From positions 434,001 through 498,000 of the forward strand of contig LLEY01000023.1 in NCBI GenBank assembly GCA_001414485.1: DNA of 64,000 bases. The letters are read 5' to 3'. The stretch is from Calycina herbarum. Its lineage: Eukaryota > Ascomycota > Leotiomycetes > Helotiales > Pezizellaceae. Within the stretch, counting starts at the first letter, position 1, and each line of letters begins with the position of its first letter. The translations under genes and the position numbers were made by a program. The notes beneath the pieces were generated by a model that was not told the origin of the DNA, did no database searches, and saw only the letters and a program-made list of their open reading frames with translations. Shown in pieces: positions 1 through 64,000 of the stretch.

Positions 1-815
1 CACATCGTCCCCTTCCCAAAAGTAAACCCCTCATCCACCTCCGCCGTCTCGTTTTTCGTCGCCGTCGGAGGAGTAGAAGAAGGAACAATCGGAAACGGAT
101 ACCCAAACCCCTTCGGTTCAAAACAAGGACTCTTAGGATCCAGCATGGGAGTAGTAACCCTCAACTCACTAAAAGCCCCCGGTCCCCTTACGGTCGGCGT
201 CATATCCAAAGGTAAAGCTTCCATGGCTTTCATTGCATTCTCGTGTAATTGTTCATAGTGCCCTCTTTCCATCTCCACCCTCTCCCTATATTCTAATTGT
301 TGGATCTCGGTTGTTAATTGGTTTAGACGGACGAGGATGGCGGCTTCTTGGTTGTTTGTTTCGTTTAGACGGTGGCGGAGCCATGATAAACGTTTCCGGG
401 TTTTGCGCGTTAGATTGGGTGTTTGCTGATCAGATGAGGGGGAGGGGAGGGTCTTGAGGGGTGGGATTTTGTTTAGGAGATCGTGAGCTTTGGTGTTTTC
501 TCGCTGCAGGATTGAGAGGAGGTATGTTCTTTGAGCGCAGAGGTCTTCGATATTTTGTGCTTTGCTTTCCAAAAATTCCGTGCCCAAGGGTTGATTCAAT
601 GATTGTGGGGAAGGAGAGTAGGGACTCGATAATCTCTGCAACGCAGGGAAACTAAACATAGGCGCAGACCTATAAAGCGCAGAAGGAGGAGGTGAGAATA
701 GAATCCCACCGTCCATTGAGTAATGTCTCTGAGAATCGAAAAGCAATTGATGGGGAGGCGGCCTAGGTGTGAAATTTTGGCTAGCCATGGGCATGTAGTT
801 GGTACCTTGATTCAT
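1..815 (-). CDS. Hypothetical protein with a coiled-coil region, partial (3' end beyond window)
   Basis: An uninterrupted minus-strand frame starts at an ATG at 815 and runs off the left edge, giving about 271 residues so far. An in-frame stop lies 36 bases upstream of this ATG, so it is the first usable start unless there is a 5' intron. The N-terminal part is rich in Pro, Ser and Gln. Residues of roughly 85-190 are charged with Leu spacing typical of a coiled coil (segments such as RLNQLTTEIQQLEYRERVEM). The tail is Pro/Thr-rich. I do not recognise the family. The codon pattern and length support a real gene; the function is unknown and the C-terminus is missing. Confidence 0.6.
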   Translation of the reverse strand, partial: MNQGTNYMPMASQNFTPRPPPHQLLFDSQRHYSMDGGILFSPPPSALYRSAPMFSFPALQRLSSPYSPSPQSLNQPLGTEFLESKAQNIEDLCAQRTYLLSILQRENTKAHDLLNKIPPLKTLPSPSSDQQTPNLTRKTRKRLSWLRHRLNETNNQEAAILVRLNQLTTEIQQLEYRERVEMERGHYEQLHENAMKAMEALPLDMTPTVRGPGAFSELRVTTPMLDPKSPCFEPKGFGYPFPIVPSSTPPTATKNETAEVDEGFTFGKGTM

Positions 816-1438
816 AACTGGGAATCTAGGTACTCTATACCTTCATACTCTAGACATCAAAGAGTGGTAACTTCCACGTTGGGGAAACGGCTCCGACCTT
901 TCTGCGGCCCATGTTATTGTTCTATCGTGAAAAGGAAACGGTCCGGTGCAAAATTCCGATCCAACGACAACGCCGAGTTGTCGAATCGAATAAAGAAAGC
1001 GAAAGCTTTTCGTCAGATCTAGCCCACGAGTTACCTAATTAAGCGATGCTTTGTCGTTTGATTGTGGAAATGAGGGGTGAACTTGCGGGACATGAGATAG
1101 CGGGCTGAAGCGAACCACTTCCTCGGGACCATTAAGTGTCGCATTTATACACGAGTTTAGGATTTGCAAAATGTTGAATCAGGTGGAGACATCGAGTGAC
1201 ATCAGTTGGGCTACTTTGTAAATGGTCTATAAAGGAAAATTTTGGAGTTCTGCTTTCAGCCCTTTCAAACTTTAGATTGTCGCTAAGCGAGAGATGAACA
1301 GTACACCTTGAAGTACAAAAAATGAATATCAATAAAAACTCTATAGTAAATATTACTACTTGGTCTAAAAATCCTTTTTACAACTCCCTAGAAATTGAAA
1401 ATTAAGCCAACGAAATACAAGCGTTGCCATCTCAACAC
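816..1438. other. Intergenic region, upstream of the left-edge gene
   Basis: No frame on either strand looks coding. It presumably holds the promoter of the minus-strand gene ending at 815. I see no RNA gene or repeat until the MITE that starts at 1441. Confidence 0.4.
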
Positions 1439-1440
1439 TA

Positions 1441-1964
1441 CAGTGAGTTGCGAGTTAAGCTTGAATTTGCCTACTTTTTTTATAATCCGAGCTTTTTCAG
1501 AAAATTCCTTGATTTCCCCCCTTTTTAGGCACTCTTTTACCTATTAATTAACAATAACATATAATATACTATTTATAAGAACAGGAAAGAAGAGGCTCAT
1601 ATCTCTCCTTATACTCTATAAACTTTATAGGACAAAAACAGACAATTTTATATCTGTCTTAATTTTTATAAGGTCTAGGCATAGTCTATCGACCTTATAG
1701 GGGTAGTAAAATCTTTTTCAAAAAAAGGGGTTATTTTAAGAATTATTTATCTTTTAGTTTACTTTTATTATACTTACTTTAAATTGATAAATTATATAGA
1801 AGGGAGATAATTAGATATAGCGCTTCTTTCTAGCTAGGCCTCGTCTCTTTTAGAGTACTTTTATTTTCTGTCTTCTAAAGAAAAGAGGGAGAAAGCCATG
1901 ATAAAAAAAAAAGCTCGGATTACAAAAAAAGTAGGCAAATTCAAGCTTAACTCGCAACTCACTG
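1441..1964. mobile_element. MITE with about 55-bp terminal inverted repeats and TA target duplications (Tc1/mariner-like)
   Basis: The sequence beginning CAGTGAGTTGCGAGTTAAGC at 1441 recurs as its reverse complement ending at 1964. The match extends about 55 bases with one clear mismatch. TA dinucleotides flank both ends (1439-1440 and 1965-1966). The CAGT terminus plus TA duplication is characteristic of Tc1/mariner elements. The 524-bp interior is AT-rich, has no ORF, and contains no recognisable transposase, so the element is non-autonomous. The right inverted repeat overlaps the start of the ORF at 1898-2659. Confidence 0.85.
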
Positions 1965-2659
1965 TAGTCTCTGAGGTTGCAACAAAGTTTACCAACCGCC
2001 GAGTCCCAATTTCGGAAAAGAAAAAGCAAAACCAGGAGGTAACAACTGGAGCTCGTGCCGAGAAAGATCAAAGGCTCAACGGACCAGGTGACATTGCAGC
2101 CAAGTCTGCGGCGGACTTAGGGCTTGGTTCGGAAGATGTGTTGACGCCGGATTTTGGAGGAAAGCGAAACAAGGTCGGCGAAGGAAGTAAATCACAAATG
2201 AGAACGAAAAGTGGGAACCAGGAAAGAGGAAAGAGAAATAGCCACGGCAAGGGAAGGGCCGGTCGGGACCAGGAAAGTGAGAAGAATGGTAGCCGGGTAA
2301 AGGAAACTGTAATTGAAGACCAGGAGGGAGACGATGGAGGAAACCAGGCTGATTTGGACCATAGCAAGGCGGGAGATCAGAACAAGATAGGAGGTGATGG
2401 GAAGAACCAGGAGAATTCAAAGGTGGACCAGGGAGAACAGGACCAGGTCGAAAACTCGCAAGGAATCCAACGATCGAATAATGACCAGGTTAGAGATCTC
2501 GAGCCTGGGAACTGGGTCTACGATCTCTGGGTAGACTATGTCAGTTTCAAGGAGAGAGTCAAGGACGAGGGATTGACGCAGGAGCAAACGATGCACGCAT
2601 TCCTAGACTATAGTCGAGCCGAGAAATACCTAATGGAAGCCGAGGAATCGGTTGAGTAG
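1898..2659 (+). CDS. Hypothetical hydrophilic protein whose annotated start lies in a MITE
   Basis: A 253-residue frame, very rich in Lys, Gly, Gln, Asn and Asp, with a low-complexity middle of repeated charged Gly/Gln/Asp segments. The C-terminal 50 residues (from WVYDLWVDYV onward) look more ordered and amphipathic. The first 22 or so codons, including the ATG, fall inside the right terminal repeat of the MITE. The next Met is about 100 residues in. Either the MITE supplied a new start codon or the true 5' exon was displaced by its insertion. No family recognised; expression would decide. Confidence 0.45.
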   Translation: MIKKKARITKKVGKFKLNSQLTVVSEVATKFTNRRVPISEKKKQNQEVTTGARAEKDQRLNGPGDIAAKSAADLGLGSEDVLTPDFGGKRNKVGEGSKSQMRTKSGNQERGKRNSHGKGRAGRDQESEKNGSRVKETVIEDQEGDDGGNQADLDHSKAGDQNKIGGDGKNQENSKVDQGEQDQVENSQGIQRSNNDQVRDLEPGNWVYDLWVDYVSFKERVKDEGLTQEQTMHAFLDYSRAEKYLMEAEESVE

Positions 2660-3425
2660 AATAGCATTTGAATTAGGCTTCGTAATACAACTAATGCATT
2701 GCTGTTCTATTACCAAAGTGATTTATATAAGAGAGAACTCGGAGATGTAATCATTGCCTCTGCAGAAAAATTAGCTTCCATCTAAATCTCCGAGTTGAAG
2801 GATTTTGAATCAAATGATAATGGATGCAATGGAGATTATCTGGAGGAAAATAATTTAAATAGAAGGAGAGGCTTAGGCTTTCCCTCTCTCACTTTGAGAT
2901 AAAACCAGTTGGAAATTGAAACCGAAAGTATTTGAATCTTTGACAGTAAGAAAGAAGAGCTAGGTTGTTTTACAGGACTTTTCCCCTTGATCAAATTCTG
3001 CCCAAGATGGCTTTATCCATAAACAATATGTAGGTATCAGAAAACCTGAAGTTTGCAACTAAGCCACCAAGATCACGACACTTTCCATCCTACCAATCCC
3101 GACCTGGAAACTCACTTCTCAAGGCATTTCTTTCTACTTCTACGATAGATGAACCCGAATGAAGGGGAGAATTCTTATGTTATCTTCTTGGATACCCGAG
3201 CAAGGTCCTTGAAAGATAATATTATTCTCAGCAAGTGCTGTAGAAAAACCACTAGTATAAAAATTCCAACCCCATCCCCAACATTATTCTTCGACCAAAC
3301 CCAGCACAACCTATATCTATACACCCCATCAACAACAAATACCATCTACGCTCAAATCCCAACAAAAACGCCCAAGCACCAAACACCAATCAGCTATCAC
3401 AAACCCATACTCCTAGTCCCAATTT
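2660..3425. other. Intergenic region
   Basis: No convincing coding frame. A 105-codon plus-strand frame at 3149-3466 is low-complexity and overlaps the 3' end of the Hikeshi-like gene, so it is not called. Confidence 0.4.
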
Positions 3426-4182
3426 CTAATCACCATCCCTCTCCAAGAAACCCGGATCATTCCTAACCCTCCCCTCAAACTTCCTCCACCACTCCTCAAA
3501 AGCCTTCAACGGCACAACCTCAATCCCCCCCTCCAAATCCCCGCTAAAGCTCGCCAGGAAATTGAAAGCATTCTTGATGATCCTTTGTGCCAGTACAAGT
3601 GTATCTGGTTTCTTATTCGCAAGCACCAATGCTTGTTCCCCACCCCCTCCCCGTATAGTATTCTGATTTTGACTTTGGAGAGAGGACATCTGCGAGGCTA
3701 CGGCAGAAGAGGCTTCGATTGATATTCCTATCGTGAGGGTTTGCGCGGGAGAATCGGAATCCATGTCGATTTCATTGTTTGCGGCAGTGGGAGGTAGAAG
3801 GTTCGAGATTTTAAAGATAGCACTTTCTTTTCCTGGTCCGATGCCGCCGAGGAATTTAAATGCTTGTGCGGGGGAGGTGGGGGAGGGGAGGGAGATGTAT
3901 ACTGCTGCTGCTGTGTCTGGAGGGAGTTCTATGCCTGTGAGATTGTTAATTTGCTGTTTAGAAAAGGACTCAAGGACGGGTTTTTAAGGAGGGGTTTTTG
4001 TGCTGGGGAAAGAGAGTATTACCTGGGAGTAAGAAAACTACAATATGCGAAAATGGTCTGGAAGGGTCTAGGGGTATTGTGTAGACTAGAGAAGTTTGTG
4101 AGGGGGCACTTGTTGGTGTGAGGATTGGCGCATGGCCTGTTGGGATGAGGCCGAATAATTGGGAGATTTGGGAGGGTTCCAT
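3426..4182 (-). CDS. OPI10: Hikeshi/OPI10-family protein (DUF775)
   Basis: Two exons, complement(join(3426..3934,4023..4182)), giving 222 residues. The intron has GTAATA and CACAG borders and restores frame exactly. The N-terminus shows the family pattern FGLIPTGH...SHIVVFLLPG, followed by an acidic Pro-rich segment and FKFLGGIGPGKES. The C-terminus has the conserved helix ending in FEEWWRKFEGRVRNDPGFL. Length fits the family (about 200 residues). In animals Hikeshi imports Hsp70 into the nucleus under heat stress; in yeast OPI10 mutants overproduce inositol. The chosen start MEPSQIS matches the short leader seen before the FGL motif. A second Met 8 codons upstream is possible. It shares a 350-bp intergenic region with the Nudix gene. 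Confidence 0.9.
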
Positions 4183-4532
4183 TTCTAGCGGAGGGTACGA
4201 AAACAAATCGGTTGAACAAGGTTAGAACTGCCCAGACGGTCGTAGCATTAACCGGTACCGTACCAAAGAAAGGGAGAGTAACCCAGAAGTAAAATATACA
4301 AACAGAATCAACCTGGAAGGTTCGTTTGTAGACTCTTGGGTTCCATGGTAGGGTTTGGCGGGGTTATTTCCGCTTTGTACGTAGGGTGCCCTGTGGTCAA
4401 CCTTGAAGGCTATGCTGTGATTCACTTACCCCTCCATAACCTTCTCAAACTGCAGTATAAATAATAAGCTACAAGAGAACTCTTTCTGCTTTGGAAAATT
4501 GCTGTACTCTGGATATTGTCTCGATATTCAAA
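4183..4532. promoter_or_regulatory. Divergent intergenic region between OPI10-like and Nudix genes
   Basis: A 350-bp spacer between two divergently transcribed genes, presumably holding both promoters. I saw no specific operator or palindrome that I could support. Confidence 0.45.
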
Positions 4533-5724
4533 ATGAAGTCAAACCTGGATCTGATCAGAGAATGCGATTCGTAAGTCCATACGTTTTCTATTCAGTGTTT
4601 CCAACTTACACTTTAGGCAGCTCTTGCTACCTCTCTACCTACTTAGGCAGAGAACTACTATACCACCCTCGGAGTTTCCCCTGATTCCAAAAGACCTATC
4701 CTCACAAACAACCACCAAATTTACAAATTCTCTCTTTACCTATTAACAACTCAACAGCTTCCCCTACCCCGAAACCAAAGAATACACCGACCTCCTCTCA
4801 ACCTTCTACACCCTAACCCACACCTCTCCTTCACACCCAGAACCCATCCCAGTAGGCTATATCCCCGAATTCGTCTTCAATGAGCTCTTCAAAGTCCCCA
4901 TCTCCACCAAAGGCGAAATCGAAGTCCACCGCCCAACCCGCTCACTCTCCGCCTTCACTCAAACCACCGAATCCGAAAGATCAGCAGTAGTAGCAAAAAC
5001 CTGCCAGTACTGGCGCCAAAACAAAACCTTCAAAGTCCTAGACGGCTGGAGAAACGAACTCTACCCCGTCTACGGTCCGGGAAATGAGCTGTTATTTAAT
5101 GTTGAAAGGAGTGCGAGCCCGTTGTTTGGGGTTGCGACTTATGGGATACATATGACATGCTACACCTACATGACTCCTGAGCAAAAGGAGGAGAGTGGAA
5201 GTAAATACGATTTTAGGCTTTGGGTTCCGAGACGGAGTAAGCAGAAACAAACTTATGGGGGGATGTTGGATAATACTGTCGCTGGTGGGATTGCGAGCGG
5301 AGAAAGTCCTTTTGAGAGTATGGTGAGGGAGGCGGATGAAGAAGCTTCGTTACCGGAGAAATTGGTGAGGGAGAAGGTTAAGAGTATAGGCACAGTAACG
5401 TACATGCATCTTCGCACCGCAAAGGCGGGAGGGGAGACGGGAACAGTGATGCCGGAAACGCAGTATACCTATGATCTGGAACTTCCTGCCGATGTGATAC
5501 CTGCTATCAAAGATGGGGAGGTGGAGGAGTTTTATTTCTGGACTGTTGAGGAGACGCAGAAACATCTTGCTCTGGGAGAATTCAAGCCGAATTGTGCTAT
5601 GGTAGTTATTGATTTCTTCTTGAGACGGGGGGTTTTGACGAAGGAGAATGATGGGGATTTTGAGGAGATGGTTAGGAGGTGTCATAGGGAGTTGCCGTTT
5701 CCTGCGTGGGATGTGAAGAATTGA
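4533..5724 (+). CDS. Nudix hydrolase with DUF4743 domain (thiamine-pyrophosphokinase-related)
   Basis: Two exons, join(4533..4570,4758..5724), 334 residues. The intron uses GTAAGT and CAACAG. The first half is a DUF4743-type domain (PVGYIPEFVF, TFKVLDGWRNELYPVYG). The second half is a Nudix fold with the box GGIASGESPFESMVREADEE, matching GX5EX7REUXEE. This architecture is found in fungal and plant Nudix proteins related to the N-terminal part of yeast thiamine pyrophosphokinase TNR3. Family members hydrolyse nucleoside or thiamine diphosphate derivatives, so damaged thiamine diphosphate is a plausible substrate (inference). The kinase domain itself is absent. The start at 4533 is the ATG just before the spliced 38-bp first exon. 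Confidence 0.88.
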
Positions 5725-6230
5725 GAGTGGGTGCCACTTGGTGAGATTTGAGATATATTGATACAGAGACTGAGTTTTCGTATTGATGGTGGTATTGATT
5801 TTGGGCATCGTAGCTAGATATAGGCATATATATATACCCCCTGAGTTGACGAAGAATTATGAGACCCTTCTATCACAGTTTTCGTGGATCAGGGTAACAC
5901 GTCCTCAAATGTGAATTCTGCAATCTACTGGAAAAGAAAGAGATATTGTAAGAGGAGCATGTGGAAAAGGCTGTCGGAAATATTCTACATTTCTTTCTCT
6001 ATCGAAAATAGCCACCAACCAAACCCGTAAGCTCAAACTGGCCTACGTTCATCAACGTCTTACGCTTTCGTAGACATTTCACGCAGTATGCCTTGCGTTT
6101 TTGGTATCCGTAACGCCTGATCCACCAATACACCGGTGATATGCATTGTGTTTTGAGAGGATTCGCACTTCCTGGCGATCCCCAGTACACCATTTGTCAT
6201 TATTCCATTATTTCTCGAGCTCACTTCCCT
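5725..6230. other. Convergent intergenic region between Nudix and RPB8 genes
   Basis: 3' flanks of two converging genes. A 64-codon minus-strand frame at 5999-6193 lies just downstream of the RPB8 stop and is most likely 3' UTR. Confidence 0.4.
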
Positions 6231-6759
6231 CTACTTCTTGCAGAGAAGATAGACGTAGTCGACTCGTAGTGGGGTAAGTTTCTTATACGGTCCCTCAATC
6301 GCCATCAACAACCCCCCAAACGAAATATACGCCTTACTACCCCACCAAACCCATTAGCACACTCTCGAAAACCCCCAAGTCATAACTCCAAACAAAGAAA
6401 GCTAGCAAAACTCACATAATATCCCCATCCGCCGGTCCATCCTCAAATTTATAAATCTTCCCATGACAAACATAATCAAACATATCCGCCATCGTAGGCT
6501 CCGCATCCGAACGAGCAACATCCCTCCATCCTCTCCCATCATCTTTACTTCCATCCAAGGACAAACTTGTAGCGAGCACTATGCGGATGTTCTCTCCTTG
6601 GGTGCAGGGGTAGAGTTGCATGTTGATGTCTAGGGTCACGACGGTGCTGTTGTCGCCGCTAGTGCAGAAGATTCGACAAACGCGGTCGTATTTGGATTGG
6701 TCGATTTTGGTGATGGTGAAGTTCTCGTCGAAGAGTTGGGTGTCGCCTGAGCTTGCCAT
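6231..6759 (-). CDS. RPB8: RNA polymerases I, II and III subunit RPB8 (ABC14.5)
   Basis: Two exons, complement(join(6231..6336,6416..6759)), 149 residues, the usual size. Conserved blocks include LFDENFTITKID, YDRVCRI, VTLDINMQLYP, ADMFDYVCHGKIYKFE and, after the intron, AYISFGGLLMAIEGPYKKL...YVYLLCKK. The intron runs from GTGAGT to a TAG acceptor, and the junction codon is Ile. The start is MASSGD. The upstream in-frame extension (70 codons) is low-complexity and not conserved in this family, so I read it as 5' UTR. RPB8 is a small shared subunit of all three nuclear RNA polymerases with an OB-like fold. It is transcribed divergently from ELP4. Confidence 0.95.
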
Positions 6760-7088
6760 GGTGGTGGTATTTTGGGGGTGATGCGGGGAGGAGGGGTTGT
6801 TTTCGTGGGATGGTGGTTTCGGTTTGTGTGCGGATGGCGGGTTGGAGAGAATCGAGTATGAGGAGTTTGCGATTCGATTTGAGGTCGAGATGTGGTTTGC
6901 GACGAGGTTGAGAGGAACGAGTTGCTTTGTTGATCTGCCAAAAATTTGAAGTCGAAAGCAGCGGCGCAAGGCTGCGAAAATAATGATGAATGCTGATTGG
7001 TAAAAAAGAAGAGGGTCAGTGCGTCAGGCTCTGAAAAAAGTCAAGACCATAAAGGCATCATTCTGCCCCTCTCACAAATTTCAACAAA
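6760..7088. promoter_or_regulatory. Divergent promoter region RPB8/ELP4
   Basis: About 330 bp between the start codons of two divergent housekeeping genes. It contains the 5' UTRs and presumably both core promoters. No distinct motif is called. Confidence 0.5.
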
Positions 7089-8407
7089 ATGTCATTTCGC
7101 AAAAGAGGAATCGTTATTCCCCAAGCTGGAGCTGGAGGGCGCACACCTACTCCACTAGCAGGTCCGAATTCAAATCTAACCTCTACTCCAGCAATACCCA
7201 AGCAAACTCAACCCCCACCAGGCACGCGCCCCTCACCCCTCGATGGAAGACTCACAACCTCGACCGGTACACGCTCACTCGATGCTTTACTCGCAGGTCA
7301 CTCCGGTCTGGCACTCGGCACATCATTGTTGATAGAAGAAAGTGGGACGACAGACTTTGCAGGTTCTCTACTGAAATATTACGTCGCCGAGGGAGTGGTA
7401 CAAAAACATACTATCCATGTATTGGGAATACCCGAGGGATGGGGAAGAGAACTCCCTGGACTTGGATCGGGAGATGATGGTAGTAAGGGAAAGAAGGTCA
7501 AAGTGGATGAGGAGAAGATGAAGATTGCATGGCGATATGAGAGATTGGGGGAATTCGGGGCTACAATCGGTGGAGGCGCAAGAGGTGGGTGGTCCTTTGA
7601 TTTTGTACATACTAGAAAAATATATCTATTATCAGAAACTGATGGTATCGAGTAACAGAGAGAATTGTCCCACAATCAACACCAAACTCTAATTCCGAGC
7701 CTTCAGCAATATTCTGCCACGATTTCGACCTCAGCAAACGACTAATCCTCCCCTCGCCCTCAAACATGCACTTCATTCCCCTCTCAACACAACCAGATCT
7801 CAGTTTCAAAGATCCAGACCCCAACATATCCCCCTTCACAAAATTCATCCATCACATAGCCACACAACTCTCGAACAACCCACCATCAACAATCCACCGA
7901 ATCGCCATTCCCAATCTCCTCTCCCCCGCCCTCTACCCCCCGCAAACCTCCTCCCCAACCCACATCCTCCAATTCCTCCATTCCCTCCGCGCCCTCCTCC
8001 GAAACTACCCCTCCCAACTCACAGCCCTCATCACCCTCCCCATAACCCTTTACCCCAGGCACACAGGTCTAACCCGATGGATCGAACTTCTCTCCGATGG
8101 AGTGCTCGAACTTGCGCCCTTCCCAACGTCCGCAATCGCTGCAAAGCCCCCGGGTGCTTCGACGGTGCATGAGGAGCCGCCCCAGGGAATGGTTCATGTA
8201 CTGAGGTTGCCCATATTCCACGAGAAGGGGGGTGGTGGTGGGGAGGGCGTGGGGGATGATCTTTCTTTTACTTTGAGTAGGAGGAGGGGGATGGTGATTA
8301 AGCCGTTTAGTTTGCCGCCTGTTGATGGGGATAATGAGGCTCAACAGGGAGGGTTGGAGGGTGATAAGGGGGGGAAGAAGGTTACGAAAGCTGATATTGA
8401 GTTTTAA
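7089..8407 (+). CDS. ELP4: Elongator complex subunit ELP4 (PAXNEB)
   Basis: Two exons, join(7089..7584,7659..8407), 414 residues. The start MSFRKRGIVIP is followed by the conserved RecA-like segment TSTGTRSLDALLAGHSGLALGTSLLIEE...GSLLKYYVAEGVV and, in exon 2, FCHDFDLSKRLI. The intron borders are GTGGGT and AACAG and keep the frame. Elp4 forms the Elp456 hexameric ATPase-like ring of Elongator, which modifies wobble uridines of tRNA (cm5U/mcm5U). Length is normal. The exon 1/2 boundary lies in a poorly conserved loop, so it could shift by a few codons. Confidence 0.93.
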
Positions 8408-8524
8408 AGCCCTTCGTAAAATTCATCTCATATTTTCGGGTTTTCGGGTTTTGGTTTTCTGGGTTGGGATAATGGATGAGATATGTAAATAGAGGTGTCT
8501 AGACGGAATCGAAAAATGTCTAAA

Positions 8525-8805
8525 CTAAGAACGATGAGACGAAATTGAGCTTCGGGGACTATCTCCCAGCATATCGTCCATTTCTATTTGATTCCAGGTT
8601 CCTTGGCCGTTGGAGGTGATGGTTCGCATGTAGTTCCTGTCGAAACGGAGACGTGCGTTGTCTCCTAGGCAGGAGGAGAAGATTAACCATGCTGAGAGTT
8701 TGTTAGTTGATGAACTCGAGTTGGGTTATGTTATGGAGGTCACATGCCTATGAATAGAACTAGGGGAACGCAAATTAGGAGGGCGAGGAGAATTAGGGAG
8801 GCCAT
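8525..8805 (-). CDS. Small single-pass membrane protein with a GC-AG intron
   Basis: Proposed complement(join(8525..8691,8748..8805)), 74 residues, too short for most ORF finders. Exon 1 encodes a strongly hydrophobic start, MASLILLALLICVPLVLFIA. After a 56-bp intron the frame continues with WLIFSSCLGDNARLRFDRNY and a polar tail ending at TAG. The donor is AG|GCATGT, a GC rather than GT site; the acceptor is CTCTCAG. With this junction both exons stay in frame and give one membrane segment plus a soluble tail. I do not recognise the family. The alternative is that the region is non-coding; a transcript would settle it. Confidence 0.5.
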
Positions 8806-10053
8806 GATTGATCAGTTGGAGAGGGTGTGTTTTTATTGAATTGTTTTTGTTTTGGTATGAGAGGGTTTTGATATTGATGGAGCTTTGGTGAAAGGGGTTG
8901 ATCCCGGCATGTCCGGGCCGACTTTTTTCCATCTTCTAGACTATTGGGTGTCCTTGACTTCGAGTCCATCTACTGCTATCTACAATTCAAGATTATTCCT
9001 TTGATTTTGAGTAACTGTATCTGGTTATCTAATTGTTTATTTTCGTTTATTTCCGTTCAACGGTGTGCCTGAGAGAATCGTAAGCAGAATGACAACCACG
9101 GAGAAGAATGAAGTCAATTCTTGTCTCCAGGCGTGCATGTTGTCAAGTCGGGTTAGACTTTGTGCTCGAAGTCTTCAGGCTTGTGTCCGTTAAACTCTCG
9201 ATGGTCCCAAGTCCGTTGGTACAACTGGAATTCGAGAAGCAAGTGCTCCTCCCATCCCATGCTAGGCAGCTCACTTTTCGGTTTGAGTTTCCGAGTCGCC
9301 AATTCATCATCGGTCAGCTTTCTTTTTTGTAAATTGTTATTCTTGTCTTCTCGGAACGACGATTTTGGGGTTTCTAATCATGTTTTGTTGACGTTACAGA
9401 ATGTTTATGGCTTTTTTATGGAGGAGTAAAGTGACTCTTTTTTACATTTCCCAAAGAGCGAAATTATAGACACGATTTTTTACCTTCTTGTAAATTGATT
9501 CGCGTGAATTCATTTTCCTAAACATCTAGGTGGTTGAACATTTCTTTGGATCTCGTAACTTCGTTCTCCAAAAGCTATTCTCCGATATTCTTCAGGAAAA
9601 CTTTATTTTCTTGAGATATATCAGACGAAAATAAAGAAACCTTCCCAACCCTGTCTCTCGACTTCTTCACTTAATATTGAATTATTCAATTCTTGTTCGA
9701 GCATTGCATCTAGACCTGGACTGTATCCCACCGAGTGTTAGGGGCTGAAAAGTCTTTTTTCTTTCACCCCCCCAGCCACGGGATGTTGATGAAAGAAAAG
9801 CTTATCACCAAAAGCAGAAAGCAATTCAAATCACACAATCCTTCTATACAACAAAGAAAACCTCGTCAACCGAAAGCAGAACGCAACCCCAATCTTTACC
9901 TTCCAATCTACACAACAAAGAAGATTCAAGCAACAAAGACACGTATCCCAAATCTGAAATCAAATAATAATATACTTTCGAAAAATAAACAGACTACTAT
10001 TCGCACGACTACCATCATATTGGCAAGCGTAATAGCTGCCCACAACTGACAAA
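8806..10053. other. Intergenic region and 5' flank of the SAP-protein gene
   Basis: About 1.2 kb with no convincing coding frame; several short frames have biased composition and no family pattern. The last 250 bases are A/C-rich, as expected of a long 5' UTR before the ATG at 10054. Confidence 0.4.
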
Positions 10054-13028
10054 ATGAACACGAGAGGAAGAGGGGGTGGAGGTGGTGGACAAACACCCAA
10101 AGTAATAGTGCCTCCGAGAGGTGGTTTCGATTCTTTATCACTCGAAAAGCTTAAGGAAATTTGCAAAGAAAATAGCATCACTGGTTACTCCATAAGCAAG
10201 GATGCACTCGTGGAGAAGTTGGATACTTTAGCAAATGCTAGCTATAATGGCATGAATAAAGAACAGCTGAAGGTCGCACTCAGAAAACGTGAGCTTCACG
10301 TTTCAGGCAATAGATCTGAGCTCCTACGGCGATTATTGGACGATATACAAGAAGAAGAAGCAGGACTGCTCCAGTACCGCAGTCTTGACAACAGTGATCT
10401 CAAGGCAGCTTTGAGAGAGCGTGGTCTCCCTGGATCAGGCACTAAACAGGTGATGATGAAACGCCTAATGGATGACGACAAAGCAAATGCTGCTAGATCT
10501 GCTGCCCAAGGACAAGGCCAGGGTGGAGGGAGCCAACCTACTCAAAATACTACGACTGGCCAGCATACTTTAGGTGGAGGACAACCTACTAGACCTGGGG
10601 GAAGCCAATTACTTCAGGTGGGAGACCACCTACCAGCCCGGATACTATGACTGGCCAATCTACTACAATTAGAAATCGAAATCCTCCAGATCGGAGCCAA
10701 CCTACCCAATCTATTGTGACTGGCCAACCCACTTCAGGTGGGAGACCAGCCACTGGACCTGGGGGAATCCTGCCCACTAGAAATCCAACACTAGGCGAGA
10801 GACCACCTATTAGACCTGTGAGCTCGACTACTGGAAATCGAGGTGGAAGCCAAGCAACCAGACCTGCGAGTACCATCAGAGAATCAATTTCGGTTCCAGA
10901 TTTAGAAGCCGAAGAACAGGAATATGCTAGGATGGACAACGCGGAATTAATTCAAGAATGCCAAAACAGGAGGATCGATCCTTCAAGAAAAAAAAGGAAG
11001 TTTCTCGTAGCTTTAATAATACAAGACAAACTTAGAAGGGGAGAGATTAGACAGTCAACAAATCCAAAAAAGCGAAAAAGAGAAGAACCGAAAGAACCTG
11101 ATGAGAGTTGGGATAAGAGGAGTACTATCGGGATCAAACTTGAACTGAAAGAATTAGGCCTCGATAGAGAGGGCACAAGAGAAGCCCTGGTTGATGTCCT
11201 AAAGTCTCAAGGGGTTGGGACCTTGGTGGATGAGGAGTTGGAAAATGAGGAGTTGGACAGATATGCCGGGTGGCATCGTGACAAGTTACTGCAGGAATGC
11301 CAAAGGCGTGGCCTCTCTGCTACTAGTGCTTTTGCGTCAAAGGCGGCTCTCGTAGCATTAATAGTAGAACACAGACGTGTGACGGGAGAGTTCAAGGAAG
11401 AAATTACACGGGAAAGGACTCAAAATGGAAGACAAACTAACAAACCGTGGACTCGCAATTCTGGAAATCAGACAACTACCCAAGCTGGGAGTAGCAGAAC
11501 TGGAAACCAACCCACTACTCAAGCTGCGAGTAACAGAGCTGGGAACCAACCCAGCAAAGCGAGAAGCCAAAACACTAAAAGTGGAACCCCCCCCCAAGAA
11601 GCAATAATTATTCCTTCGGATTCAGATGAAAATACTCAAGCTAGAAATCCCACCCAAGAACAGACAGATGATGAGTGGGAATACGATTCAGAGATTGGAG
11701 GGACCGAGGATGAGGTTAGACAAAGATACTCGGCGATGTTTGACGAAGGACTGGAGAATGGATGCATCATGCGTAAACTCGATCTTGGTAATAAAAGCCG
11801 CGAATGGCTCATAAAGCAAATGTGGGACTACAAATTTAGAAAGAAGACTGGAAAACGCCCCAGATATGTTAGTGATCCCGATACAGAGGATGAACTCATT
11901 GGGCCTGTATCACCACTCCAAGTAATAGTGGATGATTCCATTTCAGATAATGGAGCGGAGACTAGGGAAGTGGCTTCAAACAAATATATGACGTGGGGTC
12001 AGGTAGAACTACTGAGAGAATGCAAAAAACGTGGTATTGGATCCGAACTTAGCAAAGAAACGCGAAAGACAACGCTCGTAACCAAGATATTAGAGCATCA
12101 AAGTGGAAATGGAGAGTTTAAAGGGACGCAAGAAAGGATAAAGAAAAAAGCTTTTGTTTGGGGTAAACTTGAACTCGCCGAGCTTAGAAGTATACTAGGA
12201 ACTAGGCACGTCGATCAATCGGGCAACAAGGATGAACTGATCGCTCGCCTGAAAAGTATTTACCTGAGCGGGTCAAAAGGAAACGAACTTATTACAGGCA
12301 GAATGACCGATGAGCAAATCCGGGATGCTCTTGAAGAAAGATGGGAAATGACTAGTGGTGACCGTCAGGTGATGATAGAGCGCCTTAAAAACTGCGAATG
12401 GACGCCAGAAAATCCAAAACCCAAGGCAAAAACGCTTCCAAATGGCAGAGTCAGATACACTTATAAAAGAGAACAACCTCAACTGGAAATCAATACTTAC
12501 GATGTTGAAAGATATGAATGGATATATCAACCGAATAAACAAACTGATATTCATGACCCTTGGTTCCCGGAATATTATCTTGAACGCTTAGATGCTCCCA
12601 AACCTACCAAGCCCCCCAAAAGAGCACCACCCCAAATGGATACAGGGCCAGGACCACCGGGTCACCTATGGAGATTCTCGAAAAATGACACAGAAATACC
12701 GAAGCTAGAGCCAGACCCCTCCGTAAAACGAAAATTACCAAGACCGAAAGCGGGAACATACGATCCGCCTTACGGCTATGTGTGGGACAGAGAAGAGGAT
12801 AATGGCAGATACAACCCTAACCCTAGCACAACAACCCTCAAAAAGAAAGTGGAGATACTTCTAGACAAAAGAGACCCTAGGTGGAAAGACCTACGCAGAT
12901 GCGAAGGAATTAGAACAGACGGTCATCAATGTGAGAGCAAAGAAAGGGGACCAGACAAAATGTTTTGTAGCAGACACGAGCTTCAAGCCCGTGCACTGCC
13001 ACCAGCAAAGTTACGGAAGCTAGGTTGA
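10054..13028 (+). CDS. Large multi-SAP-domain protein, read in two frames (short intron or frameshift)
   Basis: A frame from 10054 encodes a Gly-rich start, then three SAP-like helix-hairpin units (for example SLDNSDLKAALRERGLPGSG). A second frame, usable from about 10620 to 13028, carries at least five more (MDNAELIQECQNRRI, WHRDKLLQECQRRG, WGQVELLRECKKRG, KLELAELRSILG, MTDEQIRDALEERW) and ends with a Cys/His cluster CEGIRTDGHQCES...MFCSRH that could bind zinc. The two frames overlap inside a Gly/Pro/Thr/Gln repeat. A 44-bp intron (GTGGAG...TTCAG, about 10573-10616) would join them in frame; otherwise one base has been lost near 10609. SAP modules bind DNA or RNA. A nuclear, chromatin or RNA role is likely, but no specific orthologue is recognised. 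Confidence 0.7.
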
Positions 13029-14649
13029 ACGGATGAGCATTCGAGTTAGGCAGTGGTGCTTTTAATTTTTATTGGTTTATGTAATCTGTGATGTCTGGGC
13101 ATTTTAGTTGACAATATATTTGTCTAATATTTATAATGAGAGGGATTGTTTCATCCCCTTTACGCTTTAGTTCTCTCTCGAATATTTGTGTTACTATAGT
13201 TGCAGTACTAAGGAGGTACGAGGAGCTTCAAAGCTGTGGTGCTTCAAAGTGGGCGGTCATATTCGGGAATATTTGTCGTTGGGATGACTTACTGCCCAGC
13301 ATCAGTTGGCAACCAATAGCCAATGATTATAGCCAGGCGATCGAGCAGTTTATGCTGATTGCCTCAAACTCCGAAGAATGGTTGTACAATAATGAAGTCG
13401 TGATTGTAGGCATGATCACCTGCAGAACTCGGGGAAGTAACGGTACCAAAATGATTCGCTACGACTAGGGGTTTCTCCAGTTTAACTTTGATTTGAGACG
13501 CATTATTCTTGTAACCTTATCTCAATAAGCCGCATGCATATTCTGCTTGTAAGACGCCACCGGTAGACCGCCACTCCATCCTTAAGCTGACCGCATACCC
13601 GTCTAATGTCTTTTACTCCCAAGTTTATTACAGCTTTGTAAGATTTGAGGGATGTGGGTAGATCTGTTTCTGTATTCGTTATTCCAGATCTTGTTATCTC
13701 GGCAGATGTATGCTGACAACTGTTCTCCATTGTCTCCTTTACTAAACATTAGCGGAAATAATCTCTTGATTTGTAAAATTACCAAAGTCTTACTGTCTTT
13801 GATCACTTCTTTGAAAGCAACATTAGGGTCATTTAAATTTGCTAGGAAGCTGGGTTTCGGGATCTTCCGTCATTAGCGACATCTTGGTAACCCATGCCGA
13901 GTTCAATTGCCTCTCCGACATTCTGTTCTGCAAGACTCATTGGGTGCTTGATAAGTCTAATTTATTGAATACAACCATAGTACTAAAGGCTAGCCAGCTG
14001 TAACCCTTGGCAGTCCACCCTCCACGTACTAAATTGTCTGCATATGCGGATCCTTGAAATGGTCTCATACTTCCGGTCAGCTTTCTTAGTGCGGTTACAG
14101 TCTGAATATTAAGCTTACAACTTGTACTACTGTTGTTGAATCTCCAGACAATGCTTTATGCGCTCTCAAGTAGTGATTGATCTTGACCATTAACTCACGA
14201 TAGTCCAATTACACTCGCATACTCCTTGCTTTTACCAAATATGTCTGACTTTACTCAAGAAATTGTATTATGGTACTTAAATTGTTAGAAGCCCGCTTTT
14301 CTCTAACCACAAGATCACTTCCGTTAAGTCTTTCCCTGCGGGCAACTCATAAATTACCAGGTTCAGGCATAGAACTACTTTCTCACTTGCGGCTCTTGGG
14401 ATGCCAAAGTATGGAGGTGTCACATTCCCTTTCTGGATTGGTTTCCCCGCGGGGTAAAGGCTATCACATTGTGAGCACATCATAGTAAGGTTCATATGCA
14501 TAAATCATTCCATGGGGTAATGATGTACTTCTCTGAAGTGGTAACAGGTTGGTTGAGGGTTTCGAAATGGAGATAATCTCTTATTCCTATTCCTAAATTA
14601 TGAGAAACTACCGCTCTTGTCCTTTGGATTCTAACTGAACGATACCATT
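13029..14649. other. Intergenic region
   Basis: 1.6 kb without a supported gene. Short frames on both strands are broken by stops and show no family pattern, so the stretch may include old gene debris. Its right end is the 5' flank of the Zn2Cys6 gene. Confidence 0.4.
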
Positions 14650-17256
14650 ATGTTTGACTCGTCTATTCGGAAGGCGACCAAGATAAAAAGACGTAGAGGG
14701 GCATGCGAATCTTGTAAAGAGAGGAAACTGAGGTGCAATGGAGATAGACCATGTAGCACTTGCAAGGTAAAAAACCCACCATAATTTCGAGGAACGAGCT
14801 AATATCGCTTTGTGATAGAAAGCGGAATTGCATTGCGAATACAGGATATCAATTCGTAAAAAGCAAGGTACTATCTCGAGCAAGAAATATCTCTTTGAAG
14901 GAACACGAACTAAACAATATTTCCTCTTCCTCAGACAAAGTCACAATTAGTGCATTCTCTTCCAATCAAAAATACCACGAGTTTCCTTCAATAGTAGAGA
15001 GCCAACGAAGTCATCACGAGAGAAACAAGAGAAGCATCGACAGCGGAATTGCTGACTGCGAACATGGACCTAACAACCTCGCAAAACTTCTGTCTTCCAC
15101 CGCCGATATAAACCCGCCAATTACCCCTCTTCCACTCATGAGTGTGAGTATTTTGTACCAAATTCTGAAAAGACGAGCTTTGTACTAACTGAATAAGTTG
15201 AGCATGGTATTTCAGTCACGAAATGGTAACTTGAAAACTCACTAGGCAGAAACACTTGAACTGATATAAGCTAGCACTCGAAGCAGCATCAAGCAAAAGA
15301 TTCATTCCAACCAAGTCAATGCTGCATTCTTTCGAAACTCAAATTGAGCAGTCAGAATCAATACCGAAACACATCTCCGCGATTTTTAAGAAGTTAATTG
15401 CAAAATTGGAGAGACTGAAGAGTAGCGACAACTTCCAGAACAACGACTCAGCCTTTAGCGACTCAGAACAGCTAATGAGGCATCATATTGACGGTAAGTG
15501 TGTCAATTTCCGTCTTGGATGAAACATATGTTGACTAAAACTAGCATTTTTTGAACACTCTCATCTGTGAGTACTTTGTCCAGGTAACACTTGGGCTACC
15601 TGTTAATTCAGCTAGGCCCTCATCATTCCTTACTAGAGATAAAATCTGGAATATTTTGGCTTCATTTCAGGTCGACGGAAAAGAAATTAAACCCGAAGAA
15701 CAAGCTCTTTTGTGGAGCGTTGTTTCCCTCGGCTCACTTGATATGGTCAACTCGCGGAAATATTTCAATCTCGTGTCGGGCTTGATATGGGAACTTATTT
15801 CGGGGTCATCTTCAGTAACGAAAGTTCAAGTGAGTAATTTGGAATGCCTTATTTTTACCTGGAGAGTTCACTGACAACGCTAGGCTTTGGTAACGATGGT
15901 GAGGGAGATTCTCGCTTAAGTCTACCCTCGATTGCTGATATCTTTGAAGCTTCTATACTCCATTAACCATGAATCTTCTGAGTTGAATTTTCTCTTACTT
16001 TCCAACGCAATAAATATGAGCAGTTCACTCGATTTATTCTCAACGAAAAAAATTGATGCTCTCAAAATATCGAGTAACGAGAGAGATTGTCTTAAGAATC
16101 TTGTCTGGGTTCTTTGGTCGATAGAAAAGGTACTCTGTTTGAGACACGACCGACTTCCAGTAAGTTTACAGTTCTCAAGTGTCTCTCAACAACTAAACAT
16201 AGTCAGCTCCTACGGCATGATAATATTGATTTTGGCCCGACGAGTCTACATTTCGAGAAAACCCAAGGTCTTTGCGAGTACGCTCAAAACTGCTCTTTAA
16301 TTTTGTCATATTTCAAGTCTGGAGCCTCTGGTGTTGTTCCAGCTTTCTCCAAACAGGATTTGTTGTCGATGTTGCGAGACTGGAGGGATGCAACTAATCA
16401 ATCTTTCGGTCACAATTTTAACCTCTCCACACATGATTCAAAACTGAGCCTCGAAATATCTTTTGAATACCATGAGGCTATATTTGCACTTTTACAACCT
16501 TCAATTTTGTTATTCAATAGTGATCAACAAGCTTTCGAGATATCCACCAACGACCATTTGATCCTCTTTGAATCTGCCAGAGAGGTATTGACCCTTCTGG
16601 GTTCGCCCAACAATTCTCTTGTTCTCCGAAAGCAGTAAGAAATTCCTCACCCCCTTTTAAATTGTTCTCTGCAGCTAAAAATTATCATAGCTCGATGATT
16701 AATATTTCTGTGATAGCCTGGAGTATTATATTCATCGGCATGATTCAAGGCGAGGGGCAAGCGAGCGACATGGCACTTTTGACGATCGCTTCCGGGTTTT
16801 TTGCGCAACTGTCTCTTTCCAACCAAATGGATCCCGGTTTCCATGAGATCTCCGAGCTCGGGGCTTTCGCCATATCAGAATTTAAAAACATGGAGGTCAT
16901 TAGGAAGAATTTGGATGACGTTCTTGTTAGTCCGGATGATTTATTCTTGCCTCCCACACACCAAGAGGTAAGAAAAAGAATTTCCTGGCAAGTATCCTAG
17001 CCTCTACTTACAAAGGAAGGGACACTTGAACACAACGATCGACAATCCCGAAAAGCCTCAGCAAGAACCTTTCAAAGATTACCTCTCACAATCTTGGTTT
17101 CTCGAACTGGATTTCGGGGGTGAAATATGGAATTGTGATCCGATTCTTGATGTATCTTGGGATATGGATCCTGGTCATCTTTTGGAAAGCGTCAATCAAA
17201 TTACGGAGGAGAAGGAGGTCAAGAATGGCTTAGAAGACATGAAGACGAGTTGCTAG
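14650..17256 (+). CDS. Zn2Cys6 fungal transcription factor (putative RiPP-cluster regulator)
   Basis: Nine-exon model giving 681 residues: join(14650..14766,14823..15143,15271..15493,15612..15829,15884..15898,15950..16159,16207..16634,16691..16967,17020..17256). All junctions keep frame. The N-terminus is basic and holds the zinc cluster CESCKERKLRCNGDRPCSTC; the sixth Cys follows after the first intron with unusually short spacing. The middle matches the fungal-specific TF domain (ALLWSVVSLGSLD; then QALVTMLLYSINHESSELNF spread over a 15-bp mini-exon). Downstream helices fit the same domain. Weak points are the exon 2/3 junction and a skipped segment near 15550 that reads AFFEHSHL in another frame, resembling the YFEHxHP motif of the family. 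It lies next to the tyrosinase and UstYa-like genes, so it is a plausible pathway-specific activator. Confidence 0.75.
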
Positions 17257-17591
17257 AAAGGTCGAGCACGGCACGTGATGGGGTCGCTCGCAATGGCCAG
17301 TAAAAGCGGCAGTAAATCCACCGGCTCGTATCTACCTACCTCTCTCGTCATTCTGATTCTCTAGAGTAATTCATGGTAATTAATCTGGGTGAACGGAACA
17401 TTAACCTATGTGATTTAGGCCAATGAACTTCGATTATCCTAATTGTCTGCATAAGTCTCTACGAAGTTCTAACTCTAGAGGGTTAAAATAAGGAGACCGA
17501 GGTACCCTATTTGCACCGCTTTTATTGTCCACCAGGAGATGGGTAAGCCGAGTTACAGTCAAATGCTGAGCTGAAATTCAACTATTTTTTT
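17257..17591. other. Convergent spacer between TF and tyrosinase genes
   Basis: Short 3' flanks of two converging genes. Nothing coding is seen. Confidence 0.4.
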
Positions 17592-18924
17592 CTACAAAAT
17601 GACACCACCAGGGAACCCCGTTTCCATAGTTTGATAACAAAACAACCCTTTCTGAGTAGACAGCATGTGCAAAACCGGATGTCCATCCTGTCCCAAGCCA
17701 CCCATATCCAAGATATCTTCTTTCTTAGCCTCGAACCCAAACTTGTTAGGTCCGGAATACTCTTTCATTCTTGTTTCCTGGTCTTGTTGTTGCCAGATTG
17801 ACCACAAACGATCAATCTGGGCATGATGGAGGAAGAATAAGGGATCTAGCATTTGTTCATTAGCCATTATTTCCTGAGCGCGGGAAAGAGCTTTTGTGAG
17901 AAATACCATTCGTAGAAGAAATCCTGGGCATTTCCCCACCAATCCCATCATGGAGATGTTTATGTGGTCCATTCTCTATTCGTTCCCGGAATTCTGGGTA
18001 GGTTTTGGAGGTTTTGATAATATCGCCTATGATTTCGGGACTCCATTGATTGCTGTGCAGTTCTCCAAATAAAGCACTAGTTGAAAAATTTCGTTTCAGG
18101 CAATGCTGCGAGGGACCATTTGACGTGTAATTGAGGAGGATGTTGTTCAGTGGTCCTCCTTGTACGCAACCCGTTATCAAGGAGCTGTTTCCTCCGAATC
18201 CAATTTCTGGATGCCATATTGGAGATGCCAAAGGGTCTTCGGAATCTAGTGTCCAGTCCCAGTAGCTATTTCCTAGCGTTAGCTTTCAGTCGAAAAAAAT
18301 CTTATGGTGGGGAGGTATACGGCAATGAACCCTCATATTCACACTCATCGCGTAATGTTTGTTCGTAGATGAAAATGAAATATCGATGCCACGGGAGAGA
18401 TGCAGCTACATGATGGACTGAGTAAACTCGTTTCATATGTGCTACTGTGAAATCGTCGTAGAGACTAGTCGTCAAATTTAGTTTAGAGGGCTTGGTTGTG
18501 AGGCATTGGACTGCTTTAAGGTATGATTTTCTGGAGGGAATAGAGAGTTGGCGCCATTCTTGTCGGATGCTTGGGACTCCACCTGATGGATTTGATTAGT
18601 GACGTGTTCTACTTCCTTCGGGTTTTTGGCAACTTACAAGATGGTGTTTTCGATGAACCGGTGGTTCTTTACGAGTCAGCCATGGTGGAACATCCGGTAT
18701 ATTTATGCATTCACTCACGTTGATTTCTTCTTTGAATTCAGAAATGAAGCCACTCCCAGAAATACTACCAGCAGAAAAAGAAATATTCCTGTGGACACTA
18801 ACCACAATCGGTATTTTCGCTTCGAGTGCGACGCAAGAGAAGGCAAGTCGAACTCATCAAAAGGTTGCTTTTCGGAATCGAGAAGTACCTCATTTTCTAA
18901 ACTTTCGGTGTTATTCGCATCCAT
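17592..18924 (-). CDS. Membrane-anchored tyrosinase (UstQ-like copper oxidase)
   Basis: Five-exon model, complement(join(17592..17890,17940..18265,18321..18582,18638..18666,18719..18924)), 373 residues. The N-terminus is acidic, with a basic stop-transfer border and one transmembrane helix (around residues 40-63, LWLVSTGIFLFLLVVFLGVA). After it come CGVPSIRQEWRQLS and a CuA site (VHHVAASLPWHRYF, then EGSLPYWDWTLDSEDPL). The CuB site follows (HKHLHDGI, then DPLFFLHHAQIDRLWSIWQ). These are the six-His type-3 copper pattern of tyrosinases. Tyrosinases in ustiloxin, phomopsin and related clusters oxidise Tyr residues of the core peptide. The fourth intron (49 bp, GTGGGG...AAAAG) keeps frame but removes a GGEM segment that resembles a conserved GIGGDM motif, so that junction or a frameshift needs checking. 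It is divergent from the UstYa-like gene. Confidence 0.85.
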
Positions 18925-19293
18925 TGCCAGTGATGGTTGGCATTGTGTTTCAAAGGTGCCACGCAGAGAACGAGAGCACTTTCAAGTTGTGAAACTTTTA
19001 CAGGCTAGTCCAAGATTTAGGAGGTACCTTACTCATCATTCCAGCCCCAGATTCCGGTGTAACCGCATATCTCGGAACCGGACCTTGGATCATGATGCTG
19101 ATGATTTTGGTAATTCCGCTAAGCGAGCTCACCCCTTTTCCGACCGGCTCCGAGTGAATTCCGAAGCTTCGGCAGCAACTGAATTGGGAGGTGAGAAACA
19201 CATGACCAACATCAACCCAGAACTGGGCTCTCCAGATACTCCCAAAAGACTTGTAGAGTGACTCGTCTGTCTGTATTTCTCAACGGAAGCAAA
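18925..19293. promoter_or_regulatory. Divergent promoter of tyrosinase and UstYa-like genes
   Basis: A 369-bp spacer with the shared motif TCGGAACCG at 19072-19080 and a perfect 12-bp palindrome CCGAAGCTTCGG at 19161-19172. Other CCG/CGG-containing stretches lie near 19053 and 19139. Such CGG/CCG patterns are the usual targets of Zn2Cys6 factors, one of which is encoded nearby. A 67-codon minus-strand frame (18998-19201) crosses it but lacks coding character. Confidence 0.6.
19072..19080 (+). promoter_or_regulatory. Candidate cluster motif TCGGAACCG, copy 1
   Basis: Identical 9-mer also present twice in the promoter between the HxxHC-protein gene and the precursor gene. It has the CGG-N2-CCG form expected of a Zn2Cys6 operator (inference). 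Confidence 0.5.
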
Positions 19294-20300
19294 ATGACTC
19301 ATTACAACCTAAAGGAACGTCAACGCAAGGATCATATTTGGGAAGAGGAAAGCACGCCATTCATTTTAGAGAGAGACCTTCCCCCACAACCGTCTTGTAT
19401 CGCGAGATTGTCATCCAGCCCGATATTACCGTGGCTTCTCTTGATCCTCCTCGTATCCCTCAATGTTTTCTCACTCCTTACCTTAACGAAAGTAAACGTA
19501 TGGACGGCCACCGACTTCGGTATCTCTCCCTCTTCAGGAGTTGCGGATGAAAGTTCTAACAGACCTAGTTTCTGCACGACCCGCAATATCAAAGAAACTT
19601 GTCAAGTTCTCAAGTAGCCTCGATTTCGTGGATGAACATACCATCTTTCGAGTTTTCGATCCGGATGAGCCTGTGTATGTGGGAAATGGGACTGAAGTTG
19701 ACGGAAATTGGGAGAAGTTAATAAGCCGTATGCTTGCTCTGAGAATGCTTTGAAACGTACACTGACAGCACAAGCTGAGAAGAATGATGTCAAGATTACT
19801 CCCGATGAAGCAAAGTTTGTGGGAGGAAATCCTTGGGAGGGTCTTGAAATGGAGGATCACACCATTGAGTATTTTTCTCCAAGTTCTCCCAGAAAACCAT
19901 TGTGTCTGATAACAAAACTAGAATCGAATTGTTTCATTCTATTCACTGCCTAGTGAGTTTCGTCGTCCCTCGTTCCTCAACAGCTTCTCTTAGCTCACCA
20001 AAAATATAGAACACAATAAGAAAGCGAGTATACTCCCACATGTACCCCGAGATGCTCACGACAAACGCCCAAATACATGTTGGTAAGTTCCTCCCAGACC
20101 CGTACACATCATGATACTAAATGAATGAAATAGATCATTGCATAGAAGCATTGCGAGAATTAATTATGTGTGGTGGAAATATGACACCCATTCCTTTGAA
20201 ATGGTCTGAGAATGGAAAACGGATGAATCCTGACTTTGCAACTGTGCATGAGTGTCGAGATTTTGGAAAGTTGAAGGAATGGCTGGGAGAGAGGGGCTGA
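19294..20300 (+). CDS. UstYa/DUF3328-family RiPP oxidase-like protein
   Basis: Six-exon model, join(19294..19519,19563..19727,19769..19818,19893..19952,20010..20082,20134..20300), 246 residues. A polar N-terminus is followed by one transmembrane segment (LPWLLLILLVSLNVFSLLTL), the usual UstYa topology. Then come YVGNGTEVDGNWEKLI and ITPDEAKF, and two HxxHC motifs: LFHSIHCLNTIRKRVY and HVDHCIEALRELIMC, the family hallmark. UstYa-type proteins oxidatively cyclise core peptides in ustiloxin, asperipin and phomopsin pathways. The third intron (74 bp, GTGGGA...CCCAG) restores frame but deletes a segment, GGNPWEGL, that looks conserved. Alternatively an A has been lost in the AAAA run at 19893. It is transcribed divergently from the tyrosinase gene. 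Confidence 0.82.
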
Positions 20301-20741
20301 GAATGAAGCAGTAGCATGTAAGAGCCTTGGTGCTTAACGAGTTTGGGCAATTATTAGTATTATTCGAGAAAGTTTAGAACGATGAGACACTCGTCTACTC
20401 AATTTTCCGAACTAAGAATAGATAACATGATGTTGAGCAATTTTTTAGGTCTTTCGAGGCGTCTTTTTACCTCTGAAATATCGTGAGAGTGAGACTTGAT
20501 TTTACCACGAACAAGAAAATTGGAATCAATAAGATCAGAGGACGAAGACTTAGTCCCAATTATACTACCTATACCAGGATAAAAGAGTAATAAACTGCAA
20601 AAAGTAGTCAACATAATTTGTTTGGCTTACTTCTAATTATGTGGCTTACTCATGACTCTGTTTTGGCCCCCAAAACAACGAAAGTTACATCCGAACTAAC
20701 TCGAAACTTGGACATCCCCATCTCTCACACTCCCATACTTC
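20301..20741. other. Convergent spacer between the two HxxHC-motif genes
   Basis: 3' flanks of converging genes, AT-leaning, with no supported feature. Confidence 0.4.
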
Positions 20742-21581
20742 TCAACAACTATTCAACAAAGGCATAAGTCCCACACTAGTAAACTCATGCACCTTCTGCA
20801 TAACCTCCCCACAATGCCTCGTATGCTCAAAATTCAACATATGAGTAGTCATCCTCCACCCTCTCTGAGCAGCACGATGCATTCGTTCCCACACTACAAA
20901 ACATCAGTATGTTTCTTCCCCAAGTCCCCCCACAACACTCATTGGAGTGTCCACGAACCAAAACAAAAAGAGGTGGAGAGTACATACTCAAAGCACAATG
21001 ATTCTCATGAAACCCCGGCTCACTCCAAAAAACCTCCCTCGGTTCCTCCTCCGTAGCACTAGCCGCAATACGATCCAACCCCACTTCCCTCGTCATCTCT
21101 TTATCCTCCCAGAATTTCCACCCATGGGCTTCAAACTGTGTCATCAAATAAGGATCTTGACATTGAGGTGGTGTCCAACCTGAGGCTGACATGTCGAAAA
21201 TACAACCTAGGGAAAGAGCTTCGGTGCTGTTGTTTCCACAGGTATAGCGCGGTGGAAGTCCTTCGCCGTAGATACTGATTATAGCTTCTTGAGCGGAGAG
21301 GGTGGAAGATTCGGTTGCTTTTTGGTAGATGAATTGGAATGCTATGGTGAGGAGGAGGGTTAGAATTACGGTGGTTGTTATTTCGAGGAGGCGTTGGGTC
21401 TGGGATCTTTGTTTGCGGGTGTGGAGTTCTGATTGTGTTAGGAGGACTTTGCTTTCTTCGGGGTCGCAAGAGGTTTCTGATGAGTCGTCTCTGGATATGG
21501 CGGAATATTTTTGGAACGGGAGTTTGAAAAACTGGAATTTGTAAGTGAAGCCCCGGAAAGAAGTTAGGAATCACGAACCAT
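20742..21581 (-). CDS. Membrane protein with HxxHC and HTxHC motifs (uncharacterised fungal family, cluster member)
   Basis: Model complement(join(20742..20893,20988..21531,21579..21581)), 232 residues. The two main exons are well supported; the 5' end is not. It assumes a start-codon-only first exon before a 47-bp intron with a CTAAC branch point. A polar N-terminus precedes one transmembrane helix (LLEITTTVILTLLLTIAFQF). The lumenal part begins CGNNSTEALSLGCIFDMS, then GWTPPQC, FHENHCALMW and LNFEHTRHC. The C-terminal HxxHC/HTxHC pairing recalls UstYa proteins and belongs to a family common in fungi but, as far as I know, without an assigned reaction. Its position between the UstYa-like gene and the precursor, sharing a promoter with the latter, suggests a role in core-peptide modification (inference). 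Confidence 0.72.
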
Positions 21582-21851
21582 AGTTGCAGCCTAGAGCACT
21601 CCAGGCGAAGCAAGTCTCAAAGACGACAAGTTACAAAAGATGTGGGTGTGCAAATTCGTCGTGGACAAGGCTTGGTTTGGTGGTTAGCTGTAGCAAGGCT
21701 GTAGCAAGGACCAAAGACTTGCAACTGCAATGGAAAGCAAGTGCACAACTAACGTAGTTTGAGTTTACTTCGGATAACCAATTGTTGTAATTCATCTAAC
21801 GAAATACTAAATCCGAGATCAATCCCGATTCCGGGTGCTGGTGCTGTATTG

Positions 21852-21860
21852 CGGTTCCGA
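21852..21860 (-). promoter_or_regulatory. Candidate cluster motif TCGGAACCG, copy 2
   Basis: Reads CGGTTCCGA on the plus strand. Located between the HxxHC-protein and precursor genes. Confidence 0.45.
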
Positions 21861-22018
21861 ATGTTACATGTACTACCAGTTCCGAGAGTGCAATTCCGAA
21901 AACAGAAGACAATATTCCTTCAACCTTACTGCAAAGGTTTCGATGTTCATTGGGTATCTGTAATGCAGCAATGAACTTAATAACCGATTTGATTTCTCGC
22001 CAAAGATTTTTGAGGTGT

Positions 22019-22027
22019 TCGGAACCG
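22019..22027 (+). promoter_or_regulatory. Candidate cluster motif TCGGAACCG, copy 3
   Basis: About 205 bp upstream of the precursor ATG. The match to copy 1 extends by two bases (TCGGAACCGGA). Confidence 0.5.
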
Positions 22028-22231
22028 GAACTGAAGAGAACCAAGATCGTGATGTTTAAAAGCAAAGGCTCTTCATAGTAGAATGAAAAGTATACATTCA
22101 TCTCAAGCTCTCATACCCCAAACCACACCGCGCAAACAAAAGGTAGCACCCCAACCCCTTCATTTGAAAACAAAAGGCGGAATTTTGATCAAAACACAGC
22201 TCCTCCATCTCGAATTTCTCTCCATCTCAAA

Positions 22232-22564
22232 ATGAAGTTCAACATCGGCCTCCTCACAATGGCCCTCGCCATGGCCGTATCCGCAGCCCCAACCGCCAAC
22301 CCATCTCAACCCATCGACTTCGAAGCAAACCAAATCGCCGCACGCGAGAAAGCAGCCTACGCCTATGCACCTCAGGAGAAGCGCGAGAAAGCAGCTTACG
22401 CATATAAGCGGGAGAAGGCAGCATATGCGTATGCGCCAAACGAGAAGAGAGAGAAAGCCGCATATGCTTATGCACCTGTTGAGGAGAGAGAGGAGAAACG
22501 GGAGAAGGCTGCTTATGCTTATGCTCCTAATGAGAAGCGCGAGAAAGCTGCGTATGCGTATTGA
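22232..22564 (+). CDS. RiPP precursor peptide with six AAYAY cores and KR processing sites
   Basis: A single-exon, 110-residue protein. Residues 1-18 form a signal peptide (MKFNIGLLTMALAMAVSA|AP). A 20-residue pro-segment follows. From residue 39 the rest is a repeat: six AAYAY copies at 41-45, 54-58, 63-67, 76-80, 93-97 and 106-110, mostly in the frame EKAAYAYAPNEKR. Kex2-type KR sites lie at 50-51, 59-60, 72-73, 89-90 and 102-103. The protein ends exactly on the last AAYAY. There is no Cys and no alpha-pheromone-like Trp pattern. Signal peptide plus KR-separated identical short cores containing Tyr is the design of dikaritin precursors (UstA, PhomA) and other Kex2-processed repeat proteins. 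I know of no described product with an AAYAY core. Neighbouring tyrosinase and UstYa-like genes support the dikaritin reading. Confidence 0.88.
   Translation: MKFNIGLLTMALAMAVSAAPTANPSQPIDFEANQIAAREKAAYAYAPQEKREKAAYAYKREKAAYAYAPNEKREKAAYAYAPVEEREEKREKAAYAYAPNEKREKAAYAY
22346..22561 (+). repeat. In-frame tandem repeat encoding the AAYAY/KR units
   Basis: Six imperfect units of 27-51 bp. DNA divergence between units is mainly synonymous (GCC/GCA/GCT/GCG and TAC/TAT exchange), while the AAYAY core and the KR dipeptide are unchanged. This suggests selection on the encoded peptide. Confidence 0.85.
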
Positions 22565-22900
22565 GGAACTGTGCTTGAGATGAGATGTTGCGGGAGAGTC
22601 TTGGATGTAAACGGAGATGGGGATGGGATGGAGAGACATGCATGGAGCTTTGTTTGAATGTCTCAAATAGCAACTTGCAGTGAAAAATGAAAGATTATTT
22701 TCCCAACACCATCAAAAACACTTGGAAAGTGGCAACCATTGGACATTTCACCCGAGTGCCGCTTTATTGAGGAGGTCTGGGTCTGCTGAAGTTGTGATGG
22801 TGAATAGGCATCCACGTAACACCGCCAATGATTTGAAACGACTCAACTTGCCATCGGAATACCATCACCAAGCAAACGCTATTCGTGACCATCTATCAGC
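22565..22900. other. Intergenic spacer downstream of the precursor gene
   Basis: 3' UTR of the precursor gene and 5' flank of the next gene. A 101-codon frame at 22680-22985 overlaps the first exon of the next gene in another frame and is not called. Confidence 0.4.
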
Positions 22901-23523
22901 ATGCCTACACCCGGAAAACGAAAGAGGGAGGCAGGAGAACTTGACGACCAATGCTCTCTTGACGGTGGGTGCTCAATCAAAATGAACTCGTTTAATACAA
23001 GATCGCTTACGGTGCTGTGGCTGGCAAACGGAGAAGTAAAGCTCTGAAGCTCACCCACCACAAGCGACCCGAGGACGAGCTCAGCGCAAGACTTGAAGAT
23101 ATTGAAATGAACTCCGGAGAGGAGGCAAGCTCGAACGAATCAGACAGCCTTTCAAGTCGGGCGGACACGGACAAAGATTCGATCAGAGTTGAACTAGGCT
23201 TGGACGAGGAAGAGGACGAAATGGCGGAAGATCCAACAGATCCAAGAGGAGCAAACATCCACATTGTCATGGTGCGAAAAGTTGAGGATAGGTTGAATGG
23301 AAACCCTACGCCTGCCATCGAGGGAGTTTTCAGCACGATCAAAGATGCGCAACAGAGAGCCAGGAATTACTGCGGGAAATGGTTGGAGCAAAATTACCCA
23401 GGGAAGAGGCACCGGGATGAAACCTATCGGATACATACATTTGGATGGGAATGTGGTCCTTTTGAGATTGAGATTAAGTCGGCTGTGGTGAAGGGTGCTA
23501 GTTCCGAACCTCGGGAGTATTAG
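22901..23523 (+). CDS. Hypothetical acidic protein
   Basis: Proposed join(22901..22964,23042..23523), 181 residues. The start MPTPGKRKREAGELDD is basic then acidic. After the intron (GTGGGT...TAAAG) come a Glu/Asp/Ser-rich segment and a more ordered C-terminal half (HIVMVRKVEDRLNGNPTPAI through RIHTFGWECGPFEIEIK) that looks like a small alpha/beta domain. I do not recognise the family. It is adjacent to the precursor gene but shares no RiPP-enzyme features and no copy of the cluster motif was seen before it. It may mark the edge of the cluster. Confidence 0.55.
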
Positions 23524-25214
23524 ATTGGGATCTGGCACGATGGACTGGAGCTGGCGGGTCGAGATTCAGGATAGGGAAATGTCGAAGAATGCCAAAACAG
23601 ATCCGCACGATACCGTTTATGTCACCTGGGTTCCGAGAATGTCGAGGCCCCATGGTCTTTTGCGCTTTTTGTCAGAGTCTAAACTTAGTTGAGATTCCTG
23701 TGGTGATTGTATTCGAACTGTTGCCTCATTAACTCAGCATGAGCCAATGTAAGCAGTTTGGACATTGGTTTTTGGCATCCCTTTTTATATATATGTTTCT
23801 GGAGAATCATAACTATTAATTAATTCGTAAGAAAGTTTAGGACAATTACTTTCTAAGTCTTCAAAATTAATTGTCCGAGAGCGGGTGACCGAGAGCAATG
23901 ACCAGGCGTCTTAGCTATGGGAATATTGAGAAATTTTTGATGTATTGCTTACTTGTTTCTATTTGTCCTTGCCAACTTCCCCAGGGTTTCCCTCAGTACT
24001 AAGTATATCAATCCCACAAAGTTATGTAAGGGGTTTTAGAACAAGGTAGGTTGTGTTGGGATGTGGATGAAGGAGAGAGGGGGCAACTCGTGGCTTTTTA
24101 TATGAGATGACCATTGTCCTTGGTCGTTCCTTCCTCGCGCAGAATATATGTGAGGAGGTTACCTAAGATGGGTAACGAGTTGGGGTGCTGGGCATGGGTC
24201 GTCCCTTCCTCATGGCTATTCTTTCCCGATGAACCGACCTTCTGGCTTACTCACTGGCTCCTGCCTTGTTTACATCGATTCTTTCCTGTACTCAGCGCTC
24301 TTCTGTTATATGAAAAAGAGGGGAGACGATTAGAATGGGTTCGGTCGTCCTTTCCTCGTAGCTGCGCTTTCTCGATGAGCCGACCACCTCCATGCTTCCA
24401 TTCACAATACCCATTAATGAATGGAGGTATCTTTGGCAGTATCAAGAGGGCTATGATGTATTGCTTGCTAGTTTCCATTTGCAAGAATCCCGGTCATCGT
24501 TCTGCGTACACCCATGGATGATGAAATCCCGGGACACTCAACTAACTCGGAAAAATCAATTGTTGTTTGTATTTCATGTTTACAAAGGTGTGGGTGATTG
24601 AAGTTTTCGGAGCAATGAGGTTGATAACGGGCAGAGTCTAGGTTCTTCGTCGTCGCAAATGGAAGAGAGTTGAGTCTGGGTCGTTCTTTCCACACCTCTC
24701 TTTCTCGAGAGCTGGCCACTAGGTGGGATAGGTAAACTTGCTCAATGGCTCTGTTCGTCCGTCAGAGGGGAAATGGGTTGGGTAGTTCTTTCCTCGCTGA
24801 CGCTTGAAAATGCCATCGTCAGTGCCGCTTTTGACTTCCTGGTGGCACGTGCTAGCTAGTCCCAAGCGGGAAAGGCTCGTTTGGAGAAAAAAGTGACTCG
24901 AGCTACAAAAACTTAAAAAGATCCCCTCCCCCCAAAACTCTCTCCAATACCAACCACAGACACACTTCTGTGGTCGCAATTGCAAATCGTAAGTTCAACC
25001 TCCCTCTCCTCTCTCAATTACTCCCTCGATATGATTACAAAACCGATCTGTCAATCCCCTGACACCAGATTTATCTGGACATGATGTCTAAAATATGTTT
25101 TAATTCATGATCATCGACCTCTTGTCACATCTGCATCAATCTTCAATCTTGCACTGATCAATGCTAATTAAAGATTCTTACAGAGCCATTCTCGAACCGA
25201 TCGCCATAAACACA
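23524..25214. other. Long intergenic region with a degenerate repeated motif
   Basis: 1.7 kb without a supported gene. Variants of GGGTCGTTCCTTCCTCG recur at about 24117, 24198, 24346, 24679 and 24781, each beginning a pyrimidine-rich segment; two are followed by GATGAACCGACC or GATGAGCCGACC. The last 300 bases are the 5' flank of SEN34 and may contain a 5'-UTR intron (a GTAAGT donor near 24989). Confidence 0.45.
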
Positions 25215-26141
25215 ATGGCGCAGTCATTAGAGACAATCACCGAACCCATTGCCATATCTTTGGTGTCAGGTCGTTACTTGCTATACGATATCAATGTCGT
25301 AACTTACCTTCGTAGGGCGCACAGTATCTGTGGTGTACTCATAGGCGGCATTCCCCAAGCACCTCAGCAAAACGTGTTTCAAGGCCTTCCTCTCGAGCTT
25401 CTTCCCGAGGAGGTCAAGCTCCTGATCGAAAAAGAAGCCGCATACATAGTCGACGACGTTGCATGGCACAAGGAGCGCTACAGCACATTACATGGCGAAG
25501 ACAGAAAGAGGTATTTGGGGTCCTTGAGGGAAGAAGGTCTGCGAATGAGCCAAGCGCAAGCTGCCGCCGCGCGACAAAAATCAGCCAAGGCTCTCGCGAA
25601 GCAAGCAATGCTAAAAGCAAGCAAGTCTTCTGGGAAGTCTAGTAGAGGCGACTCTTCTGCACCTGTTGTTACTGAGACGCCGAATGCTCAGGATTCTCTT
25701 TTTAGTGTTGACCGCCCTGCGTCCCCAGCGTTTTCTGAAGCTTCTTCCAAGATTTCTTCCTGGGAGCCCGCACCGCTCGCCATGACACCCAGTACATCAT
25801 ACTCTCCTTCCTCCTTGCCAGAAAATCCTGCCCCGCAGCCTGATCCTGTCGTCCCTGCTTCATACGCTCTATTTCGCTTTTTGCACAACAAAAAATACTT
25901 CATCATGCCGGGTCTTCGGTTTGGATGCAACTATAATGTGTACCCTGGTGATCCATTACGCTTTCACAGTCATTTTCTTGCTACCAGCTATGAGTGGAAC
26001 CAAGAAATCTCCATGCTTGATCTGGTCGGCGGGGGGCGATTGGGTACAGGAGTGAAGAAGGGGTTTCTCGTGGGTGGAGCAGACGAGGATTCGGATTCTG
26101 GGGATGTAAGAGCATTTACGCTTGAATGGGCAGGCATGTGA
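25215..26141 (+). CDS. SEN34: tRNA-splicing endonuclease catalytic subunit SEN34
   Basis: 308 residues from MAQSLETITE; an upstream in-frame Met 18 codons earlier is less likely. The N-terminal domain (ISLVSGRYLLYDINVVTYLR, GLPLELLPEEVKLLIEKEAA) precedes a Ser/Pro/Ala-rich linker. The C-terminal nuclease fold holds the expected catalytic triad region: Tyr243 in VYPGDPLRF, His251/His253 in FHSHF, Lys281 in GTGVKKGF. Sen34 cleaves the 3' splice site of intron-containing tRNAs as part of the Sen2-Sen34-Sen15-Sen54 complex. Single exon and normal length. Confidence 0.92.
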   Translation: MAQSLETITEPIAISLVSGRYLLYDINVVTYLRRAHSICGVLIGGIPQAPQQNVFQGLPLELLPEEVKLLIEKEAAYIVDDVAWHKERYSTLHGEDRKRYLGSLREEGLRMSQAQAAAARQKSAKALAKQAMLKASKSSGKSSRGDSSAPVVTETPNAQDSLFSVDRPASPAFSEASSKISSWEPAPLAMTPSTSYSPSSLPENPAPQPDPVVPASYALFRFLHNKKYFIMPGLRFGCNYNVYPGDPLRFHSHFLATSYEWNQEISMLDLVGGGRLGTGVKKGFLVGGADEDSDSGDVRAFTLEWAGM

Positions 26142-26611
26142 TTCTGAAAGTTAGGTAGCTCAATTAACTATTACCCAAACCAAGCTTTAATGTCTCGATT
26201 CTAGGTGCTGTACTGGTAAAAATGACTTAATGATGAGCTTAGTACTAATGATGACACTTTGATCCTACTATATCTTCACTCCATCTCACAAGGTCCTTAA
26301 AAGTGAAGTCACTTGTCTTGATTTACCTCGGAGCATTCGGGCCGACGCCGCTTCAGCATTGGACCTTGACCTGGTCGCGGGCACATATCAAGCAACCCTC
26401 ACTTCTAAACTTCTTTGTGACTACTTACAAACGCGCGCACAAGCCGCAATGCCAGTGGGGTCTTGCAGGAAACGGAGCTTCTGATCTTCTTTTATCATGG
26501 ACTTTTCCTTGTTTCAATAGCCTCTGCCTCTGCTCCCAGATCTTCAACAGCACGCCATATTCTTCCGCTCCTGCAGAAGTTGGAACGATCCGGGCTCGCC
26601 GCCTACAAACC
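26142..26611. other. Spacer and probable 5' UTR of the RING membrane protein gene
   Basis: The reading frame of the next gene is open back to 26303, but that stretch lacks the character of the downstream protein and is treated here as leader. No other feature. Confidence 0.4.
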
Positions 26612-29575
26612 ATGGCTGCAGCGTTCGACCACTCAGCCAGATTCGATCTGGGTTCTTGGACGGCAAACTGGACTGCCTTCAATGCTACACAATATATTCC
26701 ATCCGCCAAAGACCTCGCGCTGGCCGGTCCGCGGATGTTCATGAAACTTGGTTCCCTTCTCCCAGTCCCAGAAGCAGTCGATAACATATTTGGAGCACGA
26801 TTAGGTCAGAGAATCATACCAGAAGCCACCGGGGCGGGCAATCGAATAGTAGAAGCGATCACGACGGCCTCAGCATCTGCGAGAGAAGTGGCACAAGCAG
26901 CGACCGAGATAGTGGTGGAAGTCGACGAGGAAACAATCGGCCTTGCCTCGAGGTTCTCAATGGAGGGCGCAAGGAGTTTGGGAAATGTCTTTGGATATAT
27001 TACCAGCAAATGGGCCATACTTTGTTTCTTTATCGCTCTCGTCTTGAATCGATCCGGCATATATGCGTCAACGCGACGGAATCTCCTCCTTCCATGGAAG
27101 ATTCGTCTTCTAGTGAGAATCGTCCCCATAGTTCTGCTGGCCATGCAATCCCTCACTTTACTCCGATCTATAAAATGCCAGACCTCCCCAGATTTTGCCA
27201 TGCTACGTTGGGGGAATGCATCCAAGCACTCGGATTTGATGTTTACACAAGATGGAGGCTTTTTACATACCATGAGTTCAACATTATTATTCGGAGAAGC
27301 GGATGAGGCTTCCTGTCTGGCTGTGAATATGATACCACCGGATTACGAGGAACCCGAAGACAAATCCAAATCCGTTGCAGAAAGGCCCCGCGTTGTGTTG
27401 ACGGGATCCTTATCCCGTCTTTGGCCTCTATTCCAAACCTTTTGCTTGAGTCAAGTTGTTGAAACCATTTCTTGCGCTGTTCAGGGACGCCTGGTGGCTG
27501 CCGAGACAGGAATGACCATCTTTGAACACTCTTTAGCTTTTGCGGAAGCGGATGCTGCAATTGGGAATCAGTTGGGATTTGGTTCTTTTGGTGGCACAAA
27601 GATGGCGAAAGCCTGGACAAATTCCAGTTCTCCATCAGGTGGTGAAATACAGGAGATAGCCATTACCCGGAAAATGATCATGCAGCGAGTCAACACTGCC
27701 GCAGAAGTGCTGCTTGTTGGCTTTCTCTCCAGCATGAACCATCTTACCAGCCATATACTTGCCATTTTCAACATGCAAGGAAGAATGCGACTTGTCAATA
27801 CTGGATTTTGGGGCATGGCTTTCATGTCCGCTATCGCCTGGGGCTTATGGAGTTTTTCCATGGACGATCTGTCAAACCAGACTTTGCTGAGATTTCCAAC
27901 TGTCTGCATTGTGGGATTCATTCCTCACGTTGCCGTATTATGTGGTATTGTCTGCTGCATGGTGATATACGGAATTGCATTGATTCTGTCAGCATTGGCG
28001 CCACCCTCCCGCGATGGAATCACCCATGACTCTGACGATGACATTCCTCAAGATACATCTTTCTTCCGAAGGTTGAGAGATGCACACGAAAATATGCAAG
28101 CAAATGTCCCTCTATCTAGCATAAGAGTTTCGATGCACATGGACTTTTATACAGCACTACTGAAAACTGGCTTTAGCATAATGACGATGGCGGCCGAAGC
28201 CGTCTATCTGAATGAAAGCCGTGGTGTCAATGTGAAGGAGAGAACTTGGCTAGAAGATGATCGACTACGAGAAATCGAGGCTGTCGGTGCACAATGGCTT
28301 GGTCCAACTTTCAGGCTCCGCGACTCGGATCCAAGTATGGGTGGTGGGAACTTTTCAGATAGCATTGGTTTGGTGGCGGTGAAAGACCAGCCCAACGACA
28401 TGTTACGAGATTCATCCAGTGGATATGCGAGGGAAATGACGGCTCAGAAAAAGACTGGTATCAAAGGCCATGATCGAACAATGAGAGACGGTGTCGGGGC
28501 TACAGAGCGAAGTGGAAGATGGATAATGGCCTTGGAATTTTTCATGGGCATCAATCGATTATTGTTCAGTTGGTGGGCTTCCTTGGCTTTGAGAGGGATG
28601 GCTCGAGTGGGGATTCAAGCCCGACCGCATTTCCTTGTATGGCTTACTCAAAGACCCAAAACTAGTGCTACCAAGGAAACCCGTGCTGAACGTGGTGGTC
28701 GCCAGCCTATAAAGGAGTTCTTCGTCCTCGATATGGACGGCAACCCAACATTACCGAAAGACGACCATATCGATGTTGAGGCAGAGATGAGAAATCGACT
28801 GCGAAATAAACAAGGTTCTTGGGATGATGTCCAAGAGGATCTTCTAGGTTCACGGCTTTACAAATGGTTTATTGACAATGGTTGGTGGGGTGCTGATGAC
28901 AGCAGTGGAGATTTCAAAGGAAACGACGATGAAGATGATGATGATACTACAAGTGTAATCTCCTTTTCTACCACTGGCGACGAACAGGAATGGGAATCAG
29001 ATGATGATGGCCGACGGACACCAACTCAAAGATCTCCTCAGTTTTCCCGCGAATCTACACCTTTCACTGATACACCCCTCAACTCATCCGACCTTGCTCA
29101 ACTTCTCAACCCCCAAAATCCCGAACAACGCGGCGAAGCTACAGCTCTAGCCGCCCACCTCTCAAGCACCAACATCGTCACTCGCTCCCGCTTCAAATCC
29201 ATCGTCCAACGCGAACGCGCTAAAGTCCTCATGTCTACCCTCCACCGCCCCGCACACTTACATTTCACCCCTGGCGCAAAACTCACACCTGCCGAAGAAG
29301 AAAAACTCCTTGAACATCTTATCCTCTCCTCTCGCTCTTTCCGGGCATCCACGGGCTCGCAAGCTAATTCTTGGGCCCGAGGAGCATCCGGGATGGGTGA
29401 GAATGGACCGCAATGTGTGGTTTGCCAGACTAATCCAAGGAGTATCATTGTTTGGCCCTGTCGGTGTTTGAGCTTGTGCGATGATTGCCGGGTTACGCTT
29501 GCGATGAATAATTTTGATAAGTGTGTTTGTTGTCGGAGGGATGTGGCTAGCTTTAGTAGGATTTTCGTTCCTTGA
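26612..29575 (+). CDS. Multi-pass membrane RING E3 ligase, Asi1/Asi3-like
   Basis: 987 residues from MAAAFDHSARFD. The frame extends 103 codons further upstream, so an earlier start is possible. Several hydrophobic helices are visible (WAILCFFIALVLNRSGIY, LLVRIVPIVLLAMQSLTLL, TGFWGMAFMSAIAWGLWSF, and VCIVGFIPHVAVLCGIVCC within a longer stretch). The tail is long, acidic and Ser/Thr-rich. The C-terminus is a RING with CVVCQTNPRSIIVWPCRC at about residue 935, then CDDC and CVCC. This topology and the WPCRC...C-CC RING pattern match fungal Asi1/Asi3-type ligases, which in yeast act at the inner nuclear membrane in protein quality control. The substrate here is unknown. Confidence 0.8.
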   Translation: MAAAFDHSARFDLGSWTANWTAFNATQYIPSAKDLALAGPRMFMKLGSLLPVPEAVDNIFGARLGQRIIPEATGAGNRIVEAITTASASAREVAQAATEIVVEVDEETIGLASRFSMEGARSLGNVFGYITSKWAILCFFIALVLNRSGIYASTRRNLLLPWKIRLLVRIVPIVLLAMQSLTLLRSIKCQTSPDFAMLRWGNASKHSDLMFTQDGGFLHTMSSTLLFGEADEASCLAVNMIPPDYEEPEDKSKSVAERPRVVLTGSLSRLWPLFQTFCLSQVVETISCAVQGRLVAAETGMTIFEHSLAFAEADAAIGNQLGFGSFGGTKMAKAWTNSSSPSGGEIQEIAITRKMIMQRVNTAAEVLLVGFLSSMNHLTSHILAIFNMQGRMRLVNTGFWGMAFMSAIAWGLWSFSMDDLSNQTLLRFPTVCIVGFIPHVAVLCGIVCCMVIYGIALILSALAPPSRDGITHDSDDDIPQDTSFFRRLRDAHENMQANVPLSSIRVSMHMDFYTALLKTGFSIMTMAAEAVYLNESRGVNVKERTWLEDDRLREIEAVGAQWLGPTFRLRDSDPSMGGGNFSDSIGLVAVKDQPNDMLRDSSSGYAREMTAQKKTGIKGHDRTMRDGVGATERSGRWIMALEFFMGINRLLFSWWASLALRGMARVGIQARPHFLVWLTQRPKTSATKETRAERGGRQPIKEFFVLDMDGNPTLPKDDHIDVEAEMRNRLRNKQGSWDDVQEDLLGSRLYKWFIDNGWWGADDSSGDFKGNDDEDDDDTTSVISFSTTGDEQEWESDDDGRRTPTQRSPQFSRESTPFTDTPLNSSDLAQLLNPQNPEQRGEATALAAHLSSTNIVTRSRFKSIVQRERAKVLMSTLHRPAHLHFTPGAKLTPAEEEKLLEHLILSSRSFRASTGSQANSWARGASGMGENGPQCVVCQTNPRSIIVWPCRCLSLCDDCRVTLAMNNFDKCVCCRRDVASFSRIFVP

Positions 29576-30861
29576 GCGAGGGAACGAGCGAGGCAGTGAA
29601 CGAGAACAGATGGCAGGGGGCGGGATGGGGAGGGTCAAGGCATGGGATTGGTGGTATGAAATGAGATAATTGATTGATAAGATTCAAATGGAATATGGGA
29701 GTTCTCTGGGGTGGGAAATGGGACTGGGTTTGCATCATTTCTTTTCTTGCGTGCATTGAATGGCTATTTGGCTTTGGGAGGACATGCATACTACTTCGGG
29801 CATAGGGTGCTAGATTTGTATGATCTGCTGAATATTACTTTTTTACTTGCATTTTGGGGCTACCCTCGTTGCTTGAAGGCTCCTGAATATATATAATATA
29901 TCGCACGAGATGAGCTATGAGCTTTGCCATCAGCTCTCCACGGGTAAGCCGTCATTTATCCATGAGTAAGCCAAACTAAGTTTGGGGGCCAAAAATAGTG
30001 GAGAGTAAGCCATCAATTGACTAGTATCTTAAGCACATTTTTTTTTAGCGGGTAAGCTATCAATTGACGAGTCAGCTACACAAATGTTCAAGTCTTTATA
30101 ACTGTCTGTTTGTCTAAGTTGATAGACAGAGCATAGAGGATTCGTGTAAAGCGTACATTCAAATCTCTTGAAATTTTCTGGTCGTTTGTGTGGAGCTGAG
30201 GAACGTGGGGGAGTACTTTGGCCCCGAAAGATTGGGTGATGTATGCTGGGGTTGGGAATAATGACTTTCTTTGGCTGTTTTGATGCTCCTATTTTTTGGG
30301 TGATGACGGGAAGGAATGGAATTCGGGTTTTTGTTAGGAGTTGAGTTATTTGTGATTGGTTGTAAACGAGGGGAAGGGGGAGGGAGGTGGTGGTTCTAGT
30401 GAATTGCTTCGTTATGCTGTTTTGGATGTGGAATTAGTCTTCTTTAAGTGTGAGAAGTGGGTTTTGTTGTTTCGTTAAAACGTATGGAGATAGGTGTTTT
30501 TGATGATAACGTCATAATGAAAAGCGACGGATGAAAGCAAGTTTGGTTATATTTATTCTGTCTAGGTCAAGACTTATCAAGTGCCAACTAACCCATGGCA
30601 TTTTAGGCAGAAATTTATTCCTTTTCTAAAGAATGTTATCCCTTCCACTGTAGACATGTAGCTTTCAAAACGTCCACCAAAAGTGGCTGCATTTTAGCTA
30701 GAAACAGAACTTTAAGCGACTACATACTGCGAAAAGGTTGATGTTTTGAGATCCACCCGCTTTCCAACCAATTGAGCCTTACAGTGTCTCCATTTATACC
30801 CACCTATTGGTGCACCTTTTGAAAGCTACATGTCTGCAGTGGAAGCGATAGTTGATATCAG
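29576..30861. other. Intergenic region with short repeats
   Basis: No supported gene. Three loosely similar copies of a GTAAGCCATCAATTGAC-type word occur between about 29945 and 30070 (GTAAGCCGTC, GTAAGCCATCAATTGAC, GTAAGCTATCAATTGAC). A MITE-like inverted repeat lies at 30642-30845. Confidence 0.45.
30642..30845. repeat. Short element with 37-bp terminal inverted repeats
   Basis: Left arm 30642-30678 (CTTCCACTGTAGACATGTAG...) and right arm 30809-30845 are reverse complements with about three mismatches, around 130 bp of unique sequence. No TA duplication is obvious. It may be a small MITE or a fold-back sequence near the 3' end of the first surface-protein gene. Confidence 0.6.
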
Positions 30862-31942
30862 CTAATGTACACTATTACCTGACCTGAATGAGTCCCCGTT
30901 CTCGCTTCCATCGCCAACTTGCAACCGAGTTGGGTCTGCGGGAAGCTCTATTGGTGTATCTTCCCCCCCAAGTTCGTGTTCAGAGCTCTTCTCCTCAAGT
31001 AACTCACTCACTTTGAGTCGTCCGTCAATCTCAAATCTTTGATCCTCCCCTGGTAATTCGATCCTGTAACCCAAGGCCCTTGGCATATCATCTATAGACT
31101 TCTCCGGGGTAGAAATTTGTTTCTTTCGTCGAAGATGGTAGATTAATAGACCTGTGGCGAAGACGAAAGCTGTGGCTATGAAGATACCTATGGATAGCCC
31201 GATTATTGCGTTTTTTGGAAGAGTGGATGGACTGGGAGATGTAGAAGGTAGAGGGGCTGTGAGTGGACTTGGGTTGGTGGGGGATGCGTTGCTGGGAATA
31301 GATGGCGTGCTGATGAGGGCACGGCCATTGATGTGTAGAGCGGTGAATGTTTTAGCTTCGTTCAAGATGCTTACTAGTGGGTTGGGATTAGTAACAAAAG
31401 ATAGAAGCGATAAAACAATGGGGTGATACGTGATCTTACCTTGCGTCCCAGTTGAGAAAATCGTTTGACCACTGCTGGCCGACGATGTGCACTCTCCAGG
31501 TATTCCAGCAGGGTATATTGCACCCAGCGTGTAGTTCCTATTCATGTCAGGATTTCCTGTTTCAGAGACCTGTCCAAGTTTACCTTGGGCAACATGCTAT
31601 ATCCATCACACCCAGACCACTACTAGAGGTTGTAGCGGTGGTATAACCCCCAGGACACTGAAGAGGGCCAATTGAAAATATTGTTGACTGCAGCGATCTA
31701 TCACTAGCACTACCAGGCTCCCACCATCGAAGTACCTGTTCAGGTTGACAATCAACTCTGACATAAAAGTTCGTGTTGCCTGCTGAGGTCAAAGTTGTGA
31801 TTGTAAAAAACTGCAAATTGTCGGGGAACGTTCGATCCACCGTTCCACAGAGAATCGGGACGGACCACGATGTTGTGAGTGGAATCCAGGAGGTCGCTGT
31901 GCCTGATATTGTTTCAGGTGGAAAGGTGACTGACATTGACAT
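30862..31942 (-). CDS. Single-pass surface protein, tandem paralogue 1
   Basis: Complement(join(30862..31373,31440..31537,31584..31942)), 322 residues. The N-terminal extracellular region carries FPPETISGTATSWIPLTT, a CQPEQVLRWW segment and GPLQCPGGYTTA...CCPR. The second exon adds NYTLGAIYPAGIPGEC. After a conserved ALHINGRA stretch and a Ser/Pro/Thr linker there is one transmembrane helix (IIGLSIGIFIATAFVFATGL) with a basic border, then a cytoplasmic tail with PRALGYRIELPGEDQRFEIDG. Cys-rich ectodomain, mucin-like linker and single helix recall fungal Mid2/Wsc-like sensors, but no classical signal peptide is seen. Two homologues follow in tandem with the same intron phases (2, then 1). Confidence 0.75.
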
Positions 31943-32091
31943 TTCGAAAATCGGTCAGGTAAAGTCCAAGAGTCTTGGGACTACACGGGCTTTATAATCT
32001 CTGCAATCTTAAGATGCAGAGCGGATACTCCCGTTCCCGCGATGTTTTGAATTTGATACCGTAAACCAACAAGAAATATATATCAAGGCCA

Positions 32092-32127
32092 CTCATTGGG
32101 TGGCCGTGGCGGAAGGATTTGCCCGAA
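32092..32127 (-). promoter_or_regulatory. Conserved upstream element of paralogue 1
   Basis: Plus-strand CTCATTGGG followed by GGATTTGCCCGAA about 15 bases later. The same pair (CATTGG, then GGATTTACCCG) occurs before the other two paralogues. On the transcribed strand it reads CGGGTAAATCC-type then CCAAT. A CTGCAGTG follows on the gene-distal side in all three. Confidence 0.5.
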
Positions 32128-32338
32128 ACTCGCCCCATGCTGCAGTGTAATCTTGGCTCAGCTGTAGAATACACACAACTCTCCGTGTTCCGGCGTATTG
32201 GGCAGAATTTCTACAAAGGGGGCTCAGGAGTAATTATGGTCTGTACTGGTATCTCGCTTAAGTTACCGACCCAAATATTCCCCCTATCTAAACAGTTATA
32301 TGCAAGTAAATTCATGGATTTAATCATTCATGACTAAC

Positions 32339-33474
32339 TCAAAATTCCCAATTTTTCATCGCCACTTTTACACAGCCCAATATTGCCCCTGGGAGCTCTA
32401 TTGGTGTATCTTCCGCACACAACTCATGTGCACAGCGTTTGTCCTCAAGCTCACTCCATTTGAGCCGTCCATCAATTTCAACTCTCTGGTCTTCGCCCGG
32501 TAACTCGTTCCTATATCCTAAAGCTCGCGGAATATCATCCATGGTATCAGATACGAGTTTGCTTCGTCGTCGTCGGGATATCCAGATACCCAGTGTGAGG
32601 GAAAATAGTAGGGCTGTGAAAATTCCGATTGAGAGTCCGATTATCGCTGGCCTTTCTAAAAACTTATTCGGAATTGGGGTAGATGGAGTAGAGGCGTTGG
32701 GCAAGGGTTGTGGAAGGTTTGTCGAGAGCGGTATACTGACAAAGGCGCGACCATTTATATGCAAAGCGTTGATTGTTATATCTGCTGTAGCAATAACATG
32801 TTTTGTCATGAAGGTGGAAGCTCCTGACAAAGTGTACGGCAGTACATTGGAGACACCCTTTGTAATCTGTACTGTGGGGCTATGAGCTCCGCTGAATAGA
32901 CTCCATGTGATAGAAATGCAGTAAGCAAAACCAACAATGGAACTTACCAGTATAAAATAATGTATATGAAGTGCCAATGGTTTGGTCATAAATAAGCTCC
33001 TGACCAATCTTCAGGACTGATTGACATTGCCCAACCACCCCGGGAGCCAACATCGATACAAAAGTATAATTACTACACATGATTAATAAATACACATGGG
33101 ATACCCAGTGCTGAGGCTTACCTCGGACAGCATCCTACCTCTATTGTGCCGGGAGAAACCGTTATACTTGTTGCAGTCGTATATCCGAAAGGACATTGAA
33201 GCGGTCCGACTGAATAAATATGCTGATCATTTGAACTGGCGGTTATTCTGGGAGGAGCCCTCCGATTCCACCAAGCATCTACTTCCGATGGTTGGCAGGT
33301 TCCAGTCGAACGAGGCCCCTTATAAGAAGGGTCGTTAGAGAAAAGCAGCGTGGAGTTATAAATTACAGCACTGTTTATCTGACTGCATGCAACAGGGAAT
33401 GTCCATTCCGTAGTAAGTGGAAGCCAGGATGTCGTTATACCTGACGTGGTTTCTGGTTTAATTGTAAACGACAT
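32339..33474 (-). CDS. Single-pass surface protein, tandem paralogue 2
   Basis: Complement(join(32339..32871,32948..33072,33122..33474)), 336 residues from MSFTIKPETTSG, with an alternative Met 21 codons upstream. It has the same layout as its neighbours: TSWLPLTTEW, a CQPSEVDAWW segment, GPLQCPFGYTTA...CCPR, then NYTFVSMLAPGVVGQC, ALHINGRAFV, a Pro/Ser/Thr linker, one helix (IIGLSIGIFTALLFSLTLGI) and a tail with PRALGYRNELPGEDQRVEIDG. Intron positions and phases match paralogues 1 and 3 (AG|GTAAGC; ACAG acceptor in the second). Function unknown; a cell-surface or wall-sensing role is inference from topology. Confidence 0.75.
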
Positions 33475-33655
33475 ATTTGACGATTGAAAATCGAGGTCGA
33501 GAGTTCTGGGTCCATGCCCACCAGTTATACTTTTCACGATCCTTCAAAAAGATATCGATACAAGAACCGTTTATGTAGCACTACTCAGCCACCCATAGGT
33601 TTGGAATTTGATACCAAACACCAACACTAAAGGTACCTGGATCCTGGTTTGGGGG

Positions 33656-33695
33656 CCATTCATTGGTTAGTTGTGGCGCCAGGATTTACCCGAAC
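33656..33695 (-). promoter_or_regulatory. Conserved upstream element of paralogue 2
   Basis: CCATTCATTGG at 33655-33665 and GGATTTACCCGAA from 33682, followed by GGCTGCAGTGG, as in the other two upstream regions. Confidence 0.5.
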
Positions 33696-34048
33696 AATCT
33701 TCAGGCTGCAGTGGAACTCATGCAGGAAATCGCGATGCTTCATGTTTCGACACACTGAGAGGGGTGCATGGTAATAAACACCGATTGCGGTTTGTCAAAA
33801 ATAGACCTTTATGAATGCTGTATTGCGCATAGTATTTTCTCTGGACTGGCTATTTCTAAAAATCAACTTCCGAAAATCACGATAAGCCTGTGAGAAACTC
33901 AGCTCTAAAGAGTTTCTTCAAATAGGTGACCAAGAACGTACGGTTCCTTTCGTTGTTTTAGCTTTTTGAGTAAGGAGGGCTAAGATACACCTGTATAGTT
34001 ATAATCGATATCCGCTGGAACAACCATGATTCGCTCCGAGGATATGAG

Positions 34049-35226
34049 CTATGTAAGCGATATTATTTGTGCAGCTCCACCAACTCCCCTTTCCGCTCTG
34101 CTTGCCTCGCCGTTTTTCAACCGAATGACATCAACTGGAAACTCTTTTGCTGTTTCCACACCACATAACTCATGTGCACAGCTCTTTTCTTCGAGTAACT
34201 CACACGCTTGAAATCTCCCATCAATTTCAACCCTCTGATCTTCTCCTGGCATTTCGTTTCTGTATCCTAATGCTCGCGGAAGGTCGTCTAGGGGTTGTGA
34301 TGCATGTATACTTCGACGACGGTATACCCAGAAACCTAGCGTAAGGCAGAAAAAGAGTGCAAAGAACACCCCGAAGGAGATTCCTATTATGGCTTGTTTT
34401 GAAATAATTGGCTGAGTAGACAGGAACGGCCGAGTGGAAGTAGTGAGACCTGTAGTTGTACCAGCGACATCAAAGGTGGGGCTGCCTGGGAAGGGTGTAG
34501 GGAGAGGAGTGGAAGGGGGGATATCGACGAAAGCACGGCCATTGATATGTAGCGCAGTGACTACACGATCTGTGAAGGCAGTTGAGGTCGCTGTATTTAG
34601 GAATGCAAAGCCAGCTGTTGACTCTTTTGTTGCGACTGCAGGGTTCAATTTAGTTTGGGATTCTAACCGTCCAGCGAAATATAATACTTACGCGCAAATA
34701 GACTTCCATTGACCTGAACATTCACATAGGTTACTACCTGACCACCGGTAATACGTGATGTACATTGCCCAGGAATCATGGCAGGAAGCATCGCGACAAA
34801 AGTGTAGTTTCTGTGCAATTTAGTATAAGGCTTCTGTTGAATATGGGGCACTAACACTGGACAGCAGGCTACCTGTATGACACCAGGAGTAATAGTAGAA
34901 GTCTTTGCAGTAGTATAACCCACAGGACACTGCAGAGGACCAATTGAATAAAGCAATTCCTTGGCACTAGCTGTATTCCACCAACTCAAAGCTTGCTCAG
35001 GTTGACACGTAACCTCCACCTTGACTCGGACACCCCCTATTTTTGCGTCGTATACTTGGGTGTTGGAAAAGATTATGGTGGAAGTAATGGTCGAAGAGTC
35101 CGTACCAGCATAAGAGCAAGAAGGAGGAACTGTGAATGGAGTAGTCAATGGGATCCATGACGTCGTGGTACCTGAAACTATTTCTGGTGGAAATGTGGTA
35201 AGCGACATGCTTGAAGTGTAGTCCAA
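34049..35226 (-). CDS. Single-pass surface protein, tandem paralogue 3
   Basis: Complement(join(34049..34635,34692..34810,34856..35226)), 358 residues. A Met six codons in (MSLTTFPPE) aligns better with the other two starts. It shows TSWIPLTTPF, CQPEQALSWW, GPLQCPVGYTTA...CCP, NYTFVAMLPAMIPGQC, ALHINGRAFVDIP, a helix (IIGISFGVFFALFFCLTLGF) and PRALGYRNEMPGEDQRVEIDG. The first intron is 45 bp (GTTAGT, TACTAA branch point, CACAG) and a multiple of three, so the frame also reads through it. The family probably arose by local duplication. Confidence 0.75.
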
Positions 35227-35349
35227 AACAAGAGACTGAGAGTTCCATACGAGGGACTTTATAACTTGACCGACTCAGGTTTTACACTCCGGAGATTTGA
35301 ATCAGAATCTGAAACTGAAAACCAACAAAGTTTGCCCTGCATGGATTAT

Positions 35350-35381
35350 TCATTGGAGATATAACATCAGGATTTACCCGC
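35350..35381 (-). promoter_or_regulatory. Conserved upstream element of paralogue 3
   Basis: ATTCATTGG near 35349-35357 and GGATTTACCCGC at 35370-35381, followed by ACTGCAGTG, matching the other two copies about 145-210 bp before the start codons. Confidence 0.5.
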
Positions 35382-35656
35382 AAAAATCCTGAAACTGCAG
35401 TGCAACCTCAATTCGACATCGGAAGGCACAGTAAATCACAAAAGATAATGATACCACTCTTTGGGGGTGAGCATGGTGTAAGGTGATGATTACGATTGGT
35501 GGGAAAGTAAAGTTTGTTGAACTGGTGCTACGCACAGCACACCATATTCCAGGTGGTAGTGGTCCACCAGTCGAGTTTTTTTGTCCCCTCGTTCCCCCAT
35601 TTTTAACAACTAATACGCCGAACCTCAATATTATAAATCATAGGTGTTGCAAAATA

Positions 35657-38600
35657 CTAACGATAAAAATTGCCTCGTGTATCAGAAAGCGTAAAAATAT
35701 CAGAAAAGTCCAGTCCGCGACTAATAACCACCAGTTCACTTCTCTTAACAAATACAAACTCCTTCTTGGTAGTAAAGGAAATCATCATATCTCCAGAGGT
35801 AACCTGCCAATCAGAAGGTAGAAAGAAGTGTCGTCTAACTTGTGGTTTCGCTGCGAACGTCTTGATATCAAGACTACATACCCAAAGATCTGTGTTGATG
35901 AATAGAAGCTTGTTATCAGTGATGGAAATCAAATGCTCAATGCTTGGGCCGAGTACATCGAAGGTGGGAATTTGGGTTGAAGGGATCCCAGGACTTTTGA
36001 AGATAGGTGACTGATAAAACTGTATTTTTGCCTCGGATTTATTCCCATGTGGCTTCGTAAACCGAATAAGATGATCATGATTGTAGAAAGTTGTGCTTGT
36101 ACTTTCACTTCCAGATCCATTCCATTCAAATGACAGTGTGTGACTTTCCACTGGTTGGAAATCTGCCCAGCGATATAATGAAGCTGACGTATGCTCCAGT
36201 AATAGAAAGTTCTCAGGTTGTTGGGGGTCTTGAACGGTTTGTTCAAGATTTAAATTCTCTTTTGGTGCTTTGCCAATCAACTCACCAGCCGTAGTCCATA
36301 TTTCAGCGGTGAGACGTCCACTTAAAAGTATAAGATTGTTGTCGGGGTCAATCAGTAGACTTGTGATCGCACTGGGTGATCTTTTGTCTACAAGAAGCTG
36401 TGATGACCACTCAGTGCCAGAATTGGTGAGTTTTCTTGAGATAATCCTCCCGGATTCGTCAGCGCTAACCAAAATACCGGAACTCTCACCAAAAACGATC
36501 GCTGTGACCGAAATATTAGCTGCGTGGCGATAGAGTGTTAAGCCACGCTGGCCATCTTTGGTGGTGTAAATTGCAACGGAACCATCTTGCATTCCGCAAA
36601 ATACAACATCCCCAGAAGGGTGACATGTCATGGATGTTATATCCGCGTCTCTTTCCATTTCCAATGTCCCAACAGTTTTGGGCACTAGTGACACAGGGTC
36701 ACTAAGTTCACTCTGAGAGCCATCCTCACGATCCTTTCGAATCAACACAGCTGGCTCCCATACACAACACTGTCCGCCCCTGATGTCGACAAAGCGTAGG
36801 TTATCGTTGCTGAATGCAATAGACCTTATGCCTTCCTCGGAGGCATTGATTCGGTACAATAAAGTCAAAATAGCTCCATTTGCACCTCCAAAGTCATATA
36901 CCTGAATGGCCCCGAATGCACTGCCAGTCACTAAAGTTCGTCCGTCTGGAGAGCATCTGAGCGCGTGAGCATGGACAGAGGGGACTTCGTGAACCAATTC
37001 TATTGTCAAAGGATTGTACAATGCGAGCGCACCATCGTGGTAAGATACCACAAGAAAATTCATGTCAGAATTTGGGTTGAACGACATATCCATGACTGGA
37101 TCGAAGGCCCTTTGGCCTACGTGCTGTACACAATTGCCAAAGAATGTCTCCGATTCGAGGTTGAAGAGCAATACCGGAAGTCCACGATATGCTACCGCGA
37201 TAAGGTCGTGATCTGGGGAGAAACAAACATGAGTTGGGGGCTGTTTTTGAATCTCTTTAGGAGAGGTATCGCCGCTTGCCCCTTCCCATGAAATTATCTC
37301 TAATTCGCCATTTTCATCCAGGTTCCAGCAGTTTACACGGTTTCCCTGGGAAGCGGCGATTAAATAGTCATTCTCCTCGCTAAAAACGATTGACAAAGTT
37401 TGTTGTAGGGTGTCAAACGACCATAGTTGTGTGCCGTCACTCAAATCCCAGACGCGTATTTTCCGGAAACCGCTTGAAGCAATTATTTTGTCTCTGCTTC
37501 CGAATTCAACAAGCCGTACTCGCTCACCATGAATAATCGTCCTTCTATAACGCCCAGAGTCGGCAGTATAAATAACGACTAAGCCTGTTGAAAGGCCAAC
37601 TGCGAAGAATTGTTGGCCGTGATTGACTGCAGTTGCCTGAGAACCGCGATAATCAATTTGCAGAAGGCAGTCATCCCAAGTTGTTGCCTTGAGCCCCTTC
37701 ACTGCGAGACCTCGATGAGGCGAGGTGTACGACTTGTGAATTATAGACTCCTTAGGGCAAACGGGAGGAATTACCCAATGAATTGAAGCTGGCAGGGTGA
37801 CCAATATATTTTTGAACTGTGCGCTAATTCTGATCAAATCAACGATCCATGCTTCCACTGTTTGGACCTGGCGGCCGAATTGGGGGTAGTACTTTGCGGG
37901 GCGTTCGAGGAATGTTTGGATATTTGTAGCAGCTCGTGTAATATGATGGACGTCTCCTAACTTCGCAAGGCGCTCAATCCAGTTGAGAACGTTACTTGTG
38001 AGAAAATCGTAAAGAGCGTCCATGGTTTCGGGGTCTGCGGACGAAGACCTATGAAGGTGATCTGAAAAGAACGCGCATGCATAGTCAACTAATGCCACGT
38101 CTTTGGCAATAGCAGTTTTGGAGCCAAATTTCTTCGAACGAACACGAGAAGTTTTCAGCGAGTCTCCGGACAGTATTTCCATGCATTTTATAGCGAGATG
38201 CATATTAGCAGCCCCTCTTTTGATAGCGAATTCAGGGTGAGCATCTTCGTGAAGTAAGTAGTCTTTCGCTGTCTGATGTACCATCTGCACTCTCGACTGC
38301 CCATCAACGAAGACAAGCTGCCCACATATTGACGGAATTGATTTTGACAAATTCTGCACTGTCTCATTCACATCTAGTCTGATTGCTGACTGGATCTCGC
38401 TCAAAGACAGTGGCCTTGAAGCACATACAACCCATGTAAGTATCGTTCTTGCAAGCTTTGTTCCTCTTCCACCTTCAACCATGTTATCGAACGTTCGGGC
38501 GTACAAATTATTCATGTCTGCAGGAATGTCATTGAGTACCTCTGTGATAGCTTCCGCAGAAAAGGTTTTCTCTAACTCGGAAACAACCAAGCTTACCCAC

Positions 38601-40514
38601 AGGAAAGATCCAGCAGCTTTGGAAAGAATCCGTTCAGTCAAAACAGCTCGACCTTCGTCTTCATCAACTGGAAGTTTATCTATCCTGCTATCGATGAATG
38701 CTTTGATGTCTCTTGCTGTATCTCCAATCTGGATGTCTCGATGAAGCATCTTCTTACCAAGTTCAAGCATTCCACGTTCGATGGCCTGTGTCTTCCTACT
38801 TGTTACAAAGATTCGCAAGGGTATTGTTTCTCTATTAACCTTGGCGAGCATCGAAAATAACGATTGGACAGCCCTGCATTCATCTAGAGCATCGATAACC
38901 CAGAAATGTGGGTGCAATGGCTTTGAGAGTAAAATACCACCATGAAAAAGCCTTCGAAAAACAGCTCTTTCGTCGTGCTTTTCAAAGGTAACACCATCGG
39001 CTTCAAGAAGAATCAGTCTCCGTCGGATATCAGCATTCTTGAGAGCCATCTGGTAAGCAATGGAGCGCAAAAGTTCGCTGACGGTGGATTTGTTTTCAGC
39101 GCCGTGTTTGAAGAAGAAGTAGCTGCAATCTAGATTATGTTCCTCGACGCATCTGATAACGTGGCTAGCGAGGACAGATTTCCCTGACGCGGGATTTCCT
39201 GTAAGCCAGAAGACTGGTGGCGCATCTATGTAGCCGTTCTTCCAGGATTCAAATTCACGTTCCGAGGTGAACCACTCACAAGAGTTTGGCAACTTTTTCT
39301 CTTCAAGGTTGACTAGATCATCCTCCGGTAGACTCGAGACTCCAAGAAAAGATCTGAGAAGATTGAGGTCGTGTTTGGAGGCCTCCTTTTGAGACTCGAG
39401 AACTACAAAACGTCAGCAAAATCAACCGCCCATTTTCAAAACATGAAATGAAAACTCAGGGAGCACTAACCTTCTGAGACGATCATGTCCACTGTAGTGG
39501 TAAAGGCATTTCGTAATGTCTTGTAATTTGGGTCAGAAGGAGTGTCGAATTTTACCATGCCGCGATGATTGGCATTTAGAAGAGCAACTCTCTCGTTCGA
39601 GTATCCAAGTATAGCTGAACTTTTATCAACGATCATTGCATCTGACACGAGAATGCTGCTTTTTAGTGTTTCGTAAAAAGACCAAAGCTGCAGAGCATCC
39701 GCATAATGCCGGAAGGTATCATTGATTGATGATATCAAGCTCGAATTCCTCTCAAGATCATTGACAAACGGCTTCTTCCCGTATGAGATTTTGAGAATGT
39801 TGGTCAGCGTTTTGGCCAAGTCAGAGCCTCGATGAGGTGTCGCTAGAAAAAACATTGTGTGGAAACGACTCGCCAAATCCCGAAAAGCAACGTCTTGACG
39901 AGCCAAGATGTAAGCCTATGTGATGTCAGTAGGTAGATAATGGACACAGGATCCGCCCAATTTATTCTACCTTTTTCATCACTATACCCCCCATGCTGTG
40001 CCCAATCAATACGATCGATGTGTTGCTCCGTCTAATATCCGGGTTATCCTTTATGTCGCCCAGAAGGGAGCGAGCAAAATCGCGGACATCTAGTACGCTA
40101 TCCTGTTTTTCTCCCCAGTCCGCCTTATAACCGAATGCATGAATTCTGACATGCTTAAAATCAGGGTCTCTAGGTAGCCACTCTTTTGGCCAGTAGTGGT
40201 ATAAATTGTTGCTTTTTGACCATGTCTTTCTGCTTCCCCCACCAAGCCCATGGACGAAGACGAAATCCACCAATGGTTCCGAGGGTGCATATAGAAGAGT
40301 TAAGCCGAGCGATCCTTTGTTGTCCGTAGTGGACTCCTTGAACTCGGTAGATGGTGTGGAGTTTGTGGATGTCCGTTGTATCGACAAGCCGCTGAGGGCC
40401 TTTTCAAGGTATTTGATTCCACTTTCCGCAGAGGACCGCCGCCGAAACTGCGTACATAAAAGTTAGCCCATAAGAAATGCTACTTGAATGCATCTGGTAT
40501 CTCACCTGCTCCAT
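35657..40514 (-). CDS. NOD-like receptor: SesB-like hydrolase, NACHT NTPase and WD40 repeats
   Basis: Four exons, complement(join(35657..39402,39471..39915,39971..40447,40506..40514)), 1558 residues; the first exon is only ATG GAG CAG. The N-terminal domain is an alpha/beta hydrolase of the SesB/DUF676 type: DFVFVHGLGGG, GHSMGGIV (Ser elbow) and FLATPHRGSDL. The NACHT module follows with Walker A GNPASGKS, Walker B FWVIDALDEC and a TSRKT sensor-like segment. The C-terminal 700 residues hold WD40-like blades (for example FGSRDKIIASSGFRKIRVWD). This is a standard fungal NLR architecture linked to non-self recognition and programmed cell death. The blades are diverged rather than the near-identical repeats of HET-like NLRs. 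Confidence 0.9.
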
Positions 40515-40879
40515 TCTATCCTTTATACTCCTGTACCATCAGTGATACTTACGATCTCTCTTGAAGGAGCCAAACAGACCAAGGTATATTCTGAAATCGA
40601 AACAGTTGAGGTGGGGAATTGATATTTGGGATTTGGGTCATCGTAAAAGTGGGAATGAGTCGAATGTATGGGGTAGGCCTGCTCTGCATTGCCTGTAAAA
40701 AGACCCGGGCGCTTAACATGCAGGAGGATTCCGAGGTGGTATTGGCCCCCACTAAAGAAGGCCTTCACGCGCGGAGTGCAAAGATAGATGAGCTGTATCA
40801 TTGTAGCTAAATATGGCAATACGCCGTTTCCCAGTTCCCACCCCAAAAAACCCCAGGCCGGAAAAGCTATCCAGATAGA
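40515..40879. other. Spacer between NLR gene and the FN3K-like relic
   Basis: 5' flank of the NLR gene. Overlapping short minus-strand frames here look like shadows. Confidence 0.35.
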
Positions 40880-42213
40880 CTAAGGTAGTACAAACACCTC
40901 TACAAGCCACCTCCACAAGTGACCTCCACAAATCATGACATTGAAGATTCTGTGTAGCCATCCAAGCCCAGAGGATGCTTGAAAATCAGGCGCTTCATTT
41001 CTTCGATCACACTGTGCATGATTAGCTACCGAATAAAACCTCGTCGAATTTAAGGAAATCTCACGAATCGCGATAGCTGGGCACATTTGGAAACAAGGTA
41101 GCCGCATGGAGATCGAATCCTCTTGGGTAAATGTTAGCATTAGACGACGGCAATGAAGGGATTCAACCACATACATAGCGTGAAGTGCATTTCTGTCATC
41201 GTAGTCTTCCTCCGGGTATGCTGTGGGAATATAGCAATGATAAGCGTCAAAATATTTCCTGGTAAACTTATTGCGCACCGGGCGCCAGTTGCCTAATTCG
41301 TCTGCATTTGTCAGTAACTGGCGAGATGATTGAGACGGGCTAGCCTACACTCATTATGTGCCCAAAAGCAACATGGATCGAACACAATAGGTTGTCTGTT
41401 TCTAGATCTATCGCAGTATTGCTGCACCAAAGATCACCGTAAACAAGGGATGGCTTGACAGAACGACCCCCAGTTTTCAAAGGCCGTAACAGCCTCGGGA
41501 TAACTTTCTCGAACATGGCTGGTGCAAGCGCATCCAGCTCACTCGGTCCAGCAGCCGACTTGTTTAACTTGAGCATATGTTTAAGACCATTTGCGAAGAA
41601 TTCTTCCCAGGTGTCCGTGTATGTATTGTCTTGAGGCAAATTCCCATGGTACGTGACCACCTGGAACCCAAACTTGCCATTCGGAGACGCTCCTTTTGTG
41701 TGAAGCTCCGCAAGCCTCGCAGTAAACGGTCTTATATCGGGGAGCTCATCGCTGAGACTATGGAAATCGCAGAGATAGAAGTGTGCATCTGCAGTGTCTT
41801 TGAAACTTCCACAGGCGATAGAGTTTGGAATGAAGTCGGGCACAATCGTGTGAATCGCGGATGTTGATTCGAATTCTCCTTTCAATGCCTCTCGACCATG
41901 GTGACCGATAGAAACCTGTTACATAAATCTGGTACGCGGCGCTTCTTAAAATGCTTTCATACTTGGAAACAGAGGAGAAAGGATGTACTTACTTGCCTTA
42001 AGAAAATAGCTCTTGGGAGTCCCATCAAGAAGTTGCACATCAATCTTGAAAGTACGGGCCCATGCTGAAGCCCCGTGGTAAAAAATTCCAATCACCTCGC
42101 AGGTAGCCCTACAAGGCTGGATTAGCTAGTTCACTTGAAGCGCTGTTGGTGGATCAAGAACAGGAAAACTAACTTTCGAGAACATTGGCATCAACTTTCA
42201 AGTTCCCTTCCAT
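40880..42213 (-). pseudogene. Decayed fructosamine-3-kinase-like gene
   Basis: Exons of a fructosamine/ketosamine-kinase-like protein can be followed on the minus strand. The start is MEGNLKVDANVLE (42213), then ASAWARTFKIDVQLLDG...YFLK. After a GC-AG intron (AAG|GCAAGT) come VSIGHHGREALKGEFES and FIPNSIACGSF. The catalytic loop reads LVYGDLWCSN, where the family has HGDLWSGN. Near 41390 the frame slips by one base: the expected continuation PIVFDPCCFWAHNE is in another frame. ELGNWRPVRNKF and YDDRNALHAM follow in a further exon. The first splice junction also fails to keep phase. The His-to-Tyr and Gly-to-Ser changes are C-to-T and G-to-A transitions, as expected of RIP leaking from the neighbouring transposons. 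It is most likely non-functional. Confidence 0.7.
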
Positions 42214-42491
42214 TTCAAAACCGGTGCTATAAGTCTAGCAGAGTGTGTATGCGTTAAAAATGGTAAATTATAAATAATCAAAGCAAGAGTGCAATAAGGG
42301 AATGGGGGGGACATGGAGATCATAAGCTAAATAAGCTAGCCTGTTTACCAAGATCTCAAATACGGCCATTATGGAGAAACACCCTTGTGTTACTTATGAT
42401 AGGCTTCTATTCGTGGCGATTGCATATGTTCATGCGGTCGCAAGGTCTGATGTTACCTCGAGAAGGAATTGTTGTGAAGGCAAGCGAGGCC

Positions 42492-42582
42492 TACTATCCC
42501 CTAATTACATTGTACGGTGCACAGACATTTGCCATACTAAAACGACCGTGCGCATACAATGTAATTAGGGGGGGGGATAGTA
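42492..42582. repeat. 91-bp inverted repeat (fold-back)
   Basis: TACTATCCCCTAATTACATTGTA (left arm) and its reverse complement with an expanded G run (right arm, 42554-42582) enclose about 40 bp. Stem about 22 bp. It could be a tiny MITE or a hairpin; it sits just before the aldo-keto reductase fragment. Confidence 0.65.
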
Positions 42583-42708
42583 CAGGCGGGCGCTTCAGGC
42601 TCCCTCGGGGTCGCTTTGCCGAGGTTCCGGAAGACTTCCCCGCCTCAACATCTCCCAATCACCGCAAGATCCAGAATCAGAAACACTGTTATACTGTGTT
42701 CAGCAGAG

Positions 42709-43720
42709 ATGTCACGAACGTTCGCACTGGAGTCGAAGGGAGAACTTCCAACAGTCGGGTTGGGAACCTTCCAAGGTGACAGTGGGAACTCGCAAGTTAA
42801 GGAGGTGACGCTGGCGGCTTTAAAATTGGGCTACCGTCATATTGACTCAGCTGCAGCTTATGGCAACAAAAAAGAGGTTGGTTTGGCGATTAGAGAATGT
42901 GGCATTCCGCGGAGCGAGATTTTCGTTACAACCAAGTTGTAAGTTTGAGTCTTGGATCCTCCGGTACGTCAAGTATGTTGACTCTTGAATTTCGAAGAGC
43001 ACAAACTTGGCACAAGCCCCACGATCTTGCTATAGCCCTCGATGGAAGTTTGCGAGATTTGCATTTGAAATATGGTAGGCATTTATCTTTAGAAAAGTTG
43101 CTTACTTTGGCTGCTGACCTGGCGCTAATTTGGAAATAGTTGATCTTTATTTGATGCATTGTTGCTATTCCCAATCTTTACATACCCTATAAATCCAGCA
43201 GTGTGCTCAATTCTAACATAAAGATTCCAGTTCCGCATGCTTATCTGTTTGGACCCGATAATAGCACAGTTCGACATGTTTCCGGCAATGGAAAGGTTTT
43301 TGACTCTGTGAAACCCAATCAGTGGGTTATTCACTAATGACCACGCAGCCAACCATAGATTATGAACTTTCTCGAGTCTATCCAGAAGTCTGGAAATCAA
43401 TGGAGGCTCTCGTTGAAAACGGAAAAGCGAAATCCATTGGTCGGTGATTCGAAATACGGCCCTTTTCCCAGACTGACCGTATAAAGGCATTTCAAATTTC
43501 AATATTCTCAAGACAAAACGTTTACTTCTCAATGCAATAATCAAACCTGCCGTAAACCAAGTTGAACTGCACCCGTAATATATTGGAGTAAGAATGGATT
43601 GTGGAATACTTGCTAACTTTCAACAAGATATTTCCCTCAAAACGAGGTTTTGAATATACTAAACTGTACTGCGGTTTTGGCACTGTTAGCAGAACTAAGT
43701 AACAAATTGACAAAACCAAC
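42709..43720 (+). pseudogene. Aldo-keto reductase, 5' fragment of a gene split by transposons
   Basis: The 5' part starts MSRTFALESKGELPTVGLGT and shows the AKR pattern YRHIDSAAAYGNKKEVG and IFVTTKL in the first exon (42709-42938). Later exons give WHKPHDLAIALDGSLRDL (42998-43074), VDLYLMHC (from 43140), then PEVWKSMEALVENGKAKSIG and GISNFNILKTKRLLLNA ending NQVELHP near 43580. After one more likely intron it reads YFPQNEVLNILN. Several places are degraded (stops after MHC; a garbled GVSNF block). The missing C-terminal half is found beyond the transposon block at about 54085-54506 on the same strand. AKRs are NAD(P)H-dependent carbonyl reductases; this copy cannot be functional as it stands. 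Confidence 0.8.
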
Positions 43721-43991
43721 TACGTAAACTATTATAGTTTTAGAAACTATATATTAAAAGTGCTTCTATTTTTAATTTAAAATCAGCTCTCTAGAACTAG
43801 TAACTAAAGTATCAACCTCCCTTACAATTCTCTCGTCATCCTCCTTCTCTAATACCCTTATCTCTCCTTTAACCTATATTACTGTATCTTCTATATCTTT
43901 GTCTCCTGGTTCGTTATTTAGGGCAGCAGCCTCTTCAGCAGCAGCGGCGATTCTGGCCTAGGCCTAGGCCGGAGTGAATGATATAAGGGTG
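43721..43991. mobile_element. Transposon fragment left of the LTR element
   Basis: AT-rich sequence whose minus strand reads a charged, Ala/Glu-rich stretch (for example KGEIRVLEKEDDERIVREVD) typical of retrotransposon gag or transposase tails. No ends can be defined. Confidence 0.4.
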
Positions 43992-44455
43992 TGTCACGAA
44001 CCACGGTTGCGTGGTAAGTAGTCCAGACGGCGTTCTGACAGGACAAGGCATAACATCCGGGAATGGAAGGTAACACAGGAGGAAGTCAGTAATGCGAAAG
44101 GCATTTAAGGATTTCAGGATCTCACTGTTATAATACGGTTAGAAGTCACGTGCGGTCATGTGACGTGATCGCCTACATCGCTCTAGTCGCCTTAATCATA
44201 AGCGACGCGAGCGATGCGAGCGATGTAAGCGATACACTTAGGGAATGAAGGTTCTATATAAGACTAGCACGACTGCTATTAGATAGGAGCTTCGTACTTA
44301 ACTTTAGTTATTAATCTTATTATCTTATTTAATATCTTTGATATAAATAATAAGTTTACTTCTAAGTAAATAAGCTAGTATATCTGTACTTCTTACTTAT
44401 ATACTAACCTTTAAGACTTAGTTACCTTTATTTAGTTCGTTTAAGTTTTATTATA
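43992..44455 (+). repeat. 5' LTR of the Gypsy element
   Basis: Begins TGTCACGAACC and ends TTATA (ancestral ...TTACA). It aligns along its length with 51306-51769. The first 300 bases keep many CpG and CA dinucleotides and look much less mutated than the 3' copy. Confidence 0.85.
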
Positions 44456-45511
44456 CTTTAAGCACCTGCTTAGAAGTATAGCTAGTATAATATCGAAAAC
44501 TATACTATCTTCGAGTTTAACCTCTATACTACCTCTAGTACTAATAATACTAGTAGTACTAGTTACTACTCTTAGAGAGGAAGTAAAGTTACTAGTACTA
44601 AGAATATTCAATAACTCTTTAGAGAAACTTACTAAGTTTATTATAAAAGCTTTAATATATTTAAACTTTTACTTAGTATAGTTTACTTATAAAATAGATT
44701 AAGTTATATAGCTTACTACCTATCTTAAGAGAGTAGTATATAATTAGATAGAACTATACTTAGAGGATTTTTAGAAGAATAAAACGTTAAATAGAAAAGT
44801 GTTAAACCTTATAAGTAAAAGTACTTAGAGATTATTCTTAACTATTACTAGATTTAAGAAAGGAATTACTAAGCGTTTATAAATATAGATTTAAAGAAAA
44901 AAGTAGTATAAGTCTTATATAGCCTCTAATAAAAGGGTTTAGCTACTAAGTCTATATTAATATTCTAATAATACTCTACGTATCTTAGTTAGAATAATAA
45001 AGCTTTATATAAGCAGTTCTATAAAGAATTAAAGAATAGTATTAAAGATAAGCTAGCTTAAGACGACTTCTTAGACATACTTAACAAGTTAATCAACGAT
45101 ATAATTAAGATTAATAATTAGAATTATAAGCAGAGTCTAGAGAAAAAAGATAGTTATAGACATTAATAAGGAAAAGGTAGAAAGAAGAACTATAGAGATT
45201 ATATAGAAATTAATACTACTTAGAAATAATATATCTAGAAGAAAGAAACTTAAGAAAGAAACCTACTAAAGAGAAGGATTTCCTAGAAAGAGTGAAATCG
45301 TTAACGTAAGTAGAACTTATATTATAACTATAGCTTCTCTAGCTATAGAGTAAATAAGTATAGTAAGAAGAAAGACTCTAAAGAGAAGAAATAAGCTAAT
45401 ACTACTATTTAGAAGGAAGTAGCTATACTTGAAAAATTTAATCTTATAGACGAAGAACTTAAAGCTAGAGAATATAATACGTAGATTAAAATAGATATCT
45501 TAGATATAATA

Positions 45512-45944
45512 ACGTGTATATATAGCGAACCGGCTAAATAAGCGAACTAGCTAACTGAAAACATATCTAAAATCGCGATTTTAACATTTTAATATCTCTA
45601 TAAACTATTAATTAAAAGTTTTAAAATTAAAACTTTGATTTTATTACTATATATATATTTAGAATTCTAAGTTTTAGACGCTATATAATTTTACTTAGCG
45701 ATTCGCTTAAAAATACTCTTATAATCTTGTCTTTTTTCTTCTTCTTTTAATAACTTTTTAATATAAATTAACCTTAGTCTTATATTTTATAACTTTTATA
45801 TTTATATAGTAATAAAATTAAAGTTTTAATTTTAAAATTTTTAATTAATAATTTATAAAGATATTAAAATATTAAAATCGCGATTTTAGATATATTTTTA
45901 GTTAGCTAGTTCGCTTATTTAGCCGATTCGCTATATATACACGT
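45512..45944 (+). mobile_element. 433-bp MITE with about 140-bp inverted repeats, copy 1
   Basis: Begins ACGTGTATATATAGCGAACC and ends with the reverse complement; the inverted homology extends about 140 bases inward. TA duplications flank it (45510-45511, 45945-45946). No coding capacity. Inserted in the gag/protease part of the Gypsy element. Confidence 0.85.
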
Positions 45945-48091
45945 TAGTAGGTATTATATACCTATAGCTAAATAAAGAAATTAAGTTATAAGCTAGTAAA
46001 GTATAGAATACTAATAATAGTAGAAATCTACTTATTAAAGAATATTATAATATATAGTTAGAAATAGAATACGAATTACCTTTATAAGTAGAATACGAGT
46101 TATTACTATTAATAAGCTTATTAGAGTTATTAGAATCGGAATCTAATTTATTAGAAGTAGATCTAAGAATATATAAGCTTAAATAAGGCGAAATATAGGT
46201 ATTTATTAAAACCTTTAAAAGAGAGAATAGATAGATATATATAGAAAACTAGAAACCTGATTTTTAGAGCTTATATTCGACCTAGGAAGTTAATTCTATA
46301 GTTTTAACTACTTATAAGATAGTTTAGAATAAATAAGATAAAGTAATAATAGTAAGTCTTATTACTAGAAGAGAGACTATTAAACTTAAGAAACCTAGAC
46401 TAGAGTAAGTAGTATCTAATAAAATATCTAGTTAGTCTAAGATAAGAGATATATAGATAGTTATAGATCTTTAAGAAGAAACCAGCTTATAGTAATAGTA
46501 GAGTTCTAATAACTTTATAAGACGTCTAAAACCTAGTTTTTTAGATATACTATCTAATAACAAAGAAGCTATACTAGAAATAGAAGGCTAGTATACTATA
46601 GTTAATATAGTTAGAAAAGTCGGAGTAATATTTTAAGAATTTAAAACTAGAAAGTTATTTAGTATAATCTTTTAGAAAATAAACGAATATAATATTAACT
46701 AAGAAATAGAAATAGTATAAAAAGAATTCTACTATTTAATAATTAAAGAGATAAACGCTATCTCTAGAGAAAATTAGTTAGTAATAACTATGAAAATATA
46801 AGAAAAGAAACTTTAAGTTATAATTAACTCTAGAGTAACGAGTAATTTTCTTTCTCTATTAGCTTTAAAGAAACTAAATATCTTAATTAAGAATATAAAG
46901 CTATACTATCTAAAGGTAGTTAATAGAATAGACGTTACTTACTAAGATAGGATTATTAATTAGTAAACTATTCTAATAAAAGTTAATATTAAAAGATACT
47001 ACTTAAATATATAATTTAATATTATTAAAATAAGAAGTAAAGAAGTAATACTTAGTATACTATAGATTTAAGAATATAATTTAGATATTAACTAAAAGAC
47101 TTAAATAATAACCTTTAGTTAATATAATTATATAGGTTTATAATTATAACTATAAGACTAGAATAAGATTAGTACTACCTCTTCTAAGACACTAGAACAC
47201 CTTATCTAAGGTTCTCTATAGATTAGTAGAACAGCTAATAACGAAATACCTATATAATATAGAGAATTTAAAGCTTTGTTTAAAAACCTAGAAGACTTAT
47301 AAGACTTACTAGAACATTGCTTATAAGATTATAAGATTAAATTAAAAGAGGGTTATTATCTCTTAAAGTAGAAGCTTTAGTTATATAACTAGAAAAGTCT
47401 TTAAAGAATAGAAAGTTATAGAAAGAAAGGTATTAAGAAGAGATATATTAAAAAATCTAAGATACTAATTATCTTAAATATACTTATTATTAAGAAAAAA
47501 GACAACCTAGAAAGAAGAGTATATATTAAATACTAAGAAGTAAATTATACTATAGTTAAGAACGCTTATTTACTACTACCTAGCTAATACTTATAAAATA
47601 AGTTAGATAAAGTAGTATAATTTATAAAACTAGATTAATAAAACGCTTATAAACTTATATAAATAAAAGTTAAAGATAAATAGAAGATAGTATTTATCTT
47701 ACTATCTAGTCTTTATAAATATATAGTTATACTATTTAGACTATATAATATATTAGTTATATATTAGAGATAAAATAATAATATTTTAAGAGATCTTTTA
47801 AGAGTAATAGTAATCTATTATCTAGATAATATCTTAATCTTCTTAGAAAAAGAAGAAGAATATAAGAGATATATTAGAGAAGTTCTATAATAACTTATAA
47901 AAGTAAACTCTTAATTAAAACTCTTAAAATATAAGTTTAGAGTAACTTAGACACTTTTCCTAGAATAGGTATTTAGCTTAGAAAAAATAGAAATAGATCT
48001 AGTAAAGATCTAAGACATTTTAAACTAGAAATTACTAGAAAATATCAAAGATATATAGTTCTTCTTTAGATTTATAAACTTCTACTATCTA

Positions 48092-48524
48092 ACGTATATA
48101 TATAGCGAACCGGCTAAACAAGCGAACCGGCTAACTGAAAATATATCTAAAATCGCGATTTTAATATTTTAATATCTTTACGAATTATTAATTAAAAATT
48201 TTAAAATTAAAACTTTAATTTTATTACTATATAAATATAAAAGTTATAAAATATAAGACTAAGGCTAATTTATATTAAAAAGTTATTAAAAGAAGAAGAA
48301 AAAAGATAAGATTATAAGAGTGTTTTTAAGCGAATTACTAAGTAAAATTATATAGTATCTAAAACTTAGAATTCTAAATATATATATAGTAATAAAATTA
48401 AAGTTTTAATTTTAAAACTTTTAATTAATAGTTCGTAGAGATATTAAAATATTAAAATCGCGATTTTAGATATGTTTTCAGTTAGCTGATTCGCTTATTT
48501 AGCCGGTTCGCTATATATACACGT
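48092..48524 (-). mobile_element. 433-bp MITE with about 140-bp inverted repeats, copy 2
   Basis: Same element as copy 1 but its central part is in the opposite orientation. TA at 48090-48091 and 48525-48526. It interrupts the RT/RNase H coding region: FFRFINFYYL before and FI...DYIKITK after are the two halves of a conserved Gypsy block. Confidence 0.85.
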
Positions 48525-51305
48525 TATTTATTTAAGACTATATAAAGATTACTAAACTAATATTAGTACTAGTAAAAAAGGCTATTAAATTTATTTAGAA
48601 TAAATAAGCTAAGAATACTTTTTAGAAAATTAAAGCAAGGTTTATAGAAAAACCTATTCTATATAACTTCGATATAAACAAACCTAGTATAATTAAAACA
48701 GACGCTTTAGATATAGTAGTAGATACGATTTACCTATAACTAAATAATAAAGAGAAGCTTATACCTATTATATATTATTCTAAGATATTTAATCTAGTAT
48801 AATAAAACTATAGTATCTTTAATAAAGAATTACTTACTATAGTATTAGCTTTAGAATACTAGAGAATCTATTTATAGCTAGTAAAGTACTAAGTTATAGT
48901 TTTATCTAACTATAAGAATCTTAAGACGTTTATAATAACTAAGGAACTTACGACTAGATAGTTAGCTAGATAGTTAGAGATATTAGAAGAGTTTAATATA
49001 GTTATTTAATATATAAAGGGAATATTAAATACTTAAGCTAGTACTCTTAGCTAGAAACCTAGATATAAGAGAAATAAAGAGTATAAGAAAATTATAATCT
49101 TAAAAACTCTTAAGAATAGAGACCTAGCCTCTATAATCTATGAAATTACTACTATAAAAGACAAAGATCTATAGTAGGAAAAGATATAGTAGGTATAGAA
49201 AAAGGATAAACTAGAATTAGCTAAATAAGAGAATATACTATCTAACCTAGTTAATAGAAGGGATTTTACTAATATTTACTATATTATAAATAAGTAAAAT
49301 AACTAAGAAAGATATAGAAATAGAAAGCTATAGATTCTAGAGTTATATATAAGAGAATTTATTAAAGAATATTATTTAGTACTAGCTTATAGATACTAGA
49401 GAGTTTATCGAACTCTATAGAGAATAAGATAATACTACTATATTAATCAGTTATCTATAATAGTTAAGAAGGTAATAGCGGAATATAATACCTATACTAG
49501 GAATAAGGCTCTCTATTATACTTCTTATAGATAGATAAATACTACTCTAATACTATAGATACCTTAGAAATTAATATCTTTAGATTTTATTATTAAATTA
49601 CTAAAATCTAAAGATCTAATAATAAGAGTTAAGTATAACTTAATCCTAGTTATTATAAAACGACTTATAAAATATATAATTCTAATAGTATATATAGAAT
49701 TAAGTATAGCTAAGGAATTAGTATTTATATTCCTTAAAGAAGTAGTTTTAAGATATAGACTACTAGAAGAAATACTCTTAGATAGAGATAAACTCTTTAT
49801 CTTAAAATTTTAGATTACTCTTATAAAACGATTAGGTATAAAAAGGAAGCTTTCTATAGCTTTTTACTCTTAGATAAATAGAAGAAACGAATAGATAATT
49901 TAAGTAGTTAAAATATACTTTTGTTATTATATAAACTACTAGTAAAATAATTAGATAGAACTATTACTTTTAGTATAGTTTACTTATAATAGTTTAGTAA
50001 TAGAAATAATACTTATTATACTATTCTATATTAACTTTAGATATAAATTATTAGTATATTAAGAACCGCTATCTATAACTATTAATAACTAACTTACTTA
50101 TATTCACGTCTTAAAAATTAAAAGTCTATATAAAGAACTTATAAAGGATTTGTAATTCGTAGCTAAAAGAAATATATACTACTATAATAAACGACGTAGT
50201 TAGAAGCTAATACTAAAAGAGAGAGATAAAGTCTACTTTGTATAGAAAAACATCGATATAAAAAGACTAAGTAATAAACTAGATTATAAAAAACTTAGAC
50301 TATTTAAAATTAAATAAGTTAGAGAACGTTTAAACTATAAATTAATACTACTAAAGATAATAAATATCTATCTAGTATTCTATATATCTCTACTTAAACT
50401 AGTACTACTAAGAGCTCTACTAGCTCTACTTATAGAAATTTAACTAGTAAACCTAAACGCTAAGTATAAAGTCGAGAGAATTCTTAACTATAGACTTATT
50501 AGAGGATAAATTAAGTACTTAATTAAATAGTTGAATTACTTATACTTAGAAAATACTTAAGAACTAAAAGGTAATCTTAACTATTACTTAGAGGAACTTT
50601 AGAAGTTCTACTACTAAAACCTAGAGTTACCTATATCTCGTAGTTAGAAGAGAAGGTCTTAAGAAAAGCTGAATTAAGAGACAGTTTAGTAATAAAAGTA
50701 GAGTTACTAGAAGAAAGAGAGACTACTAGCTAAGTAATCTCTAACTCTCTTTATTCTTTCTCTTTCTCTACTCTTTCTTTCTCTTTCTCTACTCTTTCTT
50801 TCTCTTTAGCTTTATTAAGCTCTTATAGATTAGTAAGACTACGATAGAGTATCTCTTACTCCTACTTAGTAAAGAAGTGTTATTATTTCTATAATTAGAG
50901 GATTTTCTATATAGCTTCTTCCTAAACCTTATAAGCTGTCTTCTTCTTCTACTATAACCGCCGCTTCTAAGTATTAATAGATTCCTACTCGAAAAGTAAG
51001 AGTATTCAGTTTTATATCTTAATATTATAAGATTTGCTCTTTCTAGTATATTCAGAGTACTTAGAACTACTAGAGATACCGACGTATTAACAACTGGTTT
51101 TCGTATTTATATAATAAGTATAGAGAATTATTTCACGTCTAGTATATTTAATATAAAGAGTATTAAGAGTTTTATATTATTTAAGCTTATCTTTTAAAAG
51201 AGGTATTAACGATATAATAGAAACTAGAGAGACTACTAGTCTCTTAATAATATTTTCTTAGGCTATACTTAAGCGTATAAATACGCTAGTCTAAGAAGAG
51301 AATAG

Positions 51306-51769
51306 TGTTATAAACTATAGTTATATAGTAAGTAGTTTAGATAGTATTCTAATAAGATAAGATATAATATCTAGGAATAGAAGGTAATATAGAAGAAAGT
51401 TAGTAATATAAAAGGTATTTAAGAATTTTAGAATCTTACTATCATAATACTATTAGAAGTCACGTGTAGTTATATAACGTAATCACCTATATTACTCTAG
51501 TCGTCTTAATCGCGAGCGACGTAAGTAATATAAGCGATATAAGTAATATACTTAGAGAATAAAGGTTTTATATAAGACTAGTATAACTACTATTAAATAG
51601 AAGCTTCGTACTTAACTTTAGTTATTAATCTTATTATCTTATTTAATATCTTTAATATAAGTAATAAGTTCACTTCTAAGTAAATAAGCCGGTGTATCTA
51701 TACTTCTTACTTATATACTAACCTTTGAGACTTAGTTACCTTTGTTTAGTTCGTTTAAGTTTCGTTATA
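51306..51769 (+). repeat. 3' LTR of the Gypsy element
   Basis: Starts TGTTATAAACT and aligns with the 5' LTR, but C-to-T and G-to-A changes are widespread. Confidence 0.85.
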
Positions 51770-52206
51770 AAGAGGTTAGATCGACTTTAGCGTAGGTTTA
51801 GAAACTCTCGCTAATCTTCTAGAGAGTGTCTAGGCTTCTTTTAGTAGTATACTAATAATAGTATATTATTAATAGTACTACTAACGTAGAGATATTCTAT
51901 ATTCTAATATTTATTAAGAAATAGACAGTAAGAGCCTAGCTAATAGAAAAGCTAGGAAATACCGAAATATAGTCTAAAACAGCTTACTTTACCTCTTTTC
52001 TAAGCTCTTTTAAACTTATCTATTTCTGAAATTCTAATACTTCTAGTAAAATATATAAAATTTTATATATTATTATAGATTATTATATTATTTTTAAATA
52101 GCTACTTAGTTTATAAAACTACGTAGTTTTGTCTTATAAAACTATACTAACTATAGTTTTAGAGAAATAATCTAAAACTAAGTAAAATTTCTAAAAACTA
52201 ACTATA
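51770..52206. mobile_element. AT-rich transposon debris between the LTR element and the Fot1-like element
   Basis: No ORF and no ends; composition is like the flanking elements. It could be older transposon or ancestral gene-flank sequence. Confidence 0.35.
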
Positions 52207-54067
52207 ACGTAGTTTATTAGTACTCTACGTATATTAGTACTCTATATACTTTTCTCTTATCTTATTATTTTAGAATATAATTAAACAACTATAATATATT
52301 AAATTAACTAAAACTACTTAGAATCTAATAAACTAGATATATCTATAGCCTCTTAACAAGTTCGTATATTATAACTAGTCTTTTTATAAGTACTACACTG
52401 TCGTCTAGAGAGTTGCTTCTTATTTTACCTCTCTCTCTTAGAACGTCTGTTGTGTTAAGCCTGTTCCTCTACCTCCTTTTAAGCTAATACGTTCTACGTA
52501 TCCTCTATAGTAAGTATACCTCTTTAATAGACCTAAGTCTTTTTAGCTCTACGACGCTTACTAAGAGCTTTATTTACTACTTAAAGAATATAGACCTTTA
52601 CTAACAAAAGAGTTACTTTATATACTAACCGCTCTATACTCTTTACTAACATAGTAACTATTTAAAAAATAGGTGTTAGTAAGCTTCCTTAATAATATAT
52701 AATACGATTCTTAACTAAAGTTGTTTATAAAAGAGTATCGGTTAGGTTATAAAGGGTCTATAAGACCTAAGAGTTAGCGTCTACAGAAGAGGGGCTAGTA
52801 GATATAGGAGTTTATAATCAGATATCAAGCTTTAATATCACAGCTTAGAGATTAAAAGATACTAAGCCAGCTCTGTAGAATCTAGCTTAGGCGTTTTAAG
52901 CTATTATTAATTCTAAATATACTACTTTAAAAGTGAGAAAGAACTTAACCTTAGTAATATAGTTAATATAAGCTTTAATAAAAGTCTTAATTTAGCGACT
53001 ATATACCTGTTTTAATATACTAAAACACCTAACGTCGAGTAGCTAGGTAAGATAAGAAGAGTAAGAAGATAGGTAAAGAGTTATAATATTATAAGCTTTA
53101 TAATACTCTTAGAATTCAGCTGATTCGTAACTCTTATATCTATCTAATACTAGTATTTGATATAGACCTCTTATACGAGTAGTAGTATACTTATTAAAGT
53201 ACTAAAGCTATTCTAGACCTATCTTATTATTTATCTATCTATTATTTATAGGTTTAATAACCTAGTTATATAGAAGGCTGCCCTTAGTATACTAATTTAT
53301 AAGATAATTCTTCTCTTTAACTACTAAAAATAGAGACATGTTCTAACCCTTGCTATTTATATAAGTAATTACTATAGCCTATTCTCGATTACCTAGCTAA
53401 ACTGCCTTACTTCTACTACGTCGATTAGCGTGTATAATAACTATAGCTGAGCTTATAATACCTATTATAAAGCTTGTCTTATTGAAGTTATAGAAGTTAT
53501 AATCTAAAATACTATATTTTACTCTTATATTCTCTATAAGTTAAAACTATATACTAATAAGCTTTAGATCTTCGTATAAGGCTCTTTAAAAGTTGTAAAT
53601 ATAATTAAAACATGTCTTTAATTCTAGTTAATATTATATAAATCGAGATTCTTAGAGCTTACTAATACATCTTCTCCTCTACGATTCAAGGATATAATTC
53701 GCTATATCTTCTATACTAGCTAGCTAGGGTACAAATCCTCTTATATCTAGATTAAGTATATATTAAATAATCACCTCCTCTTTTAGGTTATTTAATTTAA
53801 GGTTTAGTAGTAGACGTTTGTAAAGAGTAGTATAACTGTTTATTTAAAGTTAAAGCATAGATTTAAAAATATTATAGATTTTCATAGCAGACTGACAACT
53901 TAGCTTTTTAGCTATACAGATAGTCTTAATAGCTAAGATGATTTGTACTTCTTATGTTTAAATTTCTATTTAGGGCAGTTAAGAAAACGCGTATTAAAGT
54001 TAGAGTGTAGTTGGTGGGGGAAAAGTGCGCAGGGTACTGATATGCGTAGGGTACTGATGAACCACGT
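52207..54067 (-). mobile_element. Fot1/pogo-type (Tc1/mariner) DNA transposon, inactivated
   Basis: 1861 bp, with terminal inverted repeats of about 50 bp and TA duplications at both ends (52205-52206, 54068-54069). The right repeat, read inward, is ACGTGGTTCATCAGTACCC...; the left is the same with RIP-type changes. The minus strand carries transposase remnants: an NF(D/N)E/K-T-FIIGIISSA block followed by HANRRSRSKAV near 53390-53510, and the C-terminal EEQVRR-type tail at the left end. The size is typical of Fot1/Pot2 elements. All frames are broken by stops. Its right end directly abuts the resumed aldo-keto reductase gene. Confidence 0.85.
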
Positions 54068-54084
54068 TATAGCAAGTTAGTACA

Positions 54085-54506
54085 GTTAGTTCTTTAAAAA
54101 CTATACGTATTCCCCACACTGATGTCATGGCACATCAACCTCTAGGTGGCAGACCAGTAGACGTGGTCAATCCGAATAAAGGCCATCCCGGCCCACTTCA
54201 AGATCCCAAGGTACAAAAACCTCGGTATTACAGGTTTTTCTCTGACAATTTGCTACTCAGATCATAGAAATAGCTTCGAAACTTGGCCGAAGCCCAGCAC
54301 AAGTAATTATTTCATGGATAGTTCAGCGCGGCATCTCCGTCATTCCGAAGTCTGTCCATGGTAATCGACTTCGTGAAAATCTCGATCTCTTCAAACTTGA
54401 AAACGGGGATTTTGCAACTATTAATTCCATCACAGAGATTATACGTCCTGTTCGGTTCTTGGATCCTAGTGGACATATTGGTTTTGATATTTTTGACGAA
54501 GATTAG
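54085..54506 (+). pseudogene. Aldo-keto reductase, 3' fragment
   Basis: Resumes with DVMAHQPLGGRPVDVVNPNK, then after a 50-bp intron (AAG|GTACAA...CTCAG) IIEIASKLGRSPAQVIISWI, VQRGISVIPKSVHGNRLREN, RFLDPSGHIGFDIFDED and a stop at 54506. These are the cofactor-binding and C-terminal blocks of an AKR and continue, on the same strand, the fragment that ends near 43.7 kb. They look intact apart from being cut off from the 5' half. Confidence 0.85.
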
Positions 54507-54899
54507 GATCAACCAGTTGGAAACAATGCTCCGTGGGATTAAGTAATGAAATACTGCTGTGGAATTTGACGAGTTTTAATAAACCTCCCGTCTTGGGTTG
54601 AGTTTCGGAGATATTCCCGTTATTTTTTATCCATCTTTGAGTCAGTCCGCTTTTCTCCCAATATATGTGGCATGAGGCATTAAATAATGATTGTGAATTG
54701 AAAGCTTTGAATCAAACAATCGTAGTAATAATTTTGAGACTCAAAACTAAATTGTAAACTTGGTAACTTCAAGCATTCACAGGGGGCAGCTGCTCTCCGT
54801 CCAAAGGTATCCGCAACTGCAAATACCCCTCCGCCGCCGTAGACGGCCTATCCTGCAACTTATCACTATTCTTCAAATCCACTCAGTGTTCTTGGCACC
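54507..54899. other. Spacer
   Basis: 3' flank of the reductase fragment. No feature seen. Confidence 0.35.
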
Positions 54900-55288
54900 A
54901 GTCCCCTTCCCATGGGAGTCATCCACAATATAATGCTACATCTTATTGACCATCCCCACCTCGACCCAATCAATGTAGGAAACTCGCTCCTCACCCTCCT
55001 CGACTCTTCCAAAGAACTCACTTTAGACCTCATAATATCCATCTCCCTTCCGCACCTCTACCAATCCTCTCACATGACCTCATCCTTCCCTACAACACGA
55101 AAGACGCTAATTCTCAGGATGTGCTCACTTTGAAAGATGATTTCCATCCTTCCCTTATTCCTTCGCCGGTTTTCGCTAGTGAGGATTGGAAGCCGAGTTC
55201 AGATCCTGAAGGAGTAAAGGAGGATGGGGAGGTTTGGTGGGAGAAGGTGAGGGAAATGCTTAAGGGTTTGGATTTAAGTGAGGGTTAA
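54900..55288 (+). pseudogene. Unidentified gene fragment with a frameshift
   Basis: One frame reads MGVIHNIMLHLIDHPHLDPI through LLTLLDSSKELTLDLIISIS, with coding-like composition. About 55110 the coding sense moves to another frame: QDVLTLKDDFHPSLIPSPVF, then FASEDWKPSSDPEGV and VWWEKVREMLKGLDLSEG, ending in TAA. The two halves look like one small protein broken by an indel or missing an intron. I do not recognise the family. Confidence 0.45.
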
Positions 55289-56258
55289 GAATTGGGAGAT
55301 GTGGTTGGGTTGTGGAAGGTACCTTATGGATGTCAAGTCAGCTGAGAGATAGATTGATAGGCTAGAGGAATATTAGATAGAGGCGACTTTTGTTGGGGTT
55401 TACTTGTGAGTAAGGAATTTTAATGGTACTACGGGAATTAAAATAGGAATCGAGAGAGAATGAGAGTGAGAGAGAAGGTGAATAAAAGTGATTGCGGGTT
55501 TTTGTACTCTCTTACGAAGTTACGCTGAGACAACATTGAACCTTTTATTTGTGGCCCTCGCTGAACTTGTCGCTTCTCTCAGCTAAACCTCTCGTCACAG
55601 ATAAAATAATTTCGAAAGAAGTTCCAATATACTAAGTGAATGTTTGATTATATTGTTGAAACCCCATAAGTCGTGCCTGCAGCACCAACTCTCAAGCTCT
55701 AAAACGTGGTATTCACGTGACCTTTACTTCAGTTGAGTGTTCGTCTTGCGATTTATGGCTCTTAAGAGGTAATTTTAGCTTATTAATTAACTTATTTGCT
55801 TTATACAATAGCGATAATTCTATTTTTAGTTAGATTTTATTCTATAATTAACCAACCAACTAACTACCGAATAAGCAAACAACTCCAAACCCACCCCGGG
55901 AAGGAATTAATAAGAATTGTTGAAAACATACAGTGAATAGGAGTATGTCAGTCACGTGGCTGCTCGCTAGCGTGGGCCTAGCGCCATCCCCGGTATAAAT
56001 AGTCGGCTTAGGCCACACTTAGTAAACTGAAGAGTTTCCGCTATACATTTGCAACAAGAATTAAGTGTGATATTTTCAAACCAAATGAGGTCAGGAATTA
56101 ATTTACGTGACGAATAGCCCAACTTAAGCGCCATTGATGATTATGCAAAGAAGCACTGCTACGGCGTTTGTGGTTGACTCATAAGGTACGAATTAAAAAC
56201 GAACCCAAAACCAGTCCACTCACCACTTCGACAACGGATTTCTCTTTCCTCACCGATC
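55289..56258. other. Intergenic region, 5' flank of the vWA gene
   Basis: No coding frame. The segment 55770-55880 is AT-rich and may be a small transposon scar. Confidence 0.4.
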
Positions 56259-59200
56259 ATGGCGGAATCAAAAGAAGAGATCTATGATCTCCTCATCCTT
56301 GTCGATGCCACATATTCCATGAGCAACTACCTTACCTCCCTCCAAACCTCTCTCCCAAAAATCATCTCCATCTCAGAACTCACAGACTCATTTGCTCGTA
56401 TCGGCCTCCTCGCATATCGAGATTATTGCGACACTCCCCTCCTCGAATGGTCAGGATGGATGCACAAGGGTCAAAACAACGATATAAATCTCGTTGATCA
56501 AGCGAAAGCTCTCGAATCAATAGGGGGAGGCGATTACCCCGAAGCCACGAAGACAGGCTTGGCAAAAGCATACGATATGATGAGTGCGGAAGCTACAACT
56601 GTCATCCTACTCTACACCGATGCTCCACCTCACACAATTGCCAATGGGACGGCAAACGGGTATACGAACCATGAGGAAGAACAAAAAGCATTGGAAAGTG
56701 AGGATTCGTATGGCGGGACAGGACACCTCTTTACAGATTGGGTTCATGGTGCAAGAGTACTAGCTGGGAAGGAGGGTGAGAAGAAGGCTCATGTGTTTTC
56801 GGTATTGGAACCAGATATGGTGAGGAAGGATGGGATTTATTACACGCTTTTGAGTACGATTACTGGAGGTGCTTGTTTTTATTTGGATAGTGCTACGCCA
56901 AAGGATATTGCGCAGGTTACGGTTGATCTTCTCCTTGCTTGGATGGGGGTGGGCAGGGCAGGGGCAGGGGAGATTTCTCTTGCTGCGAAGCTTTCGAGGT
57001 TTAAGAATGCGGCCGGGATTGAAGGCTTGAGGAAGGAATCGAATAAGAAGGAGAAGGCAGTGGGTACCAAGGAGAAAAGGAACGAGAAGGAGGTAGTGAA
57101 CAATACTGAAGAACTTGCGGTCACTTCAACGGTACTACGAGAACATGTTCCACAACGTGCTATTGCAGTCAAGGATTTTGCAGCGCGATACAAGACCGAT
57201 GAGAAATACAAAGCTCTTGTCGGTTCCCACCTACAAAAAATCATCAATGAAGATGTCTCAGCTATCGCTCTCAACCCAGTCTTTGGGACGCTATGGAGAA
57301 CTATATGCAACGATCGAGATAACCCTGAACGAGAGGTTCTCACCACAGTTTTCAGTTTACAAGTTGATAAGATTTCAAATGCAGACGAGAAATTGAGGAT
57401 GAAGAATTGGTTAGAAGAGTCTTATGACTATTCCGCTGTGGTCAAGGAGATTATTGAGACGGTTCCTGAGGAGAAGCAGTTTCCGTGCGTGTTCCTAGAT
57501 CCCACTCAAGATTTTGGGAATGGCAATGACGAGAATGACGAGGATAACCGTCCTATCACCTCTTTCCGACGAGATGAACTTCTTGAGATTGGAAGGTCTT
57601 GCGATTACAAAATCCTAAGACGTCTTGGGAAAGTCCTAACCCGACTATCATTTGTCGAGAAGGCAGAGGATTTACCAGCGTATATTGCGAGTGCGGGGGA
57701 GGGTATTGCTACGCAAGTTCCTCTTGCTTTGGCGTCGAAAGAATTTGGTCGCAAATTTTGGCGGATCTTACTTCATATCATCGTCCCTGGGACTATGCTT
57801 TCTGCTCGTCCAGCAGCTCTACTAGCTGCACTTTCCATCCACATGGGCGTACATCCATTATTTGAAGCTGCGGAGATGGAGATGTTGGGGTTTAAAGCGT
57901 TTTGGAATAATATCGAGACTCCTGAGACGTGGAACGTTGGCTGTTTGTCGTTACTCCTCGATGCTGACCGAGCATATCTTGCCCGAAAGGGTGAAGATAC
58001 CAAGAAGGGACTGTTAAGGGCCGATGACAAGGAATTATTCAAAAGTCTCACAACCTACAAGATGTTGGAACTTAACATGAGAACAACACTAACAGCATTG
58101 GTCACTTGGAAGCCCGAGAAGACTGTAATGTCAATCGGACCAGTTGTCGAATGTCGATCCTGTCACTACCCCCGTTCGGTCACTATCATGGGCGAAAAGG
58201 GGAAGTGCGGAGGCTGTCTAGCCAAAGATTACCCTTCGCCTGAAGAACGAGAGAAATGTATAAACGAAAACGTCTCCAAATCCGATACCGATGTCATGAA
58301 TATAAGTTGGGTTGAGTGTGGGACTCGCACTTGTCGAGTTCAGTACGTTGTCTATCGCCCACACGCGCTCAATGTTCGTGCCAAATGTCACTTTTGTCGC
58401 CTTCAATCAAGCGTTGCGGTAGATAAGCGGAACTTGGATCCAGCTCCATATCTGGAGTGCAAGATTTGTCTCGCTAAAGTAATATTCCCGGAAGAGTATC
58501 GTACAGCGAAGCATACCAACGAGGGATACAAATGTGTCGCTTGCGAACATGGAACAGAGACTGTTGTAAAGGTTGAGACTACAGCACAACAACTAGTCAA
58601 GGAGAACGGACGAAAATGGCTCATACATAATACAGGGGATAAGCTCAAAGACCCTCTTGGTGGCGGATCACTTTTCAAACAGATTTCTGCAGCTGGTATT
58701 GATAATTTCTGCCAGAAAGTCATCCTTTTCCCAGACCGTAAGAAAGATAACACCATTCTCACTCTAAACGGGAAACCAGTCCAAAATGTCCCAGCCCTTG
58801 TCCATGAGCTCAAAACATGGATCTCCCGCCGCCGTACAGAATCCGGAACTTGTTCCCTCTGTTTCTCGGATTTCAAGAAAGGGGATCTTAATCCAGCATG
58901 CGGCAGAAGAAACTGCGACCAACTCGTCTGTCAAAACTGCCTAAAGGCATGGTACGGACTTAATCGTCCTGGATCAATCATCAACATCGCCGCTCTCTCT
59001 TGCGCATTTTGCCGCCGAGCTCCTACAGCACAAAGATTACACAAATATGGAATGGGTATCCATGCCGTTGGTGATCTCAAAAATGCGGTCAGAGATAGAG
59101 GAAAGTGGGTATATGCATGGTGCACCAATTGCGCGCTCGCAAAGCCTTATCTCGAACGTGTATGTGCCGCTGGTGCTCCAGCCGAATTAACAAATTGGTC

Positions 59201-59570
59201 ATGTGAACCTTGTGTTCGAGCTAAAGAAGAAGAAGAACTTGAGGCTGCACTTGCTCTCCAGGAGGAACTCAAAACGATGCGACGGAGAGGAAGGGCAATC
59301 GATCACGCAATGAGGATGGAAGCGATGTTAGCGGCGGAGAGGGCGGAGAGGGCGGAGAATGCCAGGATCGGGAGGGTGAAGGCCTGTCCTGGGTGTGAGG
59401 TGATGGTGGAAAGGTTTGGGGGGTGCGGACATATTACTTGTGTTTGCGGGGCTGAGTGGTGTTGGTTTTGTAGGAAGAATTTTAAGAGGGGGCTCAATAG
59501 TTTGGAGTATGGGATTTATGACCACTTTAGTGATGTGCATGGGGGTTTTTTTGGGGAAGGAGAGGAGTAA
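56259..59570 (+). CDS. vWA-domain protein with C-terminal RING/IBR-like (RBR) zinc domains
   Basis: 1103 residues, single exon. Residues about 10-240 form a von Willebrand A domain with a MIDAS-like DATYS (16-20) and a conserved LLYTDAPPH. The middle is helical. Between about 640 and 780 there are several CxxC pairs (CRSCHYPR, CGGCLAKDY, CKICLAKV, CVACEHG). From about 864 a RING-like CSLCFSDFKKGD...CQNC...CAFC appears, then CTNC and CEPC. The C-terminal IBR/RING2-like CPGCEVMVERFGGCGHITC...CWFC follows from about 1043. The CWFC end and GCGH are typical of RBR ubiquitin ligases, so a vWA-guided E3 ligase is likely. The substrate is unknown. This architecture is seen in filamentous fungi. Confidence 0.85.
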   Translation: MAESKEEIYDLLILVDATYSMSNYLTSLQTSLPKIISISELTDSFARIGLLAYRDYCDTPLLEWSGWMHKGQNNDINLVDQAKALESIGGGDYPEATKTGLAKAYDMMSAEATTVILLYTDAPPHTIANGTANGYTNHEEEQKALESEDSYGGTGHLFTDWVHGARVLAGKEGEKKAHVFSVLEPDMVRKDGIYYTLLSTITGGACFYLDSATPKDIAQVTVDLLLAWMGVGRAGAGEISLAAKLSRFKNAAGIEGLRKESNKKEKAVGTKEKRNEKEVVNNTEELAVTSTVLREHVPQRAIAVKDFAARYKTDEKYKALVGSHLQKIINEDVSAIALNPVFGTLWRTICNDRDNPEREVLTTVFSLQVDKISNADEKLRMKNWLEESYDYSAVVKEIIETVPEEKQFPCVFLDPTQDFGNGNDENDEDNRPITSFRRDELLEIGRSCDYKILRRLGKVLTRLSFVEKAEDLPAYIASAGEGIATQVPLALASKEFGRKFWRILLHIIVPGTMLSARPAALLAALSIHMGVHPLFEAAEMEMLGFKAFWNNIETPETWNVGCLSLLLDADRAYLARKGEDTKKGLLRADDKELFKSLTTYKMLELNMRTTLTALVTWKPEKTVMSIGPVVECRSCHYPRSVTIMGEKGKCGGCLAKDYPSPEEREKCINENVSKSDTDVMNISWVECGTRTCRVQYVVYRPHALNVRAKCHFCRLQSSVAVDKRNLDPAPYLECKICLAKVIFPEEYRTAKHTNEGYKCVACEHGTETVVKVETTAQQLVKENGRKWLIHNTGDKLKDPLGGGSLFKQISAAGIDNFCQKVILFPDRKKDNTILTLNGKPVQNVPALVHELKTWISRRRTESGTCSLCFSDFKKGDLNPACGRRNCDQLVCQNCLKAWYGLNRPGSIINIAALSCAFCRRAPTAQRLHKYGMGIHAVGDLKNAVRDRGKWVYAWCTNCALAKPYLERVCAAGAPAELTNWSCEPCVRAKEEEELEAALALQEELKTMRRRGRAIDHAMRMEAMLAAERAERAENARIGRVKACPGCEVMVERFGGCGHITCVCGAEWCWFCRKNFKRGLNSLEYGIYDHFSDVHGGFFGEGEE

Positions 59571-60405
59571 AGGGGATGGGTGCGTGGGTTGATAAGTTTT
59601 GTTTTGTTTTTAATATAGGAGCTTGTGTTATTTTCCGCTCATATGGTGCCGGGGTGAATATCATGTTTTGCTGTTTACTATACCTTATCCAATTGGTTCT
59701 GCTGTGTAGATCAAAAATGTACACAGTCCTAGAAACCCGCTAAGCGAAGAAAAGCGCGCTCATTGCAGCAGTAACCAACACAGCCAAATAAGATGCAATC
59801 CCAAAACCCCCCCTGAACATCATTCTTCAACACCGACCAAAATTAAGTTAATTTTAAGTTTTTATCTTATATCTTACTTTCTAGTTCTATAGAAACGTAA
59901 TCTAATAGCTACGTAATCTACTCTACGTCTATCTAACTAGCTACTCTATAGTCTACTCTATATATTACTCTGTTTCTCTTATAGAATAAATATATATTAA
60001 GAATCTCCTATAGAAACTTTCTTTCATGTCTTCTCTCCTCTTAATAATTATACGATACGTTTTCCTTTTATATAGAAGAAACCTACGTCTCGATTTCTGT
60101 CTTAATAATACCCGAACTAACGAAGAGATTTCTACAGCTCTATGCTTTGCTGAGAAAGTGAGAAGAAAATAGAACCCTGTTAGAAGAGGGAATAGATTCG
60201 AGAGTAGTTCGTAATTCGACAGCAAATTCGAAAGCTATAATAAGAGTTTCAAAAAGAAAAACAATAACGTGGTTTATCAGCGAGTCGATTATATCACCGA
60301 GTCGATCACTAAAAATACATACAAAAAAAGTCTGTGCCACCCTAGTAAAAATCTGTAATTCTTAATAAAAATTAATAAAATTAAAAACCTTACTTTATTA
60401 CTATA
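59571..60405. other. Intergenic region with transposon scars
   Basis: From about 59830 the sequence is AT-rich with frames full of stops. A terminal-repeat-like sequence ACGTGGTTTATCAGCGAGTCGA, preceded by TA, begins at 60267. No partner repeat was found within reach. Confidence 0.45.
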
Positions 60406-61334
60406 ACGTGGTATACCAGGACCTCGTGATTATCAGGACCTCGTGAATTTTTTCCTACCCCACTACTTTAAAATATAATAAAACTACTATAACATATTAA
60501 ATTAATTAAAACTACTCGGAATCTAATAAACTAGATATATCTACAACTTCTTAACACGTCCGCGCATTATAACTAGTTTTTCTATAAGTGCTACAACGTC
60601 GCCGAGTCGTTTGTCCTTCATCTTCTCCACCCTCCCTAGAGCGCTTGTTACGTCGAACCTGCTCCTCCGCATTCTTCTAGGCTAATCCGTCCTGTGCATC
60701 CTCTATAGTAAGTGCACCTCCTTCTTAGACACGGGTATTTTTAGCCCTCTAGCGTTTACTAAGGGCTTTATTTGCTATTCGAAGTGTACAGACCTCAGCT
60801 GATAAGAGGGTCACCTCATAGGCTAATCGCTCTATACCTTTTGCTAACGAAGCGATTGTCTAGAAAATAGGTGTTAGCGAGCTTTCTTAGTAACAAGTAA
60901 TACGATCCTTAACAAGAGTTGATTACGAAAGAGCTTTAGAAGGGTTACGAGGAGTCTAGGAGACCCAAGGGGTAGCGTTAGCAGAGGGGGGTCTGGTAGG
61001 TATAGGAGTCTATAACTTAATATTAAGCTTTAAGATCATAGTCTAGGGTTCTAGAGGCACTAGACCAGCTCTACAGAACCTAGCTTTAGCGTTTTAGGTT
61101 GTTATTAACTGGTTATAGGCTATGTAAAACGTAAGAAAGAACTTAACCTTAGTAATATAGTTTATATAAGCCTTAATAAAGGTCTCGATTTAACGCCTGT
61201 ATATATGTTTAAGAACACTAAAACATCTAACGTTGAGTGGCTAGGTTAGATAAGACGAATAAGAAGGTAGGTAAAGAGTAATAATGTTGTATAACTTATA
61301 ATACTCTTAGAATACTGCCGATTTATAACACTTA
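60406..61334 (-). mobile_element. Second Fot1-like element, truncated by an LTR element
   Basis: Begins after TA with ACGTGGTATACCAGGACCTC. From about 60475 to 61320 it aligns with 52265-53150 of the first Fot1-like element, covering the transposase C-terminus (minus strand, for example EDAQDGLA and AEEQVRRNKR). It is less RIP-mutated but still without an ORF. It is cut at 61335 by the LTR of a Gypsy element. Confidence 0.75.
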
Positions 61335-61575
61335 TGTCAGGACTTGTAGTAAATGCTGATGAATTGAACTACAGAGGTGTCTATGTATAAGAAGATTCGA
61401 TTGTCCTTTCTAAGCCAGAGTCCTTGCTAACTTATATACTCAGTTAACTTATTCTAGAGGGTTCTGCTAAGGGTACTCTCGAAGGTTCTGTTACGTCTAT
61501 GCGTTGCTAAGCGAGGTTACGTGAATGCGTCGCTGGAGTACTCCGAGACTTATTCCACGGGTATAACCCTTGACA
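61335..61575 (-). repeat. 3' LTR of the minus-strand Gypsy element
   Basis: 241 bp starting TGTCAGGAC and ending CCTTGACA on the plus strand, i.e. with the inverted ends TGTCA/TGACA. The polypurine tract lies immediately inside. The ACTTA flanking it on the left would be the target duplication; its partner is outside the window. Confidence 0.75.
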
Positions 61576-64000
61576 TTACCCCCCTTCCTACTCTTAAAGG
61601 TAGGTGTCTAGAGCTACTGTGTCCTCTAACTCAGTAGCAGGTTCCTATGTTAGGTTTGTATATCCTGTCTATTTAACCTTATACTCGAGTCGAGTACGAG
61701 AGCCTTTCCCTAGGAGCTTCTTTTACCGTTGACCTAGTATTCTTTTAACTTACTATTCTATAGTATCGTCTACTAATATTACAGGTAGTTGATCATCGTC
61801 TGTAATTTAACTAGGTAGCAGGTCTGTAGCTGCTAGCCTTAATAAGTCTATATTAAAGACATTATAGATACTAGGCAGGGTGTCTAGCCTATATATAGAC
61901 GGGCTAATGACCTCGATAACTATGAACTTAGCGGATCGAGCGTCTAGTTTCTTACTAGCCCTGTCTGTCCGTATATTCTATAAGCTTAAATAAACCTTGT
62001 CTCTAACCTTGTACGTAGGAGCGGTATTCCGTGAACGATTTGCTTAAGTCTCCTAGTCTTATTATACCCTTACTATTGATATTTATACCTATTCTATAAT
62101 AGCCTTAATCTTTACTACTATTGCTTCGCTCTTTTGAATTAGTGTTTTTATATTTATAGGTACTACGACGTCTATTAAGGGGTCGATAGTCTATAACAGA
62201 TAGCCGTGGCTAAGTTAGAAGAGGCTTATACCCGTTAATGTTAAATCCCGTCTATTAAAAGCTAGCTGTACTACTAGCAGCTAGTTAGCCTAGTCGTCCT
62301 AAGCTATATTAATCTACTACTGTAGAAGCGTCTCGACTTTAGCATTTGCTTATTCTGTTAACCCGTCAGTTTATAGATAGAGGGCTATAAAGATCCGTCG
62401 TTTAATCTATAAGAAGTTATAAAGCGTCTTCTATGCTTGTCTAATAAATTACAGGCCTCTATTAGATACTATTACTCTTAGTAGTCTATATAAGCTATAG
62501 TATGTAGTAATAAATAAGCAAGCAAATTCCTCTGATAATATAGTTGAGTTATAAGCTGTAAGGAGTACCTCTTTGCCTAAACAGTCTGTGAATACTACTA
62601 TTATATTAGAGCCTTTACTTATAGGTAGTAGTCTAATAAAGTCGACAGAGATCTCCTGTTATTGCTACTTAGGAATTGGTAACGGACAAAGCAGGCCTTG
62701 TTTACGATCCCTCTAGACCTTGATACGTCTATAAACTCTATAGTTATAGATAAACTGCTTAACTATAGTCTATAGGTTTAGCTAGAAGAACTCTCTTAAG
62801 ACTATTGTAATTGTCCTATTCTTACTAGGATAGCCCGTAAGTGTAGAATTATAGAGTTCCTATATAATTATAGTCTATAGCGGCTTATAGTCGAGGACCT
62901 ATAGTCTACCCCTAAACTGTAAATCACTATTCTTATTAACTAAGTAGTTAGAGATAGAGACTTTGACTAGAGAAGCGAGGTCTACTAGAAACACCCTATC
63001 TTCTTAGTAGATAGTGTTTATAAGACGCCTAAAGTTCTTATTCTATACCTTTCCCTCTTCTTAGAGGTTCTATAGTTGGTTTATAAACGCTTGCTACGTC
63101 GCTACGTCGCTTACTTAATTCCTCCTATTTACTAATACTAGTACTAGCTATATAGTATTTCCTTAAATTATTCTATTTAGAATTAGTTATACTATCTTAT
63201 AATTAAGGTGTTTATCTCCCTCCTCTAGGAGGTCCTGGTCCCTTCTTATTAGTATATCTAGTAGTCTTCTCTCTTTACTTAAGCGGTATTAGATAATTAA
63301 GTTAAACTTACTAAGTATTAACTACTACTATATTTATCTTTTAGATAGTTTATAGACTATTATAAAGTACTTAAGATTCTTATAATCTATAAGTACTATA
63401 AACTGCCTAATACTTTTTAACTCTGCTTCCTATTTCTTAAGATAATAAATAATAGCTAACAACTCTTTATTATATATTAGGTAATTATATTCAGTAGGTA
63501 TGTATTTCTTTAAGAAGAAGGCTACAGGTTATAAGACGCTATTCTTTACTTAAGAGAGCACGCCTCCTAAGTAATATCTAGAGAAGTCTGTCTCTAGGAC
63601 CGTCTCGTGATCTAGGTTAAACTAAGCTAGTACTAGGGCCTTTATAAAGGCCTGCTTTAACTGTTCGAAGGCTCTATTCGCTTTGTCTATCTATTAGAAG
63701 GATATATCCTTTTTAACGAGTCTATAAAGAAGAGCTATAATCTATGAAAAGTCTTTAATAAACCGTTGATAGAAATTCGTAAATCCTAGGAAGCTAAGGA
63801 CGCCTTTCGCTGTTATTAGTGCTTTCTAATTTATAATAGCTTATATTTTAGCTAGGTCTATCTATAAACCTTTCCCTGCTTTTATAATAAACCTAAGGTA
63901 CTTTGTAGACTATACTTTAAATTCGTATTTGTTAATATTAAGCTATAGCCTAGTATTTTAAAGCCTTTATATTACTTTATAGACATGCTCGCGGTGCTGG
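61335..64000 (-). mobile_element. Ty3/Gypsy retrotransposon, minus strand, partial (runs off the window)
   Basis: Read on the minus strand, a pol region with GVLSFLGFTNFYQRFIKDFS (reverse transcriptase, around 63730-63810) leads to a polypurine tract (GGAAGGGGGGTAA) directly before an LTR at 61575. Frames are interrupted, so it is a relic. The 5' LTR and the start of the element lie beyond 64000. Confidence 0.8.

What the first reader, a model, noticed from the sequence alone, without database searches (positions are those of the whole stretch)
14650..22564. Candidate undescribed dikaritin-type RiPP gene cluster
Seen: five adjacent genes encode a Zn2Cys6 factor, a tyrosinase with both copper sites, a UstYa/DUF3328-like protein with two HxxHC motifs, another membrane protein with HxxHC/HTxHC, and a secreted precursor with six KR-flanked AAYAY repeats. 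Known: ustiloxin, phomopsin, asperipin and related pathways combine UstYa-type oxidases, often a UstQ-type tyrosinase, and a Kex2-processed repeat precursor. Inference: the locus makes a cyclic or oxidatively cross-linked Tyr-containing peptide. I know of no characterised product with this core.
Basis: partly seen in the sequence, partly recalled or inferred. Interest (0 to 1): 0.93.

Follow-up and report, generated by a model that had tools for sequence, protein, structure and literature searches.

The report
Fungal cluster for Tyr-crosslinked ribosomal peptide
A compact five-gene cluster in a fungus probably makes a small oxidatively cross-linked peptide cut from a six-fold repeated secreted precursor, and one of its genes belongs to an unnamed membrane-protein family that recurs beside such precursors in the same genome.

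Summary
Window 14650-22564 encodes a Zn2Cys6 regulator, a tyrosinase (PF00264, E 1.6e-39), a UstYa/DUF3328 protein (PF11807, E 2e-32), a second HxxHC..HxxHC membrane protein (gene 4) and a secreted precursor with six AAYAY repeats. A relative of the precursor has the locus tag next to that of a gene-4 relative in Hymenoscyphus albidus. The dikaritin reading is supported; the product is not shown. One correction: gene 4 matches no Pfam family. Its divergent family occupies 7 loci in this genome; 5 of 7 have UstYa within 6 kb and a Kex2-type repeat precursor, the other two neither. The family keeps the HxxHC(x)nHxxHC motif that forms the copper site of the DUF3328 enzyme CctR (PMC12435403, passages) but aligns only weakly with UstYa. 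Best reading: a compact dikaritin-type cluster in which tyrosinase, UstYa and a Pfam-invisible UstYa-like partner cross-link Tyr-Ala-Tyr peptides. New core and enzyme set, known kind: a new variant.

The parts
14650..17256 (+). Zn2Cys6 transcription factor gene (first exon 14650-14766, second exon from 14819; later exon borders and the end are approximate)
   Evidence: Zn_clus PF00172 E 1.1e-10 on the spliced N-terminus; open frames to about 17256
17592..18924 (-). Tyrosinase, 369 aa, one N-terminal hydrophobic segment; exons 18924-18719, 18666-18638, 18582-18321, 18265-17907, 17845-17592
   Evidence: PF00264 E 1.6e-39; splicing; hydrophobic segment and His positions; 50 distinct PDB sequences matched, tyrosinases, catechol oxidases, hemocyanins and relatives
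19294..20300 (+). UstYa/DUF3328 oxidase, 250 aa, one N-terminal hydrophobic segment; exons 19294-19491, 19538-19727, 19775-19868, 19922-19952, 20010-20082, 20134-20300
   Evidence: PF11807 E 2e-32; splicing; hydrophobic segment; relatives 52% and 60% identical in Drepanopeziza brunnea and Phialocephala subalpina
20742..21581 (-). Gene 4: HxxHC..HxxHC membrane protein, 232 aa, no Pfam match; exons 21581-21579, 21531-20988, 20893-20742
   Evidence: splicing (the last base is read); no Pfam family at E<=1; 6 database relatives; 13 paralogous genes elsewhere in the genome by my count
22232..22564 (+). Secreted repeat precursor, 110 aa: signal-like N-terminus then six EKAAYAY(AP) units separated by KR
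   Evidence: relative in H. albidus HYALB_00010051; one match in the genome

Best explanation
A compact dikaritin-type RiPP cluster. The Zn2Cys6 factor switches it on (inferred). The precursor enters the secretory pathway by its signal peptide (predicted from sequence) and Kex2 cuts after KR, releasing EKAAYAY(AP...) units (inferred from the sites). Three membrane-anchored oxidases facing the lumen, namely the tyrosinase, the UstYa protein and the gene-4 protein, then oxidise and cross-link the two tyrosines of the Tyr-Ala-Tyr core, probably closing a small ring (inferred by analogy with ustiloxin, phomopsin and asperipin). Gene 4 most likely acts as a UstYa-like binuclear copper enzyme or as its partner, in the place that a second UstYa copy holds in ustiloxin (inferred).
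For: Profiles: UstYa 2e-32, tyrosinase 1.6e-39, Zn_clus 1.1e-10. Precursor anatomy and synonymous divergence between identical cores. Core conserved in H. albidus, with consecutive locus tags HYALB_00010051 (precursor) and HYALB_00010052 (gene-4 relative). The trio UstYa + gene-4 family + repeat precursor recurs at 4 other loci of this genome; random-placement probability for the UstYa proximity 3.9e-8 (the 6 kb limit was set after seeing the data). Flanking genes look like housekeeping genes. DUF3328 enzyme CctR is copper-dependent through HxxHC(x)nHxxHC (PMC12435403, passages); 1758 of 7878 KEP genes have DUF3328 neighbours, and when they do tyrosinase genes peak two genes away (PMC7329392, section 7).
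Against: No expression, metabolite or enzyme data. No UstYa relative was listed from Hymenoscyphus (2 proteins, neither of that genus), so the five-gene set is seen only in this genome. Across all KEP genes tyrosinase genes do not significantly accumulate (341 counts, 4.3% of 7878; PMC7329392, section 7). No peptidase, methyltransferase or transporter was recognised in the cluster, so later steps are unknown. Gene 4 fails the UstYa profile. At least one similar locus (C212) has a repeat without any aromatic residue, which the Tyr cross-link idea does not explain.
Confidence: 0.85

Rival explanations
1. The precursor yields linear secreted signalling or pheromone-like peptides, and the neighbouring oxidases act on something else.
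For: Most KEP genes lack DUF3328 neighbours (6120 of 7878, PMC7329392 section 7).
Against: The precursor sits in a tight block with UstYa and tyrosinase; the Tyr-bearing core is conserved in a second species; the trio with UstYa and the gene-4 family recurs at 4 other loci.
Confidence: 0.08
2. Gene 4 is not an oxidase but an accessory protein: a copper or electron donor, or a scaffold for UstYa or tyrosinase. (A rival on the role of gene 4 only; it can hold together with the best explanation of the cluster.)
For: It fails the UstYa profile. The CctR paper hypothesises an accessory protein that delivers electrons or Cu(I) (PMC12435403, passage).
Against: Both HxxHC motifs are invariant in 14 aligned members, as expected for a catalytic binuclear copper site, though a donor could need them too. 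Two or three divergent copies at single loci fit substrate-specific enzymes better than one generic donor (weak).
Confidence: 0.3
3. The cluster is silent or decaying and makes nothing today.
For: No expression data were available to test it.
Against: The four frames checked in full are intact; the repeats keep identical cores despite synonymous divergence.
Confidence: 0.05

Closest known systems
Ustiloxin and phomopsin clusters (dikaritins)
   Same: Kex2-type repeat precursor, UstYa/DUF3328 oxidases and a tyrosinase indispensable for cyclisation (PMC7329392, section 7, and a background passage)
   Different: Five genes in 8 kb; the tyrosinase is three genes from the precursor rather than 7 or 8; one UstYa gene (2 and 5 DUF3328 proteins in those pathways) plus a Pfam-less HxxHC protein; a different core and no recognised tailoring enzymes (core and tailoring enzymes of the known clusters recalled)
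Asperipin-2a cluster
   Same: Repeat precursor with a Tyr-containing core and a single DUF3328 protein (PMC7329392, section 7)
   Different: Here a tyrosinase and the gene-4 protein are added; the cores differ (recalled)
CctR and the DUF3328 copper enzymes
   Same: N-terminal tail, one membrane helix, HxxHC(x)nHxxHC on helices (gene-4 family: motif and model; CctR: PMC12435403 passages)
   Different: Gene 4 has no Pfam match, three invariant cysteines before the motif, and only weak profile similarity to UstYa
Kex2-processed repeat proteins (KEPs)
   Same: Signal peptide plus KR-separated near-identical repeats
   Different: No fungal paper with the string AAYAY was seen among the 24 listed (titles only, none opened)

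Membership tests
Dikaritin RiPP cluster | UstYa/DUF3328 class-defining oxidase | tested here: met
   PF11807 E 2e-32, 113.3 bits against a cut-off of 25
Dikaritin RiPP cluster | Secreted precursor with KR-separated repeated cores | tested here: met
   the signal peptide rests on crude hydropathy only
Dikaritin RiPP cluster | Tyrosinase, as in ustiloxin and phomopsin (not in all dikaritins) | tested here: met
   PF00264 E 1.6e-39; orthology to UstQ not tested
Dikaritin RiPP cluster | Cyclic, oxidatively cross-linked product | not testable with these tools
   needs mass spectrometry
Dikaritin RiPP cluster | Kex2 cleavage of the precursor in vivo | not testable with these tools
   only the sites are seen
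UstYa/DUF3328 family (gene 4) | Match to PF11807 over its cut-off | tested here: not met
   no family at E<=1; of 5 paralogues scanned, two gave sub-threshold UstYa matches (E 0.3 over the motif region; E 0.21 over the N-terminal part)
UstYa/DUF3328 family (gene 4) | HxxHC(x)nHxxHC motif | tested here: met
   present in gene 4 and invariant in the 14 aligned family members
UstYa/DUF3328 family (gene 4) | Profile or fold similarity to UstYa | tested here: inconclusive
   hhalign probability 58%, E 1e-4, 46 columns around the motif only; the UstYa model is too poor to compare (pLDDT 46)

The most novel reading that the evidence does not exclude
Gene 4 represents an unrecognised sister family of UstYa/DUF3328: membrane-anchored binuclear-copper peptide oxidases, invisible to Pfam, that pair with UstYa and act on Kex2-released repeat peptides. 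If so, mining that relies on DUF3328 alone misses these oxidases, and each of the five loci here makes a different modified peptide.
Probability: 0.5. Interest if true: 0.72.

Novelty: new variant of a known kind. Interest (0 to 1): 0.55.

Why it matters
By 2022 only five dikaritins had been reported, although 22% of KEP genes have UstYa neighbours (PMC10512285, passages). This is a small and therefore tractable cluster with a very simple core, and it points to a recurring protein family that could be added to mining rules and tested as a new copper enzyme class.

Full report
Setting. The window is part of a 68.8 Mb, 379-contig genome with intron-bearing genes. The best named relatives of gene 4 are in Hymenoscyphus fraxineus (67% identity) and H. 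albidus (61%), and the two UstYa relatives listed are in Drepanopeziza and Phialocephala, so a helotialean ascomycete is likely (inference; the species is not known).

Anatomy. Splicing by GT-AG introns gives intact proteins for UstYa, the tyrosinase and gene 4; the precursor needs no splicing; for the regulator only the zinc-cluster N-terminus was tested. Order and strand: regulator (+), tyrosinase (-), UstYa (+), gene 4 (-), precursor (+). Tyrosinase, UstYa and gene 4 each have one N-terminal hydrophobic segment (crude hydropathy), as expected for enzymes anchored in the secretory pathway and facing a secreted precursor. Recognised neighbours are a SAP-domain protein (10036-13025), a tRNA intron endonuclease (25158-26138) and a RING protein (26255-29572). 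A small frame, 22996-23520, between precursor and endonuclease has no Pfam match and cannot be excluded from the cluster.

Precursor. After a signal-like start come six units of EKAAYAY. Five are preceded by KR, five are followed by KR, and four read AAYAYAP. The six KAAYAY copies use different synonymous codons: 53 synonymous differences summed over 15 pairs. Units were picked by exact match, so the absence of non-synonymous changes is by construction, but no degraded unit is seen in the gene. The same holds for the counts at C180, C329, C212 and C250. Besides the window's own entry the one relative listed at E<=10 is a partial H. albidus protein with four units, three AAYAY and one AAYTY, whose locus tag adjoins that of the gene-4 relative. 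This ties precursor and gene 4 together across species.

Gene 4 and its family. The 232 aa protein has no Pfam match. Four protein queries on the genome (at E<=1; at E<=0.001) show matches at 7 loci, 14 genes by my count with neighbouring exons joined: C146 (this one), C180 (3), C334, C42, C329 (3), C212 (2) and C51 (3). I aligned 14 proteins: 5 of the 6 database relatives (P0004 left out as truncated) and 9 of the 13 paralogues (those with one long open frame). Invariant columns include both HxxHC motifs and four further cysteines. hhalign aligns this family with a UstYa set over the motif region (probability 58%, E 1e-4). That is suggestive, but 46 columns dominated by a short motif do not prove homology.

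Association. PF11807 gives 71 exon matches in 37 loci (lower bounds by the tool's own note). Of the 6 gene-4 loci other than the window, 4 (C180, C334, C329, C212) lie within 6 kb of a UstYa match by the coordinates. Under random placement the binomial probability is 3.9e-8; the 6 kb limit was set after seeing the data, and this null ignores that secondary-metabolism genes cluster in general. A detector for KR-separated repeats, run on the window and the 21 loci L022-L042 (272 kb), found 6 precursors: the window, C180, C334, C329, C212 and C250, and none in 5.44 Mb of Markov controls. A looser first version had listed 10 rows, including 4 spurious ones that the tighter rule dropped. Signal-like starts are visible for the C329 and C250 precursors and near the C180, C334 and C212 ones. 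Thus all 5 loci with gene-4 family and UstYa have a precursor, and both gene-4 loci without UstYa (C42, C51) lack one in the 20 kb read. Of 5 UstYa loci without gene 4 that I read, one (C250, with three UstYa genes by my reading) has a precursor. The loci were chosen, and 27 of the 37 UstYa loci were not examined, so this is not a genome-wide frequency.

Mechanism. CctR, a DUF3328 enzyme, is a membrane-associated dimer whose HxxHC(x)nHxxHC motif binds two coppers per monomer and uses dioxygen (PMC12435403, passages). A lichen survey cites the double HxxHC as a mark of RiPP-related DUF3328 proteins and repeats that tyrosinase, UstYa and UstYb together introduce the ustiloxin ring (PMC12048977, passages). 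Shown here: genes, motifs, repeats, co-location, one cross-species pairing. Inferred: Kex2 cutting, copper binding, Tyr oxidation, ring closure, and gene 4 filling the role of the second UstYa-type protein. With a Tyr-Ala-Tyr core the likeliest chemistry is a link between the two tyrosines or from a tyrosine to an alanine carbon; the sequence cannot choose. Against a general Tyr rule, the C212 repeat has no aromatic residue.

Verdict. A dikaritin-type cluster by every class feature that could be tested here, with a core for which I found no described product (searches), and with a recurrent Pfam-less HxxHC membrane family as its most interesting part. Known kind, new variant.

Noticed in passing
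G000:C180:31927-32214 (L022:1927-2214, -): Repeat precursor with six ETAYPKEKVL units separated by KR, beside one UstYa match, three gene-4 family members and a Zn2Cys6 regulator frame.
   Followed up: partly
G000:C329:250866-251303 (L027:866-1303, +): Repeat precursor with four AAYPVIEEDIVAK-type units, beside UstYa matches, three gene-4 family members and a short-chain dehydrogenase frame.
   Followed up: partly
G000:C334 about 114687-115400 (L024, -): Repeat precursor with AWKASYI-type units spread over several frames (introns between repeats likely), beside one gene-4 member and UstYa.
   Followed up: partly
G000:C212:174429-174836 (L029:2429-2836, +): Repeat precursor with twelve exact DIESIR units and no aromatic residue in the repeat, yet near UstYa and gene-4 family members: what would the oxidases act on?
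   Followed up: no
G000:C250:17465-18055 (L036:7465-8055, -): Repeat precursor with six QAYGQHTDD units near several UstYa matches and no gene-4 match.
   Followed up: no
G000:C46:157129-161879 (L042): UstYa match and a tyrosinase about 3.7 kb apart without a detected repeat precursor in the 10 kb read.
   Followed up: partly
window 35660-39412 (-): Large open frame with NPHP3_N, winged-helix and WD40 matches, the kind of protein linked to fungal incompatibility (role recalled).
   Followed up: no
window 44001-52000: Two consecutive 4 kb bins at about 24% G+C against about 45% just before them: perhaps mutated repeats (cause not tested).
   Followed up: no
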